From assembly GCF_965363235.1 (NCBI RefSeq), contig NC_134847.1:56204439-56268438 (forward strand): a stretch of 64,000 nucleotides of DNA, read 5' to 3'. Origin of the DNA: Mytilus galloprovincialis (Eukaryota; Mollusca; Bivalvia; Mytilida; Mytilidae). Of this stretch, positions 1-64,000 are shown one piece after another; the stretch's first letter is position 1; every line of letters starts with the position of its first letter. The position numbers and the translations under genes were made by a program. Below the pieces are notes generated by a model. That model made no database searches, was not told the origin of the DNA, and was given only the letters and a program-made list of their open reading frames with translations.

Positions 1-838
1 GTCACAAAGCCAAATTTCCTCTGCCTGTTGCATCAGAAATCAATGTTTTAATTAAGAAAAAGTGATTGTTGCAATTGCATGACTTCAGAAGGTTATTCGG
101 GGCTGGATTTAGGATCATTATGAGCAGGTTCTGGTAAATGGCCCAAAGTGTCTATTGCTATTAAGTCGTTGTTATCATTACTTTGTTCAGAAATTGCAAC
201 TGGTAGTTGACTGTCCCCTCGATTGATCATTGTCCTCATAGCTAGGTGGATCCCGTGGATTATCGTGTAGAGTGTACTCTGGTAGTTTCGAATTTTCTAC
301 AATATCATATGGAAGTGGTTCATTGTTATACACAGTAAATATTAAAGAATAGTAATTTTTGCATATTGGTCGCACTTCCTCGAATGTTCCTTTGCAATCG
401 ACCGCGTAAATTTCGGCGGGCTTTACATACTCGAAACATGGCGAATGCCATTATTTCGAGGACAATGAATAATAAACCAACAACAGTGGCACCTGTAAGC
501 AAAAATAGACACGATTTATAATTATTAATAATAATAAACCAACATCAATGAAACATGTTATCAAATATAGACACCATTCATTTCACGATAACAAATAACA
601 AATTATGTATAAGTTTTATACAAATTGAGGTTCATATAACAATTATTCTTGTCATAGGCTTTTTTTCATTTCCGTAAACAGCTCTTCTGGCGTTTTTATT
701 CAAGATTACATTTAAATGATTTGCCAATGTTTTGTTTTAATATAAATTTCTACATCATTACATATTTTTGTTGGTCCTAAACATATTTTTAATATAAATA
801 ATGTTCACATGTGCAGATATATATATTCATTAAATAAT
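1..838. repeat. Segmental duplication, copy 1, first part
   Basis: Bases 1-838 match 10945-11650 through the last exon of A1/A2, its 3' flank and the following intron. The match stops where the Penelope-like element begins and resumes after the DNA transposon at about 4555, running on to about 7250. The partner copy is 10945-12432 plus 16640-18800. Confidence 0.8.
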
Positions 839-862
839 ATAATAAAATAATTAAAAAGTTAA

Positions 863-914
863 CAGTTCCATTCTATCGATTTCATCCTTCCATTGGGACT
901 CTTCAGGATAACTG
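863..914 (-). ncRNA. Hammerhead ribozyme motif, left end repeat of the Penelope-like element
   Basis: Read on the minus strand, the 52-nt motif has the core CTGAAGA and GAAA. Stem II is GTCC/GGAT (one G-U wobble) closing an 8-nt loop. Stem I has an inner C-G, U-A, then an internal loop and CAGTT/AACTG. After GAAA comes the palindrome TCGA and then the expected cleavage site UA. Stem III is too short to fold alone, and a palindromic stem III suits a dimer. The motif is identical base for base to the right-arm copy. Confidence 0.75.
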
Positions 915-2589
915 ATGTAGTGTCGCTATAGGCGACGTCGTTAATGAGGTTTTTAAAGAGCTATTTGACACAACAGTTATACCCAGAGGGTCTAATCGAA
1001 AGTGGAATTCGAAAATCTAAACTATTAACACTTCAAGAATTACGAACCCCGAAAGTGAAAGACACGGATGAAAACTTAAAGAAAATACCGTTTGTTACTA
1101 CACATGACCCGTCATATCCAACTAAGTTAGACATCACGTGACTTCTGTGACGTATACTAGCCGCCATTTTGTATTATATTTCCCCATATAAAATGCATAG
1201 ATGCTTCATCAATGTTGGTCCTTACAGTTTAATTTTTGATTAAAGTCGGTCGTTTTAGAGTTGTAAAACATGCACTTTTTCTCGTCATTTCTCCGTTGAC
1301 TCAATGCTAAATTACCGATACCCATGTCTACTTGTACAACAAATAAAGAAATTCCGTAAATAAAAAACAAACTTTGCAAATCGATTAAGTATATTGAAAC
1401 ATAGATCTGGCGGGGAATACTACTTAAAACAGTTTAATTTTACTAGGGCAAATTCGGTCAAACATCGATTTAAAAAAGGGAAATTTTCGGGATTTTTCAA
1501 AATGGCGGATGATGTATATGAAAATGTTGCATCAAATCAAGGATTTGTATAGCATGTATAGAAAGACTTTTCTAGATTATATTTAAATTTTCATTCAGAA
1601 TCTCTGATACTTCTGTTGTTTTCTTTGGTGACATTTCGATATGATTGATTTCAAAATGTCTTGATAAAGAAAATATTATTTTAAGTGTGACACGGGAACA
1701 TTTATTTTGACAGATATCCAGTATTTACTGTTACCGGAAAATATTTTACAATAAAATTCATAATAATTTTTTTTCTCTTCTTTTTTTAAAGGTGTTTTTC
1801 CTGTTTTCTGTATATTTTATCTTTCTGTAGAAATATATTTATACATTCCTTATAGAACAAAAAAATGTTTTCATCCGATGAGAAAAAACCCAATGCCCAA
1901 CAATTATTATAGATAAATATTCCATACCTTTAAAATTTCATCCCTTTACAGAACAGGTGAACTCTGACTTGGGTATAAAGTTACGTAACAATATATTGTC
2001 AGGTAGACGTGCAAACCCAAAGCAACCAGGTGACATTAAACATCCTGTCAGTGTGTACACATGTATTACCAGAGTTTAAATTTTGTGATATACAAAAGTT
2101 TTAATAAATGTACAAATAAATACCTTCTTTTAATTTCCCGTGTCAAATCAGAAGACGTATGTATCATAATAAACTTTAAGAACATATAAAAGATATTCAA
2201 ATATTTATGTTACCATACTTATTTTAAAGAAATATTATGATTAAAATTTTAATTTAATTTAAATGGATTTTTTTTTTTATTATTTTATAGGAAATTCAAC
2301 GAAATTTTATTATTATTTTTTTTTTTAATTCAATATTTTAAGCTAAATCCCTGCATTCAGTATAAAGTTTAACTCGTGTAAAAAAAATGTTATTGTATAC
2401 ATTTAAACAGAGACGTCGTATAATACGATTGCTCTGATTTCAACAATATTGTATACCCTATAATATCTATCGACAGAGTTATCGGTCCTGAATAGGACTG
2501 ATATAGCTGGGTATGATTTACCAAACGCTTTTAATACAATTATTAAATCAAACCTCCCGATTCTACACGAAAGTGAAACTATTAAAAAA

Positions 2590-3099
2590 TTGATACCGGA
2601 AGGAAACTTAATCTACAGCCGAAGACAACCTAAAAACTTAAAGAAACACTTAACCAGAGTTCGGTTCGAACCGAAGGTTTGTGACTTTGAAATAAAGTCT
2701 TGCGGAGATTCAAGATGCGGTGTTTGCGGTCAAGATACAAAATACTTAGAAACGGGCAAAATGAAATCATTTAAAGATGGCAAAAAATTTCATGTGAACG
2801 CCAATATGACTTGTAAGACAACAAATCTTATTTACTGTGTCACATGTCCTTGTTGTCACGAAAATTATATTGGACAAACCGGGAATAGCCTCTGTGAACG
2901 GGTGCGAGTTCACAAAGAACAAATAAAACACCCAAAATACAGAAATTCGCCAATTAGTGCTCATCTTGATACTTGTGGTAAAAAGCATTTTCAAATAATG
3001 CCTATTTTTAAATGTAGACGGGATGAAGCATATAGAAAAGAGATGGAACGTTATTTCATAACAACGTTCCGATCGAAATTAAATCCAGAGAACTTTTAA
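2590..3099 (+). CDS. GIY-YIG endonuclease part of the Penelope-like element
   Basis: The 169-residue open frame has a zinc-binding-like CGDSRCGVC near residue 38. A GIY-YIG core follows: LIYCVTC at about 80-86, then YIGQTGNSLCERVRVH. The conserved Arg and His of that helix are visible. This order (Cys cluster, then GIY-YIG) is typical of the C-terminus of Penelope-like elements. In-frame codons continue upstream of the first ATG, so the ATG is not the true start of the original protein. Confidence 0.8.
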   Translation: MIPEGNLIYSRRQPKNLKKHLTRVRFEPKVCDFEIKSCGDSRCGVCGQDTKYLETGKMKSFKDGKKFHVNANMTCKTTNLIYCVTCPCCHENYIGQTGNSLCERVRVHKEQIKHPKYRNSPISAHLDTCGKKHFQIMPIFKCRRDEAYRKEMERYFITTFRSKLNPENF

Positions 3100-3163
3100 T
3101 AACGAACAATGGCGGTACGTCATAAAAACCTCCTTAACGACGTCGCCTATAGCGACACTACAT

Positions 3164-3215
3164 CAGTTATCCTGAAGAGTCCCAATGGAAGGATGAAATC
3201 GATAGAATGGAACTG
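3164..3215 (+). ncRNA. Hammerhead ribozyme motif, right end repeat of the Penelope-like element
   Basis: CTGAAGA lies at 3172-3178, stem II at 3179-3182 with 3191-3194, GAAA at 3195-3198 and palindrome TCGA at 3199-3202. The predicted cleavage is after A3204. Stem I pairs 3164-3168 with 3211-3215. It lies just 3' of the GIY-YIG frame and in the same sense, so an element transcript would carry it. Confidence 0.75.
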
Positions 3216-3271
3216 TTAACTTTTTACTTATTTTATTATTTTATTTAATGAATATATATATATATATATAT

Positions 3272-4532
3272 GTAGGACTCTAAAGTGCGATGGGGGCGCT
3301 AAAGTACGATGGTTTCGCTAAAGTGCGATGGTCTACGCTAAAGTACGATGCCTACACACGCTAAAGTGCGATTGTGTGCGAAAGTATAGACGTAATAAAC
3401 GTACAATGAATTATGACGAGAACAGTCGTTTATACAAACGAAAAATGAACATGCCGAAAGATAAATGTTTAAAATACAAAAAATGTATTTGATTAATAAC
3501 TTTAAACGAAATGTCCATGACTTACTTAATTTAAACCTAACCGTGCTTTGTTGGCTGAAGTAAATGTTTTTTTCCGGGTTCTGGAAGGACTTATGTCCTG
3601 CAGTCGACCATTTTACTATACAGATGAGATACAAAAGTATCCTTGATCTTGTTTCTATATTAGAAGCTATAACGGATAATTGAAATTATTTTTATGTTGC
3701 AGTTTTTTTTCTACTTTGCGGTCCCCGTTCAAATATTTAATAGACTTATTGCCTGATTCAGTAGGAAGTAGGCATGATCATAATACAAGACAAGAAATAA
3801 TATTACAGAAGTCAACACACGGACCCGTTTATAATCTAAATATTTCATCCCTGCAACAACAAAACTATGGAACACTCTTAACCTAAACATAAGAAAATGT
3901 GAATCTCTGTCATTATTCAAAACACAAATTAGTACCCAAAATAGAAAGGTCCCAGTGTATTATTATATAGGACATCGTTTTGGTCAAATTCTTCATGCTT
4001 GCTTAAGAATGGATCCAAGTTCATTGAATTCTCACCTTTTCGTTCGTTATTCAGTAGATTCATGCGTAAATCATAAATTGTCCGCTAAAACATTATTTTG
4101 TACAGTGTAGGAAAATATAACTTGTAGTGATGCCTTTGTGTTGAGGGCCGTATCTTGACTTATAATGGTTTACTTTTATAAATTTGTAATGCAGTTGGAT
4201 GAAAAGTTGTCTCATTGGCACTCATACAACATCTACCTATATCTATTGGTACTCATTACGATGAAGAAGAAAGCTTGGCGAATATTGCATATATGCAAGC
4301 AAGCTGACTAAAAAGTCTTACTCTACAAGCATTAGGAAACTAGCTCTAATCCCTCGAACCTTACTATATTGGTTCATTGCACTTTAGCGTGATATACAAT
4401 CGTACGTTAATAAACAAAAGAACCATTGCACTTTAGCGTCACGCCGTGATACATCATCGTACTTTAGCGTAGACCATCGCACTTTAGCGTGACCATCGCA
4501 CTTTAGAGTACCATCACACTTTAGAGTCCTAC
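3272..4532. mobile_element. Non-autonomous DNA transposon with subterminal motif arrays
   Basis: The ends are inverted repeats beginning GTAGGACTCTAAAGTGCGAT (21 of 22 positions match between ends), set in a TA microsatellite. About five copies of a CTAAAGTGCGATGG-like motif face inward at the left end and about six copies face the other way at the right end, a layout used as transposase binding sites in several superfamilies. No transposase is visible. The body holds a LINE fragment (3780-4110). The superfamily cannot be assigned by eye. Confidence 0.75.
3780..4110 (+). pseudogene. C-terminal LINE fragment inside the DNA transposon
   Basis: Reading plus strand in two frames gives HDHNTRQ, then KLWNTLNLNIRKCESLSLFK and FGQILHACLRMDPSSLNSHL. 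These are typical of the region after the reverse transcriptase in animal LINEs (a WN-L motif followed by a Cys/His-poor tail). A one-base frame change lies near 3858. No upstream reverse transcriptase is present. The next 120 bases hold a common bivalve repeat tail about not-quite-exact ATTGGCACTCATAC. Confidence 0.6.
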
Positions 4533-7500
4533 ATATGTATATATATATATATATATATATAGTTTATGTTTTATTTATTTTACAGAGTGTGGTAATATTG
4601 ACTGATTTTAAATAATAGTTTCTGTTTAATTTATTCACATTTTTTTAAATTTCGAGATGATTTAGACACCTATTTATACTAGAAGTCTTTACATGAACTA
4701 TGTTGAACTCTAATGTCCTTTGCTATTTGCGCCGTGTAGTTAGAGTATCGTGGACGTACATGTATATCAAAATCTTCTTATATATCATTTTTAAAATTTA
4801 TATAGATATATAGAAATCAACATACTTATAACAGTTGGAACGCTGGTACGATCAACTCAAATGTGCACGTCGGGTATGGAACCTAAAAATAAAATCATAT
4901 TGTAGTTTAGTGGTTCCTTCGGTTCATGTATGTTATATTCAGATGTTTAAAAGCGTGTGTTTGTTCAGGAAAAGTCCTTTTGTCGTCCTTTTATGCCAAT
5001 TTCTATGTCAGAGAAGGGCTGAGCGCTCACAAATATGCTCAACTCCGCCATATTCTACATGTGTCTTTTTTAAGTCAGGAGTTCATTGTTTCCATCGGTT
5101 AACGTATGCTATATTTGCCTGTTTAAAAGCGTGTGTTTGTGTGTTAGTTGAAATTTTGTTCGGTGTTCTCTTTAAATTACTCATTTGAGTGCATCTGTAG
5201 CTCGCACTTAAAAAAAGTTTGAATCTCGAATGGAGTAGAATATAATATGAAGATAACATGCTTATACTATAAAACTTTTGAATTAGAATATTTTGTTTAA
5301 CCAAATATGTCTTTTTATTAAAGTTTGATTGAATGTATCATACGTCAATATTATACATACGTAAATTCACTGTACAGCGCTGTTCCGAGTCCTCTTTCCA
5401 GCCATCACAGCACTGTGGTGTACAGATTGATCGATATGGAAAACAAAATGTCCGATTAACCTTGCAAAACATCTGACCATTTCTATATATAAACAATAAT
5501 ATATTTTATGAATTAAACTTAAAATTTTAATAGTGATTGTTTTCCCCGATTTAAATGAAGATACAAAAATGCGTATGTTCGAACAAAAAGTGAATTTTGT
5601 ACCATATTCTCGTGCGGTTTTAGAATGACAATTTTGTCGGAATGTTGGCCTAATTTTCGTTTGCTTTTATATAAACATCATTTAGTTTTTTCTCGTACAA
5701 CTGTTTACCTAAACGGAGAATATCAGTTTAAATCGCTATTTATTGGAATTTTGTTTTAGGACTTTTTTGTGTCTTTTCGTTGCTTCAATTTGTTAATTGT
5801 TTTTCGTTGAATAATATGTTTTTGTTGCTCCTTGTTATCTGTTCCTACTTTTTATATCCATATAAAGTTCCACCACGTGCTGTTCAATGCTTTTTATTTA
5901 CTAACTATAGATATAAACAGGTTTTTTAATATGTGCTTTGTCACGGTGGAAAAATGGACAAAAATTGATTTTTAGACTTTTGGAAATTTTGTAAAAAATT
6001 TTGTAAAATCAGTTTTGTTATATTTGCAATATTTCGCTAAGGGATTTTGTTATTTTTATTGTACAAGATTAAAGTCAAGCTAAGAAGATTAAGCTAATCT
6101 AATTTCATGTTTTAATTTGTTTTTCAATTAGCGACATTTTACTTCAAAATGATCTATTATACATATATGACAAGCCAAGACTTTTATTCCATAAATAAGT
6201 CTGTATGTTCTATTGTTTATTATATCTATGTGCTAATTTTTTCTGTAATCCCTTAATAGAAATTCCTCACTCATTTAGAGATGAGACTCATTATTTGTTT
6301 AGTCTATTGAATTAGTTTTTGGTTTGCTATATAAACTATGTTATTATTTTGATGTGGCAGATTGGATTTAGTATTACACTGAGCAGTTCCAACTCTGTAC
6401 AATTGTAATCCATGCTGATCTTATTAAATTATACATTGCGCTAACCAGAGTCGTCTTTTGTTACAAAGAGCTAGTCCCAGAGTGAGAGTCCGTGCAGACT
6501 TGTCACACTGTTTATTGTGTGTGTGTTGTTCCAGGCCAACACATTTTCCAGTCGCAGATGTACCCAGTTTCTATTTGTGACACTTTGATGACTTGGTGCC
6601 TTTTTCTTTCTACTCCATGATCGGGATGTTGTCTCGTTGGCACATTCCCGGTTTTCATTCTAAATTCTATCAATATGTATGGGGAAAAACAAAGTTTATG
6701 TTTTTTAATGACATTCGGGTCTTTGGTACAAAAATTATACAATCCTAGTTAATCAATAATGTTGCATCTTAAAACAAACTTAAATTTCGAAAGATCATAC
6801 AAGTTTATCTTCAACGACCGATTGAAATTCGATATTTGGCATTCAAAATTCAATATATAGACTGGAAATTAATTGTCTATATATGTTCTAGCTAATATTA
6901 GGAGCGCTTTTAATTTGTGAAACTGTTAACGTCTAGAAATTATGATCTTTTACTTTTCGTGTTATACACATAAGTATGAAGGACTAAGTCACGTTATCAT
7001 CGGAGTTTTTTTCACTACAACTTATTGAATTAACCCTGAAAACAAAATCAAAACCAAACATAAAGGTGCGTTTGATTTCCAGTTCATATTGTATGTTTTT
7101 GCATTCCTAACGGTATACACAATGAAGAGATATGGTATGATTATCAAGGAGACAAGAGAGCAAAAATATGAACCATTCAAGGTCACTATATGGTTTCAAC
7201 AATGAGAAGAAAAATTGCAGTATATAAAGTACGAAAGGTATATTTGTACATATATGACAAAATTTCAAATAAATAACTGGAGACCAATAGGCTGATTTAT
7301 TACGACAATGAATGGGAGAAATGTTAAATTGAAAATATCCAGTTTGATCTGAGACTGAGTAACGTCAACTTAGAATTGCAAATTGTCCTTTAGTTTGAAT
7401 GAAGAAATTGTATCAACTGGATGTCTAAACCGGTAATTCAATCATTTGACTTCAGTTGAAATTAATTGATTATAATAACGTTTACAGAAATATTTGTTGT

Positions 7501-8091
7501 GTCTAAGATAATGACAAAGATCATCATTAAAACACAGAAAGTAAACTTATACAACGACGAAAATCACAAATTGGACCACTTCTAACAGCATCGGATACTA
7601 TATGTTTCGTCGAAACCTAAAAGACAATATCACGAGCAAGCAAACATAATAAAAAAAAGATGGCCGTGTGTTACTCAGAAACATGTTTTCGTAACAGAGG
7701 ACCAACGTGCATGGTGACAATACAATGTATTACATGCTGAGTTCATTAAAAGGTAAAAAATGTTCAATGAATTGTTAAATATTAAACTTTTTGTCAATCT
7801 AATCTCATATTGTATGTACATAACACATGAAGTATTAAGTGTACGTCCCTGTATAGATATTTCACGCAAAATAAGTTTTCGTCACGTAGACTTGTGATTT
7901 CATCAGACCCTGTTACATGTATTTTCCAAATTGACGTATTGCCATACTTCATTGATACTTTTGAATCATTTACGAGACAATTGTTGCAGCTGAACTGGAT
8001 GGGTGAAGCAAACAGCTTCAGATATTATACTAACATATGCACTCTTTTATGTTTGTATTAGGTTTAGGCTTTTGAAATGGTTTGGGCTTCG

Positions 8092-8130
8092 GGTCACTGA
8101 AGAGACATTAGTTGTCGAAATACTGGTGTA
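8092..8130 (+). ncRNA. Relic hammerhead ribozyme, second family
   Basis: CTGAAGA at 8097-8103, stem II GACA/TGTC (8104-8107 with 8113-8116) with a 5-nt loop, then GAAA at 8117-8120. After that the sequence goes straight to TACTGGTG, so most of stem III and the cleavage triplet seem deleted. The TCA before the core could pair with TGG after it. Probably inactive. Confidence 0.45.
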
Positions 8131-8992
8131 GTATATTTGGTAACGTGAATCATGTTAACTTAAAGCCAATTTTTCAGAGTATTAATGCTTGAATTGAATA
8201 TAACTTTCGGACTCTATTGCGGTATGATACAAACATAAGACAGAGCTAACTGTTCCCAGTGAATCAGAAAGTGTTCATGTTATATTGACACATATGTCCT
8301 CGATAATTGGGACATTTTTTGAAAGTTTTGTACTTTAAATAAGTGTTGTGTTTATTTTTTTCATTGAAGTTTTGCTTATAAAAAATCACCATGGTTCTGA
8401 TTGGTATGTGTGTCTGTCTTTCATTCTTACAACTACTTCGAATTAAAAATAAATTCCAAATACAATATCATAACAGATTGGTGCGTGATGTGCCGAATAT
8501 TTAGAACTAGTGTTCGTATTTATAAAAAATACTTTGTTCAAAGTGAATGGTATTCTAATATTTTAACTGCCGTCATAATAATTCCGTACTGAAAAGGAAC
8601 TGCACAAAAAATAAAAGATGAAGTATAATTCATAACGCTCCATGTTGACTATGTTTATTTTGTTGATAGTGGATGAGTAAATACGTATAATGTTCATATA
8701 CAACTGTATAGGTATTTGTGTGCCTAACCAACATACTTAATCTTTTTTATAAAAACATATAGACAATAGTCTGATAAGTTCTGCAATATTTGTAGTCATG
8801 CAACGATCAAAGGCAATCAGGAAGTTGAGATACAAGGTTATCAGGGTTAACCTATTTATAATTAAGTACCTCAGATGGATTACTTTCGACGTAGGTATAA
8901 GTACCAACGTTTAGAAATCTTGCAGTTATTGACAGTTTCCAAAAAAATGTGGTGATTAATAATACATATAAAGGATAACAGGAATATACATA

Positions 8993-9075
8993 AAAGAGGG
9001 ACGAAAGATACCAGAGGGACAGTCAAACTCATAAATCGAAAATAAACTGACAACGCCATGGCTAAATGAAATATT
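8993..9075 (+). repeat. Interspersed repeat family R2, fragment
   Basis: The stretch with GGGACGAAAGATACC and ACAACGCCATGGCTAA recurs at 10156-10480, 38040-38375 (reversed) and 42517-42790. This is a short 5' part only. I recognise the family as common in mussel sequence. Confidence 0.7.
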
Positions 9076-9269
9076 GGACAGTACAACTGTAACCACCATC
9101 TACAAAGCTAGCACCCAACTTCCTCTTTAAAAAAAATACGGACCAACAAAAATGAAATACGCCCCGATAGCCTAAACAGGAACAAGCCGATGTTGTTTTT
9201 TTCTGTTTGTCATTTAGGTGCTCTTGGCTTTGAACAATCTGCAAGTAACCTAGAGTACTCTCAGATCTG

Positions 9270-9790
9270 TAACTAGAATATTTTTGTTTTTGGGATGTAT
9301 AAATCCCCGTCCACGTCCAATCTGTATTGTTGGTAGATGTGCCTGTATTTTAATCCATCTGATTAGTTAAGCCTTTAATTTTCAACTGATTATAGTTTGT
9401 TCGTATGTTGTACTGCTGTTACACCGTTGTCACATGTAAAAGGAGGGTTGAACGCTCAAAACATGTTTAATCCCCCACACACACATTCATTCTTCGTGTG
9501 TCTATCTAAAGCCAGGGGCCTTTAGTTCAGTGGTTGTCGTTGGTTCATGTCTATCATATTTCTTTGTCTTAAACTGTTTTGTTGTTAATTGGATCGTTAT
9601 TTTTCTCAATTGAATTGTTAAATATTACTCAAGTAGGGCCTTTTAAATCCGACCATACGGTATGGGATTTTCTCATTGTTAAAGATTATATGATTGCCTA
9701 TAATTGCTTACATACCCCTCATTAGAGTTTTGGTGGATAGTTGTCGCCTTGGAAATCATAACACATGTCCCTATTTTATATCAAAATGGA
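9270..9790 (+). repeat. Bivalve interspersed repeat family R7
   Basis: It contains ATGTTGTACTG, a CAGGGGCCTTTAGTTCAG-like stretch, and a tail around ATGGGATTTTCTCATTGTT and TGGATAGTTGTC. Related copies lie at 12600-12895 with 16425-16620 (one copy split by a LINE) and 19160-19355. No coding potential. Confidence 0.65.
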
Positions 9791-10155
9791 TTGTGTTTAA
9801 CGTGTGAATTTCATGGATTTCAAAAACCTATGTTTAGCACTATCAATAATAATGGTCACGTGTCAATATTGTGCAGACAAAGCTTCTCCTATAATGCAAT
9901 TTTCCTCTATGACAAAAATGTTAATTGGATTGAAATTGGGGCGTCGTAAAAGGTTAATACAAATGCTATGCAAGTTTTTATATATTTTTTAATAAATGAA
10001 CTTATTATACATATAGTCGCTTTGTGGATGACTTAGACAATAGCTTGTAACTACAATGAAAGATATCTATTAAAAATTAAGATTGGTTTTATTTGATTCA
10101 ATTTATAATAAATGATTATATTTATATGTTCTTTCTAAATAGTTATGATTGTACT

Positions 10156-10480
10156 GTACAAAAGAGGGACGAAAGATACCAAAGGGACAGTCAAACTCAT
10201 AAATCTAAAACAAACTGACAACGCCATGGCTAAAAATGAAAAAGACAAACAAAAAACAGCACACATGACACAACATAGAAAACTAAAGAATAAACAACAC
10301 GAACCCCCAAGAAAAACTAGGGGTGATCTCATGTGCTCCGGAAGGGTAAGCAGATTCTGCTCCACATGTGGCACCCGTCGTGTTGCTTATGTGATAACAA
10401 ATCCGGTAAATAGTCTAATTCGGTAGGTCACATTCATGAAAGGGAAGGGGGTTGTAGTTACGACGTAAGGAACATATCCG
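10156..10480 (+). repeat. Interspersed repeat family R2, long copy
   Basis: About 325 bp from GAGGGACGAAAGATACC through GCTCCGGAAGGG to CGTAAGGAACATATCC. It aligns with 38040-38375 in reverse and 42517-42790. The open frame across it is a by-product of the repeat. Confidence 0.75.
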
Positions 10481-11031
10481 ATATCATTTGTAACGGTCAA
10501 CCAACTCGTGATGGCGTCCGTAAAAGTTACGAAGGGATGATTTCAACTTCACCATTTTGAACTCTTGGTTTAATAGCTTCCTTGTGAGCAGCAACCCTCT
10601 ATCAAGAAAATCATGACAGGAAATGCAAGCACGGGAATAAAAAAATAAAAAAATATTCATGTCATACATGTAGTCTTTTTTTCATTTCCGTACAAATATA
10701 CAAGTCAGAATTCATCTATTTAGGGGAAGAAATACTGTTTTGGAATATAAATTGAGTAATGTCAAAAGACTTCTGCATTTACCGAAACATATATGGATGA
10801 GGTATACGTTAATTTGATATTTACATTGTTTTATAAACAAACGAATCATATAAATTGTTGATTGTTTATCACGATTGTTCATGGACATTCACTGTTTCTT
10901 GGATCTATATAACAATAACAGTATTTAAACTTGTATGCATGTGTACAAAGCCAAATTTCCGTTGCATGTTGCATCGGAAATCAAAGCACATTTTAATTTA
11001 GAATCAGTTGCAATTGCATGACGTCAGAAGA

Positions 11032-11420
11032 CTATTCGGGGCTGGATCTAGAATCATTTTGAGCAGGTGTAAAAGTGTAAATGCGTCTATTGCTATCAAG
11101 TTCGTTGTTAACATTACTCTGTTCAGAAATTGCATCTGGTAATTGACTGTTCCCTGACGCTTGATGATTGTCCTCATAGCTTGGTGGGTTATCATGAAGA
11201 GTGTACTCTGGTAGTTTCGAATTTTCTACAACATCATACGGTGGTGGTTCATTGTTATACACAGTAAATATTGAAGAATTGTAATTTTGCATATTGGTCG
11301 CACTTCCTCGAATGTTCCTTTGCAATCTACCTCGTAAATTTCGCCGGGCTTTACATACTCGAAACATGGCGAATGCCATAATAGCAAGGACAATGAATAA
11401 TAAACCAACAACAGTGGCAC
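11032..11420 (-). CDS. A2 exon 5: membrane helix and PPxY tail
   Basis: Acceptor GATTACAG, then a helix [19 protein letters not shown], a basic stop-transfer run ([10 protein letters not shown]) and a tail with PPPY, LPEY and PPSY spaced about ten residues apart. It ends with TAG at 11032. Confidence 0.85.
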
Positions 11421-14400
11421 CTGTAATCAAAAATAGACACCATTCATTTTATGATAACAAATTATGTAAGTTTTATACAAGTAGAGGTGCAAAAAAATAT
11501 TCATGTCATACATGTAGTCTTTTTTTCATTTCCGTTATCAGCTCTTGCGGCGTTCTTATTCAAGATTACTGTTTAACGATTTGCAAGTTGACTTGCTTTC
11601 ATATAAATTTCTACATTTGTACATGTTAAAATTGTGGCTCCTTTAAATAATCTTAATATATATGTAATTATGTTTTAGTTATTTTGCAGAATTTGTAAAT
11701 GTCGGATTTTGAATACATAGTATCTGTTTAATTTATTCACAAGTTTTTAAAACTCGAGATGATTTAGAGCTTGACATTTCATGGAGAAACCTTTTGATAT
11801 TAGAAGGCTGTATTTGTACTATGTTGACCTCTAGATGCCCTTGGCTATTTGTGGACGTACATGCATATCCAAATCTCCTATATATGTGCATTGTTTTATT
11901 ATTATTATATATATAAAAGATCAACATACTTATAACAGTTGAAACGCTAGTACGATCAACTCCCACGTGCACGTCGGGCATGGAACCTGAAATTAAAATA
12001 ATATTACAAAAACAGTCCTTATGTTGTGCTTTTACATCACTTTTCCATGTCTGGGAAGGGCCCATCTCTAACAAATTTTCATATCCGTCACATTCTTCAT
12101 GTGCCTGTTCTAAGTCAAGAGCATGTTGCTCAGTGGTTTCGTCGATTTATGTTATCATATTGGGCGAGTGTTTGTGTGAGTGCAAGTTTTGTTCAATATT
12201 CTCTTTGAATTACTCATTTGAGCGTATTTTTAGCTCGCATTTAAAAAACAGAGAGTTTGAATCGAATGAGTTTAAATCAGTATTAAGATAAAATGCTAAT
12301 ACTAATACAAATGTTGAATTAGATTCATCTATAATAAAATATTTTGTTCAACCAGTTATGCCTATTGATTTGTTATGAGAAATCAAAGTCATACTACATA
12401 TTATTATTATACACATATGTACATTCACGGCACTACAATCTGTCGATACCTATAATTTGGCAATGCACAATGTCAAGTTTTTCTCTAACTGCTAATAACG
12501 TCTTTAGACTAAACCAATAGGATGTTGGATGTGTAATTTATTCTTTGAAACATGATTTTATCTATTAGTTGATATTGGCTTTGCATTAGTTGTCAGTTAC
12601 TCCAAATAATCCCGATTTGTATGTGTTGGTTTTTTTTTCGGGAAGTATAAATACCCTGCTACGTCCGGTCTGTGTTCATGTTAGGGTTTTTTTCTCCTTT
12701 GTATCTTAAACCATTTTTAATTAATTTTATAGTTTGCTCTTATGTTGTACTGTTACACCACTATCTCAGAATAGGGAGAAAACACATTCAAGTATGTTAA
12801 CCCCGACACATTCTATAGGTGCCTGTCCAAAGTCAGGAGCCTTTTTTTCAGTAGTCGTTTTTGGTTCATGCATCTGTATCTGTATGAGTACGTTGTCGAT
12901 ACCAATACTGGCTTTGGTACAACGGTATGAGATTGCGCCGCCGATCTATTGACGGGGGTGCGAGCAGATTTAAAGCTCTCTACGCTGTCCAGCTGGTTCC
13001 ATGCGATCACTGTCTTTACAAAAAAATGAATTTGAATATTGTGGTGTTTTGCTTGGTGGAATGTCAAAACACTTGGAGTTGTTCTTTTCTTGTTTTTCCA
13101 CAATAATGGTTGCTTGGTATCCTTCAGATTTCTTGGCAGTTATGTTTCTTTTAGGACGTGCTTGTTTTTAGAAATTCGTCTGGTTGGTTAGCTGTAATCA
13201 GCCCCTCAACCACTTTGTACATAAATATTAACTTCTAGCTTGTTCGTCTTGTCTGAAGGTCTTGTAGTTGCAGTTGGGCAAGCATTTTTGAGACACATCC
13301 GTCCTCTCTTGACTTGTACAGTCTCTAGTGATGAATCTTGCCGCTTGGCGTTGTATGCATTGAAGCTTATTTATGTTGGTGACCGTGTAGGGGTCCCATA
13401 CTATGGCTCCATATTCCATCGTTGATCTGACAAGCGAGATGTAAGCTGTTTGTTTACAATCTTGTGGACAGTATTTCAAATTTCTTCCTAGAAAGCCTAG
13501 TGTTTAGTTTGCTTTCTTTGCCACGTTTGTGGGTGGTCCATTTAAGGTCTTCTGAAATTTGAAGGCCTAGGTACGGATTATGCTGGACCTGTTGTAATAT
13601 GTGTCCATTTCAACAGTAGAATTTATGGCTCTTTTTGATGCTTAGGATGTAGCAATTTTTAGCATTTAAACCGCATTTCCCAGTTATCAGCCCATACTTC
13701 TAGGTGTTTGAGGTCTTCTTGAAGTATGTCGTGGTCTTTCTAAGATTTCACTGTTCTATTTAGAAGACAGTCATCAGCGAAAAGTCTGACTGAAGATTTG
13801 ACGGCGTCTGGAAGGTCGTTTATATGGCAAAGGAATAGCAATGGTCCTAGGACTGTGCCTTGTGGGACTCCAGAGTCTACCGTTACTTCTTCTGATTGTT
13901 CTCCTTCCACTACCACTTTCATTTTCCTGTTTGATTCTAGGCCCTTTAGTATGGTGTCGTTGATATATGACCATTCAGCTTTTCTTATTTGGCTTTTGAT
14001 TTCTTTTTGGAAGTGCTTGTAGTTTAACCAATTTTTTGTTCTTTTAGCTTGTTGGTATAATCGGCTTTTCTTTTTGAATATTTTACTTATTTTGTGTGTA
14101 ATCCAGGGAATACTGTTTTTTGAGCGGATTTCTTTGGATGGTGTGTGTTTGTCCATGCTTTAGAATAATTCTGTCTTGAACTTGTCACTCATTTCCTGGA
14201 CATCTGAACCTTGTTTGTACATCTGTTTAATTCTTGTTGATGTTTTGGAGATGTCTTAATTTAGGTTTTCCCAATTTGCTTTTGAGTAGATATAGCATTT
14301 TCTTTGTTTGCTGCCTAGATAGTATGACTAAATGTCACAGTCCGTTTTCACCATTTCATGATCTTATATACCTGGTGCATTTTTTGATGTTTTAACTAAA

Positions 14401-17400
14401 GATGGATTGGTGGTGAATACTAAATCAAGGAGGTTGTTTTCTCTTGTTGGTTATTCATGTATTTGAGTGAGTTGGCATGTGGCTGTTAGTTCCATAATTT
14501 TGTTTAGGATTTCTTTATCATTTGCATTTTAGTTAACTGTTGATGTTTCCCAGTTAATATCTGGACAGTTAAAGTCTCCTGTTAACATGATGTTGGTATT
14601 TCTAGCTATTGCCATGTTTAAAGATTTTCTTATTCTTCTACATATTTCATGTTCCTTTATGGCATGTAGAATGAACCTATGAGTAGTTCTTTTTTCCCTT
14701 TAAGTTGTATTTTAACCCATTCTATTTCAAAATTTGTTCAGTTTGTTCTACAGTTATGATGTCCTTATGGACAAATATATGGACTCCTCCTCCAAGCTTT
14801 CCTCTGTTATTTCTATATGCCACATAACCTTCTGGGAAAACTTCGCTTGATTTTATTGCGTCTTTTATTGGATTTTTCCCAGGCTTTTCTCCTTTTAACC
14901 ATGATTCTGTTCCACAAATTATGTCAGGTTTTATGTAATTGACTGCTGCCTTGAATTCTGATGATTTGTCTTTTATTCTACAGTTAATGGTAAGTATTCG
15001 TAGGTTTCTTTTTTCCGGTAGGTTGAAGATGTTTTTTTGCTTTCTGTTCTGCTCTTATTTGTTGTGTTCTGACTGGTTTTTGAATGTGATCTCAATTTTG
15101 GACTGCTGGCTTTCAAAGGACTGAGTGATGATATGCATTCAAAGGTGATGTTATGTGAAAGTGGTTCATAATAGTTCATAATAGTTGGTAGTATTTAACT
15201 CGTAGTTATGAAATGTAAAGGATGATACATTAATGCTGTCACTTTTACAGCAAAGCCATTGAACATTAAATCTTTGGAGTAGTTCATAGTCAGCTGTTCA
15301 TAATTCGATGCATGATCTATGATGTGATATGTCACAATCATCGCAGCATACACCTTCGCATGTCCATGTTACCGGGTGATCACATAGCCCACATAGGTAG
15401 ATGCTTTGTTGTTTTTCTCTAGGACCTGGATTTTGTTCTATGTCGCCTCTAAGTAGTATTAGCAGTAATACAAGGCGATGTTTGTTCTTCCCTTTTATTG
15501 GTAGTAAAAGTGGTCGTCTACCTGTGTGTAGCATGTTTTTATTTAGTGTTGTTGTGAGAAGTTGTTGGTGTTCCAATGATTTGCCTGTTGTAATGCTGGT
15601 TCCTATGCTGTACAGGAAACTGACTATCAATATTGTAGCTACTAAGTTCATGTCGGTTAGTTAATAGATATACGTATATATATGTTGTTTGTAGTGTTAC
15701 CGTTTTTTGGTATAGTGCGGAAGAGCCCGTACTGACCTAAAAACTGTAAGCACTTGATCAATGCTCTTGTTGAGTTCAGTGTGTTATTTCTCCAGTTTCT
15801 ACTGTATCTTTAGCTTTCTTATGGATTATTTGGTTTGTGTGTTTTCAGTCTTGGTTTAGCTCAGAAGAGTCCGTACTGACCTTGAACAGCAAAACACTAC
15901 CAACAATCTAGTGCCTGATCTGCTATTTTTGTAGCCAGGTGCGTGCTAGTAAGTTGTCCGGGTGTATGCCATCTACATATAAATCAAAGTTGTAGTGGTT
16001 TCTATCAGCTGATGTGCGTTGCGCTCCTTTCTTGTATTTTTTTTACCTGAAAGTCGTTTGAGAATTTTGGTGTATTTTTTATGACTTGTTCTGCTAGTTC
16101 GATATCTTGGGATTTCAAATCATCTGGTGTTTTGTGTTTTTGACTTTATTCCAACAGTGTATTGAATATACTGGAGTTTCTAGTATGGTAACCCTACAGT
16201 CTCTGATACTTTGTCAGATCTATGCGTTTACGATAGAATTCAGTGATGTGCGAGATGGTTTCTTCTCCATGAGATGTTATGGATATGAAACTTTTGTTGT
16301 AAGTTGTCAGGTCGCATCTACCAAACCAGATGTATATCCAGATGTATATCCAGATGAGTCCATTCATGTCTGTCATAATAACAATTATTTTGTCATGCTT
16401 TTTCATAAATTCGGCTACTAGTTTTCTCAATTGAATTGTTTCATATCTGTCGTATCGAGGCCTTTTACAGCCGACTATGCGATTTTGGTTTTTTTTCACT
16501 GTTGAAGGCCGTGTGTTTGCCTTTAAACATGATAAATGTTTACATTCACTTTGTTTGAATATTGGTGGATATTTGTCTAAGTGGCAATCATAAAAATCTC
16601 CTAATTTTTGATAAATTATATTGATTTTTTCAATAAAAATGTTAGTTTGATATAAAGTGTTATTCTTACGTAAGTTCACTGTACAGCGATGTTCCGAGTC
16701 CTCTTTCCAGCCGTCACAGCACTGTGGTGTACATATTGATCGATATGGGAAACAAAGTGTCTGATTAACGTGGCACAGCAAGTGACCATTTCTATATAAT
16801 AAATCATAAGACAATTTTACATTTTAACTCCGACTAAGAATCGTGATTGTTTTCCCCGATATAAATGGAGATGCAAAAATGCGTATTTTCAAACAAATGT
16901 GAATTTTATAGTTCACATTAAGCAGAATGTCTTTCTATCATGTTCTCATATTGTTTTGAAAAGACATTTTTGTCGGAATGTTGGCTTAATTTTCTAATGC
17001 CTTTCAAATACCTTTTAGTTTTTTCTCGTATTACTGCTGATACTAACGGGGAATTAAATGGTTATCTAGTTGTTTTAGGACTCTTTTTGTGGCATTTCGT
17101 TGTTCAACTTTTTTGACCGACTTCCTTCGATTAAAATATTTGTGTTGCTCTTTTTGTTTTATCTGTTTCTACCTGTTTGACATATAAAGTACCACCGTGT
17201 CCTAATCAATTGTATATTTATTAAAAACTATATCAGCTACTTTCTGCTCTCTCTATATATATGTATATGTTAGCGGCAATAAGTGAAATTAGGCATAAAG
17301 ATTAAATCCTAGGCAATAAGCTAACGCCTAGGCATTAAGTTATTGCCTGAAATTTTGTTTATGTTTATCCGTATTATATACAGTTGTAATGTTATTATTT

Positions 17401-20400
17401 TTTGTGTAATACACATCAGTATGTAGGACTTACTCGTACCCACACAGAGTTTTTGTTAATAAGTAGCATCATGTTGTTTATTTTGTGTGTTATACACATC
17501 AGTTTGTAGGACTTACTTGCACCCAAATAGAGTTTTTGTCGAGCCTGCAACTTTTGTCGCAGAAAGTTCGACATAGGGATAGTGATCCGGCGGCGGTGTT
17601 AGCTCAATTCTTAAAACCTTTACATTTTAGAAGGTGGAAGACCTGAATGCTTCATATTTTGCCTCATGTAACGAATTTCCGTCAGTAAAATGTCAAATGT
17701 CGTTGACCTCAATTTCATGGTTCAGTGACTACTTGAAAAAAAAGTTAAGATTTTTTGTACTGTTAATTTCTCTCTTATTATAAGTAATAGGATAACTATA
17801 TGTGGTATGTGCGTTTTAACCCGTCAGACAGTTTTCACTTGACCTCGACCTCATTTCATGGATCAGTAAACAAGGTTAAGTTTTGGTGGTCAAGTTCATA
17901 ACTCAGATACTATAAACAATGGGTCTAGTATATTCGGAGTATGGAATGATTGTAAGGTTTTAATGTCTAGCTGGCAGGTGTCATCTGACCTTAACCTCAT
18001 TTTCATGGTTCAGTGGTCAAACTTTAGTTTTTGAGTTTTGGTCTTTTTTTCTTTTACTATATATGCAACCAATTAGGGCTTTTGTTAATAAATAGCATCA
18101 TGTTATTATTTTGTGTGTTATGCACATCAGTATGTAGGACTTTCTCGCAACCAAATAATGTTTTTGTTAATAAGTAGTATCATGTTAATATTTATTGTGT
18201 AATACACATCAGTATATAGAACTTACGGGCAACCAAATAAAGTTCTTGTTAACAAGTAACATCTTCTTCCTCCAGGGATGATCTTATCACAGCGGTTGTT
18301 ATCATCGGAGTTCTTGTCACTACAACTTATCGAATTTACCCTGAAAATAAAATTAAAATAAAAAAAAATCAGAAAAGCTGCGTTTGAAGTGCTATCCGGC
18401 ATTATTTTTACCAGGAACAATGTTAACTAGAAGAGTTTAAAAGGATTTTTAGGCCATCTTCGACGAAAGAAATGATTTTAGTGCATATTGACCAACTAAG
18501 ATTGTAAACATTATTAAAAACATCCTGCATGATATTTAATTCTTGATATCATTTTGATATCATTTTAGTGGACACGTTGCATTTATGTTACATGACTCCA
18601 TATATACTCGGAACATTTCCAGTACAGATTGTTTGTTTGGGTTTTCCTGTATAATACTGTGTATGGTACACGTAATAGGAGATATGGTATGATATCAAAG
18701 AGACAAGAGGACAAATATATGAACAATTAATATTAGAGGTCACTTTAATTTTATGAAGTAATGAAATAATATGAGACAAAAGTTACAAATACAGAATTTA
18801 TTTTTCCTCAAGTAAATAACATTCATCACGGGCACGATAATAGTGTATGATAATGTTGTGTATAAAGATTGTGCAAATTTAACTTGACCTTGACGAAATT
18901 TATATCAAAACATCTTTTTAAGATAACTTAAATCAATATATTACCTAAACCTAAACGAAATATTTTAATAATATCAAGGCAGTTATGATAACATCTACGT
19001 CAATTGGTCCCTGGTGGATCGTTGTCTCATTGGTTATCAAAGCAGTATTGTAAAGGGGGTATATCCAGAGCCCAACACGTACAATCTTTGTGATATAAAT
19101 TCCAAGCTAGAAGTAACTTTAACATTTTATTTAACCTGTCAGACTCTTAGTGCTTACCTTAATGGACCTTTTCGTTCATTTTTGTACATAAATTAGGCCT
19201 TTAGTTTTCTCGTTTGAATTGTTTTACATTTGTCATTTCGGGCCCTTTTATAGCTGACTTTGAGGAATGGGCTTTGCTCATTGTTGAATGCTATATGGTG
19301 ACCTATAAGTGTTAATTTCTGTGTCATTGGCAATCGTACCACATTTTTTTTTATATATTTCTTGCTATATTATAATTTTCTATAGATATAAAGTTCCATT
19401 TTCTTCAAATTTTAACAGTACTGTGATGATATTCGAAGCGAAATTTCTCAATTAGATTTCTTTAAAAGGAATTACTAAGATATTTTATGCATTGTTCCTT
19501 TGGTGAGTTCTCCATCCTTTAACTAAATCTATGAATTACCATTCATGAATGCAGATGTACGCATGCGTGTGATTTTTAAGTAAAATCACAATTGTTACAT
19601 ACGTGCACTGTATACATATGAACGTGAAGTAAAATATAGAAATGAACTTTGGGGACAGCAAGTTGTTTCGTTTTTCTGACACTGTGCTGGTGTATTGAAA
19701 GATATAAGATTATGTGATATGAGTGTCAATGGGACAACTCTCCATCCATACCACTATTTGTAAAAGTAAAGCATTATAGGTCAAAGTACGGTCTTCAACA
19801 CGGAGAATTTGCTCACACCGTACAGCAAGCTATAAAGGACAACATAAATGACAAGTGTAAAACCATTCAAAAGGGAACCAAATATAATTTAAACATATTT
19901 TATTGTTCATAATGACAAATGGGCCAGACTGAGTGACGTCTTCTACAAAATTGAATGTCATAACATAACATTAATGTTCCAACTTTCAGTGCAATATTGA
20001 CCTTTTATGAATGTTACATTAAGTCTCTATTTAGTCACAATTAGATATAGGAATATGTGGTATGAGTGCCAATGAGACAACTCTCCATCCAAGTCACAAT
20101 TTGTAAAAGTAAACCATTATAGGTCAAAGTTCGGTCTCCAACAAAGAGCTTAACTCACACCGAACAGCAAGCTAAAACGGGCCCCAAAATGACTTGTGTA
20201 AAACCAATCACCAATCAAACGGGATAACCAACTGGCTTATCTGTATAAAAAACGAGAAAGAAGAAACACTTATGAACCACATCATAAGTCTGCTTATGTA
20301 TTTGTGTACTTATACCTATTTGGCTTTCACATATTTGAGTTTCGGTTTCCTGGTGAAAATCTAGAAAAGCGCTTTACATGTCCACCACATTTATATTCAG

Positions 20401-21402
20401 GTTTACGATATAGACTTTTCCCAGTTTTAAAGTATATACATATTTGCCGTCTACCAAAATCAAACTTTTTTATAACGATCCCTTATCAAGTATGATACGA
20501 AAGAGAACTTGTACATATTTCTGCTTTACATTAGCGGCCATCTAATTTCAAACATAAACATAAGATGTACCCAATAGTTAGAAATAAGAAGATGTGGTAT
20601 GTGTGCCGATGACACAACTCTCCATCCCCAACACAATGAGTAAAATTTACAATTATAGGTCAGAACAGTCTTCAACGTGGAACCTTTAACACGTAAACAA
20701 TTATTATAGGTCAAAGAACGACTTGTCTTTAAAAGTATAGTTATCAAAGGTACCAGGATTATGATTTAGTACGCCAGACGCGCGTTTCGTCTACACAAGA
20801 CTCACCAGTGACGCTCATATCATCAAAATATTTATAAAGCCAAACAAGTACAAGGTTGGAAGAGCATTAAGGATCCAAAATTCCAAGTTGTGCCAAAAAA
20901 TATAGACAAGTTCACGTAAAAAAGGCAAAATAAGAAAATACCAAACTCCAAAGAAAATTTAAAACGAAAAGTCCTTTATGAAATTGCAAAATCAAAACCT
21001 CAAAACACATCAGTTGAAAGGAAATCAACGGTTCATATATTCCTGACTTTGTACAGTCATTGCTTTATGTACAAGTTGAGGATTAAACCCTGTTTTAAAG
21101 CTAACTATAAATCTTTTACGTCTCACATTTAACACAAAACGTTAATTGATAAGACGCATTACACTAAACTATTAGTGTTCAGAGTACACATGCCTTGAAT
21201 TCTATTTCATTTGCTTTTATCAAGCAGTACATTTGAGACAAACAACTGACGAGAGTTCTTGAAAAAAGGTGAGAAGAAATTGTGAAATTTTATGTGAGAA
21301 TTCTTGTTGTACGTGTACTTACCCTGAATATAACGAAAAAGAGCACAAAACTAACACTAAAATGTGTTTCCAGAGATGATCTGAACTCGTAACTCCAATC
21401 AT
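11032..21402 (-). CDS. A2: short single-pass membrane protein with PPxY tail
   Basis: Five exons join to 762 nt, encoding 253 residues: 21323-21402, 18227-18340, 16670-16791, 11930-11986 and 11032-11420. All junctions have GT/AG with matching phases (2, 2, 1, 1). Residues 1-26 are a signal peptide with core [14 protein letters not shown]. Residues 27-105 are a Cys-rich ectodomain ending in [14 protein letters not shown], like the end of an EMI domain. Residues 106-124 are a short linker. The membrane helix is about 126-144. The tail has PPPY (183-186), LPEY (194-197) and PPSY (203-206), motifs known to bind WW domains such as those of NEDD4-type ubiquitin ligases. It is the intact partner of A1 and a shorter relative of B and C. 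Ligand and function are unknown. It could act as a small adaptor or receptor, which is inference. Confidence 0.75.
11930..11986 (-). CDS. A2 exon 4: short membrane-proximal linker
   Basis: 57 nt, phase 1 to 1, acceptor TTTCAG and donor GTATGT. It encodes [18 protein letters not shown] with no Cys. The corresponding A1 exon (4826-4882) has the same length but an in-frame stop. Confidence 0.7.
   Translation of the reverse strand, partial: VPCPTCTWELIVLAFQLL
13740..14156 (-). pseudogene. LINE reverse transcriptase fragment
   Basis: 138 residues. The first 85 match the linker between endonuclease and polymerase ([16 protein letters not shown]...). Then [20 protein letters not shown] and RLFADDCLL mark polymerase motifs. 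The segment between them is shorter than in a full element, so the fingers region has been lost. Confidence 0.8.
15298..15651 (-). CDS. LINE N-terminal frame with 2A peptide and PHD-like finger
   Basis: 117 residues. Residues 1-22 look like a signal peptide ([16 protein letters not shown]). Leu-rich residues 59-67 lead into GDIEQNPGP at 69-77 (15421-15447), the ribosome-skipping 2A consensus. A Cys/His cluster follows (CGLC...[15 protein letters not shown]) like the PHD-type finger of CR1-like LINEs. 2A motifs are known at the N-terminus of LINEs from sea urchins and molluscs. Confidence 0.75.
   Translation of the reverse strand: MNLVATILIVSFLYSIGTSITTGKSLEHQQLLTTTLNKNMLHTGRRPLLLPIKGKNKHRLVLLLILLRGDIEQNPGPREKQQSIYLCGLCDHPVTWTCEGVCCDDCDISHHRSCIEL
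16670..16791 (-). CDS. A2 exon 3: EMI-like Cys segment
   Basis: 122 nt (phase 2 to 1), donor GTAAGA. It encodes 40 residues with [17 protein letters not shown]. The CCDGW pattern matches the close of EMI domains and the third exon of gene B. The A1 copy at 5361-5482 is the same length and still open. Confidence 0.8.
17265..17345. repeat. Small foldback
   Basis: GGCAATAA and CCTAGGC phrases recur in both orientations (GCGGCAATAAG...TAAGTTATTGCC), able to fold as a hairpin of roughly 80 bp. Confidence 0.45.
17385..18226. repeat. Tandem copies of the exon 2 donor region
   Basis: A unit of about 65-85 bp containing ACACATCAGTATGTAGGACT and GAGTTTTTGTTAATAAGTAG recurs about five times (near 17400, 17480, 18080, 18125 and 18190). 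Read on the minus strand each unit resembles the last 40 nt of A2 exon 2 with its GTAAGT donor. An unrelated bivalve repeat (17538-18075) splits the array. Confidence 0.6.
17538..18075 (+). repeat. Common bivalve interspersed repeat R6
   Basis: It contains TAGGGATAGTGATCCGGCGG and repeated TGACCTCATTTTCATGGTTC-like phrases. I recall this sequence as widespread in bivalve genomes. No coding potential. Confidence 0.6.
18227..18340 (-). CDS. A2 exon 2: Cys-rich segment
   Basis: Acceptor TTTTCAG and donor GTAAGT frame 114 nt (phase 2 to 2). It encodes [20 protein letters not shown] and then a GGRRCY...LFGC segment with four Cys. The 3' end and donor of this exon have been copied several times into the next intron (17385-18226). 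Confidence 0.7.
19700..20740 (+). repeat. Cluster of repeat family R5
   Basis: Three copies in a row (19700-19900, 20040-20290, 20575-20740) share GAGTGCCAATGAGACAACTC and AAACCATTATAGGTCAAAG. Related fragments lie at 18665-18760, 43505-43700 and 51480-51600. Intronic in A2. Confidence 0.65.
20737..20935 (-). repeat. Retrozyme-like repeat R1, copy in A2 intron 1
   Basis: Matches the 45023-45377 unit over its first part. The hammerhead at 20770-20816 (minus strand) keeps GAAA and the palindromic CGCGCG but has CTGGTGA in place of CTGATGA, so it is probably inactive. Confidence 0.7.
20925..21130 (+). repeat. Interspersed repeat family R3
   Basis: Shares AAAATTTAAAACGAAAAGTCC and a TTCCTGACTTTGTACAG-like phrase with copies at 28205-28500, 31895-32240, 39255-39640, 40950-41330, 48080-48260 and 50805-51015. 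Confidence 0.6.
21323..21402 (-). CDS. A2 exon 1: signal peptide
   Basis: The ATG at 21402-21400 opens 26 codons with a hydrophobic core [10 protein letters not shown]. The exon ends in phase 2 at a strong GTAAGT donor. Its phase matches exon 2. A TATAAAAA-like stretch lies only about 18 nt upstream, too close for a normal promoter, so a further 5' leader exon may exist. Confidence 0.7.
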
Positions 21403-23026
21403 GTTCTCTCTATTACAGTTTTTATAAATAATTACATAACGGTAAAAAAATAGGACTACAAACTATTCAAAATGGACGACCTTTCATAAATAACGAAGAT
21501 AAAAATTTAACGGTAAATCTATTCAAATACATGTATATGTTACCATACAAATTCACGTGATAAGATACGTTATTGGTGATAACAACGTGTTATGAAGTAC
21601 AATGTCAATACACAACTATACAATACGTAATTAAAGGTAATGGAAAACTACGAAGTACGCAAAAATAACAAAAAGAAATTAAGAAAATATGAAAAGTAAT
21701 CACAAAAACGATCAAAGCAAAATTTCGGAAAATAGCCGATTTTTTGTTTACGGTAAGTTAGATCAAGATATAATTGACCGCCAGTTCAACTACCTAGATG
21801 ATCTGATCTTACGATGTTTTGAAACGATAAGTATATCCTTATAAAACATTAATTTCTATTCATGACGGTCTTCAAAATATAAAAGCATCAGGATAGGTTT
21901 TTTTTAATTGTATGATAATGAAGAGGGGCGGAAGGACCTTAATCGTGAATTCGGGATTGACCCTTTTAATTCGACTGAATTCTGGAAAAGACAGTTACAT
22001 CATTGGGAATTCTGGTTTTAATTATACCCCATTACCCTTTTTGAATGATAAAATAAAGCACTGTCGACGAAATTCATTCGGAAACATAGATTATCGTTTT
22101 TCTCCAGAATTGCCACAGTGACGACAGTGAGACCTTTAAATGATCAAGTTAACTAAGATCTATGCGGAACCCTACAACAACTGTCTATGAAATACATGCT
22201 TTCTAAAATTGACCAACAACTAAGGTTATTTTTACATAGAAAAAATGCCACAATGTTTGCCTTGATGTTTAGAAGAAATGCGAGAATGTTTGTTCATACT
22301 ATGTTTTGGTCTTTTATTCTTAAAGTCAACAAATATAGTTCCTTGCTGATGATGATGTTATTATGTTTTTAGGGGAGGAAATGATATTTGTATATATTCG
22401 TACGTAATTTATTAAAAACTGAAACGAATGAGATTCTAAGGATAACCGTAAGGTTATTATTTGTCACAGATTTATAGATGAAATAGGTAAATGGCACAAG
22501 CATGTTTTTTTTTTATTTGTTTCCTTCGTGAAACCTTTGGCGAACATGAATTATAGGTTTAACTTTACATGCTTTGTTCTATCGTAAATGATGTAGTCCC
22601 TTGTTTTGAGTACTTTTTGTATTAATAAAACATAAGAAACTATATAATATTTATTTAATATGTAATACTAGACAAAACAATTTATGTTTATTCACAAATA
22701 TTTAATAAACATTGATTTTATCAAGCAAGCAAGACAGAAAAGCTCTTCTCATAAATATATTCGTCGAATTTTCTATTTAATACAGAGTTGTGTTTGAGTT
22801 AATTATTGGTAGAAATATTGCACATTAATTGAATGTAATTCAATTTTAAACCATTTGTTGTTTTTGGTATTCTCAAAAATTTATGAGTAGATTAACATCG
22901 ATTGTCATAGAATAATTATTAATAAAATCGCATCTAATCAATAACAATACATTTCAATAAAAAGTTTAAAACGAAAACGTTTCATATTTAAGAAATCAAA
23001 AGTAAAACACATCCTAGATTTCTTAT
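21403..23026. other. Intergenic DNA between gene B and A2
   Basis: No coding exon seen. On the minus strand, possible poly(A) signals for B (AATAAA) occur near 22686 and 22650, about 340 nt after its stop. The A2 promoter should lie in 21403-21700 but no convincing core element was recognised. Confidence 0.4.
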
Positions 23027-23385
23027 CTACTCTTTATGACATTCTTCCTCTTGTACTTGAACTTCAATGGCTGCGACATCAACAGATGTGTCATACACCG
23101 GATTATAGATGCCTTTCTTTGAAAAGACCTTGACATCCAGTTCCTCATACATTGGGGGTTTGTCATCTCCAGTAATATATTCAGGCGGGAGTTTCATTCC
23201 TCCTGCTTTACCATATGATGGCGGCGGTGATCTGGAAGTAGGTGTAGTTGCGTAGATTTCATTGTTGTATGCGTTGCTTTCATTTCCGGTTCGCTGTTCG
23301 GTGCTTCTTTTCTTCATACGACGGCAATACAATGCCCATAAAACAGCAGCAATCAGAAGAACGACACCAGCCAGTAGTCCAACCA
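23027..23385 (-). CDS. B exon 12: membrane helix and tail
   Basis: Starts after ATCAG, chosen over an upstream AAG by comparison with gene C; either choice keeps the frame. Helix LVGLLAGVVLLIAAVLWALY, then CRRMKK. The tail has NAYNN, PPPSYGK (585), PPEY (598), PPMYEE (608) and NPVYD (626). Stop TAG at 23027. Confidence 0.88.
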
Positions 23386-26300
23386 CTGATACTTATATAA
23401 AGATAAAACATAACGGTAAGCAAAATTGTACACATCAAAACAGGTGCAGAAAAATATATAAACCGATTCTATATATAATTTTCGAATTTCAAAATACCCT
23501 TTACGTTGGTTTTTTTCTTAAGTTATTTCCGGCTTATGTTCAAATATAACTCCACATGCATAGAAGATCAGATCTCTTGAACTCCGGTTTTGACAGAAAT
23601 TATGTTGGTCATTCCTTTATTTCAATATTTTATGGATTGTTGTTCATTTCTTATTTTCTCTCATGATTTTGATGTTTAAATTTTGTCTGTATCTTTTTTA
23701 CGTGTGTTGTTGTATTGTCCCCTCAATATCTTCTTAATTGTTTCACTTGTGAGTGTGGAAATCACGTATAAAGTCATTTGAAACAACACGAACATTTATG
23801 CATTAAGACCAATTTTTGACTGCATATCAACTACGCATGTTGAAATGGCTACACGATATTACTAGTATGGGATGTTATGATATTTTTTTATACAATCCGT
23901 TGATTATTCCCTGGTTGGTAGTGGAGTGTAACAGTGTACGTCTAGAGTAGGTAGCAATTTTGATATTTTATTTTGTTATAAGTTAGTTGACAATGTTATA
24001 TTGATGTATAAAATTATGATGTTCATAAAAAAACTTTATATATATATAATAGCTTAAAGCAAAAATGATAAACTACTAATTGTTTGGGACATGCCATTGT
24101 TTTAATTCAACCTGTTATTTATCTTGTTTCCAGTTTGTGAAAATTAAAAAATTATTTTGAGTAAACAATAATCTCACGTGTAATGTGCATTTTACTGTTG
24201 TCTCTATTTTCTCTCTTTAGTTCACTGGGTATTGTTGGATCGCTTGTTCCTGAAAATTATACATTTGAATGAATTATGATTGCTTTGGTTTTTTTATCTT
24301 ACAAAAGTATCGTTTTAAAACTGGTTCACCTTTTTTTTTATTCAAATCGTATTAATTTCTTTTGGGTTACTTGCTCTAATTCAATATAAGAATTGACTGC
24401 CCTTGTTTGAAAATTTGCATCTCGAGGCACTATACTACGGATTGCTATTAATTTTATTGATAATATTTCTACTCATCGAACTCCTCGAGAAAAGCACTCA
24501 ATCGAATCGCATACCTTAATTTTAGCATATGTATTAGTTTTGAACATATATAGTTTGTCAGTAACAAAATCATCAACCGTCTAAAATATAATTTGTTTTT
24601 CGCTATTGTTTTCTTTTGTAGCGTCAACGATGATAGCTTATGGCATCAACGAGTCCTTACTATATTCGACTGAGAAAACTCAATTTTAGTAGAGTAACTT
24701 GACATTTATAACGCAGAACGATCAAGTGAAAATGGCAATAAGTTATAATAATTGGTCAGGCTGTATATATAAAAAAAAAACAGAATGAGAGTAACGGTAA
24801 CTCACCTCTTTTGTAGATGGCCACAAGGAATCGACAGACTCCAGCGTTACCCTCGTGATCTACTGACACATACATTACAACATGTGTTCCTTCGGGGAAT
24901 TTACTGTCGTTTTCATAATCCGATATGATTTTTTCTGATTTGATGCCAATGTTGTCTGTAGCCTCTGGTTTGTCCCAACTTATTATTTCGTCCTCAAAAG
25001 CAGCAATGTCTGCTGGACATGAACTGTATATTGGTGGATGGTTGTCTAAAATAAAAGCATTACAGAAACATAGTACTAATTTCTAAATTGCGCTTTATCT
25101 ATATGCGTCTACCTCTCACAAATGTCGTTTCTTAACTATAAGGCGTTTCATCGCAAACTGTTCATTCGAAAGACAAAAATCAAACTTTGGTGTAGTTTTT
25201 GACGCATTTCCTACATGGAAGGTTTACACAGACAAAATCCTCTAATTGTTATACAATTATTAGACAATTTTCTTGTGCATTCTCAATATATTGAACTAGG
25301 TTTGCAATTGATAGAATAAACATAACATTTTATAAATAATAAGTCCATATAATAATAATTTTGTAGCAAACGATAACTATTTGGTATAATTAACGTTTTT
25401 TCTTAATATGCGAAATTTTAAACAAAGCACCATATGAAAGAAAAGTCTTTGAACAGACAGTTTACCTTTAATTCTTATTTTCTACATTAATAACAGTGAA
25501 AACAATTCGTGGTATTATAAGCAACCAAATTGCTTAGTATTTATTTGACATAAATTATATCATAATTAGTCTGCATTAAAACTTATTAATAGTAACATTC
25601 ATCTAAATACACATTCATAAACAAGTATAAATTAACATACCCAAAACATGAACAGAAAAGTGGCATGACGCAATTCTTCCGTATGCATCAGGTTTAGATT
25701 GTGCTATGACAATATGACTATTTCTACTGCAAGAGCACGACACTGCTTTTATAACCTCCTTAGAATATTGAACTTGGTAACTTCCAGAACTGGCGACAAC
25801 AGTCAGATTTACAGACTTTCGAATATCAATGAAGTTTTCTTCCTGAGTGTGGATGACAAGTTTACCCTTTGGACAATGTCTAAACATAGGACCTGCAAAA
25901 TTGTGTTACAATTTGACGTATAATTTTATGTATATATATAATTTCAATTTTAAACAGCTACATGTATCGAGAGAACTTTATTTGTATACCCATTGCTGTA
26001 ATTGTGTAAATTGTTTTGCATTTTATAAATCAAAGTGAAGTAAAGAACAAACATAGTGGTTTGAAAATAATGTTTCAGCCCATTTGAACTACAAGTTGGC
26101 CAATGTCATATATGATATCTACTGATCTACGTCCTTTACTTTCAACGTATTGTACTGATTTTTGTATCAATCCTTATAAGTTTCTTTAAACGGTTACGCC
26201 AGGTCGATATGCCATTTACATTTATATAATGTGATATACTCACATTCCTATCAATTAGCTTCTGTTATCTCCCTTTGACAACTTGGGTTGTTCATATGTT

Positions 26301-29300
26301 GTAAAGCGAGGTTTATAAATACATGTTGTTGGTTATAACCTAGCCGATATTATCTTCTGCATTTCTTTTGTATTTTTATTATGCTGAAGAGTTCTGTATT
26401 AATGAATTGGCTAACGTTTTAAATAGTTTCGTTACAATTAAAGTTAGTTTCAATCTTTACAAGTTTATCGTTAAAGTATTATATATTGTAGATTTTATCT
26501 GTTTTATTAAAATTAATACGGTAACCTTTTTCATTTATTTTTTATTTCAATCTATGTTTTCTTTATCAAGTACATTCTGTTGCTTTCATTCGTTGAAAAG
26601 AAATAAAAAGAGTGTAGGTGTAACATTTCTTTACTTTTCAAAACGAATAGATTCCATATATTACTTTGCTTACCATTGCCTGAAGTAGGATTGTCTGAAA
26701 TAAAAGTAAATGAACATAATATTACAAACAGTTGTGTATGTTTAAAAATTAAAGACTGTCAACGTGCGTATGTGACACGTGGCTTATAAAAAATATTGAT
26801 AAATAATCATATAAATTCTGCTAAGTCATATACAAGAAACCTACTGTTGAACTATAATGAAATCAATAACGAAAACATCACAATTACCAAACGAGTCATA
26901 CGAATCAAATAATATTACACGTAGGTAATAGGTGTGCGATCCAATCTATAAGACACCAAACACAAAATGCGTATTAAATGAAACAACAAACATATCTGAA
27001 AGCTTTTGACATGATATATGACCCGAAAGTATAGGCATATTCTATATCCAACAAATTTACTAGAGATCGAGCCTAGCTGAGATGAAGAATCCCTTCAGAA
27101 CATTAGCAACCCTGTCTGTTTGAATTAGTACAATGTAAAGTTTGATGAACATACATGTATGTCTTTTTTTTAAGATTAAAGGTTCATAAGAAGATAACAT
27201 GACCTTGTTGATCAAAGTTCCGTAGCAACTTCACAAATAATAAATGATTGTCTTGACGTACAGATAGGTTACTGATATTTGTTTATCCTATTAATTATGT
27301 GTTATATTTTTCTTTAATTTGTATTTGTACATAATAAATCGTTACTGTTTATTCCAGTTTTGGTAATATCTGGTTTTGTTGACTGCTAAATCTAAGGTCA
27401 TATCCACTATTTGTTTTACATACGGAAATGCTTATATCAAGTCAGGAAAATGACAGTTTGTTTACGTGATTTGTTTGAGCTTTTAATTTTTCTATTTGAC
27501 GACGGAAATTCCGATTTATATTTCCTTTGGCGTTAGGTATTTTTGTTATTTTACTTCTTTTTTGCAATTTGAGATTCTTGTTTTGTATGGTTGGAATGTA
27601 AATGACTCTTTTATTCATATGAATACATATGCACGTTATGTTCTACTTGAAGTTAAATGAAATACTGATTAAGTTAAATTTGCAAAAAGGGATAAACTGA
27701 ATAAAAGCATAGAAATTTTTTTTGTAGTCAGATTTTGCCTACACATTTTAATTTAATATTGAATTTCAAATGACAGTCACCAGAGACCATATAAACGATA
27801 TATAATCTTTAATGGATGTATTGATGTTTGAAGCTATGTACATTATAGAATTCTTATGCAAGGACCGCAATATTACTTAGTACATTAATGTGTAAATTAA
27901 TTAAAGAGCTATTAATGGTCACCATATGTAAAGGAAAAGCTAAAGAGAACTGAGATGACACAAAAACCTACATAATATAGAGGTCAACAAACATACCGTT
28001 TTCAGTTATAAACAAGTGTCTCTACAATATGTAAATAACTTAAATAAAGGCAACAGTAGTATAGGGAAAACGGTACTATTACATTTTCCCAGCATTAGTT
28101 GGCCTTTTGTGCACTCAAGACAGGTGAAGGAAGTCGACCTAGGAGCGCTGTGATTGGATGTAAGGATACAATATATTTTTTCATTTATCTATGAATAACT
28201 GCACTGTGTATATTTACTATATAAATTTTGAAACCTATTGAAATATTTTCATACATTTTATATATGACAGTTCTTGTCCATTCGTTTTTGATGCGTTTTG
28301 TTATTGATTTTGCCATGTGATTATGGACTTTCCGAATTGATTTTCCTCTGAGTTCAGTATTTTTGTGATTTTACTTTTTTCTATAGAATTATTCGAAAAG
28401 ACTTCTAAAATTTCATATTTTTTTGGAAAAATGACGGTGGGCATGGATAACATAAACAAGTTCCGTTGGAAGTTGGTCATGATACTATTTGGCTTCAATT
28501 TTTAAAACAGAATAATAAAGTACTAACACCACACATAACTGTTTTATCCAAGTTTTTATTATGAAAAGTGGTATTTTTAGAAAATGTTAGTATTGTCGCC
28601 TATGGCAGAATAAATAGTACCGTTTTCCCTAAACACTGAATGGCAATACAAAAACCAGAATCTGTCCCAAGTACACGGATGCCCCATCTGCACTATCATT
28701 TTCTATGTTCAAAGGACCGTGGAAATGGGATAAAATCTCTAATTTGGCATTAAAGTTAGAAAGATCATATCATAGGAAACATGTTTACTAAGTTCAAGTT
28801 GATTGGACTTCAACTTCATCAAAAACTACCTCGACCAAAAATACTTTAACCTGGACCAAAAACTTAAAATGAAACGGGACAGTGGAATGGACAAACGAAC
28901 GAACGGACGGAAGAACGGACGCACAGACCAGAAAACATAATTGCCATAAATGGGTTATAAAAAAGACAATGCAACACACATAGATTTTTGCGCCTGTCCC
29001 AAGTCAGGAGCCTCTGGCCTTTGTTAGTCTTGTATTATTTTAATTTTAGTATCTTGTGTACAATTTGAAATTAGTAAGGCGTTCATTATCACTGAACTAG
29101 TATATATTTGTTTAGGGGCCAGCTGAAGGACGCATCCGGGTGCGGGAATTTCTCGCTACATTGAAGACCTGTTGGTGACCTTCTGCTGTTGTTTTTTCTA
29201 TGGTCGGGTTGTTGTCTCTTTGACACATTCCCCATTTCCATTCTCAATATTATAGAAACGAATTATTAGATAACTGCAAAATTACTGACTTGGTACAGGG

Positions 29301-32300
29301 CATTTTAAGATATAACGGTGGGTTGGACCTAGTTTTATAACTAACCTCACCACGCGCTAAATGGCAATGTTAAAAATATCACTAAAAAGATCACATATTG
29401 ACAGGAATGAAGTACAAATAAAAAATACCACTAACAGAATAAACACAAAATTCATTTAAATAGGAGGTAACTTAGCGTACACCCAAAGACATTCATTGCA
29501 AAACTCTTGACATTATATAGATTAAGGATGTTCGCTTGTCATGTTTTGGAACTCCTCTGGTTTTATCCATTTAAATGCCATAAACATTTTTGCCCATTGA
29601 CCCCCATTTTTCTTTTTAAAAATCTTTTACACGTTTAATTATAAACCAAAGTCTAATACAATCTTATTTATTTTTTAATGGTTTTGAGAACTTTAAATTG
29701 TCAATGATAAAGCTATGAAAAATCAAGAGAGAACATTTGCCCGCCAAAAATTCAATAGATAATATCTAGAAAACAAGCACATTGACCCCTATTTTTTTTG
29801 TTTTTTTTTTGTTGCTATTTTGATTCCTTAATTTATCCCCTATCAATATATACTAGTGTTATGGAAAGCTAATTATTTTGAAACTGAGTAGCGAACCTCC
29901 TTAAATTATATTCTTAGTACCCAGCTTTCTCTATGGTTTGAAAATGTCGATCAATATAATTATTAAATCTGCAACGCAGATAAAAATAATATTCTTCTGA
30001 ATAAACTAGTCGCCAGAAAAATTTACCTTTATGTCAATCATTCATTAAAGATTTCTCTTTAAATATTATAATAATAGTTGGTTCTTCTAGAATCTGCACA
30101 TCGCAACAAACTTGTTCATTCTGCATGAATATATTACATGAAATTAACGTAAGGCAAATCACTTTAAATTGGAATCATTTTACATTGTATGTCAGTGTTT
30201 TTAAAATTTCATCCACATCGAGTTTGTTGTGAAGGACTTATTCTTATAATGAAGGTCATTAATTTAGTTGTTATACCAGCAGTTTGTTGCAGATTGCTCC
30301 AGAAATTAAAAAAAATATCATGAGGAGAAGAAACAAAAACAATAAAAAGACTAACAACTGTCTACAAAAATACTAACAACTGTCTACAACAAGACTAACA
30401 ACTGTCTACATAACTCAACAAAGAAAATTCAAGAATACGCCACTTGAAACCCACCAGTAACCAGGATTTATATCATTTGTTCGAGAAATGAAACAACTTT
30501 TGAAACGTGCTAAAATTGATTATGTGATAATATACAGTTTCAAAATATGAATTGTAACTTTATCATTATGAACTGAAATATATGTTTAATTAAAAAAATA
30601 ACTATCATTCTTCTCGTTTCAAATTATTCAGGGTTGTCTGTACTTACCGTCACAAACAGGACAACATACATTTGGGATCTTTTTTGTTTTATCACAAGAC
30701 AATTGTGGACATCCCATTTCTTCGCAACTCCACTGGTATGGAGAATCTATACATAAACAACTCATGCAGGAATCGTTTTTTCGAAGATATCCGATTGGAT
30801 ACTGTTTGTCATTGTATGTACATTCTGTGTGAGCTGGTGCCATACATTGAAGGGAACCACAACGGTTCTTGCAACATTTGTGTTTATTTTGACATTCTGA
30901 ATCTGCTTTGCATGTATTTTTAGAACATATTCCGGACCCTGTAGGAACTGGACATTTGCCATCTTTTACTCCTGTAAAGACAAAATAAACTTATTAATGA
31001 AACTTCTCGCACTTCCATTCAAAGCGAAGGTAATTTCAGTCTTAAGAATCCTAACCCAAAATTCAAATATGTCTCATTCAAAATATTCAAATGATTATCA
31101 TTACAAATGTGTAATAAGTAAGTTAGATATTTTGTGTCCACATAGATGTCATAATTTTACGATCGATCAAAGCAACATGTTTTTAATAGTTTTAATTGTA
31201 ACTCATTTTGGCTAAAAGAAATAACAAGATTCATAAATAGTGATAACTTATTATCGTAAGAACTATTCTATGATCTTAGATAAAATGACTATGAAATTTT
31301 GAATTGCTTTTTTCTAATCAAAGGGAAATTGTGTATCAATTAATGATACGAAATTACCACGTGGTTGTGTGCATCACTCATCATGCTGGAAAAGTCTTAC
31401 CAATAGATTGTGTCACGTCACAAAATGACATAAAACAGATCAGATATTCTATTTACGGGGAACATATTTTTCCAGCTGGTAGTTCGTCAATGAATAATAT
31501 AGTTTACTAAACAATTCTTGATAAGAAATTATATGACCGACATTCAAAAGATACTTTTTGTGCTAGCATTTGTACATTAGTTCCCATATTGCGAAAATGA
31601 CAAGTGAAACTACATGATTGTATACAAGTAAAAATTATCACAGTTACTAGAATTAAAATTGTGTACGCCAGATGCCCGTTTGATCTACAAAAGACTCAGC
31701 AGTGACGCTCGAATTAAAACACTTAGAATATCTAAATAAAGTGCGAAGTCGAAGGACATCGAAGACTATAAGTCGTAATATTTTCCCAAATGAAGATAAA
31801 GTTATTTTTTCCTTGGGTAGAAAATCCTCAATATTTCGAGAATGTTTTTTAATATTAAATTGATAATTAATGAACATTCATGTCAACATTATAAACAGTA
31901 AAATCACAAAAATACTGAACTTAGAGGAAAATCAATTTGGAAAGTCCATAATCACATGGCAATTTCAAATAACAAAACGCATCAAAAACGAATGGACAAG
32001 AACTGTCATATTCCTGACTTGGTACAGGCATTTTCAAATGTAGAAAATGGTGGATTAAACCTGGTTTTATAGCGCTAACCATCTCACTTTGATGACAGTC
32101 TCATCAAATTCCGTTATATTTATATTGATGCGTTAACTAAACAGACACAATAAATAAATAGTCAGAATATGGGTACATCAGTCATCATCGTATAACAATT
32201 TTAAAAAGGGACAATTTAACAGAACACAAAAACATCTATCTACAAACACATTCATTTATATTATAAATGATGCTTTAGGTGTACTGGTACATACTCTTTT

Positions 32301-35300
32301 CACAAATCTTTCCCTCAAAACCAGGTACACAAGTACACATTGATCCGTATGTTCCAACCACACAGCTGCCGCCATTTTGACACCCAGGATCACATACAGC
32401 TAAAGTAGAATAAAAATGTCAGACACTATTAAAAATATTTATTTAAGAAATAATTGATGCAAGCTATACTTTATTACAGTTTTAACATGGATAGGCATTA
32501 TATTCGTGATTATTTTTGCCCGACGATAGTGAATTCTAAAATCACACAAATATAATGCCTACCCATGTTAAAACTAAAATAAGGTATAGTTTGCATCAAT
32601 TATTTCGATTCTGATTAGGACAATTAAGGTAATTTCTATGTTCGATGTGTATAGGTGTAGAACGTTTGAATAAATATGTCAATTTCGAAGTGCAACACAT
32701 TACAGACATAATAAATGAATTAGTAGCAATATGTACATAATTTAAGAGGATGGGAATGTTTAAAGATAATCAAATATATTAAATGTATGATAATTTGATA
32801 AAACTCATTATTCTGTAGAAGTCATTATACGCATGTGCAAACAGGTTTTATTGGATTTAGAGCATGGGTCTATTCATAAAGCGAATGAAGTACGTCATAT
32901 TAGAATATATATTTAGAAATATTTTACTTCAATGTAATGATATAAGCAATTTCGATCTAAGAATCAAGACACAAATATATTCGTCATTCAGAGAAAATAG
33001 TTTTGCTTGCATTTATATTATTTTGTTCTTTGTTAGCTACCAGATGTTACAATAAAGACTCAAGTTACTAGTATGTCTTAAATCTTACGTATTTCACACT
33101 GTTTCCCGGTGAATCTTCCTTCAGAGCAAACACACACAGCTTTCCCATCTCTTCCTGTACATACTCCATTATTTACACATTGAGGTGTGCATACAGCTAA
33201 AAAGAGAAAATATTTGGAATTCAGAATCTGTCTAGATGATTAACGGTACAGACATATGTTTTAGTTTCTTTTATCATACAAATATTAATACGAAATTACA
33301 TTTTGATTCGGATCACCTAATATGACAATACAAACTTGAGAGCTTTAAAATATTATTTAGATATTAATTGGTATTCATCACCATTTTTCGTGACATTTTT
33401 CTTCCTTTGACTCTCAAGTTATTTGCTTTTATTAGTGACTACCGACTCCTATAGAAGGAATCGTCAGAGTTGAATACTTTAGCCGAAGTCAAAAGTTAAA
33501 TATGTTTGAGCCGGACACCACATACATATATCTAAACTTGTTGTTTGGTAATAAATTAACATACACTGAAAAGATATCGCAGATGATATACATTTACGCA
33601 ACTAGATGTCTGCATCTTTTTGTGAAAAAATCTAGATCTATTCAAGCTATTTCCGAACTGGATATGTATACATACGCGTTTCACAATATTTCCCGACAAA
33701 TCCATCACGACATGAGCAATGACCGTCATCGGAAGACCCGCCATTTTCACAAATAATATCGTCATCATCGTCGTCGTCATCATCATCATTATCATCATCA
33801 TCGTCGTCTTCTGAAATAAAAAGATATAGTTTCAATGAATGCATTGGCGAATGAAACATCTGTATCCCGCGTTATTATGTATGTTCTTTGTACTTATTTA
33901 ATATAGAGCTTTTTTTCTGTAGTTTTAATCATTAATTCACTTCCGTCGTCCGTTCGTATATTTTACATTACAAATCTCTTCTTAATACTTTGGAATTAAA
34001 TTGTACCAACGTGCCAAGGACGACAATGTTCATATTTTTTTCTGTTGGTTTGAATGAAACAAAGTTTAATTAATATTATTGGTAATAATTGAAAACATGA
34101 AAATAAGACGCTGAATGAGTATTTGAAATAATTCATACTTTAGCAAACTGTAAATTTATAAAAACGATGAATCGACGACGTACACCAACTGTTGGCGATT
34201 TCTCAAACCAGCCTTATGTGGTGGCTGAACTAAAAACCTATGATTTACTTACTATTGGAACATTGTCCATATTCATCACGTGTCCAGCCATCACAACACT
34301 TTTCTACACAAAATAGAAGTGTGACATCAACTGTTTTATAATTAATGCAGCCTTGTTCAATTCTAAAACAAAATATACAAAAAATATTTCAATATTGTTC
34401 TCAATCTAAGATTTGAAATGATTTAAAGCATCCCATAGTTGATTATTTGACATTGCACTTTGTTTCATACGGAGTTATTTTAACCTTTCAGTTTAGATTT
34501 TAATACTTTTAAATCAATACAATTTATTACTTATGTTAGAATACGTAAATACCTGTTATTTTTCAAAGGTAATTGGTAAGTTTTGAACTATTTCAGGATT
34601 CGGCCTTGAACAATTTTGGATGCTCAACATTACCCGTTATCTCTTTTGTATGGACTAAGTAAAAGTCTTTGATTTTGCATGTATTACTCCATCTTTGATG
34701 TATAGAATAATAAGGAAGGGAGAGTGAATTTATGCTGTAAGAAATGGGCCATGAATTTTAAGGTAAAATAGTAATTGAGTCCAGCTGAAAAAAAGATTAT
34801 AAAAACGGTATAAATCCATAAATATTAATAAGTCAATCTTTTCAGTTAGAGCTGAATGATGAAGTATTCTACAAGTTTGAAATATTTTTTACCGCAAATA
34901 GTACAGTACACAGTAGAAAAATTACTGAGAAACGCAGACTGAATTTTTTTTTTCATTTTGCATTATTCTCCATAGAAGTGTTCTACACAATTGATAATGA
35001 CCTTAGGTCATATTTTACAACACAATAATATATGGTGTAAGATGTATGCAAACCATATATTAATTTTGTAATTTGATATTGAAGCAAGTGCCAAAACACC
35101 ACTGGATAGTCTCCTGGATATAAAGTTTCGTTCATACGTTGTGATATGACAACCACATCGATTTCAGTTCACACAGTCAGAGATTGTCGTTTTCACATTT
35201 TTATGGGTTTTCCAAAAAGAAAGTTCTGATTACAAATTTAATGGAAAAACTTTTGAAGTCAAGCAGATAACAAAACAACATCTGAATTCTGAATCCGGAT

Positions 35301-38300
35301 TTTCCTCATATCACAAAGTGTTAGATTTTCTGACTCCGACAAAAAACATACCACCCTTACCAACCTTTTTGAAGTTAAATAATGGCTCACTTAATGATAA
35401 GTAAATGTACAATGACTACTAGTACTCTTACGTCCATGTTTTGTAATCAAAATATTGACAAAACTGTGAATAGTCTGCTGGTGTCCCCTGGCATTTCCCA
35501 CAATATTTCACCGTTGCTTGGTATGTTTTCTTCTCCAAATCACGACAAACGTGTTTTTTATCATCTCGTGATGGACAGCGTCTGCAGTGCCTACAATAGA
35601 CATATTAAATTGCTTGTTTTAAGATGTAAATTAATAATATCATTGTGTTCTTTGTATAAATGTAAAGTTCTTCTACTGATCTTTTAAAATTATTTACACC
35701 AAGTTTATCAGCAATAAAACCGGACTTCAAAGCTATTGTGTAATTACACATTCTAGAGGTGGCGGGAATCAGATGGTATACTTCAAAAAATAAAAAATAA
35801 ACATTCACAGTACATTCAATCTAAAACTCTTTCATCTTGTAATAGTATTAATATATTGGACTTTTCTTAACTCTACACATGTATTCCCTATTCTAGACTA
35901 AAAGACAAATTGAAAGAATTGGTTCTGCTTTGTTTCAATTAAAAAAAATGGTCAACGTAGATATAAGTATCTTGTCTAAGGACATTCAACTGATTGTACT
36001 TTATAAATAATCACTATAATTCAAAAAAAATTCTCTGACGTCGATATTATTAAGTTGATTGATTTTGAGTTTGATAATATATTTGTTACTTAAAAGTTTG
36101 GATGTAGTGTTTTTCAACAAACAACTAATTCCTATAAGTATTAACTTGTTTTCTCTGTCGACTGGTTGATTTCGTTCGTACGGGGCCTTCATTGGAAAAA
36201 GAAAAGAAGATAGTAGTATCCCTTAAATTTAATCCCGCTAAATTGATGATATTCATCAATTAATAATTCAAAATTGTTTTTGTGACTGTTGAACACACCC
36301 CTCCCATCGCACTTTAGGTACTATTAGGATATAAAAAGATACAGTCAAGTCTGTCACACATCTTGATTTGAATCTCGAAATTGATGATGAGGGTCAGTTG
36401 AAAACAAAACTAAACGACTAAAGAGATGATTTCAGTTTCCTAATTGTGAATCTTCAATTCTAGGTAGCAAGATTCCAGCAGATTCTGCATTCTAAAGGAA
36501 GCTATTAAACCATGAATTCCAAGTGGTGAATGTGAAATCATACCTTCATCATTTTACAGATGCCAGTTGATTGACCGTTATGGAATATCTTTTGCACAGA
36601 GGACGACGAAAATGTTACAATGATCGTAACATCAACTTTTCTCCAATTGTGACGAACCGGGTGTCACATGTGGAACAGCATCTGCCTAAAAGAGCACCTG
36701 AACATACCACAGAAGTTACGTTCCAACTTACTCTTAATCACTGTCGCTCACTACTGACACTCGCTCGCTTTATATTAAAAGCTAGTTTGCATGACATGTA
36801 GAATATCTTACAATGAGATGTCTTCTTCATTGCTATGAATTCCAACTTAATCGCCATACACTTGGAAATAAACCACTGCTATGATGTATTTGTAAAGCTA
36901 GACAAGCTGTTTATTTGTTTTCCTTAGCCCTCGTTGTCAATGAACTATGTTAAATCAATAATATCACAGGTTGTTTATTCATGTCAGTAAAAGTCTTTCT
37001 TGGAAACCCGAATATCTCCCAAAGATTTCATGAATTACTCATGTACTATTAAACATCACGAAAAAGCGAGAGAGAAAAAAGATGAAATAATGTAAGGCAG
37101 TTGTTGATTCGTGATTTTGTGATTTTTATTTTTTTTTATTTTTAACAAAACAAATAAATACACAATGTCATGTAGTGGTTTTTTTTTATTGCTGTTTCCT
37201 TTTATGTGTACTTTAAGACTTCTATTACGATTATCAAACAGGTTGAAATACATTAGAAATGAAATAAATACAATTAAAGGAGGATTTTGGGCGTAAACAT
37301 CAGTAGCATTGTTAATTTTCCAGTAAATCGAAGTTTGTTTCCTCATCTAAACGTCAGAAGAATAAAATTGTATATGTTTAATAAGGATCTGCTAAGCACG
37401 ACATTAATCTATGATTTTTATTTGAAAAAAATAGAAATAAAGCCCACGGATAGTCGATATAAGATATTTTCGACCTTGAGAAAATATTAAGGCAAAGCTA
37501 GTGGCTTTCTTTCAGACAGCGTATTAGTGATATGATAAATTAATCAAAAATGACCAAATAATTCCATATCTAGTTTGTTCGACCCAAGACGTATATATCA
37601 ATGTTTATTGGTATTATGGCTTCCAATGAGATGTTGTTTCTTATGAGGTGATTGAAAAGCGTTGTATGCAAGTTTATTTTTTTTTTACTATTTTGATTTT
37701 TTTTTTTTTTTGTCTGGTATTTTTCTGGAAGATAATTAAACAGCAAAACACTGAAACCCATAGGACCAGGCCAATAACTACAGAACAAGCCACCCAATTT
37801 TGATTGGTTACTCAGTTCCATCCTTTGAGTGGCACCGAAAAAAAACTCTTTTCCAAAAGTCATCGAGCACTACCGATATCAAATCTTAAAGATTGTACAC
37901 TGACAACGCTAAAAGGGGAAACCTTTTTCCAAAACATCTTCATTCTATACCCTTGACACAAATTGGCCGTAGCGTATAGTATATGCTACCAATGTACGTG
38001 AGTCAACCTTGATTCAAATAACATGATGAAATCGGTTATGTTCCTTACGTCGTAACTACAATCCCCTTCCCTTTCAGGAATGTGACCTAGCGAATTAGAC
38101 TATTTACCGGATTTGTTATACATGTAACATTAGCAACACGACGGGTGCCACATGTGGAGCAGGATCTGCTTACCATTCCGGAGCACGAGATCACCCCCAG
38201 TTTTTGGTGGGGTTCGTGTTGCTTATTCTTTAGTAGTTTTCTATGTTGTGGCAGGTGTACTATAAATTGTCTGTTTTATCTTTTTCATTTTTAGCCATGG

Positions 38301-41300
38301 CGTTGTCAGTTTATTTTCGATTTATGAGTTTCACTGTCCTTCTAATATCTTTCGTCCCTTTTTTACAAAACAGTATGCCGGACTCTTTTGTTAAGAAAGA
38401 AGATATTGATTAAGATGTTTTCTATATATGCGTATAAAGTTGGCTTATGAATAGAATTAACGTCCCGTTCCAATTTTGTGGAAATTTTACTTAAATTTTA
38501 TTGGTTATACTTATAGATCTGAAGCTGATTTTTGGTACATCAATGTTGAATCTGATATGGGATATACATAAACTCATAATAGATACCAGGACTAAATTTA
38601 GTATATACGCCAGACGTGCGTTTCGTCTACAAAAGACTCATCAGTGACGCTCGAATCCAAAAAAGTTAAAAAGGCAAAATAAAGTACGAAGTTGAAGAGC
38701 ATTGAGGACCAAAATTCCTAAAAGTTTTGCCAAATACAGCTAAGGTAATCTATGCCTGGGGTAGGAAAGCCTTAGTATTTCAAAAAATTCAAAAATTTGT
38801 AAACAGTAAATTTATAAATATAACCATTTCAATGACAACTGATGTCGGCACAAAAATTGATGATTACTGGACTTGTGATACCCTGCGGGAAATAATAATT
38901 TTCAATGAGACAACTATCCGAAAGAGCCAAAATGATGCTAATTTAAGCAATAATGTGTCACCATACAACCTTTAACAATGAGCAAAACTCATATAGTATA
39001 GTTAGCTGTATAAGGCTATAAAAAAACAATCTTGAGCATTTCCTTTGTTATTCAAGATATTTTCAAATTGAGGTCAAGTCTTTGATTTTTCTGTCTTCTC
39101 TCAATTTGTCTTTTATATTTTGTTGAATTATTAAAAGTTACTTTCAATCGAATTATTCACAGGATACAATAACGTCTTGCAACATTTATTAAAAATATTC
39201 TGGCACTTTTCTATCGGTAGATTCCCAATCATAAAATTTTCACTTCATATATGGCAAAATACGTAAAATAACAAAAATACCGACCTTCTATGAAAATTCA
39301 AAACGCGTAGTCCCTAATCAAATGTCAAAATCAAAAGCTCAAACACATCAAACGAATGGATAACAACTGTCATATTCCTGTCATATAACTGGTAATAATT
39401 GAATAGTTATAGGGTGGTGCTAGTGAATCTTCAATCATAATTAATGCAAATACCTCTTTTAAATTACAGTATGAAAAAATTAAAATCACAAAAATACTGA
39501 ACTCTGTGGAAAATTCAAAACGGAGAGTCCCTAATCAAATGGCAAAATCAAAAACGCACACTTATCAATCGAATGGATAACAACTGTTATATTCCTGACT
39601 TGTTATAGCCACTTGTTTGTGTAGAAAATGGTGGACTAATTGAGAAATAATTCATGGAAGCAATAGATTGTTGGAAATTTACACATGGCGTGGGCCGTGA
39701 TATTCGAATTTTATCCTGAGCGTTAGTGAACCAGGCCATGTGTAAATTTCCAACAATCTATGGCTTCAATGAATTATTTCGATTCTAATAGGACAAATAC
39801 GGTCATTAAAAAACTGAAGCGAGGAGTTGGTATGCTGTGTATGTGGCTGTTCTTTTTTACTCCCTGTTAGATAAAGCTCAAATATCTTTATAAATATGTA
39901 ACTTGCGTAGGTTATTTCGAGAATAACTGTTAAAAAAAAACTTTTTAATTCTTTAAGTTCTCAAACCCAACATTTGTCATTTTTAATTTACATGTTTTTC
40001 TCGTAAGCTTCCGTCAAATCAAAGGTTGACATTTTGTAACTAAGGAGCCGCCATGTTGACTTGCTGAAATGGGTAAATATGCGAATAATGCAATAGAATA
40101 GAAAATAAAACAAAACCTACCTCAAAAAATCAGTTTTAATACAATATCATACGAATTCCGATGGTTCACGTAACAGAAAAATTTCAAGTTTAGCGGTTTC
40201 ATTTGTATGACGTCATGTTTTGAAATGACTTAAAAGCGCCAAAAAGATTAATAGACTTTCGCGAAATTTTATTTAATTTTTATTTTGTTGATTTCTCCGA
40301 GCTCTTGTGCATTACTTCTTTTTATTGTGCATACGAATAAGAATAAAAGTTATTTTGTCTTTTTTAATTGCACTTTTTAAAACAATAAAATCTGCAAATA
40401 GGTTCCAATACATGTAGATTTACGTGGGAAGTATATTGTAACAGCCATTATTATGCATATCTCTGAGTCTGCACTAAGTATATTTTATCGAGAATTTTAT
40501 CACAGTGTTGTTTACAAAGTTAAAGAAGCACGTCATATTAGAATCCCTTTTAAAGCTAGTTAAACCTCTCACTTGCATGACAATCGCATTAGATTCTAGA
40601 AAACGTGCATAAAATAAATGCTAGCTTAAATATTTTACCGTATACCAAAGCAATCTCAAATTATGAAGTCGACAACTTAAGACCAATACATACATTTGTT
40701 AGGTTTTAGATCTTAAAAAATGTGATATGTGAATTTGAAGTTACGACGACGTACACACTGTCATACAGATTATATCGTTTGGGATAATTCAACGTTTAAC
40801 ATTAACAAGCGCACAAATTCAAGAAAAAAAGTCAACGACTTCATTGTTGTCCAATGCAAATTAGTATGAAAAGTACAGATATGTTTATAAAACTACTGAG
40901 CGGGGTAATAATCTTTGAAACTGTAAATTGAGAAATAATCTGTGAAATGAAAAATAAAATCATAAACACTCCGAGGAAAATTCAAAACGAAAAGTCCCTA
41001 ATCAAATGGCAAAATCAAAAGTTCAAACACATCAAACGAATGGAAAACAACAGTTATATCCCTGACTTGGTACAGGCATTTTTTATGTAGAAAAGGGTGT
41101 ATTGAATCTGGTTTTAAAGCTAGCTAAACCTCTCACTCGCATCAAATTCAGTTATATTGACAACGGTGTGTACACAAAACAAACCGAGTTAAAATGTCAC
41201 AAATAGGGGAACAACAGCAACAAGAACAATGTATGTCATACACAGTGTATAATGTATGTCATGAACAGTGTATAATGTACATCATAAACAGTGTATCGAC

Positions 41301-44300
41301 TGGCCAAGAATGAAATGGCACAAATATTTCATTATTTTTCATATGGTTGCACGTGATTGACGTAAAAATTGAAATTACAACATCAGTACAATTTTGAAAA
41401 ACGACGGAGAACAAAAAGGACATATTTGTTGGTGTTACTCGTTTGGAAATTAATTAAAATCATTCTAAAAGTAAGATTTAATGAATCTGTTCATTTTTTA
41501 TCGTAAAACTGTTGTTTTTTTAAAACATTTTAGGTTCACCAAATCAAAATGACTGACCTTCGAGCGTGTATTATAGGTCCGCTTCGAAGAACAAAAGATA
41601 TATTTTTTTCAATTAGAATCGGTATAATTCTATCATGCAATTCTATATGCTCAGTTTAACATCGATAGGCATTCTATTTATTAACATTAAGCACTTCACT
41701 AACGCTCGGAATTAAGATATTGACAAGTATAAGGCCAACCCATGTTAAAATGAGCATAAAGCATGGCATGAAAGAACTATTTCTAAAATAATAATGCTAT
41801 CTATTTCCTTACGTAGTCGGCAATATAGATAAATAATGTATGTCATAAACAATGTATCAACTGGTCAAAAAGAAAATTAAAGATTAGAGAATGGACGTCA
41901 TAAAAAGTGTATTGACCGGTCAAAAAGGAGATCAACAGTTTGAAAATTTATGTTATATTATTTTCACAATTGTTGTGTCGGCTAATTATACTTTCTTTTG
42001 ATAACACATAAAGAACAAAATAAAATGCCTCATTAATGAAAACCGTTTTATCGAATATCAGAACCTTATGCGGCTTATATACATGTTCGTACTAGTATGT
42101 GGGTAATGAAAATTCGGTCATTAGACCATAGTTATCCACTTGATAATGGACGATCGTGTAATCAACTTCTTGTCACCTTAAGGCCGTTAAGAAATAAGCT
42201 TGTTTTATAGTAACCTATAAAGATCCTGACATGATAAAATGAGAAACATTCAAAAAGAGAAAACTGAAGTCCCTGATTTATGTTTGAAATTAAACAAATA
42301 AACGGAAATTTTTATGCAATCATGGCAATTCTGGTTTCTGACCTTTGGACAGACAGACCGAAAATTGAGCGTAGAAGTCTTTCTTCTCCTTTACCTTGTA
42401 TGTAGTAAAACAGTACAACATAAAAACACCATCAGTATGAAAGAGCTTGAGAAATCCGACAGGTGATATAAGCACGAACAAAAATTACTTACAAAAGACA
42501 ACCGACACAAAAACATACATAAAAGAGGGGCGAAAGATACCAGAGGGACAGTCAAACTCATAAATCGAAAATACACTGACAACGCCATGGCTAAAAATGA
42601 AAACGTCAAACAGACAAACAAGAGTACAAATGACACAACATAGAAAACTAAAGTATAAGCAACACGGACGCCACAAAAAACTGGGGTTGATCTCATGTGC
42701 TCCGGAGGGTAAGGAGATCTTGCTCCACGTGTGGCACCCGTCGTGTTGCTCATGTTATAACAAATCCGGTAAATAGTCTAATTCGATGGTCTAATAAGAG
42801 TACTCGCACTTATTCATTGCTAGCTAAAGCCAACAAATTTGAACTAATATAGCGAACATTTTTTCAGAATAAATTTCTATCAGCACATCTCCAATAGATC
42901 AAAGGTAAAGACGTCAGAAAGTCTTAATTGAAGCATTGTCCAATTACGCATTGCCAAAATATGAGCATGAATAGAATGTTAGACCATAACTATTAATAAC
43001 TGGTTAGTTGCAGGGTAGTTTAAGTGAATCTTATATCGTAAGTATATTGTAATTACCTCTTTTAATTTTACAGTATAAAAATATTTTAACGGAAAATGTA
43101 ACATTTTAGTCCTGCTAACAATACAACTATACTGTCCCGAACGATGTTTATGATATCATTCATTCTGTGCGAGGTTGATTGGAAAATGAAAAAAAAAATA
43201 GAAGATAAAGCTGCAAGTATCCATAGAAATGCATATTACATAAAAATCAATCTTAGAGGGTTACCATTTCGTAATCAACACTAACAAATTTTTACAAAGA
43301 AACGTTGTTAAAGGTACATGACAATAAATCGTATGCACTTTTTGAGTAAAAATCTATTTCATTTTATATATTTTTTATAACCAAATCCGCATAGATAAGT
43401 AATTCAAATGAAATACCTTAAAGTTTGGACTTCCATTTTGTTAAATTTATGATTTGTTAATATCTTATATAAAATAAACCTGCGAAACATAGCTTTCATA
43501 AACAAAATAAGATGTGGTATGCTCGCCAACAGAAGTTCACGTACATCTAAAGATAACCATATAGCTTTCGACAATGAGTGAAACCAATACAACATAGAGA
43601 GCTATAAATGAAACCTCGAAATGACAAGTGTGAAACAATTCAAAATAGAAAACTAACGGCCTCACTAATGTACAAAACAATAAATGAAGCACAAGTAAAA
43701 TATACAGCTAAAATCGACAACCACTGACTCCGGACTTGAGGCAGCAAAAACAAAAGAATTTGGCGGGGTATTCATGCTTGCAGATGCCAAACCTTCCCCC
43801 TAATCCGTGACAGAGGTTTAACAGTACCATATTATAACAAACTACAAATACCAGCTGAATAGAGCTCAACTTATGTTCATTTCAAAATTAGAAAACTATC
43901 AATCTTCTATTTATATCGAAAGATAGCTGCATGTGAAGGCTGTAAAAAGGAAAATCATAAAAATCCTAAACTCCGAGGAAATTTCAAAACAAAAAGTCCT
44001 TAATCCAATGACAAAACCACAACCTCAAACAAGAAAATAAATCAAATACTGAAAGCAAATCTTTTTTTTAAATCTATATTCTGATTAAAAATATTTAAAA
44101 AATGAAATACTAAGTACATGTATATGCACACACATGTTTTACTGTAAACTAAGGAGCGTACTTCCTGGATAGTTTTGGTCATATTGAAAAGTCACGTTGT
44201 TTATGATTATGATTTTACAACAATGCACCGGGAAGAACACAATGAGAGTCGTGTTTCGTGGAATAATACCTGTACAGAGAATGTCGGCCAAAAATAAATA

Positions 44301-44763
44301 ATGAATAGAGAAAATGATATCAATTAGTTACAGGGTTACAGAAAATATTAATAGTAGAATCAAATACATGAATATTTTATAGAATAGACATTATTCTTAA
44401 TGATAAAGAAAATGAAAAACGACCTTAATATCAATGAAAACATAAATTAAATAGACTGCTAGACTTTACGACTAAATCAGTTTAAAATTCTGTTATATAA
44501 AAAATCATAATATTAATTTAGACTAACTGCTCTGGTGAATCAATACTCATTAAATGCTAACAGATAAATGTATAAAAACTTTGTTTTCCCCAATTTATAT
44601 AACCACTGTGTCAAAATTACCTGCCGCTTACCTTGCAAACTAGCGGCAGCGGTTGAAATCAGTTATTAATTAAAAATAATATTTCATTGACTCACCTTTT
44701 ACTTTCCACCAGCACCAGCAAAGTAGACACAATCACAATTATCAGTATAATTTTTTTCGCCAT
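23027..44763 (-). CDS. B: multidomain EGF/WAP/VWC/HYR membrane protein
   Basis: Twelve exons join to 1953 nt, encoding 650 residues: 44696-44763, 35432-35590, 34253-34362, 33676-33810, 33089-33196, 32295-32399, 30648-30971, 26674-26694, 25641-25892, 24806-25045, 24178-24249 and 23027-23385. Layout by residue: signal peptide 1-22; Cys-rich EMI-like region 23-112; poly-Asp then partial EGF 113-157; EGF 158-193; EGF 194-228; WAP and VWC 229-336; linker 337-343; HYR-like 344-427; HYR 428-507; linker 508-531; membrane helix 532-551; tail to 650 with PPPSY, PPEY, PPMY and NPVYD. From exon 3 onward every junction is phase 1. The last four exons pair one-to-one with gene C. It is predicted to sit at the cell surface and bind proteins through its ectodomain, and WW or PTB adaptors inside. 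I do not recognise an orthologue with a known name. Confidence 0.82.
24178..24249 (-). CDS. B exon 11: membrane-proximal linker
   Basis: 72 nt, phase 1 to 1, acceptor TTTTCAG and donor GTGAGA. It encodes TSDPTIPSELKRENRDNSKM. The gene C exon (51082-51153) has the same length and SDPT-P--LKR pattern. Confidence 0.8.
24806..25045 (-). CDS. B exon 10: HYR domain
   Basis: 240 nt, phase 1 to 1, donor GTGAGT. It encodes NHPPIYSSCPADI, ISWDKPEATDN, FPEGTHVVMYVSVDHEGN and CRFLVAIY, the full hyalin-repeat pattern. HYR modules are extracellular adhesion modules related to the immunoglobulin fold. Same length as gene C's exon. Confidence 0.92.
25641..25892 (-). CDS. B exon 9: HYR-like domain
   Basis: 252 nt, phase 1 to 1. 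83 residues with RHCPKGKLVI, IRKSVNLTVV, VQYSKEVIKAVSCSC and GRIASCHFSVHV. The CP start and the C-x-F-x-V-x-V end are HYR features, but the middle is divergent. It is strongly similar to the gene C exon at 53196-53453. Confidence 0.85.
26674..26694 (-). CDS. B exon 8: 21-nt microexon
   Basis: Acceptor TTATTTCAG, 21 nt, donor GTAAGC, phase 1 to 1. It encodes NPTSGN plus split codons. It occupies the place of gene C's 51-nt Pro/Thr linker exon (55384-55434), which supports it. Confidence 0.65.
28062..28631. mobile_element. Short inverted-repeat element (MITE-like)
   Basis: TAGGGAAAACGGTACTATT (28062-28080) and its exact reverse complement (28613-28631) bound 570 bp with no coding capacity. An R3 repeat copy sits inside. 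In gene B's intron. Confidence 0.65.
28655..28985 (+). repeat. Repeat family R4
   Basis: Contains GATTGGACTTCAACTTCATC and ends in a GAACGGACGG-type array followed by CACAGACCAGAAAACATAAT. The same organisation recurs at 52610-53105. Confidence 0.65.
29105..29250 (+). repeat. Common bivalve interspersed repeat
   Basis: Contains GGGGCCAGCTGAAGGACGC and ends near GACACATTCCCCATTTCC. I recognise it as frequent in bivalve DNA. A related 3' end lies at 6600-6660. Confidence 0.5.
30344..30412 (+). repeat. Three-copy minisatellite
   Basis: Three head-to-tail copies of a unit of about 24 bp containing ACTAACAACTGTCTACAA. Confidence 0.8.
30648..30971 (-). CDS. B exon 7: WAP domain plus VWC domain
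   Basis: 324 nt, phase 1 to 1, acceptor TTTACAG and donor GTAAGT. The first half has eight Cys in WAP order (KCPVP, CKADSEC, KCCKNRCG). The second is a ten-Cys VWC: DSCMSCLC, WSCEEMGC, then VCCPVCDG. WAP modules are known as protease inhibitors or antimicrobials, VWC as binding modules for growth factors of the BMP type. It is the only exon in B with two domains. Confidence 0.9.
31645..31890 (-). repeat. Retrozyme-like repeat R1, copy in gene B intron 6
   Basis: Aligns with the 355-bp unit, divergent. The hammerhead at 31664-31710 has CTGCTGA and a changed GAAA region, so it is inactive by inspection. Confidence 0.6.
31895..32240 (+). repeat. Interspersed repeat family R3
   Basis: Contains AAAGTCCATAATCACATGGC and CATATTCCTGACTTGGTACA. 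It abuts the R1 copy directly. Confidence 0.6.
32295..32399 (-). CDS. B exon 6: EGF domain
   Basis: 105 nt, phase 1 to 1, donor GTATGT. It encodes VCDPGCQNGGSC and MCTCVPGFEGKICE, a standard EGF module with CxxGGxC and the CxCxxGFxGxxC end. Confidence 0.9.
32445..32615. repeat. Foldback element
   Basis: Two arms of roughly 60 bp (GTTTTAACATGGATAGGCAT and its imperfect complement) form a long hairpin. Related hairpins lie at 39645-39790 and 41625-41775. Confidence 0.6.
33089..33196 (-). CDS. B exon 5: EGF domain
   Basis: 108 nt, phase 1 to 1, donor GTAAGA. It encodes a six-Cys EGF module: VCTPQCVNNGVC, AVCVCSEGRFTGKQCE. No calcium-binding consensus at its start. Confidence 0.9.
33676..33810 (-). 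CDS. B exon 4: poly-Asp run and partial EGF
   Basis: 135 nt, phase 1 to 1. A (GAC/GAT) repeat encodes six Asp, one Asn and ten Asp, then CENGG, HCSCRDGFVGKYCE. Only four of six EGF Cys are present. The acidic run could bind calcium; it is also a coding microsatellite. Confidence 0.8.
34253..34362 (-). CDS. B exon 3: EMI-like end
   Basis: 110 nt, phase 2 to 1, donor GTAAGT. It encodes 36 residues ending LLFCVEKCCDGWTRDEYGQC, close in pattern to A2 exon 3. CC-x-GW with a following Cys is typical of the end of EMI domains. Confidence 0.85.
35432..35590 (-). CDS. B exon 2: Cys-rich N-terminal segment
   Basis: 159 nt bounded by acceptor TATTGTAG and donor GTAAGA, phase 2 to 2, the same phases as A2 exon 2. 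It encodes 52 residues beginning HCRRCPSRDDKKHVC with further Cys in KYCGKC and QFC. The phase match on both sides and the Cys content support it as an exon. Confidence 0.75.
38040..38375 (-). repeat. Interspersed repeat family R2, reversed
   Basis: Reverse complement of the 10156-10480 copy along nearly its full length. Confidence 0.75.
38574..38890 (-). repeat. Retrozyme-like repeat R1, copy in gene B intron 1
   Basis: Aligns with the 355-bp unit for most of its length. It carries an intact hammerhead core (listed separately). Confidence 0.75.
38606..38651 (-). ncRNA. Hammerhead ribozyme in R1
   Basis: Minus strand: CTGATGA (38638-38644), stem II GTCT/AGAC, GAAA (38621-38624), stem III CGCACG (palindrome broken by one base), cleavage triplet GTC, then TGGCGTA pairing back to GCGTCA. 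All core bases are intact. Confidence 0.75.
39645..39790. repeat. Foldback element
   Basis: Arms AGATTGTTGGAAATTTACAC and its complement lie around a central segment of about 60 bp. The flank GAATTATTTCGATTCTAATA is shared with 32600. Confidence 0.7.
41625..41775. repeat. Foldback element
   Basis: Imperfect arms (GCTCAGTTTAACATCGATAG and complement) around TTCACTAACGCTCGG. The same family as 32445-32615 by arm sequence. Confidence 0.5.
42517..42790 (+). repeat. Interspersed repeat family R2
   Basis: Collinear with 10156-10430, starting GAGGGGCGAAAGATACC. Confidence 0.75.
44696..44763 (-). CDS. B exon 1: signal peptide
   Basis: ATG in a good context (GAAGAAAATGG) at 44763. It encodes MAKKIILIIVIVSTLLVLVE, a clear signal peptide, and ends in phase 2 at donor GTGAGT. 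A TATA-like stretch lies about 50-60 nt upstream. Confidence 0.85.
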
Positions 44764-44812
44764 TTTCTTCAGGAATATATTCTCTATGTATGTATCTGTT
44801 TTGTAAGGTTTT

Positions 44813-44825
44813 CTATTTATATATA
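44813..44825 (-). promoter_or_regulatory. TATA box of gene B
   Basis: Minus strand TATATATAAATAG ends 50 nt before the ATG of exon 1, which would place transcription start about 20-30 nt before the ATG and give a very short leader. Confidence 0.5.
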
Positions 44826-45055
44826 CATGTCACCTGGTAAAATGAATGGTGGCGCTGTACATGAATTGAATGACAATTCTTTTTAAACTGTAAACACTAT
44901 TATTATTACCTAATATTTATAAATATGTCATAGTAGGTTAAACACAATGGGTAGATTTATTGTAGCACAATTTCACTTAGAAATGTCAGTATGCTGTAGA
45001 ATATCATTACTAATAAAAGGAGATAGTTATCAAAAGTACCAGGATTATAATTTTA

Positions 45056-45102
45056 TACGCCAAACGCGCGTTTCGTCTACATAAGACTCATCAGTGACGC
45101 TC
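45056..45102 (-). ncRNA. Hammerhead ribozyme, dimer unit 1
   Basis: Minus strand: CTGATGA at 45088-45094; stem II GTCT (45084-45087) with AGAC (45075-45078) and loop TATGT; GAAA at 45071-45074; palindromic stem III CGCGCG at 45065-45070; cleavage triplet GUU ending at 45063; stem I GCGTCA with TGGCGT. GUU is a permitted but weaker site than the GUC of other copies. Confidence 0.8.
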
Positions 45103-45410
45103 AGATCAAAATAGTTAAAAAGCCAAATAAATACAAAGTTGAAGAGCATTGAGGACCCAAAATTCCAAAAAGTTGTGCCAAATACGGCTAAGGTAATCTA
45201 CTCCTGGGGTAAGAAAATCCTTAGTTTTTCGAAAAATTCAAAGTTTTGTAAACAGAAAATTTATAAAAATGACCATATAATTGATATTCATGTCAACACC
45301 GAAGTGCTGACTACTGGGCTGGTGATACCCTCGGGGACGAAACGTCCACCAGCAGTGGCATCTACCCAGTGGTGTAAATAGTTATCAAAAGTACCAGGAT
45401 TATAATTTTA

Positions 45411-45457
45411 TACGCCAAACGCGCGTTTCGTCTACATAAGACTCATCAGTGACGCTC
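45411..45457 (-). ncRNA. Hammerhead ribozyme, dimer unit 2
   Basis: Same as unit 1, shifted by 355 bp, with core CTGATGA at 45443-45449. Cleavage at both would release a linear RNA of 355 nt. Confidence 0.8.
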
Positions 45458-46094
45458 AGATCAAAATAGTTAAAAAGCCAAATAAATACAAAGTTGAAGA
45501 GCATTGAGGACCCAAAATTCCAAAAAGTTGTGCCAAATACGGCTAAGGTAATCTACTCCTGGGGTAAGAAAATCCTTAGTTTTTCGAAAAATTCAAAGTT
45601 TTGTAAACAGAAAATTTATAAAAATGACCATATAATTGATATTCATGTCAACACCGAAGTGCTGACTACTGGGCTGGTGATACCCTCGGGGACGAAACGT
45701 CCACCAGCAGTGGCATCTACCTAACAGGAATAACTGTATGTTATTCTCTGGTTCATTTTCTCTCGTGTATATTTTACTCAATAACTTACTTTTGCTTCTC
45801 GTTTTATCCATTCAACCACTACTTTTATCCATTTTAGTTTTGCCTTTATATGTTGTTTTGCTATTCTTAATATGCTTTTCAATATAATTCTTACTTGATT
45901 TAGTTTGTTGCAGTAAATATGTTTATGAATACTTAACAAGTACATGAATGAATTATTCTAAAGGCATATATCAAGAATCGAACATTTTAGAAATAAACAA
46001 ATATTAAGAAGAATTTTAGAGAAACTTCCTTCGTTTAGAACGCATAGTATCATCTATGCATCGTCAATTGATTCCAACCTCTGTATACAAATAT

Positions 46095-46265
46095 GCATTT
46101 GATTTCCGAACATTTGATTGCTCAAGTTAAATGTGGTCGAGTGGCCTGGATACTGAATATTCATACAGTTGTTTTCTTTGCATTTGATGTACCCAGTCGA
46201 ATGCTGATATGTCACATATATACACATTACGTATACCTTCAGTATCCAGGCACCTCGACTACATC
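46095..46265. repeat. Foldback element
   Basis: GTCGAGTGGCCTGGATACTG and its complement lie about 110 bp apart, with outer arms that also pair in part. Confidence 0.6.
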
Positions 46266-48486
46266 TTACTTCATATTCTGAGATGAATGATTGTTAACAA
46301 GACATCGTTAAATTTTTGAAAGCTCTCTTACTAAGTATTTTGAAGCTAAATTATTTTTGTATTGTCCCTTCAATAGATAGAAGAACCACGGGAAACTAGT
46401 TATATTGAATATATAACCCACACTGAGTGCGCATAACCTTTGATAGAAGTACTGGTAGTAAAATAAATATGAAGTGGTGCAATATATATCAATTGAAAAC
46501 GTTTGGATTGTGTTATATATGAGCGAATCACAAATTCACCATAAAAAGTAAAGTATGATAATATATCATATTTATATCTATATAAGCAAACATCACAAAT
46601 ATTTGTACATGTATATAGAATGGAGGGGTTATATTAAACAGCATTAAACCTCGTAGCCTTGAAATGTGTGCAAGTACCTTTATTAGTTGACCTAACTTTT
46701 AAATCAATTAATTAATCAATAAGTGGTTTTTTTTTGTAATGAGAACCACATATGCTTCTCCTCTTGTTCACTAGTTTTGGTATCTATAAGAGACGAACTA
46801 CGTACAGGGATTTGTCCATTAAAAATATAGGAGGTAGCATTATCATTTCTGCTTTATAGATTAAGTCTTCTAAATGGATAACTCAAGTGTTGGTGGTTAT
46901 ATTGTGCGTGCTCATATATATCCTAAGAACGACCATTTGGATCATTCGAGAAACTAGAATGTTCGACAAATGAGTTGATTTCAGCTTCCTGTTATGTATT
47001 TTTAAGTTCTATGTAGCAACATCAAAAAAGTACCTGCATATGGAGTATATATCTCTAAGGATTCATAATTTGAAATTTGAAGTATTTCTTTCAAGTATTT
47101 TACGAATGCCAACCCGAGATGTGTTTAAGTGTGTGTAGATGCTCTCTTTTTTATACACCAGGTATTTCTATTTGTCTGCAATCTAACTCAACATTTTTCA
47201 TTTACCATATGGGACAATGATTCAATTCATTATACAGTCACTAGAAATTAATATATCATACAAACAAGTATAAGCAAGTGATAACCCTAAGATATGTATG
47301 TCCACTGGATCTCAATGTGTTTGAGATACAGGTTTAATACAAATACATTTTTGTAATTATAAAAGTCTGATTATTAAACCCAACTGTGTTAGCATAGGAT
47401 ATTTATGCTGTCTTTTTTTTTTTTATTTCCATAGACAAATTAATTAATATTTCACATGGACTAGGTCAATGGCGAATAGTGTGCTTTCAATTTGTCTTAT
47501 TTATAACTCCCCATTCATGATAAAAAAAAACACCATGGGCGTCGTCTGTGACCTTAATTAACAAAAAATGATAAAATCTGTTCACGAAAGCCATGCTCAC
47601 AGTAACGAAATTAGGAAAAAGGTCTAAAATTATCTGTCTGGAATACTTATGTCCATACCAAAAATAGTAACACTGTTCTTTATATTAATGTATTAGTGTA
47701 TTATAAATATTTTTACTATATCATAACTCCAAAGTTTGTTTGATAGTTAGGTTTAACAAAACACATTTTAGACCTGTCTTGTTTTCTATTCTGTTGTGTT
47801 TTATTGTTATTCGCATTATCATACTATAATGCATGTTTAAATGCGTCGGTGGTGATGTCGGTAAACATGGACTGCATGCTGCCCATTGCGGAAGGTCAAC
47901 ATTTGATGAGTTTTGAGCCAAGAAAGACGGTTCAGAAACTTAACATCGTTGCTTCTTTTTTATAGTGATGAAGATAATAACAGTGTTGACTGTTGTAGTC
48001 CAATTTTTTAACATTTTTTAGAAATAGGTCTGTTTGTTTTATTCACACATGGTTGACAATATTATGGATTCTATGCGACTGTCATACAAGTGGGATGTTT
48101 AGCTTGCTGTAAAACCAGGTTTAATCCATCATTTTCTACACAAGGAAATGCCTGTACCAAGTCAGGAATATGGGTTGATCTTTTGACTTTGACATTTTAT
48201 AAAGGACTTTCTGAATTGAAATTTCCTTCAAGTTCATTTGTTATTTCACTTTAGCAATCCCGTATGGAGATGACCAGGTACACATTGTTTAATTATCAGC
48301 CACATCGTAAAATAAAATGTTGGATTTTTATTTGATAAAAATATAGATACAAATACGGTATACAACAAGTGATTAAAACCTCAACAAGTATGTTGCTTTC
48401 AAAGCACAATATCGTTAGACATACCAGATGTCTTCAATTTTCAACAACGTATCAGATAAAAAATGTAACAAAAATATGAAAAAAGG

Positions 48487-48488
<2 letters not shown>

Positions 48489-48526
<38 letters not shown>

Positions 48527-48544
48527 TAAAAATATGAAAAAAGG

Positions 48545-48607
<63 letters not shown>
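48489..48607. repeat. TA microsatellites
   Basis: Two (TA)n tracts (48489-48519 and 48549-48607), each preceded by ATATGAAAAAAGGGAA, a local duplication. Confidence 0.9.
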
Positions 48608-48614
<7 letters not shown>

Positions 48615-49304
48615 TAATGCTTGTAAGCAGTAAAGTAGCAATAAAATCATTTGTGAAATAAAGTATGTTATAAGTATTATGGTGTTTTATGAAAATCGAA
48701 CATTTTATTTTAAATTTAAAAAAAACAATTGTTGGCTTTATATATTTCTATATCTGCTTTATCTATATCATTCTGCAATTCCTTAGCGTTTAAGGTATAG
48801 TACTTTAAGCTGATTTTCTTAAGTTTTAATTAATCATCCTTTTATTAATCTTATTTGTCTTAAAGTGAAATGTCACAAAATCATCTGGCTTTTGCATTTA
48901 CATGTACATTTACGACAAAGCAAAGAGGTTATATTGGGCAGTTATGGTAAATATAACATCGAATTTAGTAAAACAAGCTATATACATGACAGATAGAAGA
49001 CAAAAAAATGTCAGATATAATCTTTTAAAATCATGTTTTCTGTCTTTTATACAGTACGATAAATAAAATACCAAATTTCTTACAAAAGCATTAACAGATC
49101 GAATTTAGATAAGTTGTTTTATCGATGCCAAATATATTGAACAATATTAAATCAAACACACTTAAAAAGTTAAAATACAGAACGTTTTTTAGAGTTAAAT
49201 AGTGGGACCTGTCTGCACTAATGTAATAAAAAAAAACTCGTATTGTTCTACCTATAATATCTACACAATTTATAAGGTAAATGTCATTCTGTTTTATTTC
49301 AAAC

Positions 49305-49669
49305 TTAAGCATCTGCCTCGTCTCTCATTCTCAGTTTTATGTTCCTAACTTCAAGTTCATCTGAAGAGTCGTAGACAGGATTCTGTACACCCTTCTTCAT
49401 GAAGACCTTGACATCCATTTCTTCATACAGAGGTGGTTTTTCATCTCCCAAAACGTACTTTGGTGGAAGTTTCATTCCACCGGTTTTACCGTAAGATGGA
49501 GGAGGAGTTCTGGGTGGAGTTGCAGTTGAGTAGATAGCATTGTCATAAGCATTTTGTTCATTTCCATTTTGATGGGCATTCTCTTTTTTCTTCAGCCGAC
49601 GACAGCACATTGCTGTTAGAATAATTGCTATGATAAGAATCAATACTGCCAATACACCAATCACGGGCA
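49305..49669 (-). CDS. C last exon: membrane helix and tail
   Basis: Acceptor TTTTGCAG, helix LPVIGVLAVLILIIAIILTA, then CCRRLKKK. The tail has NAYDN, PPPSYGK, PPKY, PPLYEE and NPVYD at the same spacing as gene B, diverging only in the last 20 residues. Stop TAA at 49305. Confidence 0.9.
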
Positions 49670-52600
49670 CTGCAAAATAGATTTTTTGGTATTTTATTGG
49701 ATATTTGTCGTGCATATATAATTTTGATCACTTTAAATTAATATTTTTTACAGCCCCCTTTATGCAAATAAGCTTAATAATTAGTGTACTGAAATTTGGT
49801 GTTATATAAATGGTTTAATTACACTTTGGTTACTACGGTTTTTGTTGGGAATTCGTGTTTCTCTGTCTTTTGTTTTCTGTGTTGTGTTTTTTTTTCTGCC
49901 ATGGCGTTGTTAAGTTTATTTTCGTTTGGTGAGTCTGAATGTTCGTTTAAAATCTGGTACTCATTATGTATTTTTAACTTTGCAAGTCTGTATTCTTAAG
50001 CTGTAAAGTACAATAAACAAAAACACGATGAGAATGAAAGAAATTCTCGTTTCAAGTAGCAACACAAATCAACTTATTTGGAAAATATCTTTTAATAAGC
50101 GACAAAACAAAATAACCGATTAAATCAGCTCTAAATCTTTAAGAATGGCACACGAAAGAATTACTGTTTTGTGTATTAAAATTTAAACTGGTACGTAAAG
50201 TCAATTGGTTTGTGTTCAGAATTTCAGACTGGTCTGTTTTCATAGAAGAGAAAATCAAAGTACCCTGATAGCCTTGAATAAACGACAGACCCTTTTCTAC
50301 AATCTCTGATCTATAAACGGAGACCTTTCCATACTGCAAGTGGCATGAGGTCTGTTTCAAACTCTTATAGTAATGATGAAAGTCTTTATTGATTTGACTG
50401 GTATAATTCGACCAATACAAATGACATTCGGACCGTTTATCAAATCTTAATTGTGCATTATTTGTTATATATATATATAGTCTGTACTCAATCTTAAAGC
50501 TCTAGTTCGATCGTTTTTTATACATATTTATACACTACACATATATGCAACATTCCAAGTCAGGAACATAGCGAGATTTAAACACAGAAACGGTGATTAT
50601 GCAATCGGTCGGCTCCTTTCGTTTATTCAAATCTTTTTACAGGTAAACTCTCGACAGAGATTTGATTTGTGCAATTAGAACCCTTGCTTTCTGGGAGATT
50701 TGAGACCATGTGATTGTATGTGGTTTGTATAGTTACATCTAAATAGTGTTCTCTAGATAACTTGTATTTCAAGATTGATTCTAATGACTAGAATGCAAAA
50801 AGTAAAACCAGAAAAATTACTAAACTCCAAGAAAAATTCAAGACGGAAAATCCCTATTTAAAAGATGATAAAACATCTAAAGCTCAAACACACCAAACGA
50901 GTGGACATCAACTGTCATATTCCTGACTTGGTATAGTCATTCTGTTATGTGGAAAATGGTGGATTAAACCTGGTTTTATAGCAAGCTAAACCTCTCACTT
51001 GTATAACAGTGGAATGCAAAGTTCAATTTGTATTTGATTTTGACTAGAAAACTATTAGACCACTATCGTGTCAAATCTTACATATAATCATATCTTTCTT
51101 ATTTTCTTCATCGTCTCTCTTCAATTGATTAGGCATAGTCGGATCGGATGATCCTACAAAATAAAATCAAGTTTGAATATTGTTTCGCATAAAGAATAAT
51201 TAAACCTATGATATGATTTATATACAATTTGAAAAAAATTAAGCACACATATTTAGATCAATTGATCGAAAATTATTATTTAGAAGATAAATACATAAAC
51301 TATTTTCTTTTGACATATTGTCAGAAATGTTTTGTTCGGAAAAATCAGTATTAGGCAGGTTAATATGTTAATATGTCTATTGTATATCTTAGAAGTTGCC
51401 TTATGTAACAATTGAATGATAGAATTTATTTAAAGGGATACAATAAAATTGGAAAACCATAATAATCAATAAAATATTAATTATAAAAAAGAAGATGAGG
51501 TATGATTGCCAATGAGATAACTCCCAACAAAGAGACAAAATGACACCTAAAATTAACAGCTATATGTCACCGTACGGCCTTCAGCAATGAGCAAAGCCCA
51601 TATCGATAATATGTCGATAAAATTCGTTACCTCTCTTATAGACAGCTACGAGGAAACGACAGGCCGCGACATTACCCTCGTGATCAACAGCAACATACAT
51701 GAGCAGATGTGAGCCTTCTGGAAATTTGCTATTGTTTTCATAATCAGAAATAAAATTTTCTTTTTTTATGCCAACGTTGTCTGAAGCTTCTGGTTTGTCC
51801 CAGCTAATAATTTCGTCCTCAAATGCAGATATTTCTGATGGACATGTGCTGTACATTGGTGGATGATTGTCTGCAAGTATAAGTATAAATTATTTGAGAG
51901 TATACGTCACTGAGACAATAATTTAAATAGCACAAAATATGATATAAAAAAAAAAGCGGAAACGTATCCCTTTCACAAATTCATACATAGCCGACAACCA
52001 AAGCGGTGTGATAGTTCGACAACGTCTAACATTTTTGAGCCAATTGCGTATTGATATTTTTACTTTGGTGTACCAATAATCGAGAATTGCCCAAAACCCA
52101 TTTTTCAAACACAGGATTCTGACTGACTACTTGACATTCAAAACTTATTCTGAACAGAGCTTTGGTGTTTGTTTCAGGCTGCTGAGACGGATTATTATAT
52201 CAGACATTCCGCTATCATGTTATTGATAAAACTTTTTTTTGCATAACGTATTCTCATCAATTGATGTTACCATTTACCAATTGTAATGTATAATGTTCAA
52301 TAATTATAAAACAAAAAAGGAGATGTGAGGGTATATGTAATTATGAAAGCACACACAACGACAAAATGGTGTTACAAAAACAACAAAGATTGAAAATAAC
52401 TAAACTTCCCAATTTACCGGATTTGAGCACCGGTAAACTACCGTCGCCTTTTATCGTATAGCAATTGACATCAAATCATCATTTACTTCCATCAAGATAA
52501 TGATGACATATATATTCATATCTATGGGTAAAATGTATATGAATAATAAAAAATCTACAAAATTCATATCTGACCTATAAATACAGAATTTCCAGTCCAG

Positions 52601-55600
52601 TTTTGTATAACGAATGTAATTCCTAACGAGAATGTGTCCAAAGTACACGGATACCCCACTCGCACTATCCTTTTCCATGTTCAATGGACCGAGAAATTGG
52701 GTAAGAATCTAATTTGGCATTAAAATTAGAAAGATTATACTATAGAGAACATATTTACTAAGTTTCAAGCTTAAATTTCATCAAAAACTATCTTGACCAA
52801 AAACTTTAACCTGAAACTCCCACTTTCATTTTCTATGTTCAGTGAACCGTGAAATTGGGGTCAAAAGTCTAATTTGGCTTTAAAATTAGAAATATCATAT
52901 CATAAGCAACAAGTGTACTAAGTTTCAAGTTGATTGGACTTCAGCTTCATCAAAAACTACCTTGACCAAAAACTTTAACCTGAACGGACGCACAGACGAA
53001 CGGACGGACGAACGAACGGACGGACGAACAAACGAACGAACGAACGAACGGATCCACAGACCAGAAAACATAATGCCCCTCTACTATCTTAGGTGGGGCA
53101 TAAAAATCTACATTTAAATTCGCAATTGTTGAATATTAACCGTCTTTTGTTTAGACCTATAACATAAAACGTATTTTAACAACATTTAAACTTACCGACA
53201 ACATGAACTGTAATGTGACATGATGCAAACCGTCCATACTGATCTGGGGGATGAGACTGGGCTGTAATAATATGAATGTTTTTGCCGCAAGAGCAAGGAA
53301 CAGCCTCGATAATTTCCTTGGAGTATTGAATCTTGTATGTTTTTCCAGAATTGTCAACCACAGTCAGGTTCACAGATCTACGAATGTCAATAAACTTTTC
53401 TCTGTGGGTATTGATAATCAGTGTACCACTTGGACAATGTTTGAACGATGGTCCTGAAAATAAAAATGTCTGCAATGTAAGCTTGGTTTACCTTTTTAAA
53501 GTCATATGCCTTATCTATGACAAATTTTCTTAATTAATTTCAATAATTTATATTGTGCTCCCGTTTTACTATTAAAAATTAAACAAAAACAAAAATCTAC
53601 ATTTCAATCGGAAATGTCATCCCCTCATTGATAACACATAAAATATGATATTCATCATGTGGACGATTAATTGTATAAAGCAGATATTTCTACATTTGGC
53701 ACACAAAGTTATATCAATTTTATCAATTCAACACTTAGATAACTTCAATATACACGTATATATGCACACATGTACCTCACTAAGCAGATATTCTGTGAAT
53801 TCAATAAACTGTGATTATTGCTTAAAAGTTTAGTTTTGCTAAACATGTGTTACACACACACACACACACACACACAAATGAGCAGATAGTTATGTAGATG
53901 AAAAACACGCGAGGGTACCGTTTTGTATGTCTTAGAAATTAACGATGAAGCGGTACCAATTATAAATACAACTATTCCACTGTTATGTAAGCGCATTAAA
54001 CAAACACTTCAGTAAAATAGACTTAGAATTCCAAAATTATTTTAATTCATTTGAAATACTCGATGTTAAAAGCCAGTGAAAATCCGTGACGTTGTTACAT
54101 AAACAAAAATAAGGTATTGATATTTTCATATTAAAACATATATTTCTTAATTCTTATTGTAAAGCCTGAACCACTCTGTGAAACAAACATTTAACTACGA
54201 ATAGTAAGTACTTCAGTAAATTTGATTTAACAAGACAAATGCTAACTGATGATACCCCTGTCCAAATACTTGACGGAAAACAGAAAGTCGGTGAGTGATA
54301 AACCTGAAAACGTATCACACGGTATACCCGAATAATATAAACTCCGAAACCAAATTTCAAGAATCCTTGTAATGTAGTTTCTGAGAAAAATGTGACGAAA
54401 AGTTCAACTTGGATGTCATGTGTAAAATGGTGTAATTGTTTGGTAAACAGGAAGTTGTTTAGTGGGGAATCTAAAAATGCATCACATGGTATATCCGACT
54501 CATAAACACTGAAACTAAAGGAGTAGGTCCAGTAAGACCCCTTTTTGGCCCCAAAATATAGCAGTTTTACAAAATTGTTAAAATGTAAACTTTTAGTCAT
54601 TCATTGGATAGTAGAAAGGTTCTGCTACATAAATATGGGCTCTTTTTGCCAATACAATGCACATATATTGAGAACTAGCACCATTAATTCATGCTAAATT
54701 ACTGAAATCTTTACAATTCCAGCATTTTAGTTAAATTTTAGACGGTTTCTGTGTAAAACGAAAGTGGCCGCATTCGTGTTCATCCAAAATATTGAAATGG
54801 AAGTTGTATTTAATGATAATACATAACATATATAAAGATTGAGGATGAACACGGTTGCGGCCACTTTCGTTTTTGACAAAAACCATCTGAAAAGTGACAT
54901 TTTTTCGCATATTTGGTAGATTTCTCATATTTGAGCCAGAATCGGATCGTTTTTAATGACTAAATAAGTTAAAATCTTTCACATAAATTAATTGCATCAT
55001 ATGAAATAAGTGTTTAAAAAGTGGTCAAAATCTTTCGTCAGATGAAACTGAAATTTGAGGCCAAAATCGGTCCTTACCGGACCTACTCCTTTCAGAAATC
55101 CTTGTAATGTAGTTCCTGAGAAAGATGCGTCGACAAATATTCATTGGATGGACGAATGGACGGACAAACAGAGGTAAAACAGTATACCCTAACTTTTTTC
55201 AGCGGGGTTTTAAAATGTCAATGATAACAGAATGTAAAAGAATGCTCAATTTGAATAAAGTGAACGCTTTAAAGCATTAAACCATAATTATAAACATGTA
55301 TGTTAATGCAAATACTATTCATGTCTCCTTTACAACATGAGAGAGAGGAAGAGAGGACGAGAGACATATGTTAAATTACTTACCAGTATTTGGAGGAAGA
55401 GTAGGTCGAACAGTCGTTGGTGGAGGTGTTGTGTCTAAAAAAAGAAACAATTTGTTTAGAGTAACAGACAAGGCAAAGACTCCAGATTATTGAAACTTTA
55501 TTTTGGTATTCATTTGGATAGAGCAATAATTAATGTGAACAAGATCTGACCATACCAATTGAAATATTAGTATAAGCTTTAAAAGGTGTACTAAGGATAC

Positions 55601-58600
55601 GATTAAAATTTAGACAGACTTTCTAATACTAATACTGTCTGGTTGCTTATACTAAGTGTAAAGCATGCTAAATACAGAACATAAATTCAAATTGATTATA
55701 TAGCATTTAAAAGCAGCAAGAAAAAATAAATCAGTCATAGTTAGATGACTTGAATAATCGTCATCTCAAGCTTACCATCACACACTGGACAACACTGTCC
55801 TGGAATCATTTTGGGATTTGCACAGTACACACAGGCTTCTGTACGACATGACCAATCTAAATATCCTCCATACTGGTATTGGCATACGCATGTTTTACAA
55901 TCTGTTTGTTTAATGGTGCTCATGTGCTGGTATTGTATACCATTGAAGGAGCATGTTGATGATTTAGGTGTAGTTGGGGCTGGTGTGGATGTTGCTAAGA
56001 GAAAAAAAAAAAGCAAAGCAAACAAGGTGCATATTATTGAAGCAACTTTCAAACAAGCCAAGTGTAGTCAGTTTATTTAGTACAATAACTTTAGTTAAAA
56101 AACTATGGTATCTGATCAAATAAAATTATTGAAACAATCCGAGCAATAAAATAATTTTTAATTTGAATAATTTGTTTTCTGTAGGAAATATAAAATATGT
56201 GAGGATATAAATCGTTTGCAAAGACTGTAAAATACAGTCACAAAAGTTTCTGAAATGACAAACTTTCAATTGTTTTTTTGCAGATAGTAATTTACCAGGG
56301 CAAACAGGACAGCATTGACCCGAGATTTTGACTGGATTGCTGCATTTCGGCTGTTGACAATCGTTAATCATGCAACTCCAGTTTGGTTTTTGTCTGTTCC
56401 TCGAAAAACAGGTACACATCATGCAGTCTGTTTTCCAGATATTGTGACCCAAGGGGTAAACTTCTCCGTTATATATACAGCTTTGACTGACTTTCGTGGG
56501 AGCTGGAGGTGTGGTAGTTGCTATCGAGACAAAGTAAACATTTACACAGATGTCTACATAAAGGTTTGATATCGTTCAAATTAACATTCATAGATAGCAG
56601 GATTGAATATTTTTATATGCACCAGAAGCGAAGAGCAAAAGGTTGAAGCATGCGTTCTTTAAAGTGCAGAGAAGATGGCTATGATATATGAAGTCTCTAA
56701 AGATAATTAAAGGATACATTGATTATCTGACATTACGGTATGGTTTCTTCTTACAGTTACAATGGTCTTATTTACTCAAATTTTAAATATATTGGAATAG
56801 AAAAACCTACTTTTGCATGTACATATTGGACAACCCCTCTCATCAGTTTGAAATCCATTTTCACAAAACATTTTACAAATGGGTCCACATTCATCTGGTG
56901 GTTTATCTACATTGATATAAAAAAACACTTTTGATAAATGAATATAAACATACTTGAGTTACAAATTGTACAACCCTTTCTCATCCATTTAAAGGATTAG
57001 ATTAAGTGTTATAAAAAAAAGTCATACAAAGCGCTAGTGTCAATTATTGCGAAACAGCAAGAAATTTGTATTTCCGAAGACCAAGTCAATCAGTTATAGT
57101 TTTGTGGGGATCAAAATTGAAAAATCTAAACTCAATATCAACACTAAAGACTTCAGAGACAACATACAAAGGTGGCTGAATTTGTGATAAGTCTAAAGGA
57201 ATAGCCTTGCAATTGAAATCAAATCATCATTTACTTCCATCTAGATAATTATGACATATATATTCATATCTATGTTAAAAATATATGAATTATAAATAGT
57301 CTACAAAAAACCATGCCAGGCCTATAAATATAGAACTTCGATTCCTTATTATGAGTTTTGTAATGGTTTCTTATGCAACTCCATTATGGTTTCTGTCCGT
57401 TCCTCGAAAAACAGGTACACATCATGCAGTCTGTTTTCCAGATATTGTGACCCAAGGGGTAAATTTCTCCGTTATATATACAGCTTTGACCGACTTTCGT
57501 GGGAGCTGGTGGTGTGGTAGTTGCTATCGAGACAAAATAAACATTGACACAGATGTACACATAAATGTTTGATATCGTTCAAATAAACTCATCATAGATA
57601 CCCAGGACTAAATTTTGTATATACGCCAGATACGCGTTTCGTCAACAAAAGACTCATCAGTGACGCTCGAATCCAAAAAAGTTAAAAAGGCCAAATAAAG
57701 TACGAAGTTGAAGAGCATTGAGGACCAAAATTCCTAAAAGTTTTGTCAAATTCAGCTAAGGTAATCTATGCCTGAGGTAGAAAAGCCTTAGTATTTCAAA
57801 AATTCTAAATTTTGTGAACAGTTAATTTATAAATATAACCATATCAATGATAATTCATGTTCATAAATACCAGGATGGATTTTTTTTATATGCATCAGAA
57901 GCGAAAAGCAAAAGGTTGAAGCATGCTTTCTTTAAAGTGCAGAAAAGATAGCTATGCTATATGAAGTCTCTAAAGATTATTTAAGGATACCTTGAGTATC
58001 TGACATTACGGTATGGTTTTTTCTTACAGTTACAGTGTACTCATTTTACTCAAATTTGAAATATATTGGAATAGAAAAACCTACTTTTGCATGTACATAT
58101 TGGACAACCCCTCTCATCAGTTTGAAATCCATTTTCACAAAACATTTTACAAATGGGTCCACATTCATCTGGTGGTTTATATACATTTATATATATATAA
58201 AAAAAACATTTGATAAATGAATATAAAGAAGATATATATGAAGACCAAGTCAAGTCAGTTAAAGTTGTTTGGGGATCAAAATTGAAAAATCTAAAACTAA
58301 ATATTAACACTTAATACTTCAGAGACAACATACAAAGGTGGATGAATCTGTGATAAGTCTAAACACTTAAGGAATAGCCTTGCATTTAGACAGATGTACA
58401 CATAAAGGTTTGATATCGTTCAAATTAACATTCATAGATAGCAGGATTGAATTTTTTTATATGCACCAGAAGCGAAGAGCAAAAGGTTGAAGCATGCTTT
58501 CTTTAAAATGCAGAGAAGATAGCTATGATATATGAAGTCTCTAAAGATAATTTAAAGATATCTTGTATTAATTTTATTATTTTATATTTGACTTTCGTAC

Positions 58601-61600
58601 ATGTTATATTAATGAATTGAAACTCTGTAGTTGATTTATGCCATCAAATCTTTGATTGTGTGAACACCTCTATTGATTTAGTGTTTAAGTGCTTTAGTGT
58701 CTTATTTTAACAGGTAATGCATTCAGCTATTTACCATGTAACATAAAAGTGCTTTATTAATTTGAGTAATGTGTACGCATACATATATGTTCCTTGTAAA
58801 TTATCAACTTAAATAATGCGCATGTATGCAGCTATAAAGCATGCACATTATTCACTTGAATGATATACATGCAAACAGCTATGGGCTATGCCATGGAACT
58901 TTGCTCATATATTTTATTTGATATGAACCATGTGCATTATTAACTTCAGTAATATGTACGCAAACAGCACTGTGCCATGTCCATTATAAAATTAAATAGG
59001 TATCAAGATAAGAAAATATATTGATTTAAGCATATATGTCCTATAACAGACTAGTATATTCCATTCCCTCTTTTTAATTTCAAGTTGCCGAGTTTTGTCG
59101 AATGTGTTCCAATAACAACTTTGCTGTATTTTCAAAATCAGACCAAACATTTAATATATCATTTATCTTTGAAGTTAATTCTTTATGAATTTTCTAATCC
59201 AATTATAATATACTTTTACCAATTTTGGTTATGTGATTTACACATTTCATTTAAAGGACATAAGGTGTTCACAAAAGTGTAAAGACGATACCAATTTCTG
59301 GCTCACTATTCGACTACTCCAGACAACATGATCTTTGTGGTGTATTACATTTATACAAAACATTATATAAAAATGTCCAAGGGGATTCAGTTCATTCATT
59401 GTCAAGCATTTCACAAGTGTATATAGTGCAGTGACATCTAATTATAATGATTTATTGTATTCGTTTCCGACTATAGGATATGATTCTTGTCTGAAGCAAT
59501 GACCACTACAACTCTTCAATGATACATAAAAGGGGGAGAAAGATAACAAAACTTGAAGAAATAAAAAGAGGGATTTTGTAAGATATAACTTATTTTGTTT
59601 ACCATCACAAACAGGACAGCACTGCCCGGGAATATACTTCTGTGATAAACATGTAATTTGAGGACAATCAACAATTCTACATGTCCATTCCGGATTTTGT
59701 TCTCCAATTTTAATACAAATACAAGGGTTGCAGCTATCTGTGCCGACCTCAGACCCTTCTGGATATTCAATTCCTTCCTTTGTACAAGTGTTACGTGGAG
59801 GACTAGTGGTTGTTGATGGGGCCTTTGTTGAAGGAACATCTATAATTAAAATAAGAGTCTAGCAAAACAGTTTTTTTTTATACATATAGTGAACAATATA
59901 GTGGTAAATTGAGTAATGTCAAAATACGAATGAATCTTTGCTACATAAACATTACAAAATGCTTTAAAAAATCTGTTAAGGGTTATATCAATTTAAGTCT
60001 TATCAAACAATTTCATTATGACAAGCGCTTTGATTTATTATCGTCAATTAATCCTCTCTTTATACATTTAAGGCGTCCTGGTGCAGGTTGTAATTAAATT
60101 GTTGTTGTTAAAATCACTGGCTTCCAGCTGAGGACTAAAACCAATTTTCTTATTTATAGTCAGTTTGAACAAAACTAGAATGTTTCCTTTAAGTTCGTTT
60201 CTCAACACAAGTTTGTTAAGTATTTTTATTAAAATATTTTGTGTTTGACAAAACTTATCAAGTCTGTCTTGATCCACAATTTGTTCACAGTCGGAATGTT
60301 CGGATGAGAGCTTGACACATGGTGAAAACACTGCTTTATTGTTGAAAACCCATGTTGCAGTGTTGGCTACTTTTCTATGTGTATTGGTTGTTATCACATT
60401 GACGTATACTTTACACCCTTTGTAGTTATATACATGTCTATACGGATAACTTTTCCCATAAACACGAAAACCCCTAATCTCATCTTATTTCCACGTAATG
60501 CTTTTTGTCGCTTTATTTTTCTTAAGTAATCTTTATTCGAATTGTGCTTTACTCAGACCACAATGTTCTTGCCATTATGATATTGTATTTGTCGTATCTG
60601 CGTTCATCCTCTGAGGGCATTAGATTTTCGGAGGAGGGGAAGACATTTTATGGAAATGAATATCTTTACCTGTTATGTAAAAATAAATTATGTCGACAAC
60701 ATGAAACTAACTATTCTGGAACACAAAATATAGAACATAATTGTGAACAAAAGGGAATATGCATAACAATGTGTATTTGTGTAATTAATATATCTATATC
60801 CATTTGTTCCCCTTTCCATAAGCAAGCATATGATTATAGTTAATTAGCAGAGAAATAATTTGTTATTGGTATTGTGTCTGTTTTCAAATTCAATCAAAGA
60901 AACAAATTCCACCTTAAGAAGGGTATTAGTTATATATTATTAGTGAATAATGTTATCTTGCAACGTTAGAATATGTTCTACAAAGAATATTATTCACGCT
61001 GTAACCATTGATTTATTCCCGATCTTCTGTTATTTATCTTCAATTTAAACATCGGTAAATTATTGTAGCCTTAATATTTTGTATATCAAAGCTTGATTAA
61101 CTATTCAAAACAACTTATTTTCACTGTTTACTTCACAAACACGAAGCTTTATTTGCTCTGGTCGATAGTTATGAAAGGTACTAGGATTATAATTTAATAC
61201 GCCAGACGCACGTTTCGTCTACATAAGGCTCGTCAGTGACGCTCAGATCAAAATAGTTATAAAACAAAACAAGTACAAAGTTGAAGAGCATTGAGGACCC
61301 AAAATTCCAAAACGATGTGCCAAATACAACTTAGGTAGTATATGCCTAGGATAAGAAAATCCTTAGTTTTTCGAAAAGTTAATAGTTTTGTAAACAGGAA
61401 ATTGATAAAAATGACCATTTCCAATCTTCTTGTGTAAAACACAAGATACAAGTACTGTTAGTATAAAACCACGTAGCCAGGGTATTCGAGAGACGAGCCC
61501 CAATTGATTCAATATTTATAAAGACTATTAAAGTTGAGATTGAAGTTAAAGCTTCGTGAACCCAAATACCCCCCCCCCCTTTTTTTTTGTCTTCTCAAAC

Positions 61601-62678
61601 ACATCCTGGCTACGGACCAGCACATTATTGTACTTATTTTTAAATTCAACATTTAAACATAATTCCGATAAATTCAAACTCTTGATTCATAAACATTCAA
61701 AGCTTATAAGTTTGCATGTTACTGTCACAAACTCGACAGCATCCAACATATGTAACATTTGTGAAGTCGATATGAAACCAAGGGCATTGGACTGTCGATA
61801 AACAGTTCCTGTTGTCAAACGATCTTTTCAATTGATAACCACAAATGCATGTACCATAAGCATTGTGCATGCGTATTTCTGACCCGACTTTATTTTTTTT
61901 TCTATTTTCGACGCAAGAGGGTTTTTGTTTCATTATGCTTCACAGTAATAGCTTTGGTGTTATCTATTGATTGATATACTGTATTTAAATCAATAGGAAT
62001 GCACAACTTAGAAATTATGTTAGAGGTGTTCATAAAAGCAACATACCTGATACTTGTCTATTTGTCATATTTAAAATGCATGTCACGTTTTGACATTTAT
62101 TTTCCCTTTCTAGTTGTTTCCCTTTTACAAGAAAAATGCAATGAATTATACGTTATATTTTTGTATGCACTTGTTTTTTATAACCTTAGTTTTGAAAACC
62201 TTAATGTTCAGTTAATCATTTCTAGACATTTATCAACATGAATATGAGTAAATTTTGAATTATTAATCATCTTTCAAAGCATTTGTTAATAAAGTCTTTC
62301 TTCTATGCAATTTCCTGATGTTATTATTCAAACTGATTATTGAAGCGATATGCTTGAATACATAAGTGTAATGCCGACCCTAAAAAAAATGCTATATAAA
62401 AACGTAAGCATATGTATATTGCATTGTACCAGCACAAGTTGGACAGCATCCCACAGTCGTAATATTTGTGCAGTTTGATGGAAACCAAAGACATTGGACT
62501 GCCGGTGAACAGGTCCATGTTGGTAACAAATCTTTCCCATAATAACCACAAATGCATTTGTCACAACCATTGTTTCCTCGGATTTCAGAGCCGATCACAA
62601 AATTCGTTCCATTTCTATAACAGGAAGCAGCAGGCTTTTTGGTTGTAGGCGGTCTCATGGTTGTAGTGGATAAGTAAT
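49305..62678 (-). CDS. C: VWC/antistasin/HYR membrane protein, 5' end outside window
   Basis: Ten exons are visible: 62430-62678, 59603-59839, 56811-56906, 56296-56520, 55776-55994, 55384-55434, 53196-53453, 51631-51870, 51082-51153 and 49305-49669. They give 2012 nt, all junctions phase 1, encoding the last 669 residues. Order: VWC, VWC, antistasin-like, VWC, VWC, Pro/Thr linker, HYR-like, HYR, linker, membrane helix, tail. The last five exons match gene B in order, and the two HYR-region exons, linker and tail match closely. The signal peptide and any EMI-like region should lie beyond 64000. VWC-rich ectodomains commonly bind BMP-type ligands; antistasin modules inhibit proteases. Function here is unknown. 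Confidence 0.82.
50805..51015 (+). repeat. Interspersed repeat family R3
   Basis: Contains AAAATTCAAGACGGAAAATC and GGTGGATTAAACCTGGTTTT. In gene C intron. Confidence 0.65.
51082..51153 (-). CDS. C exon: membrane-proximal linker
   Basis: 72 nt, phase 1 to 1, acceptor TTTTGTAG and donor GTAAGA. It encodes SSDPTMPNQLKRDDEENKKD. Counterpart of gene B exon 11. Confidence 0.8.
51631..51870 (-). CDS. C exon: HYR domain
   Basis: 240 nt, phase 1 to 1. It encodes NHPPMYSTCPSEI, ISWDKPEASDN, FPEGSHLLMYVAVDHEGN and CRFLVAVY. Nearly the same as gene B exon 10. Donor GTAACG is weaker than usual. Confidence 0.9.
52610..53105 (+). repeat. Repeat family R4 with tetranucleotide array
   Basis: Two diverged copies of the AACTTCATCAAAAACTACCT-type unit and then an array of GGACGAACGAAC type (52984-53050), ending CAGACCAGAAAACATAATGC. 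Confidence 0.7.
53196..53453 (-). CDS. C exon: HYR-like domain
   Basis: 258 nt, phase 1 to 1, donor GTAAGT. It encodes KHCPSGTLII, IRRSVNLTVV, IQYSKEIIEAVPCSCG and GRFASCHITVHVV. Two residues longer than gene B exon 9. Confidence 0.88.
53851..53876. repeat. CA microsatellite
   Basis: (CA)13 tract in a gene C intron. Confidence 0.95.
54515..55095. mobile_element. Inverted-repeat element with an inner hairpin
   Basis: Ends AAAGGAGTAGGTCCAGTAAG and its near complement, sitting inside an older repeat. An inner palindrome (54735-54885) has arms ACGAAAGTGGCCGCATTCGT and complement. No transposase. Confidence 0.65.
55384..55434 (-). CDS. C exon: Pro/Thr linker
   Basis: 51 nt, phase 1 to 1, encoding TTPPPTTVRPTLPPNT, a likely O-glycosylated spacer. 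Donor GTAAGT. Confidence 0.75.
55776..55994 (-). CDS. C exon: VWC domain
   Basis: 219 nt, phase 1 to 1. A Thr/Pro lead (TSTPAPTTPKSS) is followed by a ten-Cys VWC: DCKTCVC, DWSCRTEAC and QCCPVCDG. Donor GTAAGC. Confidence 0.9.
56296..56520 (-). CDS. C exon: VWC domain
   Basis: 225 nt, phase 1 to 1. Thr/Pro lead (TTTPPAPTK), then ten Cys: DCMMCTC, NWSCMINDC, QCCPVCPG. A broken copy of this exon lies at 57365-57533. Confidence 0.88.
56811..56906 (-). CDS. C exon: antistasin-like domain
   Basis: 96 nt, phase 1 to 1, acceptor ATGTAG and donor GTAGGT. It encodes ECGPICKMFC, ENGFQTDERGCPICTC, the six-Cys antistasin pattern with the D-x-x-GC core. Such modules inhibit serine proteases in leeches and other animals. 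Confidence 0.85.
57365..57533 (-). pseudogene. Broken duplicate of the gene C VWC exon
   Basis: Nearly identical to the 5' two thirds of 56296-56520, including the acceptor. It has an in-frame TAA in place of the codon after QKP, and the homology stops before the last four Cys and the donor. It cannot be used as a normal exon. Confidence 0.85.
57595..57870 (-). repeat. Retrozyme-like repeat R1, copy in gene C intron
   Basis: Aligns with the 355-bp unit and interrupts duplicated intron sequence, so it entered after the exon duplication. The hammerhead is listed separately. Confidence 0.75.
57622..57667 (-). ncRNA. Hammerhead ribozyme in R1
   Basis: CTGATGA at 57654-57660 and GAAA at 57637-57640 are intact. 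Stem II keeps three pairs (GTC/GAC). Stem III is CGCGTA and the triplet ATC, then TGGCGTA. Confidence 0.65.
58081..58176 (-). pseudogene. Duplicate antistasin exon with lost acceptor
   Basis: The coding part matches 56811-56906 without a break and keeps its GTAGGT donor. The acceptor ATGTAG has become ATGTAT, so splicing into it should fail. It is the second half of the same tandem duplication. Confidence 0.75.
59603..59839 (-). CDS. C exon: VWC domain
   Basis: 237 nt, phase 1 to 1. Thr/Pro lead (STKAPSTTTSPP) and ten Cys: SCNPCIC, EWTCRIVDC, QCCPVCDG. Donor GTAAAC. Confidence 0.88.
61167..61430 (-). repeat. Retrozyme-like repeat R1, copy in gene C intron
   Basis: Aligns with the 355-bp unit. 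Hammerhead at 61198-61244. Confidence 0.75.
61198..61244 (-). ncRNA. Hammerhead ribozyme in R1
   Basis: CTGACGA at 61230-61236 (the variable core base is C, which the consensus allows), GAAA at 61213-61216, stem II GCCT/AGAC with one mismatch, stem III CGTGCG, triplet GTC. Confidence 0.6.
61719..61915 (-). pseudogene. Decayed VWC exon of gene C
   Basis: Related to 62430-62678: SEIR, CICGY, STVQCPWF, FTNVTYVGCCRVCD. The second Cys pair is reduced, the TWTC motif has become DNRNC, and there is no good acceptor or Thr/Pro lead. Either a dead exon or a very divergent one; I favour dead. Confidence 0.6.
62430..62678 (-). CDS. C exon: VWC domain
   Basis: 249 nt, phase 1 to 1. Thr/Pro lead (TTTMRPPTTKKP), ten Cys: GCDKCIC, TWTCSPAVQC, GCCPTCAG. 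The donor GTACAA is weak, so the 3' boundary is less certain. Confidence 0.8.
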
Positions 62679-64000
62679 CTGTTAATCGAGTTAGAAAGGT
62701 TGCATTTCGTGTATGACGATTACGGTAAATATTTGAATGAATGCACACATTAGAACAGTAGTTCACAATGAAAGTAACTGGTTCATTTTAGTAAGCTCCT
62801 AAATCAAATTCCGTAAAATAGTTATAATACATAAACTGCATTTTTCTCCAAATTTTAAAATGAGTTAACATTTTAACGAAACATTACTTCCAAATACATA
62901 TACTGTACAGAGAATTCCATTAGAAAAAAAAATTAAAAAAATATTATCAATAATATAATTCAAATAATTCATTATTAATATTTTAATCCTAAAGATATAT
63001 ATGAGACCAGTTTAGCAAATCGTGTTACATAAGGGTTGTAACATTGTGGCACATTTTACGAAACTATACAAAGTTGACCACAAACGAGGACACGTGGAAA
63101 AGCACAACTTGATTAAGTAAAGAGGTCGAGAGTTCAATATATGAATATGTGAATAGATGGTATATCAATGAAAACTTTATTTACGATAACTGTGTTCAAA
63201 CACGAACATTTATATTTAACAAAAAACTTATCAGGATGGAAGTCTCCGTAGTAAGTAACTGATAGGTTCGTTGTCAATACCATATTTTTGTACTGTCATA
63301 TCAAATGAATGAAGTAAGATGCTCAGTTTAAGCGACTAAAACATTTTTGAAGTAAAAACGATATTTATCACGATGAATCTTATTAAAATAATTGCTTTCT
63401 TAGGCATACAAATTACTACATTAATTTATTATGTTATAAACACAGTATGTCTCAGTCATCTTATAATGTTGTAAGAAAATAAATAAGTTTATATAAAATA
63501 TTTCAGTATTTTAAACTGTATACATGGCTACTGTACCTGAAATTATGTTAATAGAATAGAGATAAGAAGTTTATATTTTGAGAGATTAAATGGATTTAAA
63601 TATTGAATGATAAACTTGCAATTGTTAGTATAAGTTGTATTGTAATACTGATTACAAGTACGTTCAGTCCTTTGTTAGTTTAAATGTACTGTCAATTTGT
63701 TATGATTCTGATTAGTATATTTTAACATTATATTCGACTTGACAAGTACTTTAAAATGGTTATGAGATTACACTGGTTTTTTTATGATTTTAAATATGAA
63801 GTATGCTGAATATTTTGATTTCATTATTAAATGACTAACTAATGGCTGTTTCCTCATGGCTTAATGTCTTTGTGTTAAGTTATCACAACATGTAACTCTT
63901 GCATGGATACATGCTAATTATGTCATGTGACCAAGACATCATTTCATCCGAATTCAAAATGCATCACCAATACTTACATTAACACATTCATCGTGATTGC
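62679..64000. other. Gene C intron, continuing past the window
   Basis: AT-rich. I see no exon, repeat family or structured element here. Confidence 0.4.

Follow-up and report, generated by a model that had tools for sequence, protein, structure and literature searches.

The question raised by this locus is what a tandem repeat with a ribozyme motif in each unit represents, and how such an RNA might return to the genome. The window, by which we mean the whole stretch of 64,000 nucleotides analysed here (C10:56204439-56268438 of the Mytilus galloprovincialis assembly), was described in a first-pass annotation as carrying a retrozyme-like dimer of two near-identical 355-bp units. The period and the near identity were borne out (344 of 344 positions identical; TRF score 1398), but the dimer is not a full one: the 355-nt direct repeat at 45023-45377 and 45378-45721 amounts to 1.97 units, unit 2 being without the final 11 nt. 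Our analysis supports the assignment of 45023-45721 to a known kind, the mussel-type non-LTR retrozyme, which is a non-coding mobile RNA; the likeness to published clones is one of description. The locus is ordinary in kind and a good recent specimen, and the anatomy of its insertion turns an open question into a testable one. The papers on animal retrozymes do not settle the partner enzyme or the priming step, for which they propose candidates, and the fixed start, its position relative to the ribozyme and the stop zone described below offer a concrete, testable model. We consider it quite probable that the array is a recent retrozyme insertion that arose by hammerhead release of a 355-nt RNA, an internal start of reverse transcription, successive laps of the template and a stop at a stem-loop.

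The array and its hammerhead motifs

The features of the array are as follows.

45023..45377, minus strand (RNA sense): retrozyme unit 1, 355 nt; 45023 is unit position 1 and the fixed insertion edge
45378..45721, minus strand: retrozyme unit 2, 344 nt; ends at unit position 344, the variable edge and the RNA 5' side
45057..45100 (cmscan 45100-45057), minus strand: type I hammerhead of unit 1, RF00163 29.1 bits; expected cut between 45063 and 45062
45412..45455 (cmscan 45455-45412), minus strand: type I hammerhead of unit 2, RF00163 29.1 bits; expected cut between 45418 and 45417
45063..45417, minus strand: 355-nt RNA that the two cuts would release, 5' end 45417 and 3' end 45063, as deduced from the cut sites
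45313..45370 (unit 291-348), minus strand: G+C-rich stem-loop, 60% GC against 34% in the rest of the unit; a second copy at 45668-45721 is incomplete

The minus-strand hammerhead claimed for each unit, with core CTGATGA, a 4-bp stem II, GAAA, a palindrome and a paired stem I, is present with all of these parts in both units. Stem I is GCGTCA/TGGCGT (six pairs, two of them G-U), the core is CTGATGA and stem II is GTCT/AGAC (4 bp) with the loop TATGT; GAAA, the self-complementary octamer ACGCGCGT, U17 and the cut follow. The covariance-model check that the annotation had asked for gave a match of RF00163 (Hammerhead_1, cmscan) to both units, with an E value of 5.7e-5 when 781 bases were searched and 0.0046 for the full window. 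At the gathering score the Rfam search returned nothing in the window, because 29.1 bits is under the curated 34 bits, a score that two of 20 loci in this genome do reach. Chance can hardly explain the motif, since it occurs twice in register and in a large family. The expected cuts lie exactly 355 nt apart, in agreement with the junctions at 45063 and 45418 that had been predicted, and cleavage at both would thus release a 355-nt RNA.

The residue before the cut (H17), on which the annotation was silent, is U in both window units. U17 would be expected to make a slower hammerhead substrate than C17, a point against the proposed release of the RNA. Across 192 de-duplicated placements, which include the window locus and were picked for their resemblance to the motif in the window, the residue is C in 163, T in 27 and G in 2. 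The core is intact in 157 of these placements, and 142 also have a full stem II, at least five stem I pairs and UH. Covariation among the copies neither supports nor refutes the ribozyme: four double-change cells were counted, against a mean of 1.5 and a maximum of 5 in shuffles and 3-9 for slid pairings, and all four are the changes of one distant relative, L078/L079 (stem II GACA/TGTC, octamer ATGCGCAT, stem I GCATCA/TGGTGC; both sides changed at four pairs). In the other copies 94% of cells pair, the same as in shuffles, and the variation is mostly decay. A second hammerhead family (CTGAAGA, stem II GACA/TGTC), also seen in L078/L079, has a decayed relative at 8052-8120, which is oriented opposite to the other copies. 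The exact hammerhead pattern had no matches in the viral and prokaryotic collections. The predicted circular fold of unit A does not contain an active hammerhead, which counts against the proposed interpretation; some mussel circles likewise fold without one, according to excerpts of Cervera and de la Pena (2020; PMC7229834).

The same excerpts report that M. galloprovincialis has about 5000 type I hammerheads, which fall into two similar families with repeats of about 350-390 bp; they also describe in vitro self-cleavage of a cloned mussel repeat (kobs about 0.1/min), and abundant circular RNA, highest in gonad and mantle. The first-pass annotation had argued that the short palindromic stem III favours cleavage as dimers. 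Cleavage restricted to dimers is unneeded, given the self-cleaving cloned repeat and the statement, in the consulted part of a 2020 review (PMC7761336), that most invertebrate type I motifs cleave as monomers.

Relatives in the genome and surroundings of the array

Five other unit-like stretches were found in the window, all in the same orientation as the array, along with shorter and weaker matches on both strands.

20737..20897, minus strand: related retrozyme copy, 86.6% over 164 columns; RF00163 25.3 bits
31635..31842, minus strand: old related copy, 73%
38584..38890, minus strand: subfamily C copy with a well-formed hammerhead, RF00163 29.6 bits
57602..57860, minus strand: related copy, 84%
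61165..61418, minus strand: subfamily B-like copy, 89%; RF00163 24.6 bits

A search of the whole assembly (1.385 Gb, 331 contigs) gave 1444, 4007 and 2151 first-look candidates for three queries, with places on each of contigs C1 to C14; per query the best 40 candidates were scored and 30 loci kept. The repeat is presumably typical of Mytilus. Three subfamilies were distinguished: A, that of the window; B, 91-97% identical to A by segment (one unit compared); and C, 80-90% by segment and 59% at unit 1-34 (one unit compared). The hammerhead is the best-kept segment between A and C (90%; others 59-87%) and between B and C (92%), and between A and B the stem-loop comes out slightly ahead, at 97% against 96% for the hammerhead. 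Several characters by which metazoan non-LTR retrozymes are recognised are found here, namely a type I hammerhead in every unit, tandem units of about 150-450 bp in dimers or longer arrays, many dispersed copies, and a low GC content (38.0% in this unit; below 45-50% in the family). The retrozyme identity and the possible 355-nt circular RNA are backed both by relatives in the same genome and by the published mussel retrozymes.

The array L002 on contig C4 consists of 2.53 laps that are 99.7, 100 and 100% identical to the window unit, and in a BLAST comparison neither window flank (1000 nt each) resembled the L002 locus. A near-identical array in unrelated flanks shows recent movement, and the recent insertion that the annotation had suspected gains support from it. 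A third place, elsewhere on C10, matches at 100% over unit 1-293. The young A subfamily also shows that copies with U before the cut have moved recently.

The longest frame of the 355-nt unit, an antisense frame of 88 codons, has no Pfam match; hence the unit was rejected as a Penelope-like element proper, which would encode a reverse transcriptase and a GIY-YIG endonuclease. Coding by this frame is not favoured. A frame of this length arises in 86 of 2000 shuffles. The frame is open in B laps (86 codons) and closed in one C unit, and it gains the most stops (127 versus 69 and 52). The counter-sign is its nonsynonymous/synonymous ratio of 1.69, which is below those of the other two frames (5.02 and 3.22; 114 units).

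A position 260 bp upstream of a gene, also claimed for the repeat, was not confirmed: we found no coding evidence near 45984, and the nearest coding-like exon that we detected is 3.6 kb away. Pfam scanning of eight of the 12 frames of at least 55 codons from the array end to 47.97 kb, a scan that would miss short exons, gave none above cut-off and three weak matches (E 0.02-0.04). The coding-like frames farther on are these.

49305-49727, minus strand: nearest coding-like exon, 3.6 kb from the array; transmembrane by eye
56126-56575, minus strand: coding-like frame, VWC, above cut-off
59442-59858, minus strand: coding-like frame, VWC, just below cut-off
62392-62787, minus strand: coding-like frame, no match

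If the minus-strand frames form one gene ending at 49305, the retrozyme would lie 3.6 kb downstream in its sense orientation, and read-through transcription might reach it. By eye, the frames at 11032-11448, 23027-23392 and 49305-49727 (minus strand) are transmembrane-like with proline-rich tails, and one of them weakly resembles Commissureless (PF15957, below cut-off); other window frames have VWC and WAP domains. A tandem gene family may be present. Close to the retrozyme, at 46124-46271, there are 34-nt inverted repeat arms (85%) 80 nt apart. Rfam matches at E up to 1 include weak ones to microRNA models at 54739-54891 and 32474-32579, all under the gathering scores.

Insertion edges and a possible mechanism

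We examined the edges of about 80 arrays, drawn from the top-scoring 40 candidates for each query of 254-355 nt. Arrays were dropped if they lay within 40 nt of a locus end, had a best identity below 85% or were shorter than about 150 nt, and repeats of the same flanks were removed, as were two more (both from L025) for the right-end counts. Because of this sampling, short insertions are unseen, and single-lap arrays with other starts are perhaps under-represented. Among the 55 A/B arrays with both flanks at hand, 52 have the plus-strand left edge at unit 352 to 3 (34 at 1, nine at 2, five at 3 and four at 352-353); the three misses are L023 at 25, L062 at 5 and L078 at 58, of which L062 and L078 are old or mixed. 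The A query itself starts at unit 1 and could favour single-lap arrays, so we also restricted the count to arrays of over one lap, where 35 of 37 begin at the fixed edge (misses L023 and L078). Similarly, 20 of the 23 C arrays begin at C-unit 1. Read in the direction of the RNA, the fixed edge is the 3' one and sits 40 nt beyond the ribozyme cut.

A preceding piece of unit shorter than about 20 nt would escape BLAST, and a test of the flanks, leaving out L025, L029 and L041 (whose flank resembles the unit end), served as the control. The contiguous match of the flank to the unit's own end averages 1.5 nt, compared with 0.55 nt at control offsets, and A stands at flank position -1 in 37 of 49 arrays, against a background of 0.36. 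Clear target-site duplications were seen in two of 79 arrays, 42 nt in L011 and 24 nt in L040, both flush with unit 1 and both longer than the 4 bp above which those of metazoan non-LTR retrozymes lie. L077 has an 11-nt direct repeat near both edges, and five more matches of 11-12 nt lie farther off; the 99th percentile for unrelated flank pairs is 10 nt. For the window array no target-site duplication was found, and the scarcity of such duplications weighs against the mechanism proposed below. In the open-licence PMC literature consulted we saw no prior statement of the fixed start, and the excerpts of PMC7229834 contain none of the fixed edge, its distance from the ribozyme or the clustered ends described next.

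The right edges are spread over unit 25 to 355 and concentrate toward the unit end. In A/B, 19 of 50 fall at 305-355 (7.2 expected) and 15 of 50 at 331-355 (3.5 expected), and among A/B arrays of more than one lap the counts are 12 of 35 (5.0 expected) and nine of 35 (2.5 expected), respectively. The C arrays have nine of 23 right ends at 305-355 (3.3 expected); in the narrower zone 331-355 they have four of 23 (1.6 expected), an excess that is not significant. Four of the 50 arrays, the window array among them, end exactly at unit 344. The sampled arrays run from 0.65 to more than eight laps, and 33 of 50 cross the cut junction at least twice. The laps are continuous: of 83 distinct lap junctions, 80 are of standard length and the exceptions are 12 nt short, 24 nt long and 1 nt short, in a search that relied on recognising a unit start within 60 nt (none was recognised for 38 of 121 anchors, many being array ends). 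These junctions speak against template jumping between linear units. A stop at the ribozyme cut was also considered; right ends show no excess at unit 36-46, where none was seen among 35 multi-lap A/B arrays against 1.1 expected, and two among 23 C arrays against 0.7 expected, numbers that leave this test powerless.

One explanation of the tandem structure, which includes arrays of at least eight to nine units, is ordinary satellite DNA that was generated by unequal crossing-over and contains hammerheads incidentally. Against it stand a distribution over all of contigs C1 to C14, arrays shorter than one unit that share the fixed edge, insertions flanked by target-site duplications and the near-identical copy in unrelated flanks. 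Together they largely exclude this explanation, which we consider very improbable.

Our preferred explanation of the edges is retrotransposition of the element's RNA. A minus-strand read-through transcript of the array would be cut at both hammerheads to yield the 355-nt RNA, which a host ligase could close into a circle, as such circles are published for the mussel. A reverse transcriptase supplied by another element would then start at one internal site, which lies 40 nt beyond the ribozyme junction on its 3' side and immediately 5' to the stable stem-loop, possibly with a nicked A-rich target as primer, that is, by target-primed reverse transcription inside circular or uncut multimeric RNA. 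It would go around the template 0.65 to more than eight times, often halting when it meets the stem-loop again, and would leave a left edge (plus strand) that is fixed and a right edge that varies; the window array would correspond to 1.97 laps. From the fixed 3' edge, which differs from the ribozyme end, combined with any number of laps, we infer that reverse transcription starts at one internal site on a circle or multimer, because on a linear monomer cut at the ribozyme the enzyme would halt after 40 nt. In the circle, the start is followed on its 3' side by the A/C-rich UUACACC and then by the stem-loop (unit 348-291), which is predicted in one unit each of A, B and C, and the right ends at 305-355 fit a block at this stem-loop in each lap. 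Since a one-lap insertion has the start site and the stem-loop at opposite ends, formation of a circle would join them.

Alternatively, the template could be an uncut linear multimeric transcript, whose 5' end near unit 344-355 would set the preferred right edge, the hammerhead being of importance in some other way. The clustering of right ends at 331-355, the exact ends at 344 and the heterogeneity of units inside arrays agree with such a template, and a Penelope-like element inserts hammerhead-dead RNA equally well in vitro, unprocessed RNA being its main substrate (PMC11167929). On the other hand, published mussel RNA is mostly circular monomer, according to the excerpts of PMC7229834, and arrays with lap numbers from 0.65 to more than eight share the same start. 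Furthermore, a promoter is neither known nor found; an internal Pol III promoter in the stem-loop was rejected, as the box-B-like stretch of A is not kept in one C unit (by eye). We regard the linear template as rather unlikely. As for the heterogeneity, the divergence within arrays is smaller than the mean divergence from the nearest array in only 11 of 28 multi-unit arrays, a hard comparison in which two locus pairs are duplicated segments, and non-majority letters are also present in another array for 165 of 274 that vary within an array as against 260 of 275 that are fixed in one. Mixed templates or later exchange are therefore possible for some arrays.

Candidate partners and comparison with known systems

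The excerpts of PMC7229834 name LINEs or Penelope-like elements as possible partners, favouring the latter, and state that the circle needs a primer, either target DNA or a small RNA; in the consulted part of PMC7761336, no conserved motif points to a partner. A LINE-type element might recognise a 3' signal common to LINE and retrozyme, and a minus-strand LINE-like remnant at 13740-14159 (RVT_1 29.2 bits, cut-off 29.6) is present in the window. The fixed 3' edge, 5' truncation and variable target-site duplications characteristic of LINEs fit the arrays. LINE reverse transcription, however, normally begins at the 3' end of the RNA, whereas here the start sits 40 nt inside the cut unit, and we view a LINE partner as doubtful, although well short of negligible. 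The LINE-like stretch as a whole covers 13740-15054 (minus strand), with a partial reverse transcriptase (PF00078) just below cut-off.

A Penelope-like element is in our opinion the most likely partner, a choice we put at slightly short of even. Frangieh et al. (2024; PMC11167929) showed that an Anolis Penelope-like protein (PAc) begins reverse transcription inside its RNA in vitro, in an AC-rich stem-loop 111-118 nt into the ORF, with the hammerhead cut at 26 and AT-rich targets; the internal start explains the genomic "tail". Bdelloid Penelopes, in the excerpts of PMC3846280, have partial tandems, a 31-bp tail and target-site duplications present or absent. The fixed edge 40 nt 3' of the cut and the A-rich flank fit mobilisation of the Penelope type, with the start of reverse transcription deduced from genomic edges. 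The window itself contains a putative remnant of such an element.

2464..3099, plus strand: frame for a GIY-YIG endonuclease, Penelope-like remnant, PF01541 E 2.3e-7
3166..3206, plus strand: minimal type I hammerhead that lacks stem III and follows the GIY-YIG frame on its 3' side, with an inverted copy at 912-872 (minus strand); found by pattern and pairing

Inverted 139-nt repeats at 817-955 and 3123-3261 (98%) each contain the minimal hammerhead, and from the GIY-YIG frame, the hammerheads and these repeats the remnant spanning 817-3261 appears to be Penelope-like. The minimal hammerhead at 3166..3206 was absent among Rfam matches up to E 1. Inverted short tandem repeats of the CTAAAGTGCGATGG type at 3280-3355 and about 4380-4530 surround a stretch of about 1 kb beside the remnant, edged by TA runs. 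With the 3' part of the remnant as query (48 places listed; best 40 of 1836 candidates scored), each of the other 40 long matches (94-97%) has its end at query 361-375. This common edge lies 60-74 nt beyond the ribozyme cut and within a TA run, which, with the skipping of simple repeats, may sharpen it; five of seven short fragments likewise stop at 362-375. The family therefore has a similar layout in the same genome, a ribozyme followed by a common edge tens of nucleotides later.

It is possible, and we put it forward tentatively, that mussel retrozymes are parasites of Penelope-like elements: 40 nt past the ribozyme, the circle would present a Penelope-type internal start in the form of an A/C-rich linker and then a stem-loop. 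Attached to this stem-loop, a Penelope protein would prime on a nicked A-rich target and lap the circle until it met its own stem-loop. If so, the role of the ribozyme would be to bring the start site and the stem-loop together in every unit-length molecule. The model offers one position as a possible primer site, one stem-loop as a possible binding site and a Penelope-like family of the same genome as the candidate enzyme.

Compared with known systems, the window element shares with Penelope-like elements the type I hammerhead motif, partial tandems, a putative internal start of reverse transcription 3' of the ribozyme, AT-rich targets and target-site duplications that may be present or absent. 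Unlike them, it encodes nothing recognisable (they encode a reverse transcriptase and GIY-YIG), its hammerhead has a stem III and its start would lie 40 nt past the cut. Like SINEs, it is a short non-coding element that would be mobilised in trans, but it differs in its tandem laps and internal start, and the window has no Rfam match to tRNA, 5S or 7SL. Plant LTR retrozymes are also non-autonomous hammerhead-bearing elements with circular RNA, but they have type III hammerheads, LTRs, a PBS, a PPT and 4-bp target-site duplications; the match to the type I model and the head-to-tail units without separate LTRs rule out this type. The label retrozyme given at first pass is kept, with its type specified as the animal non-LTR form and not the plant LTR one. 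The closest likeness is to the retrozymes of M. galloprovincialis, which have a type I hammerhead in two similar ribozyme families, low-GC tandem units of about 350-390 bp, thousands of copies and, when present, larger target-site duplications.
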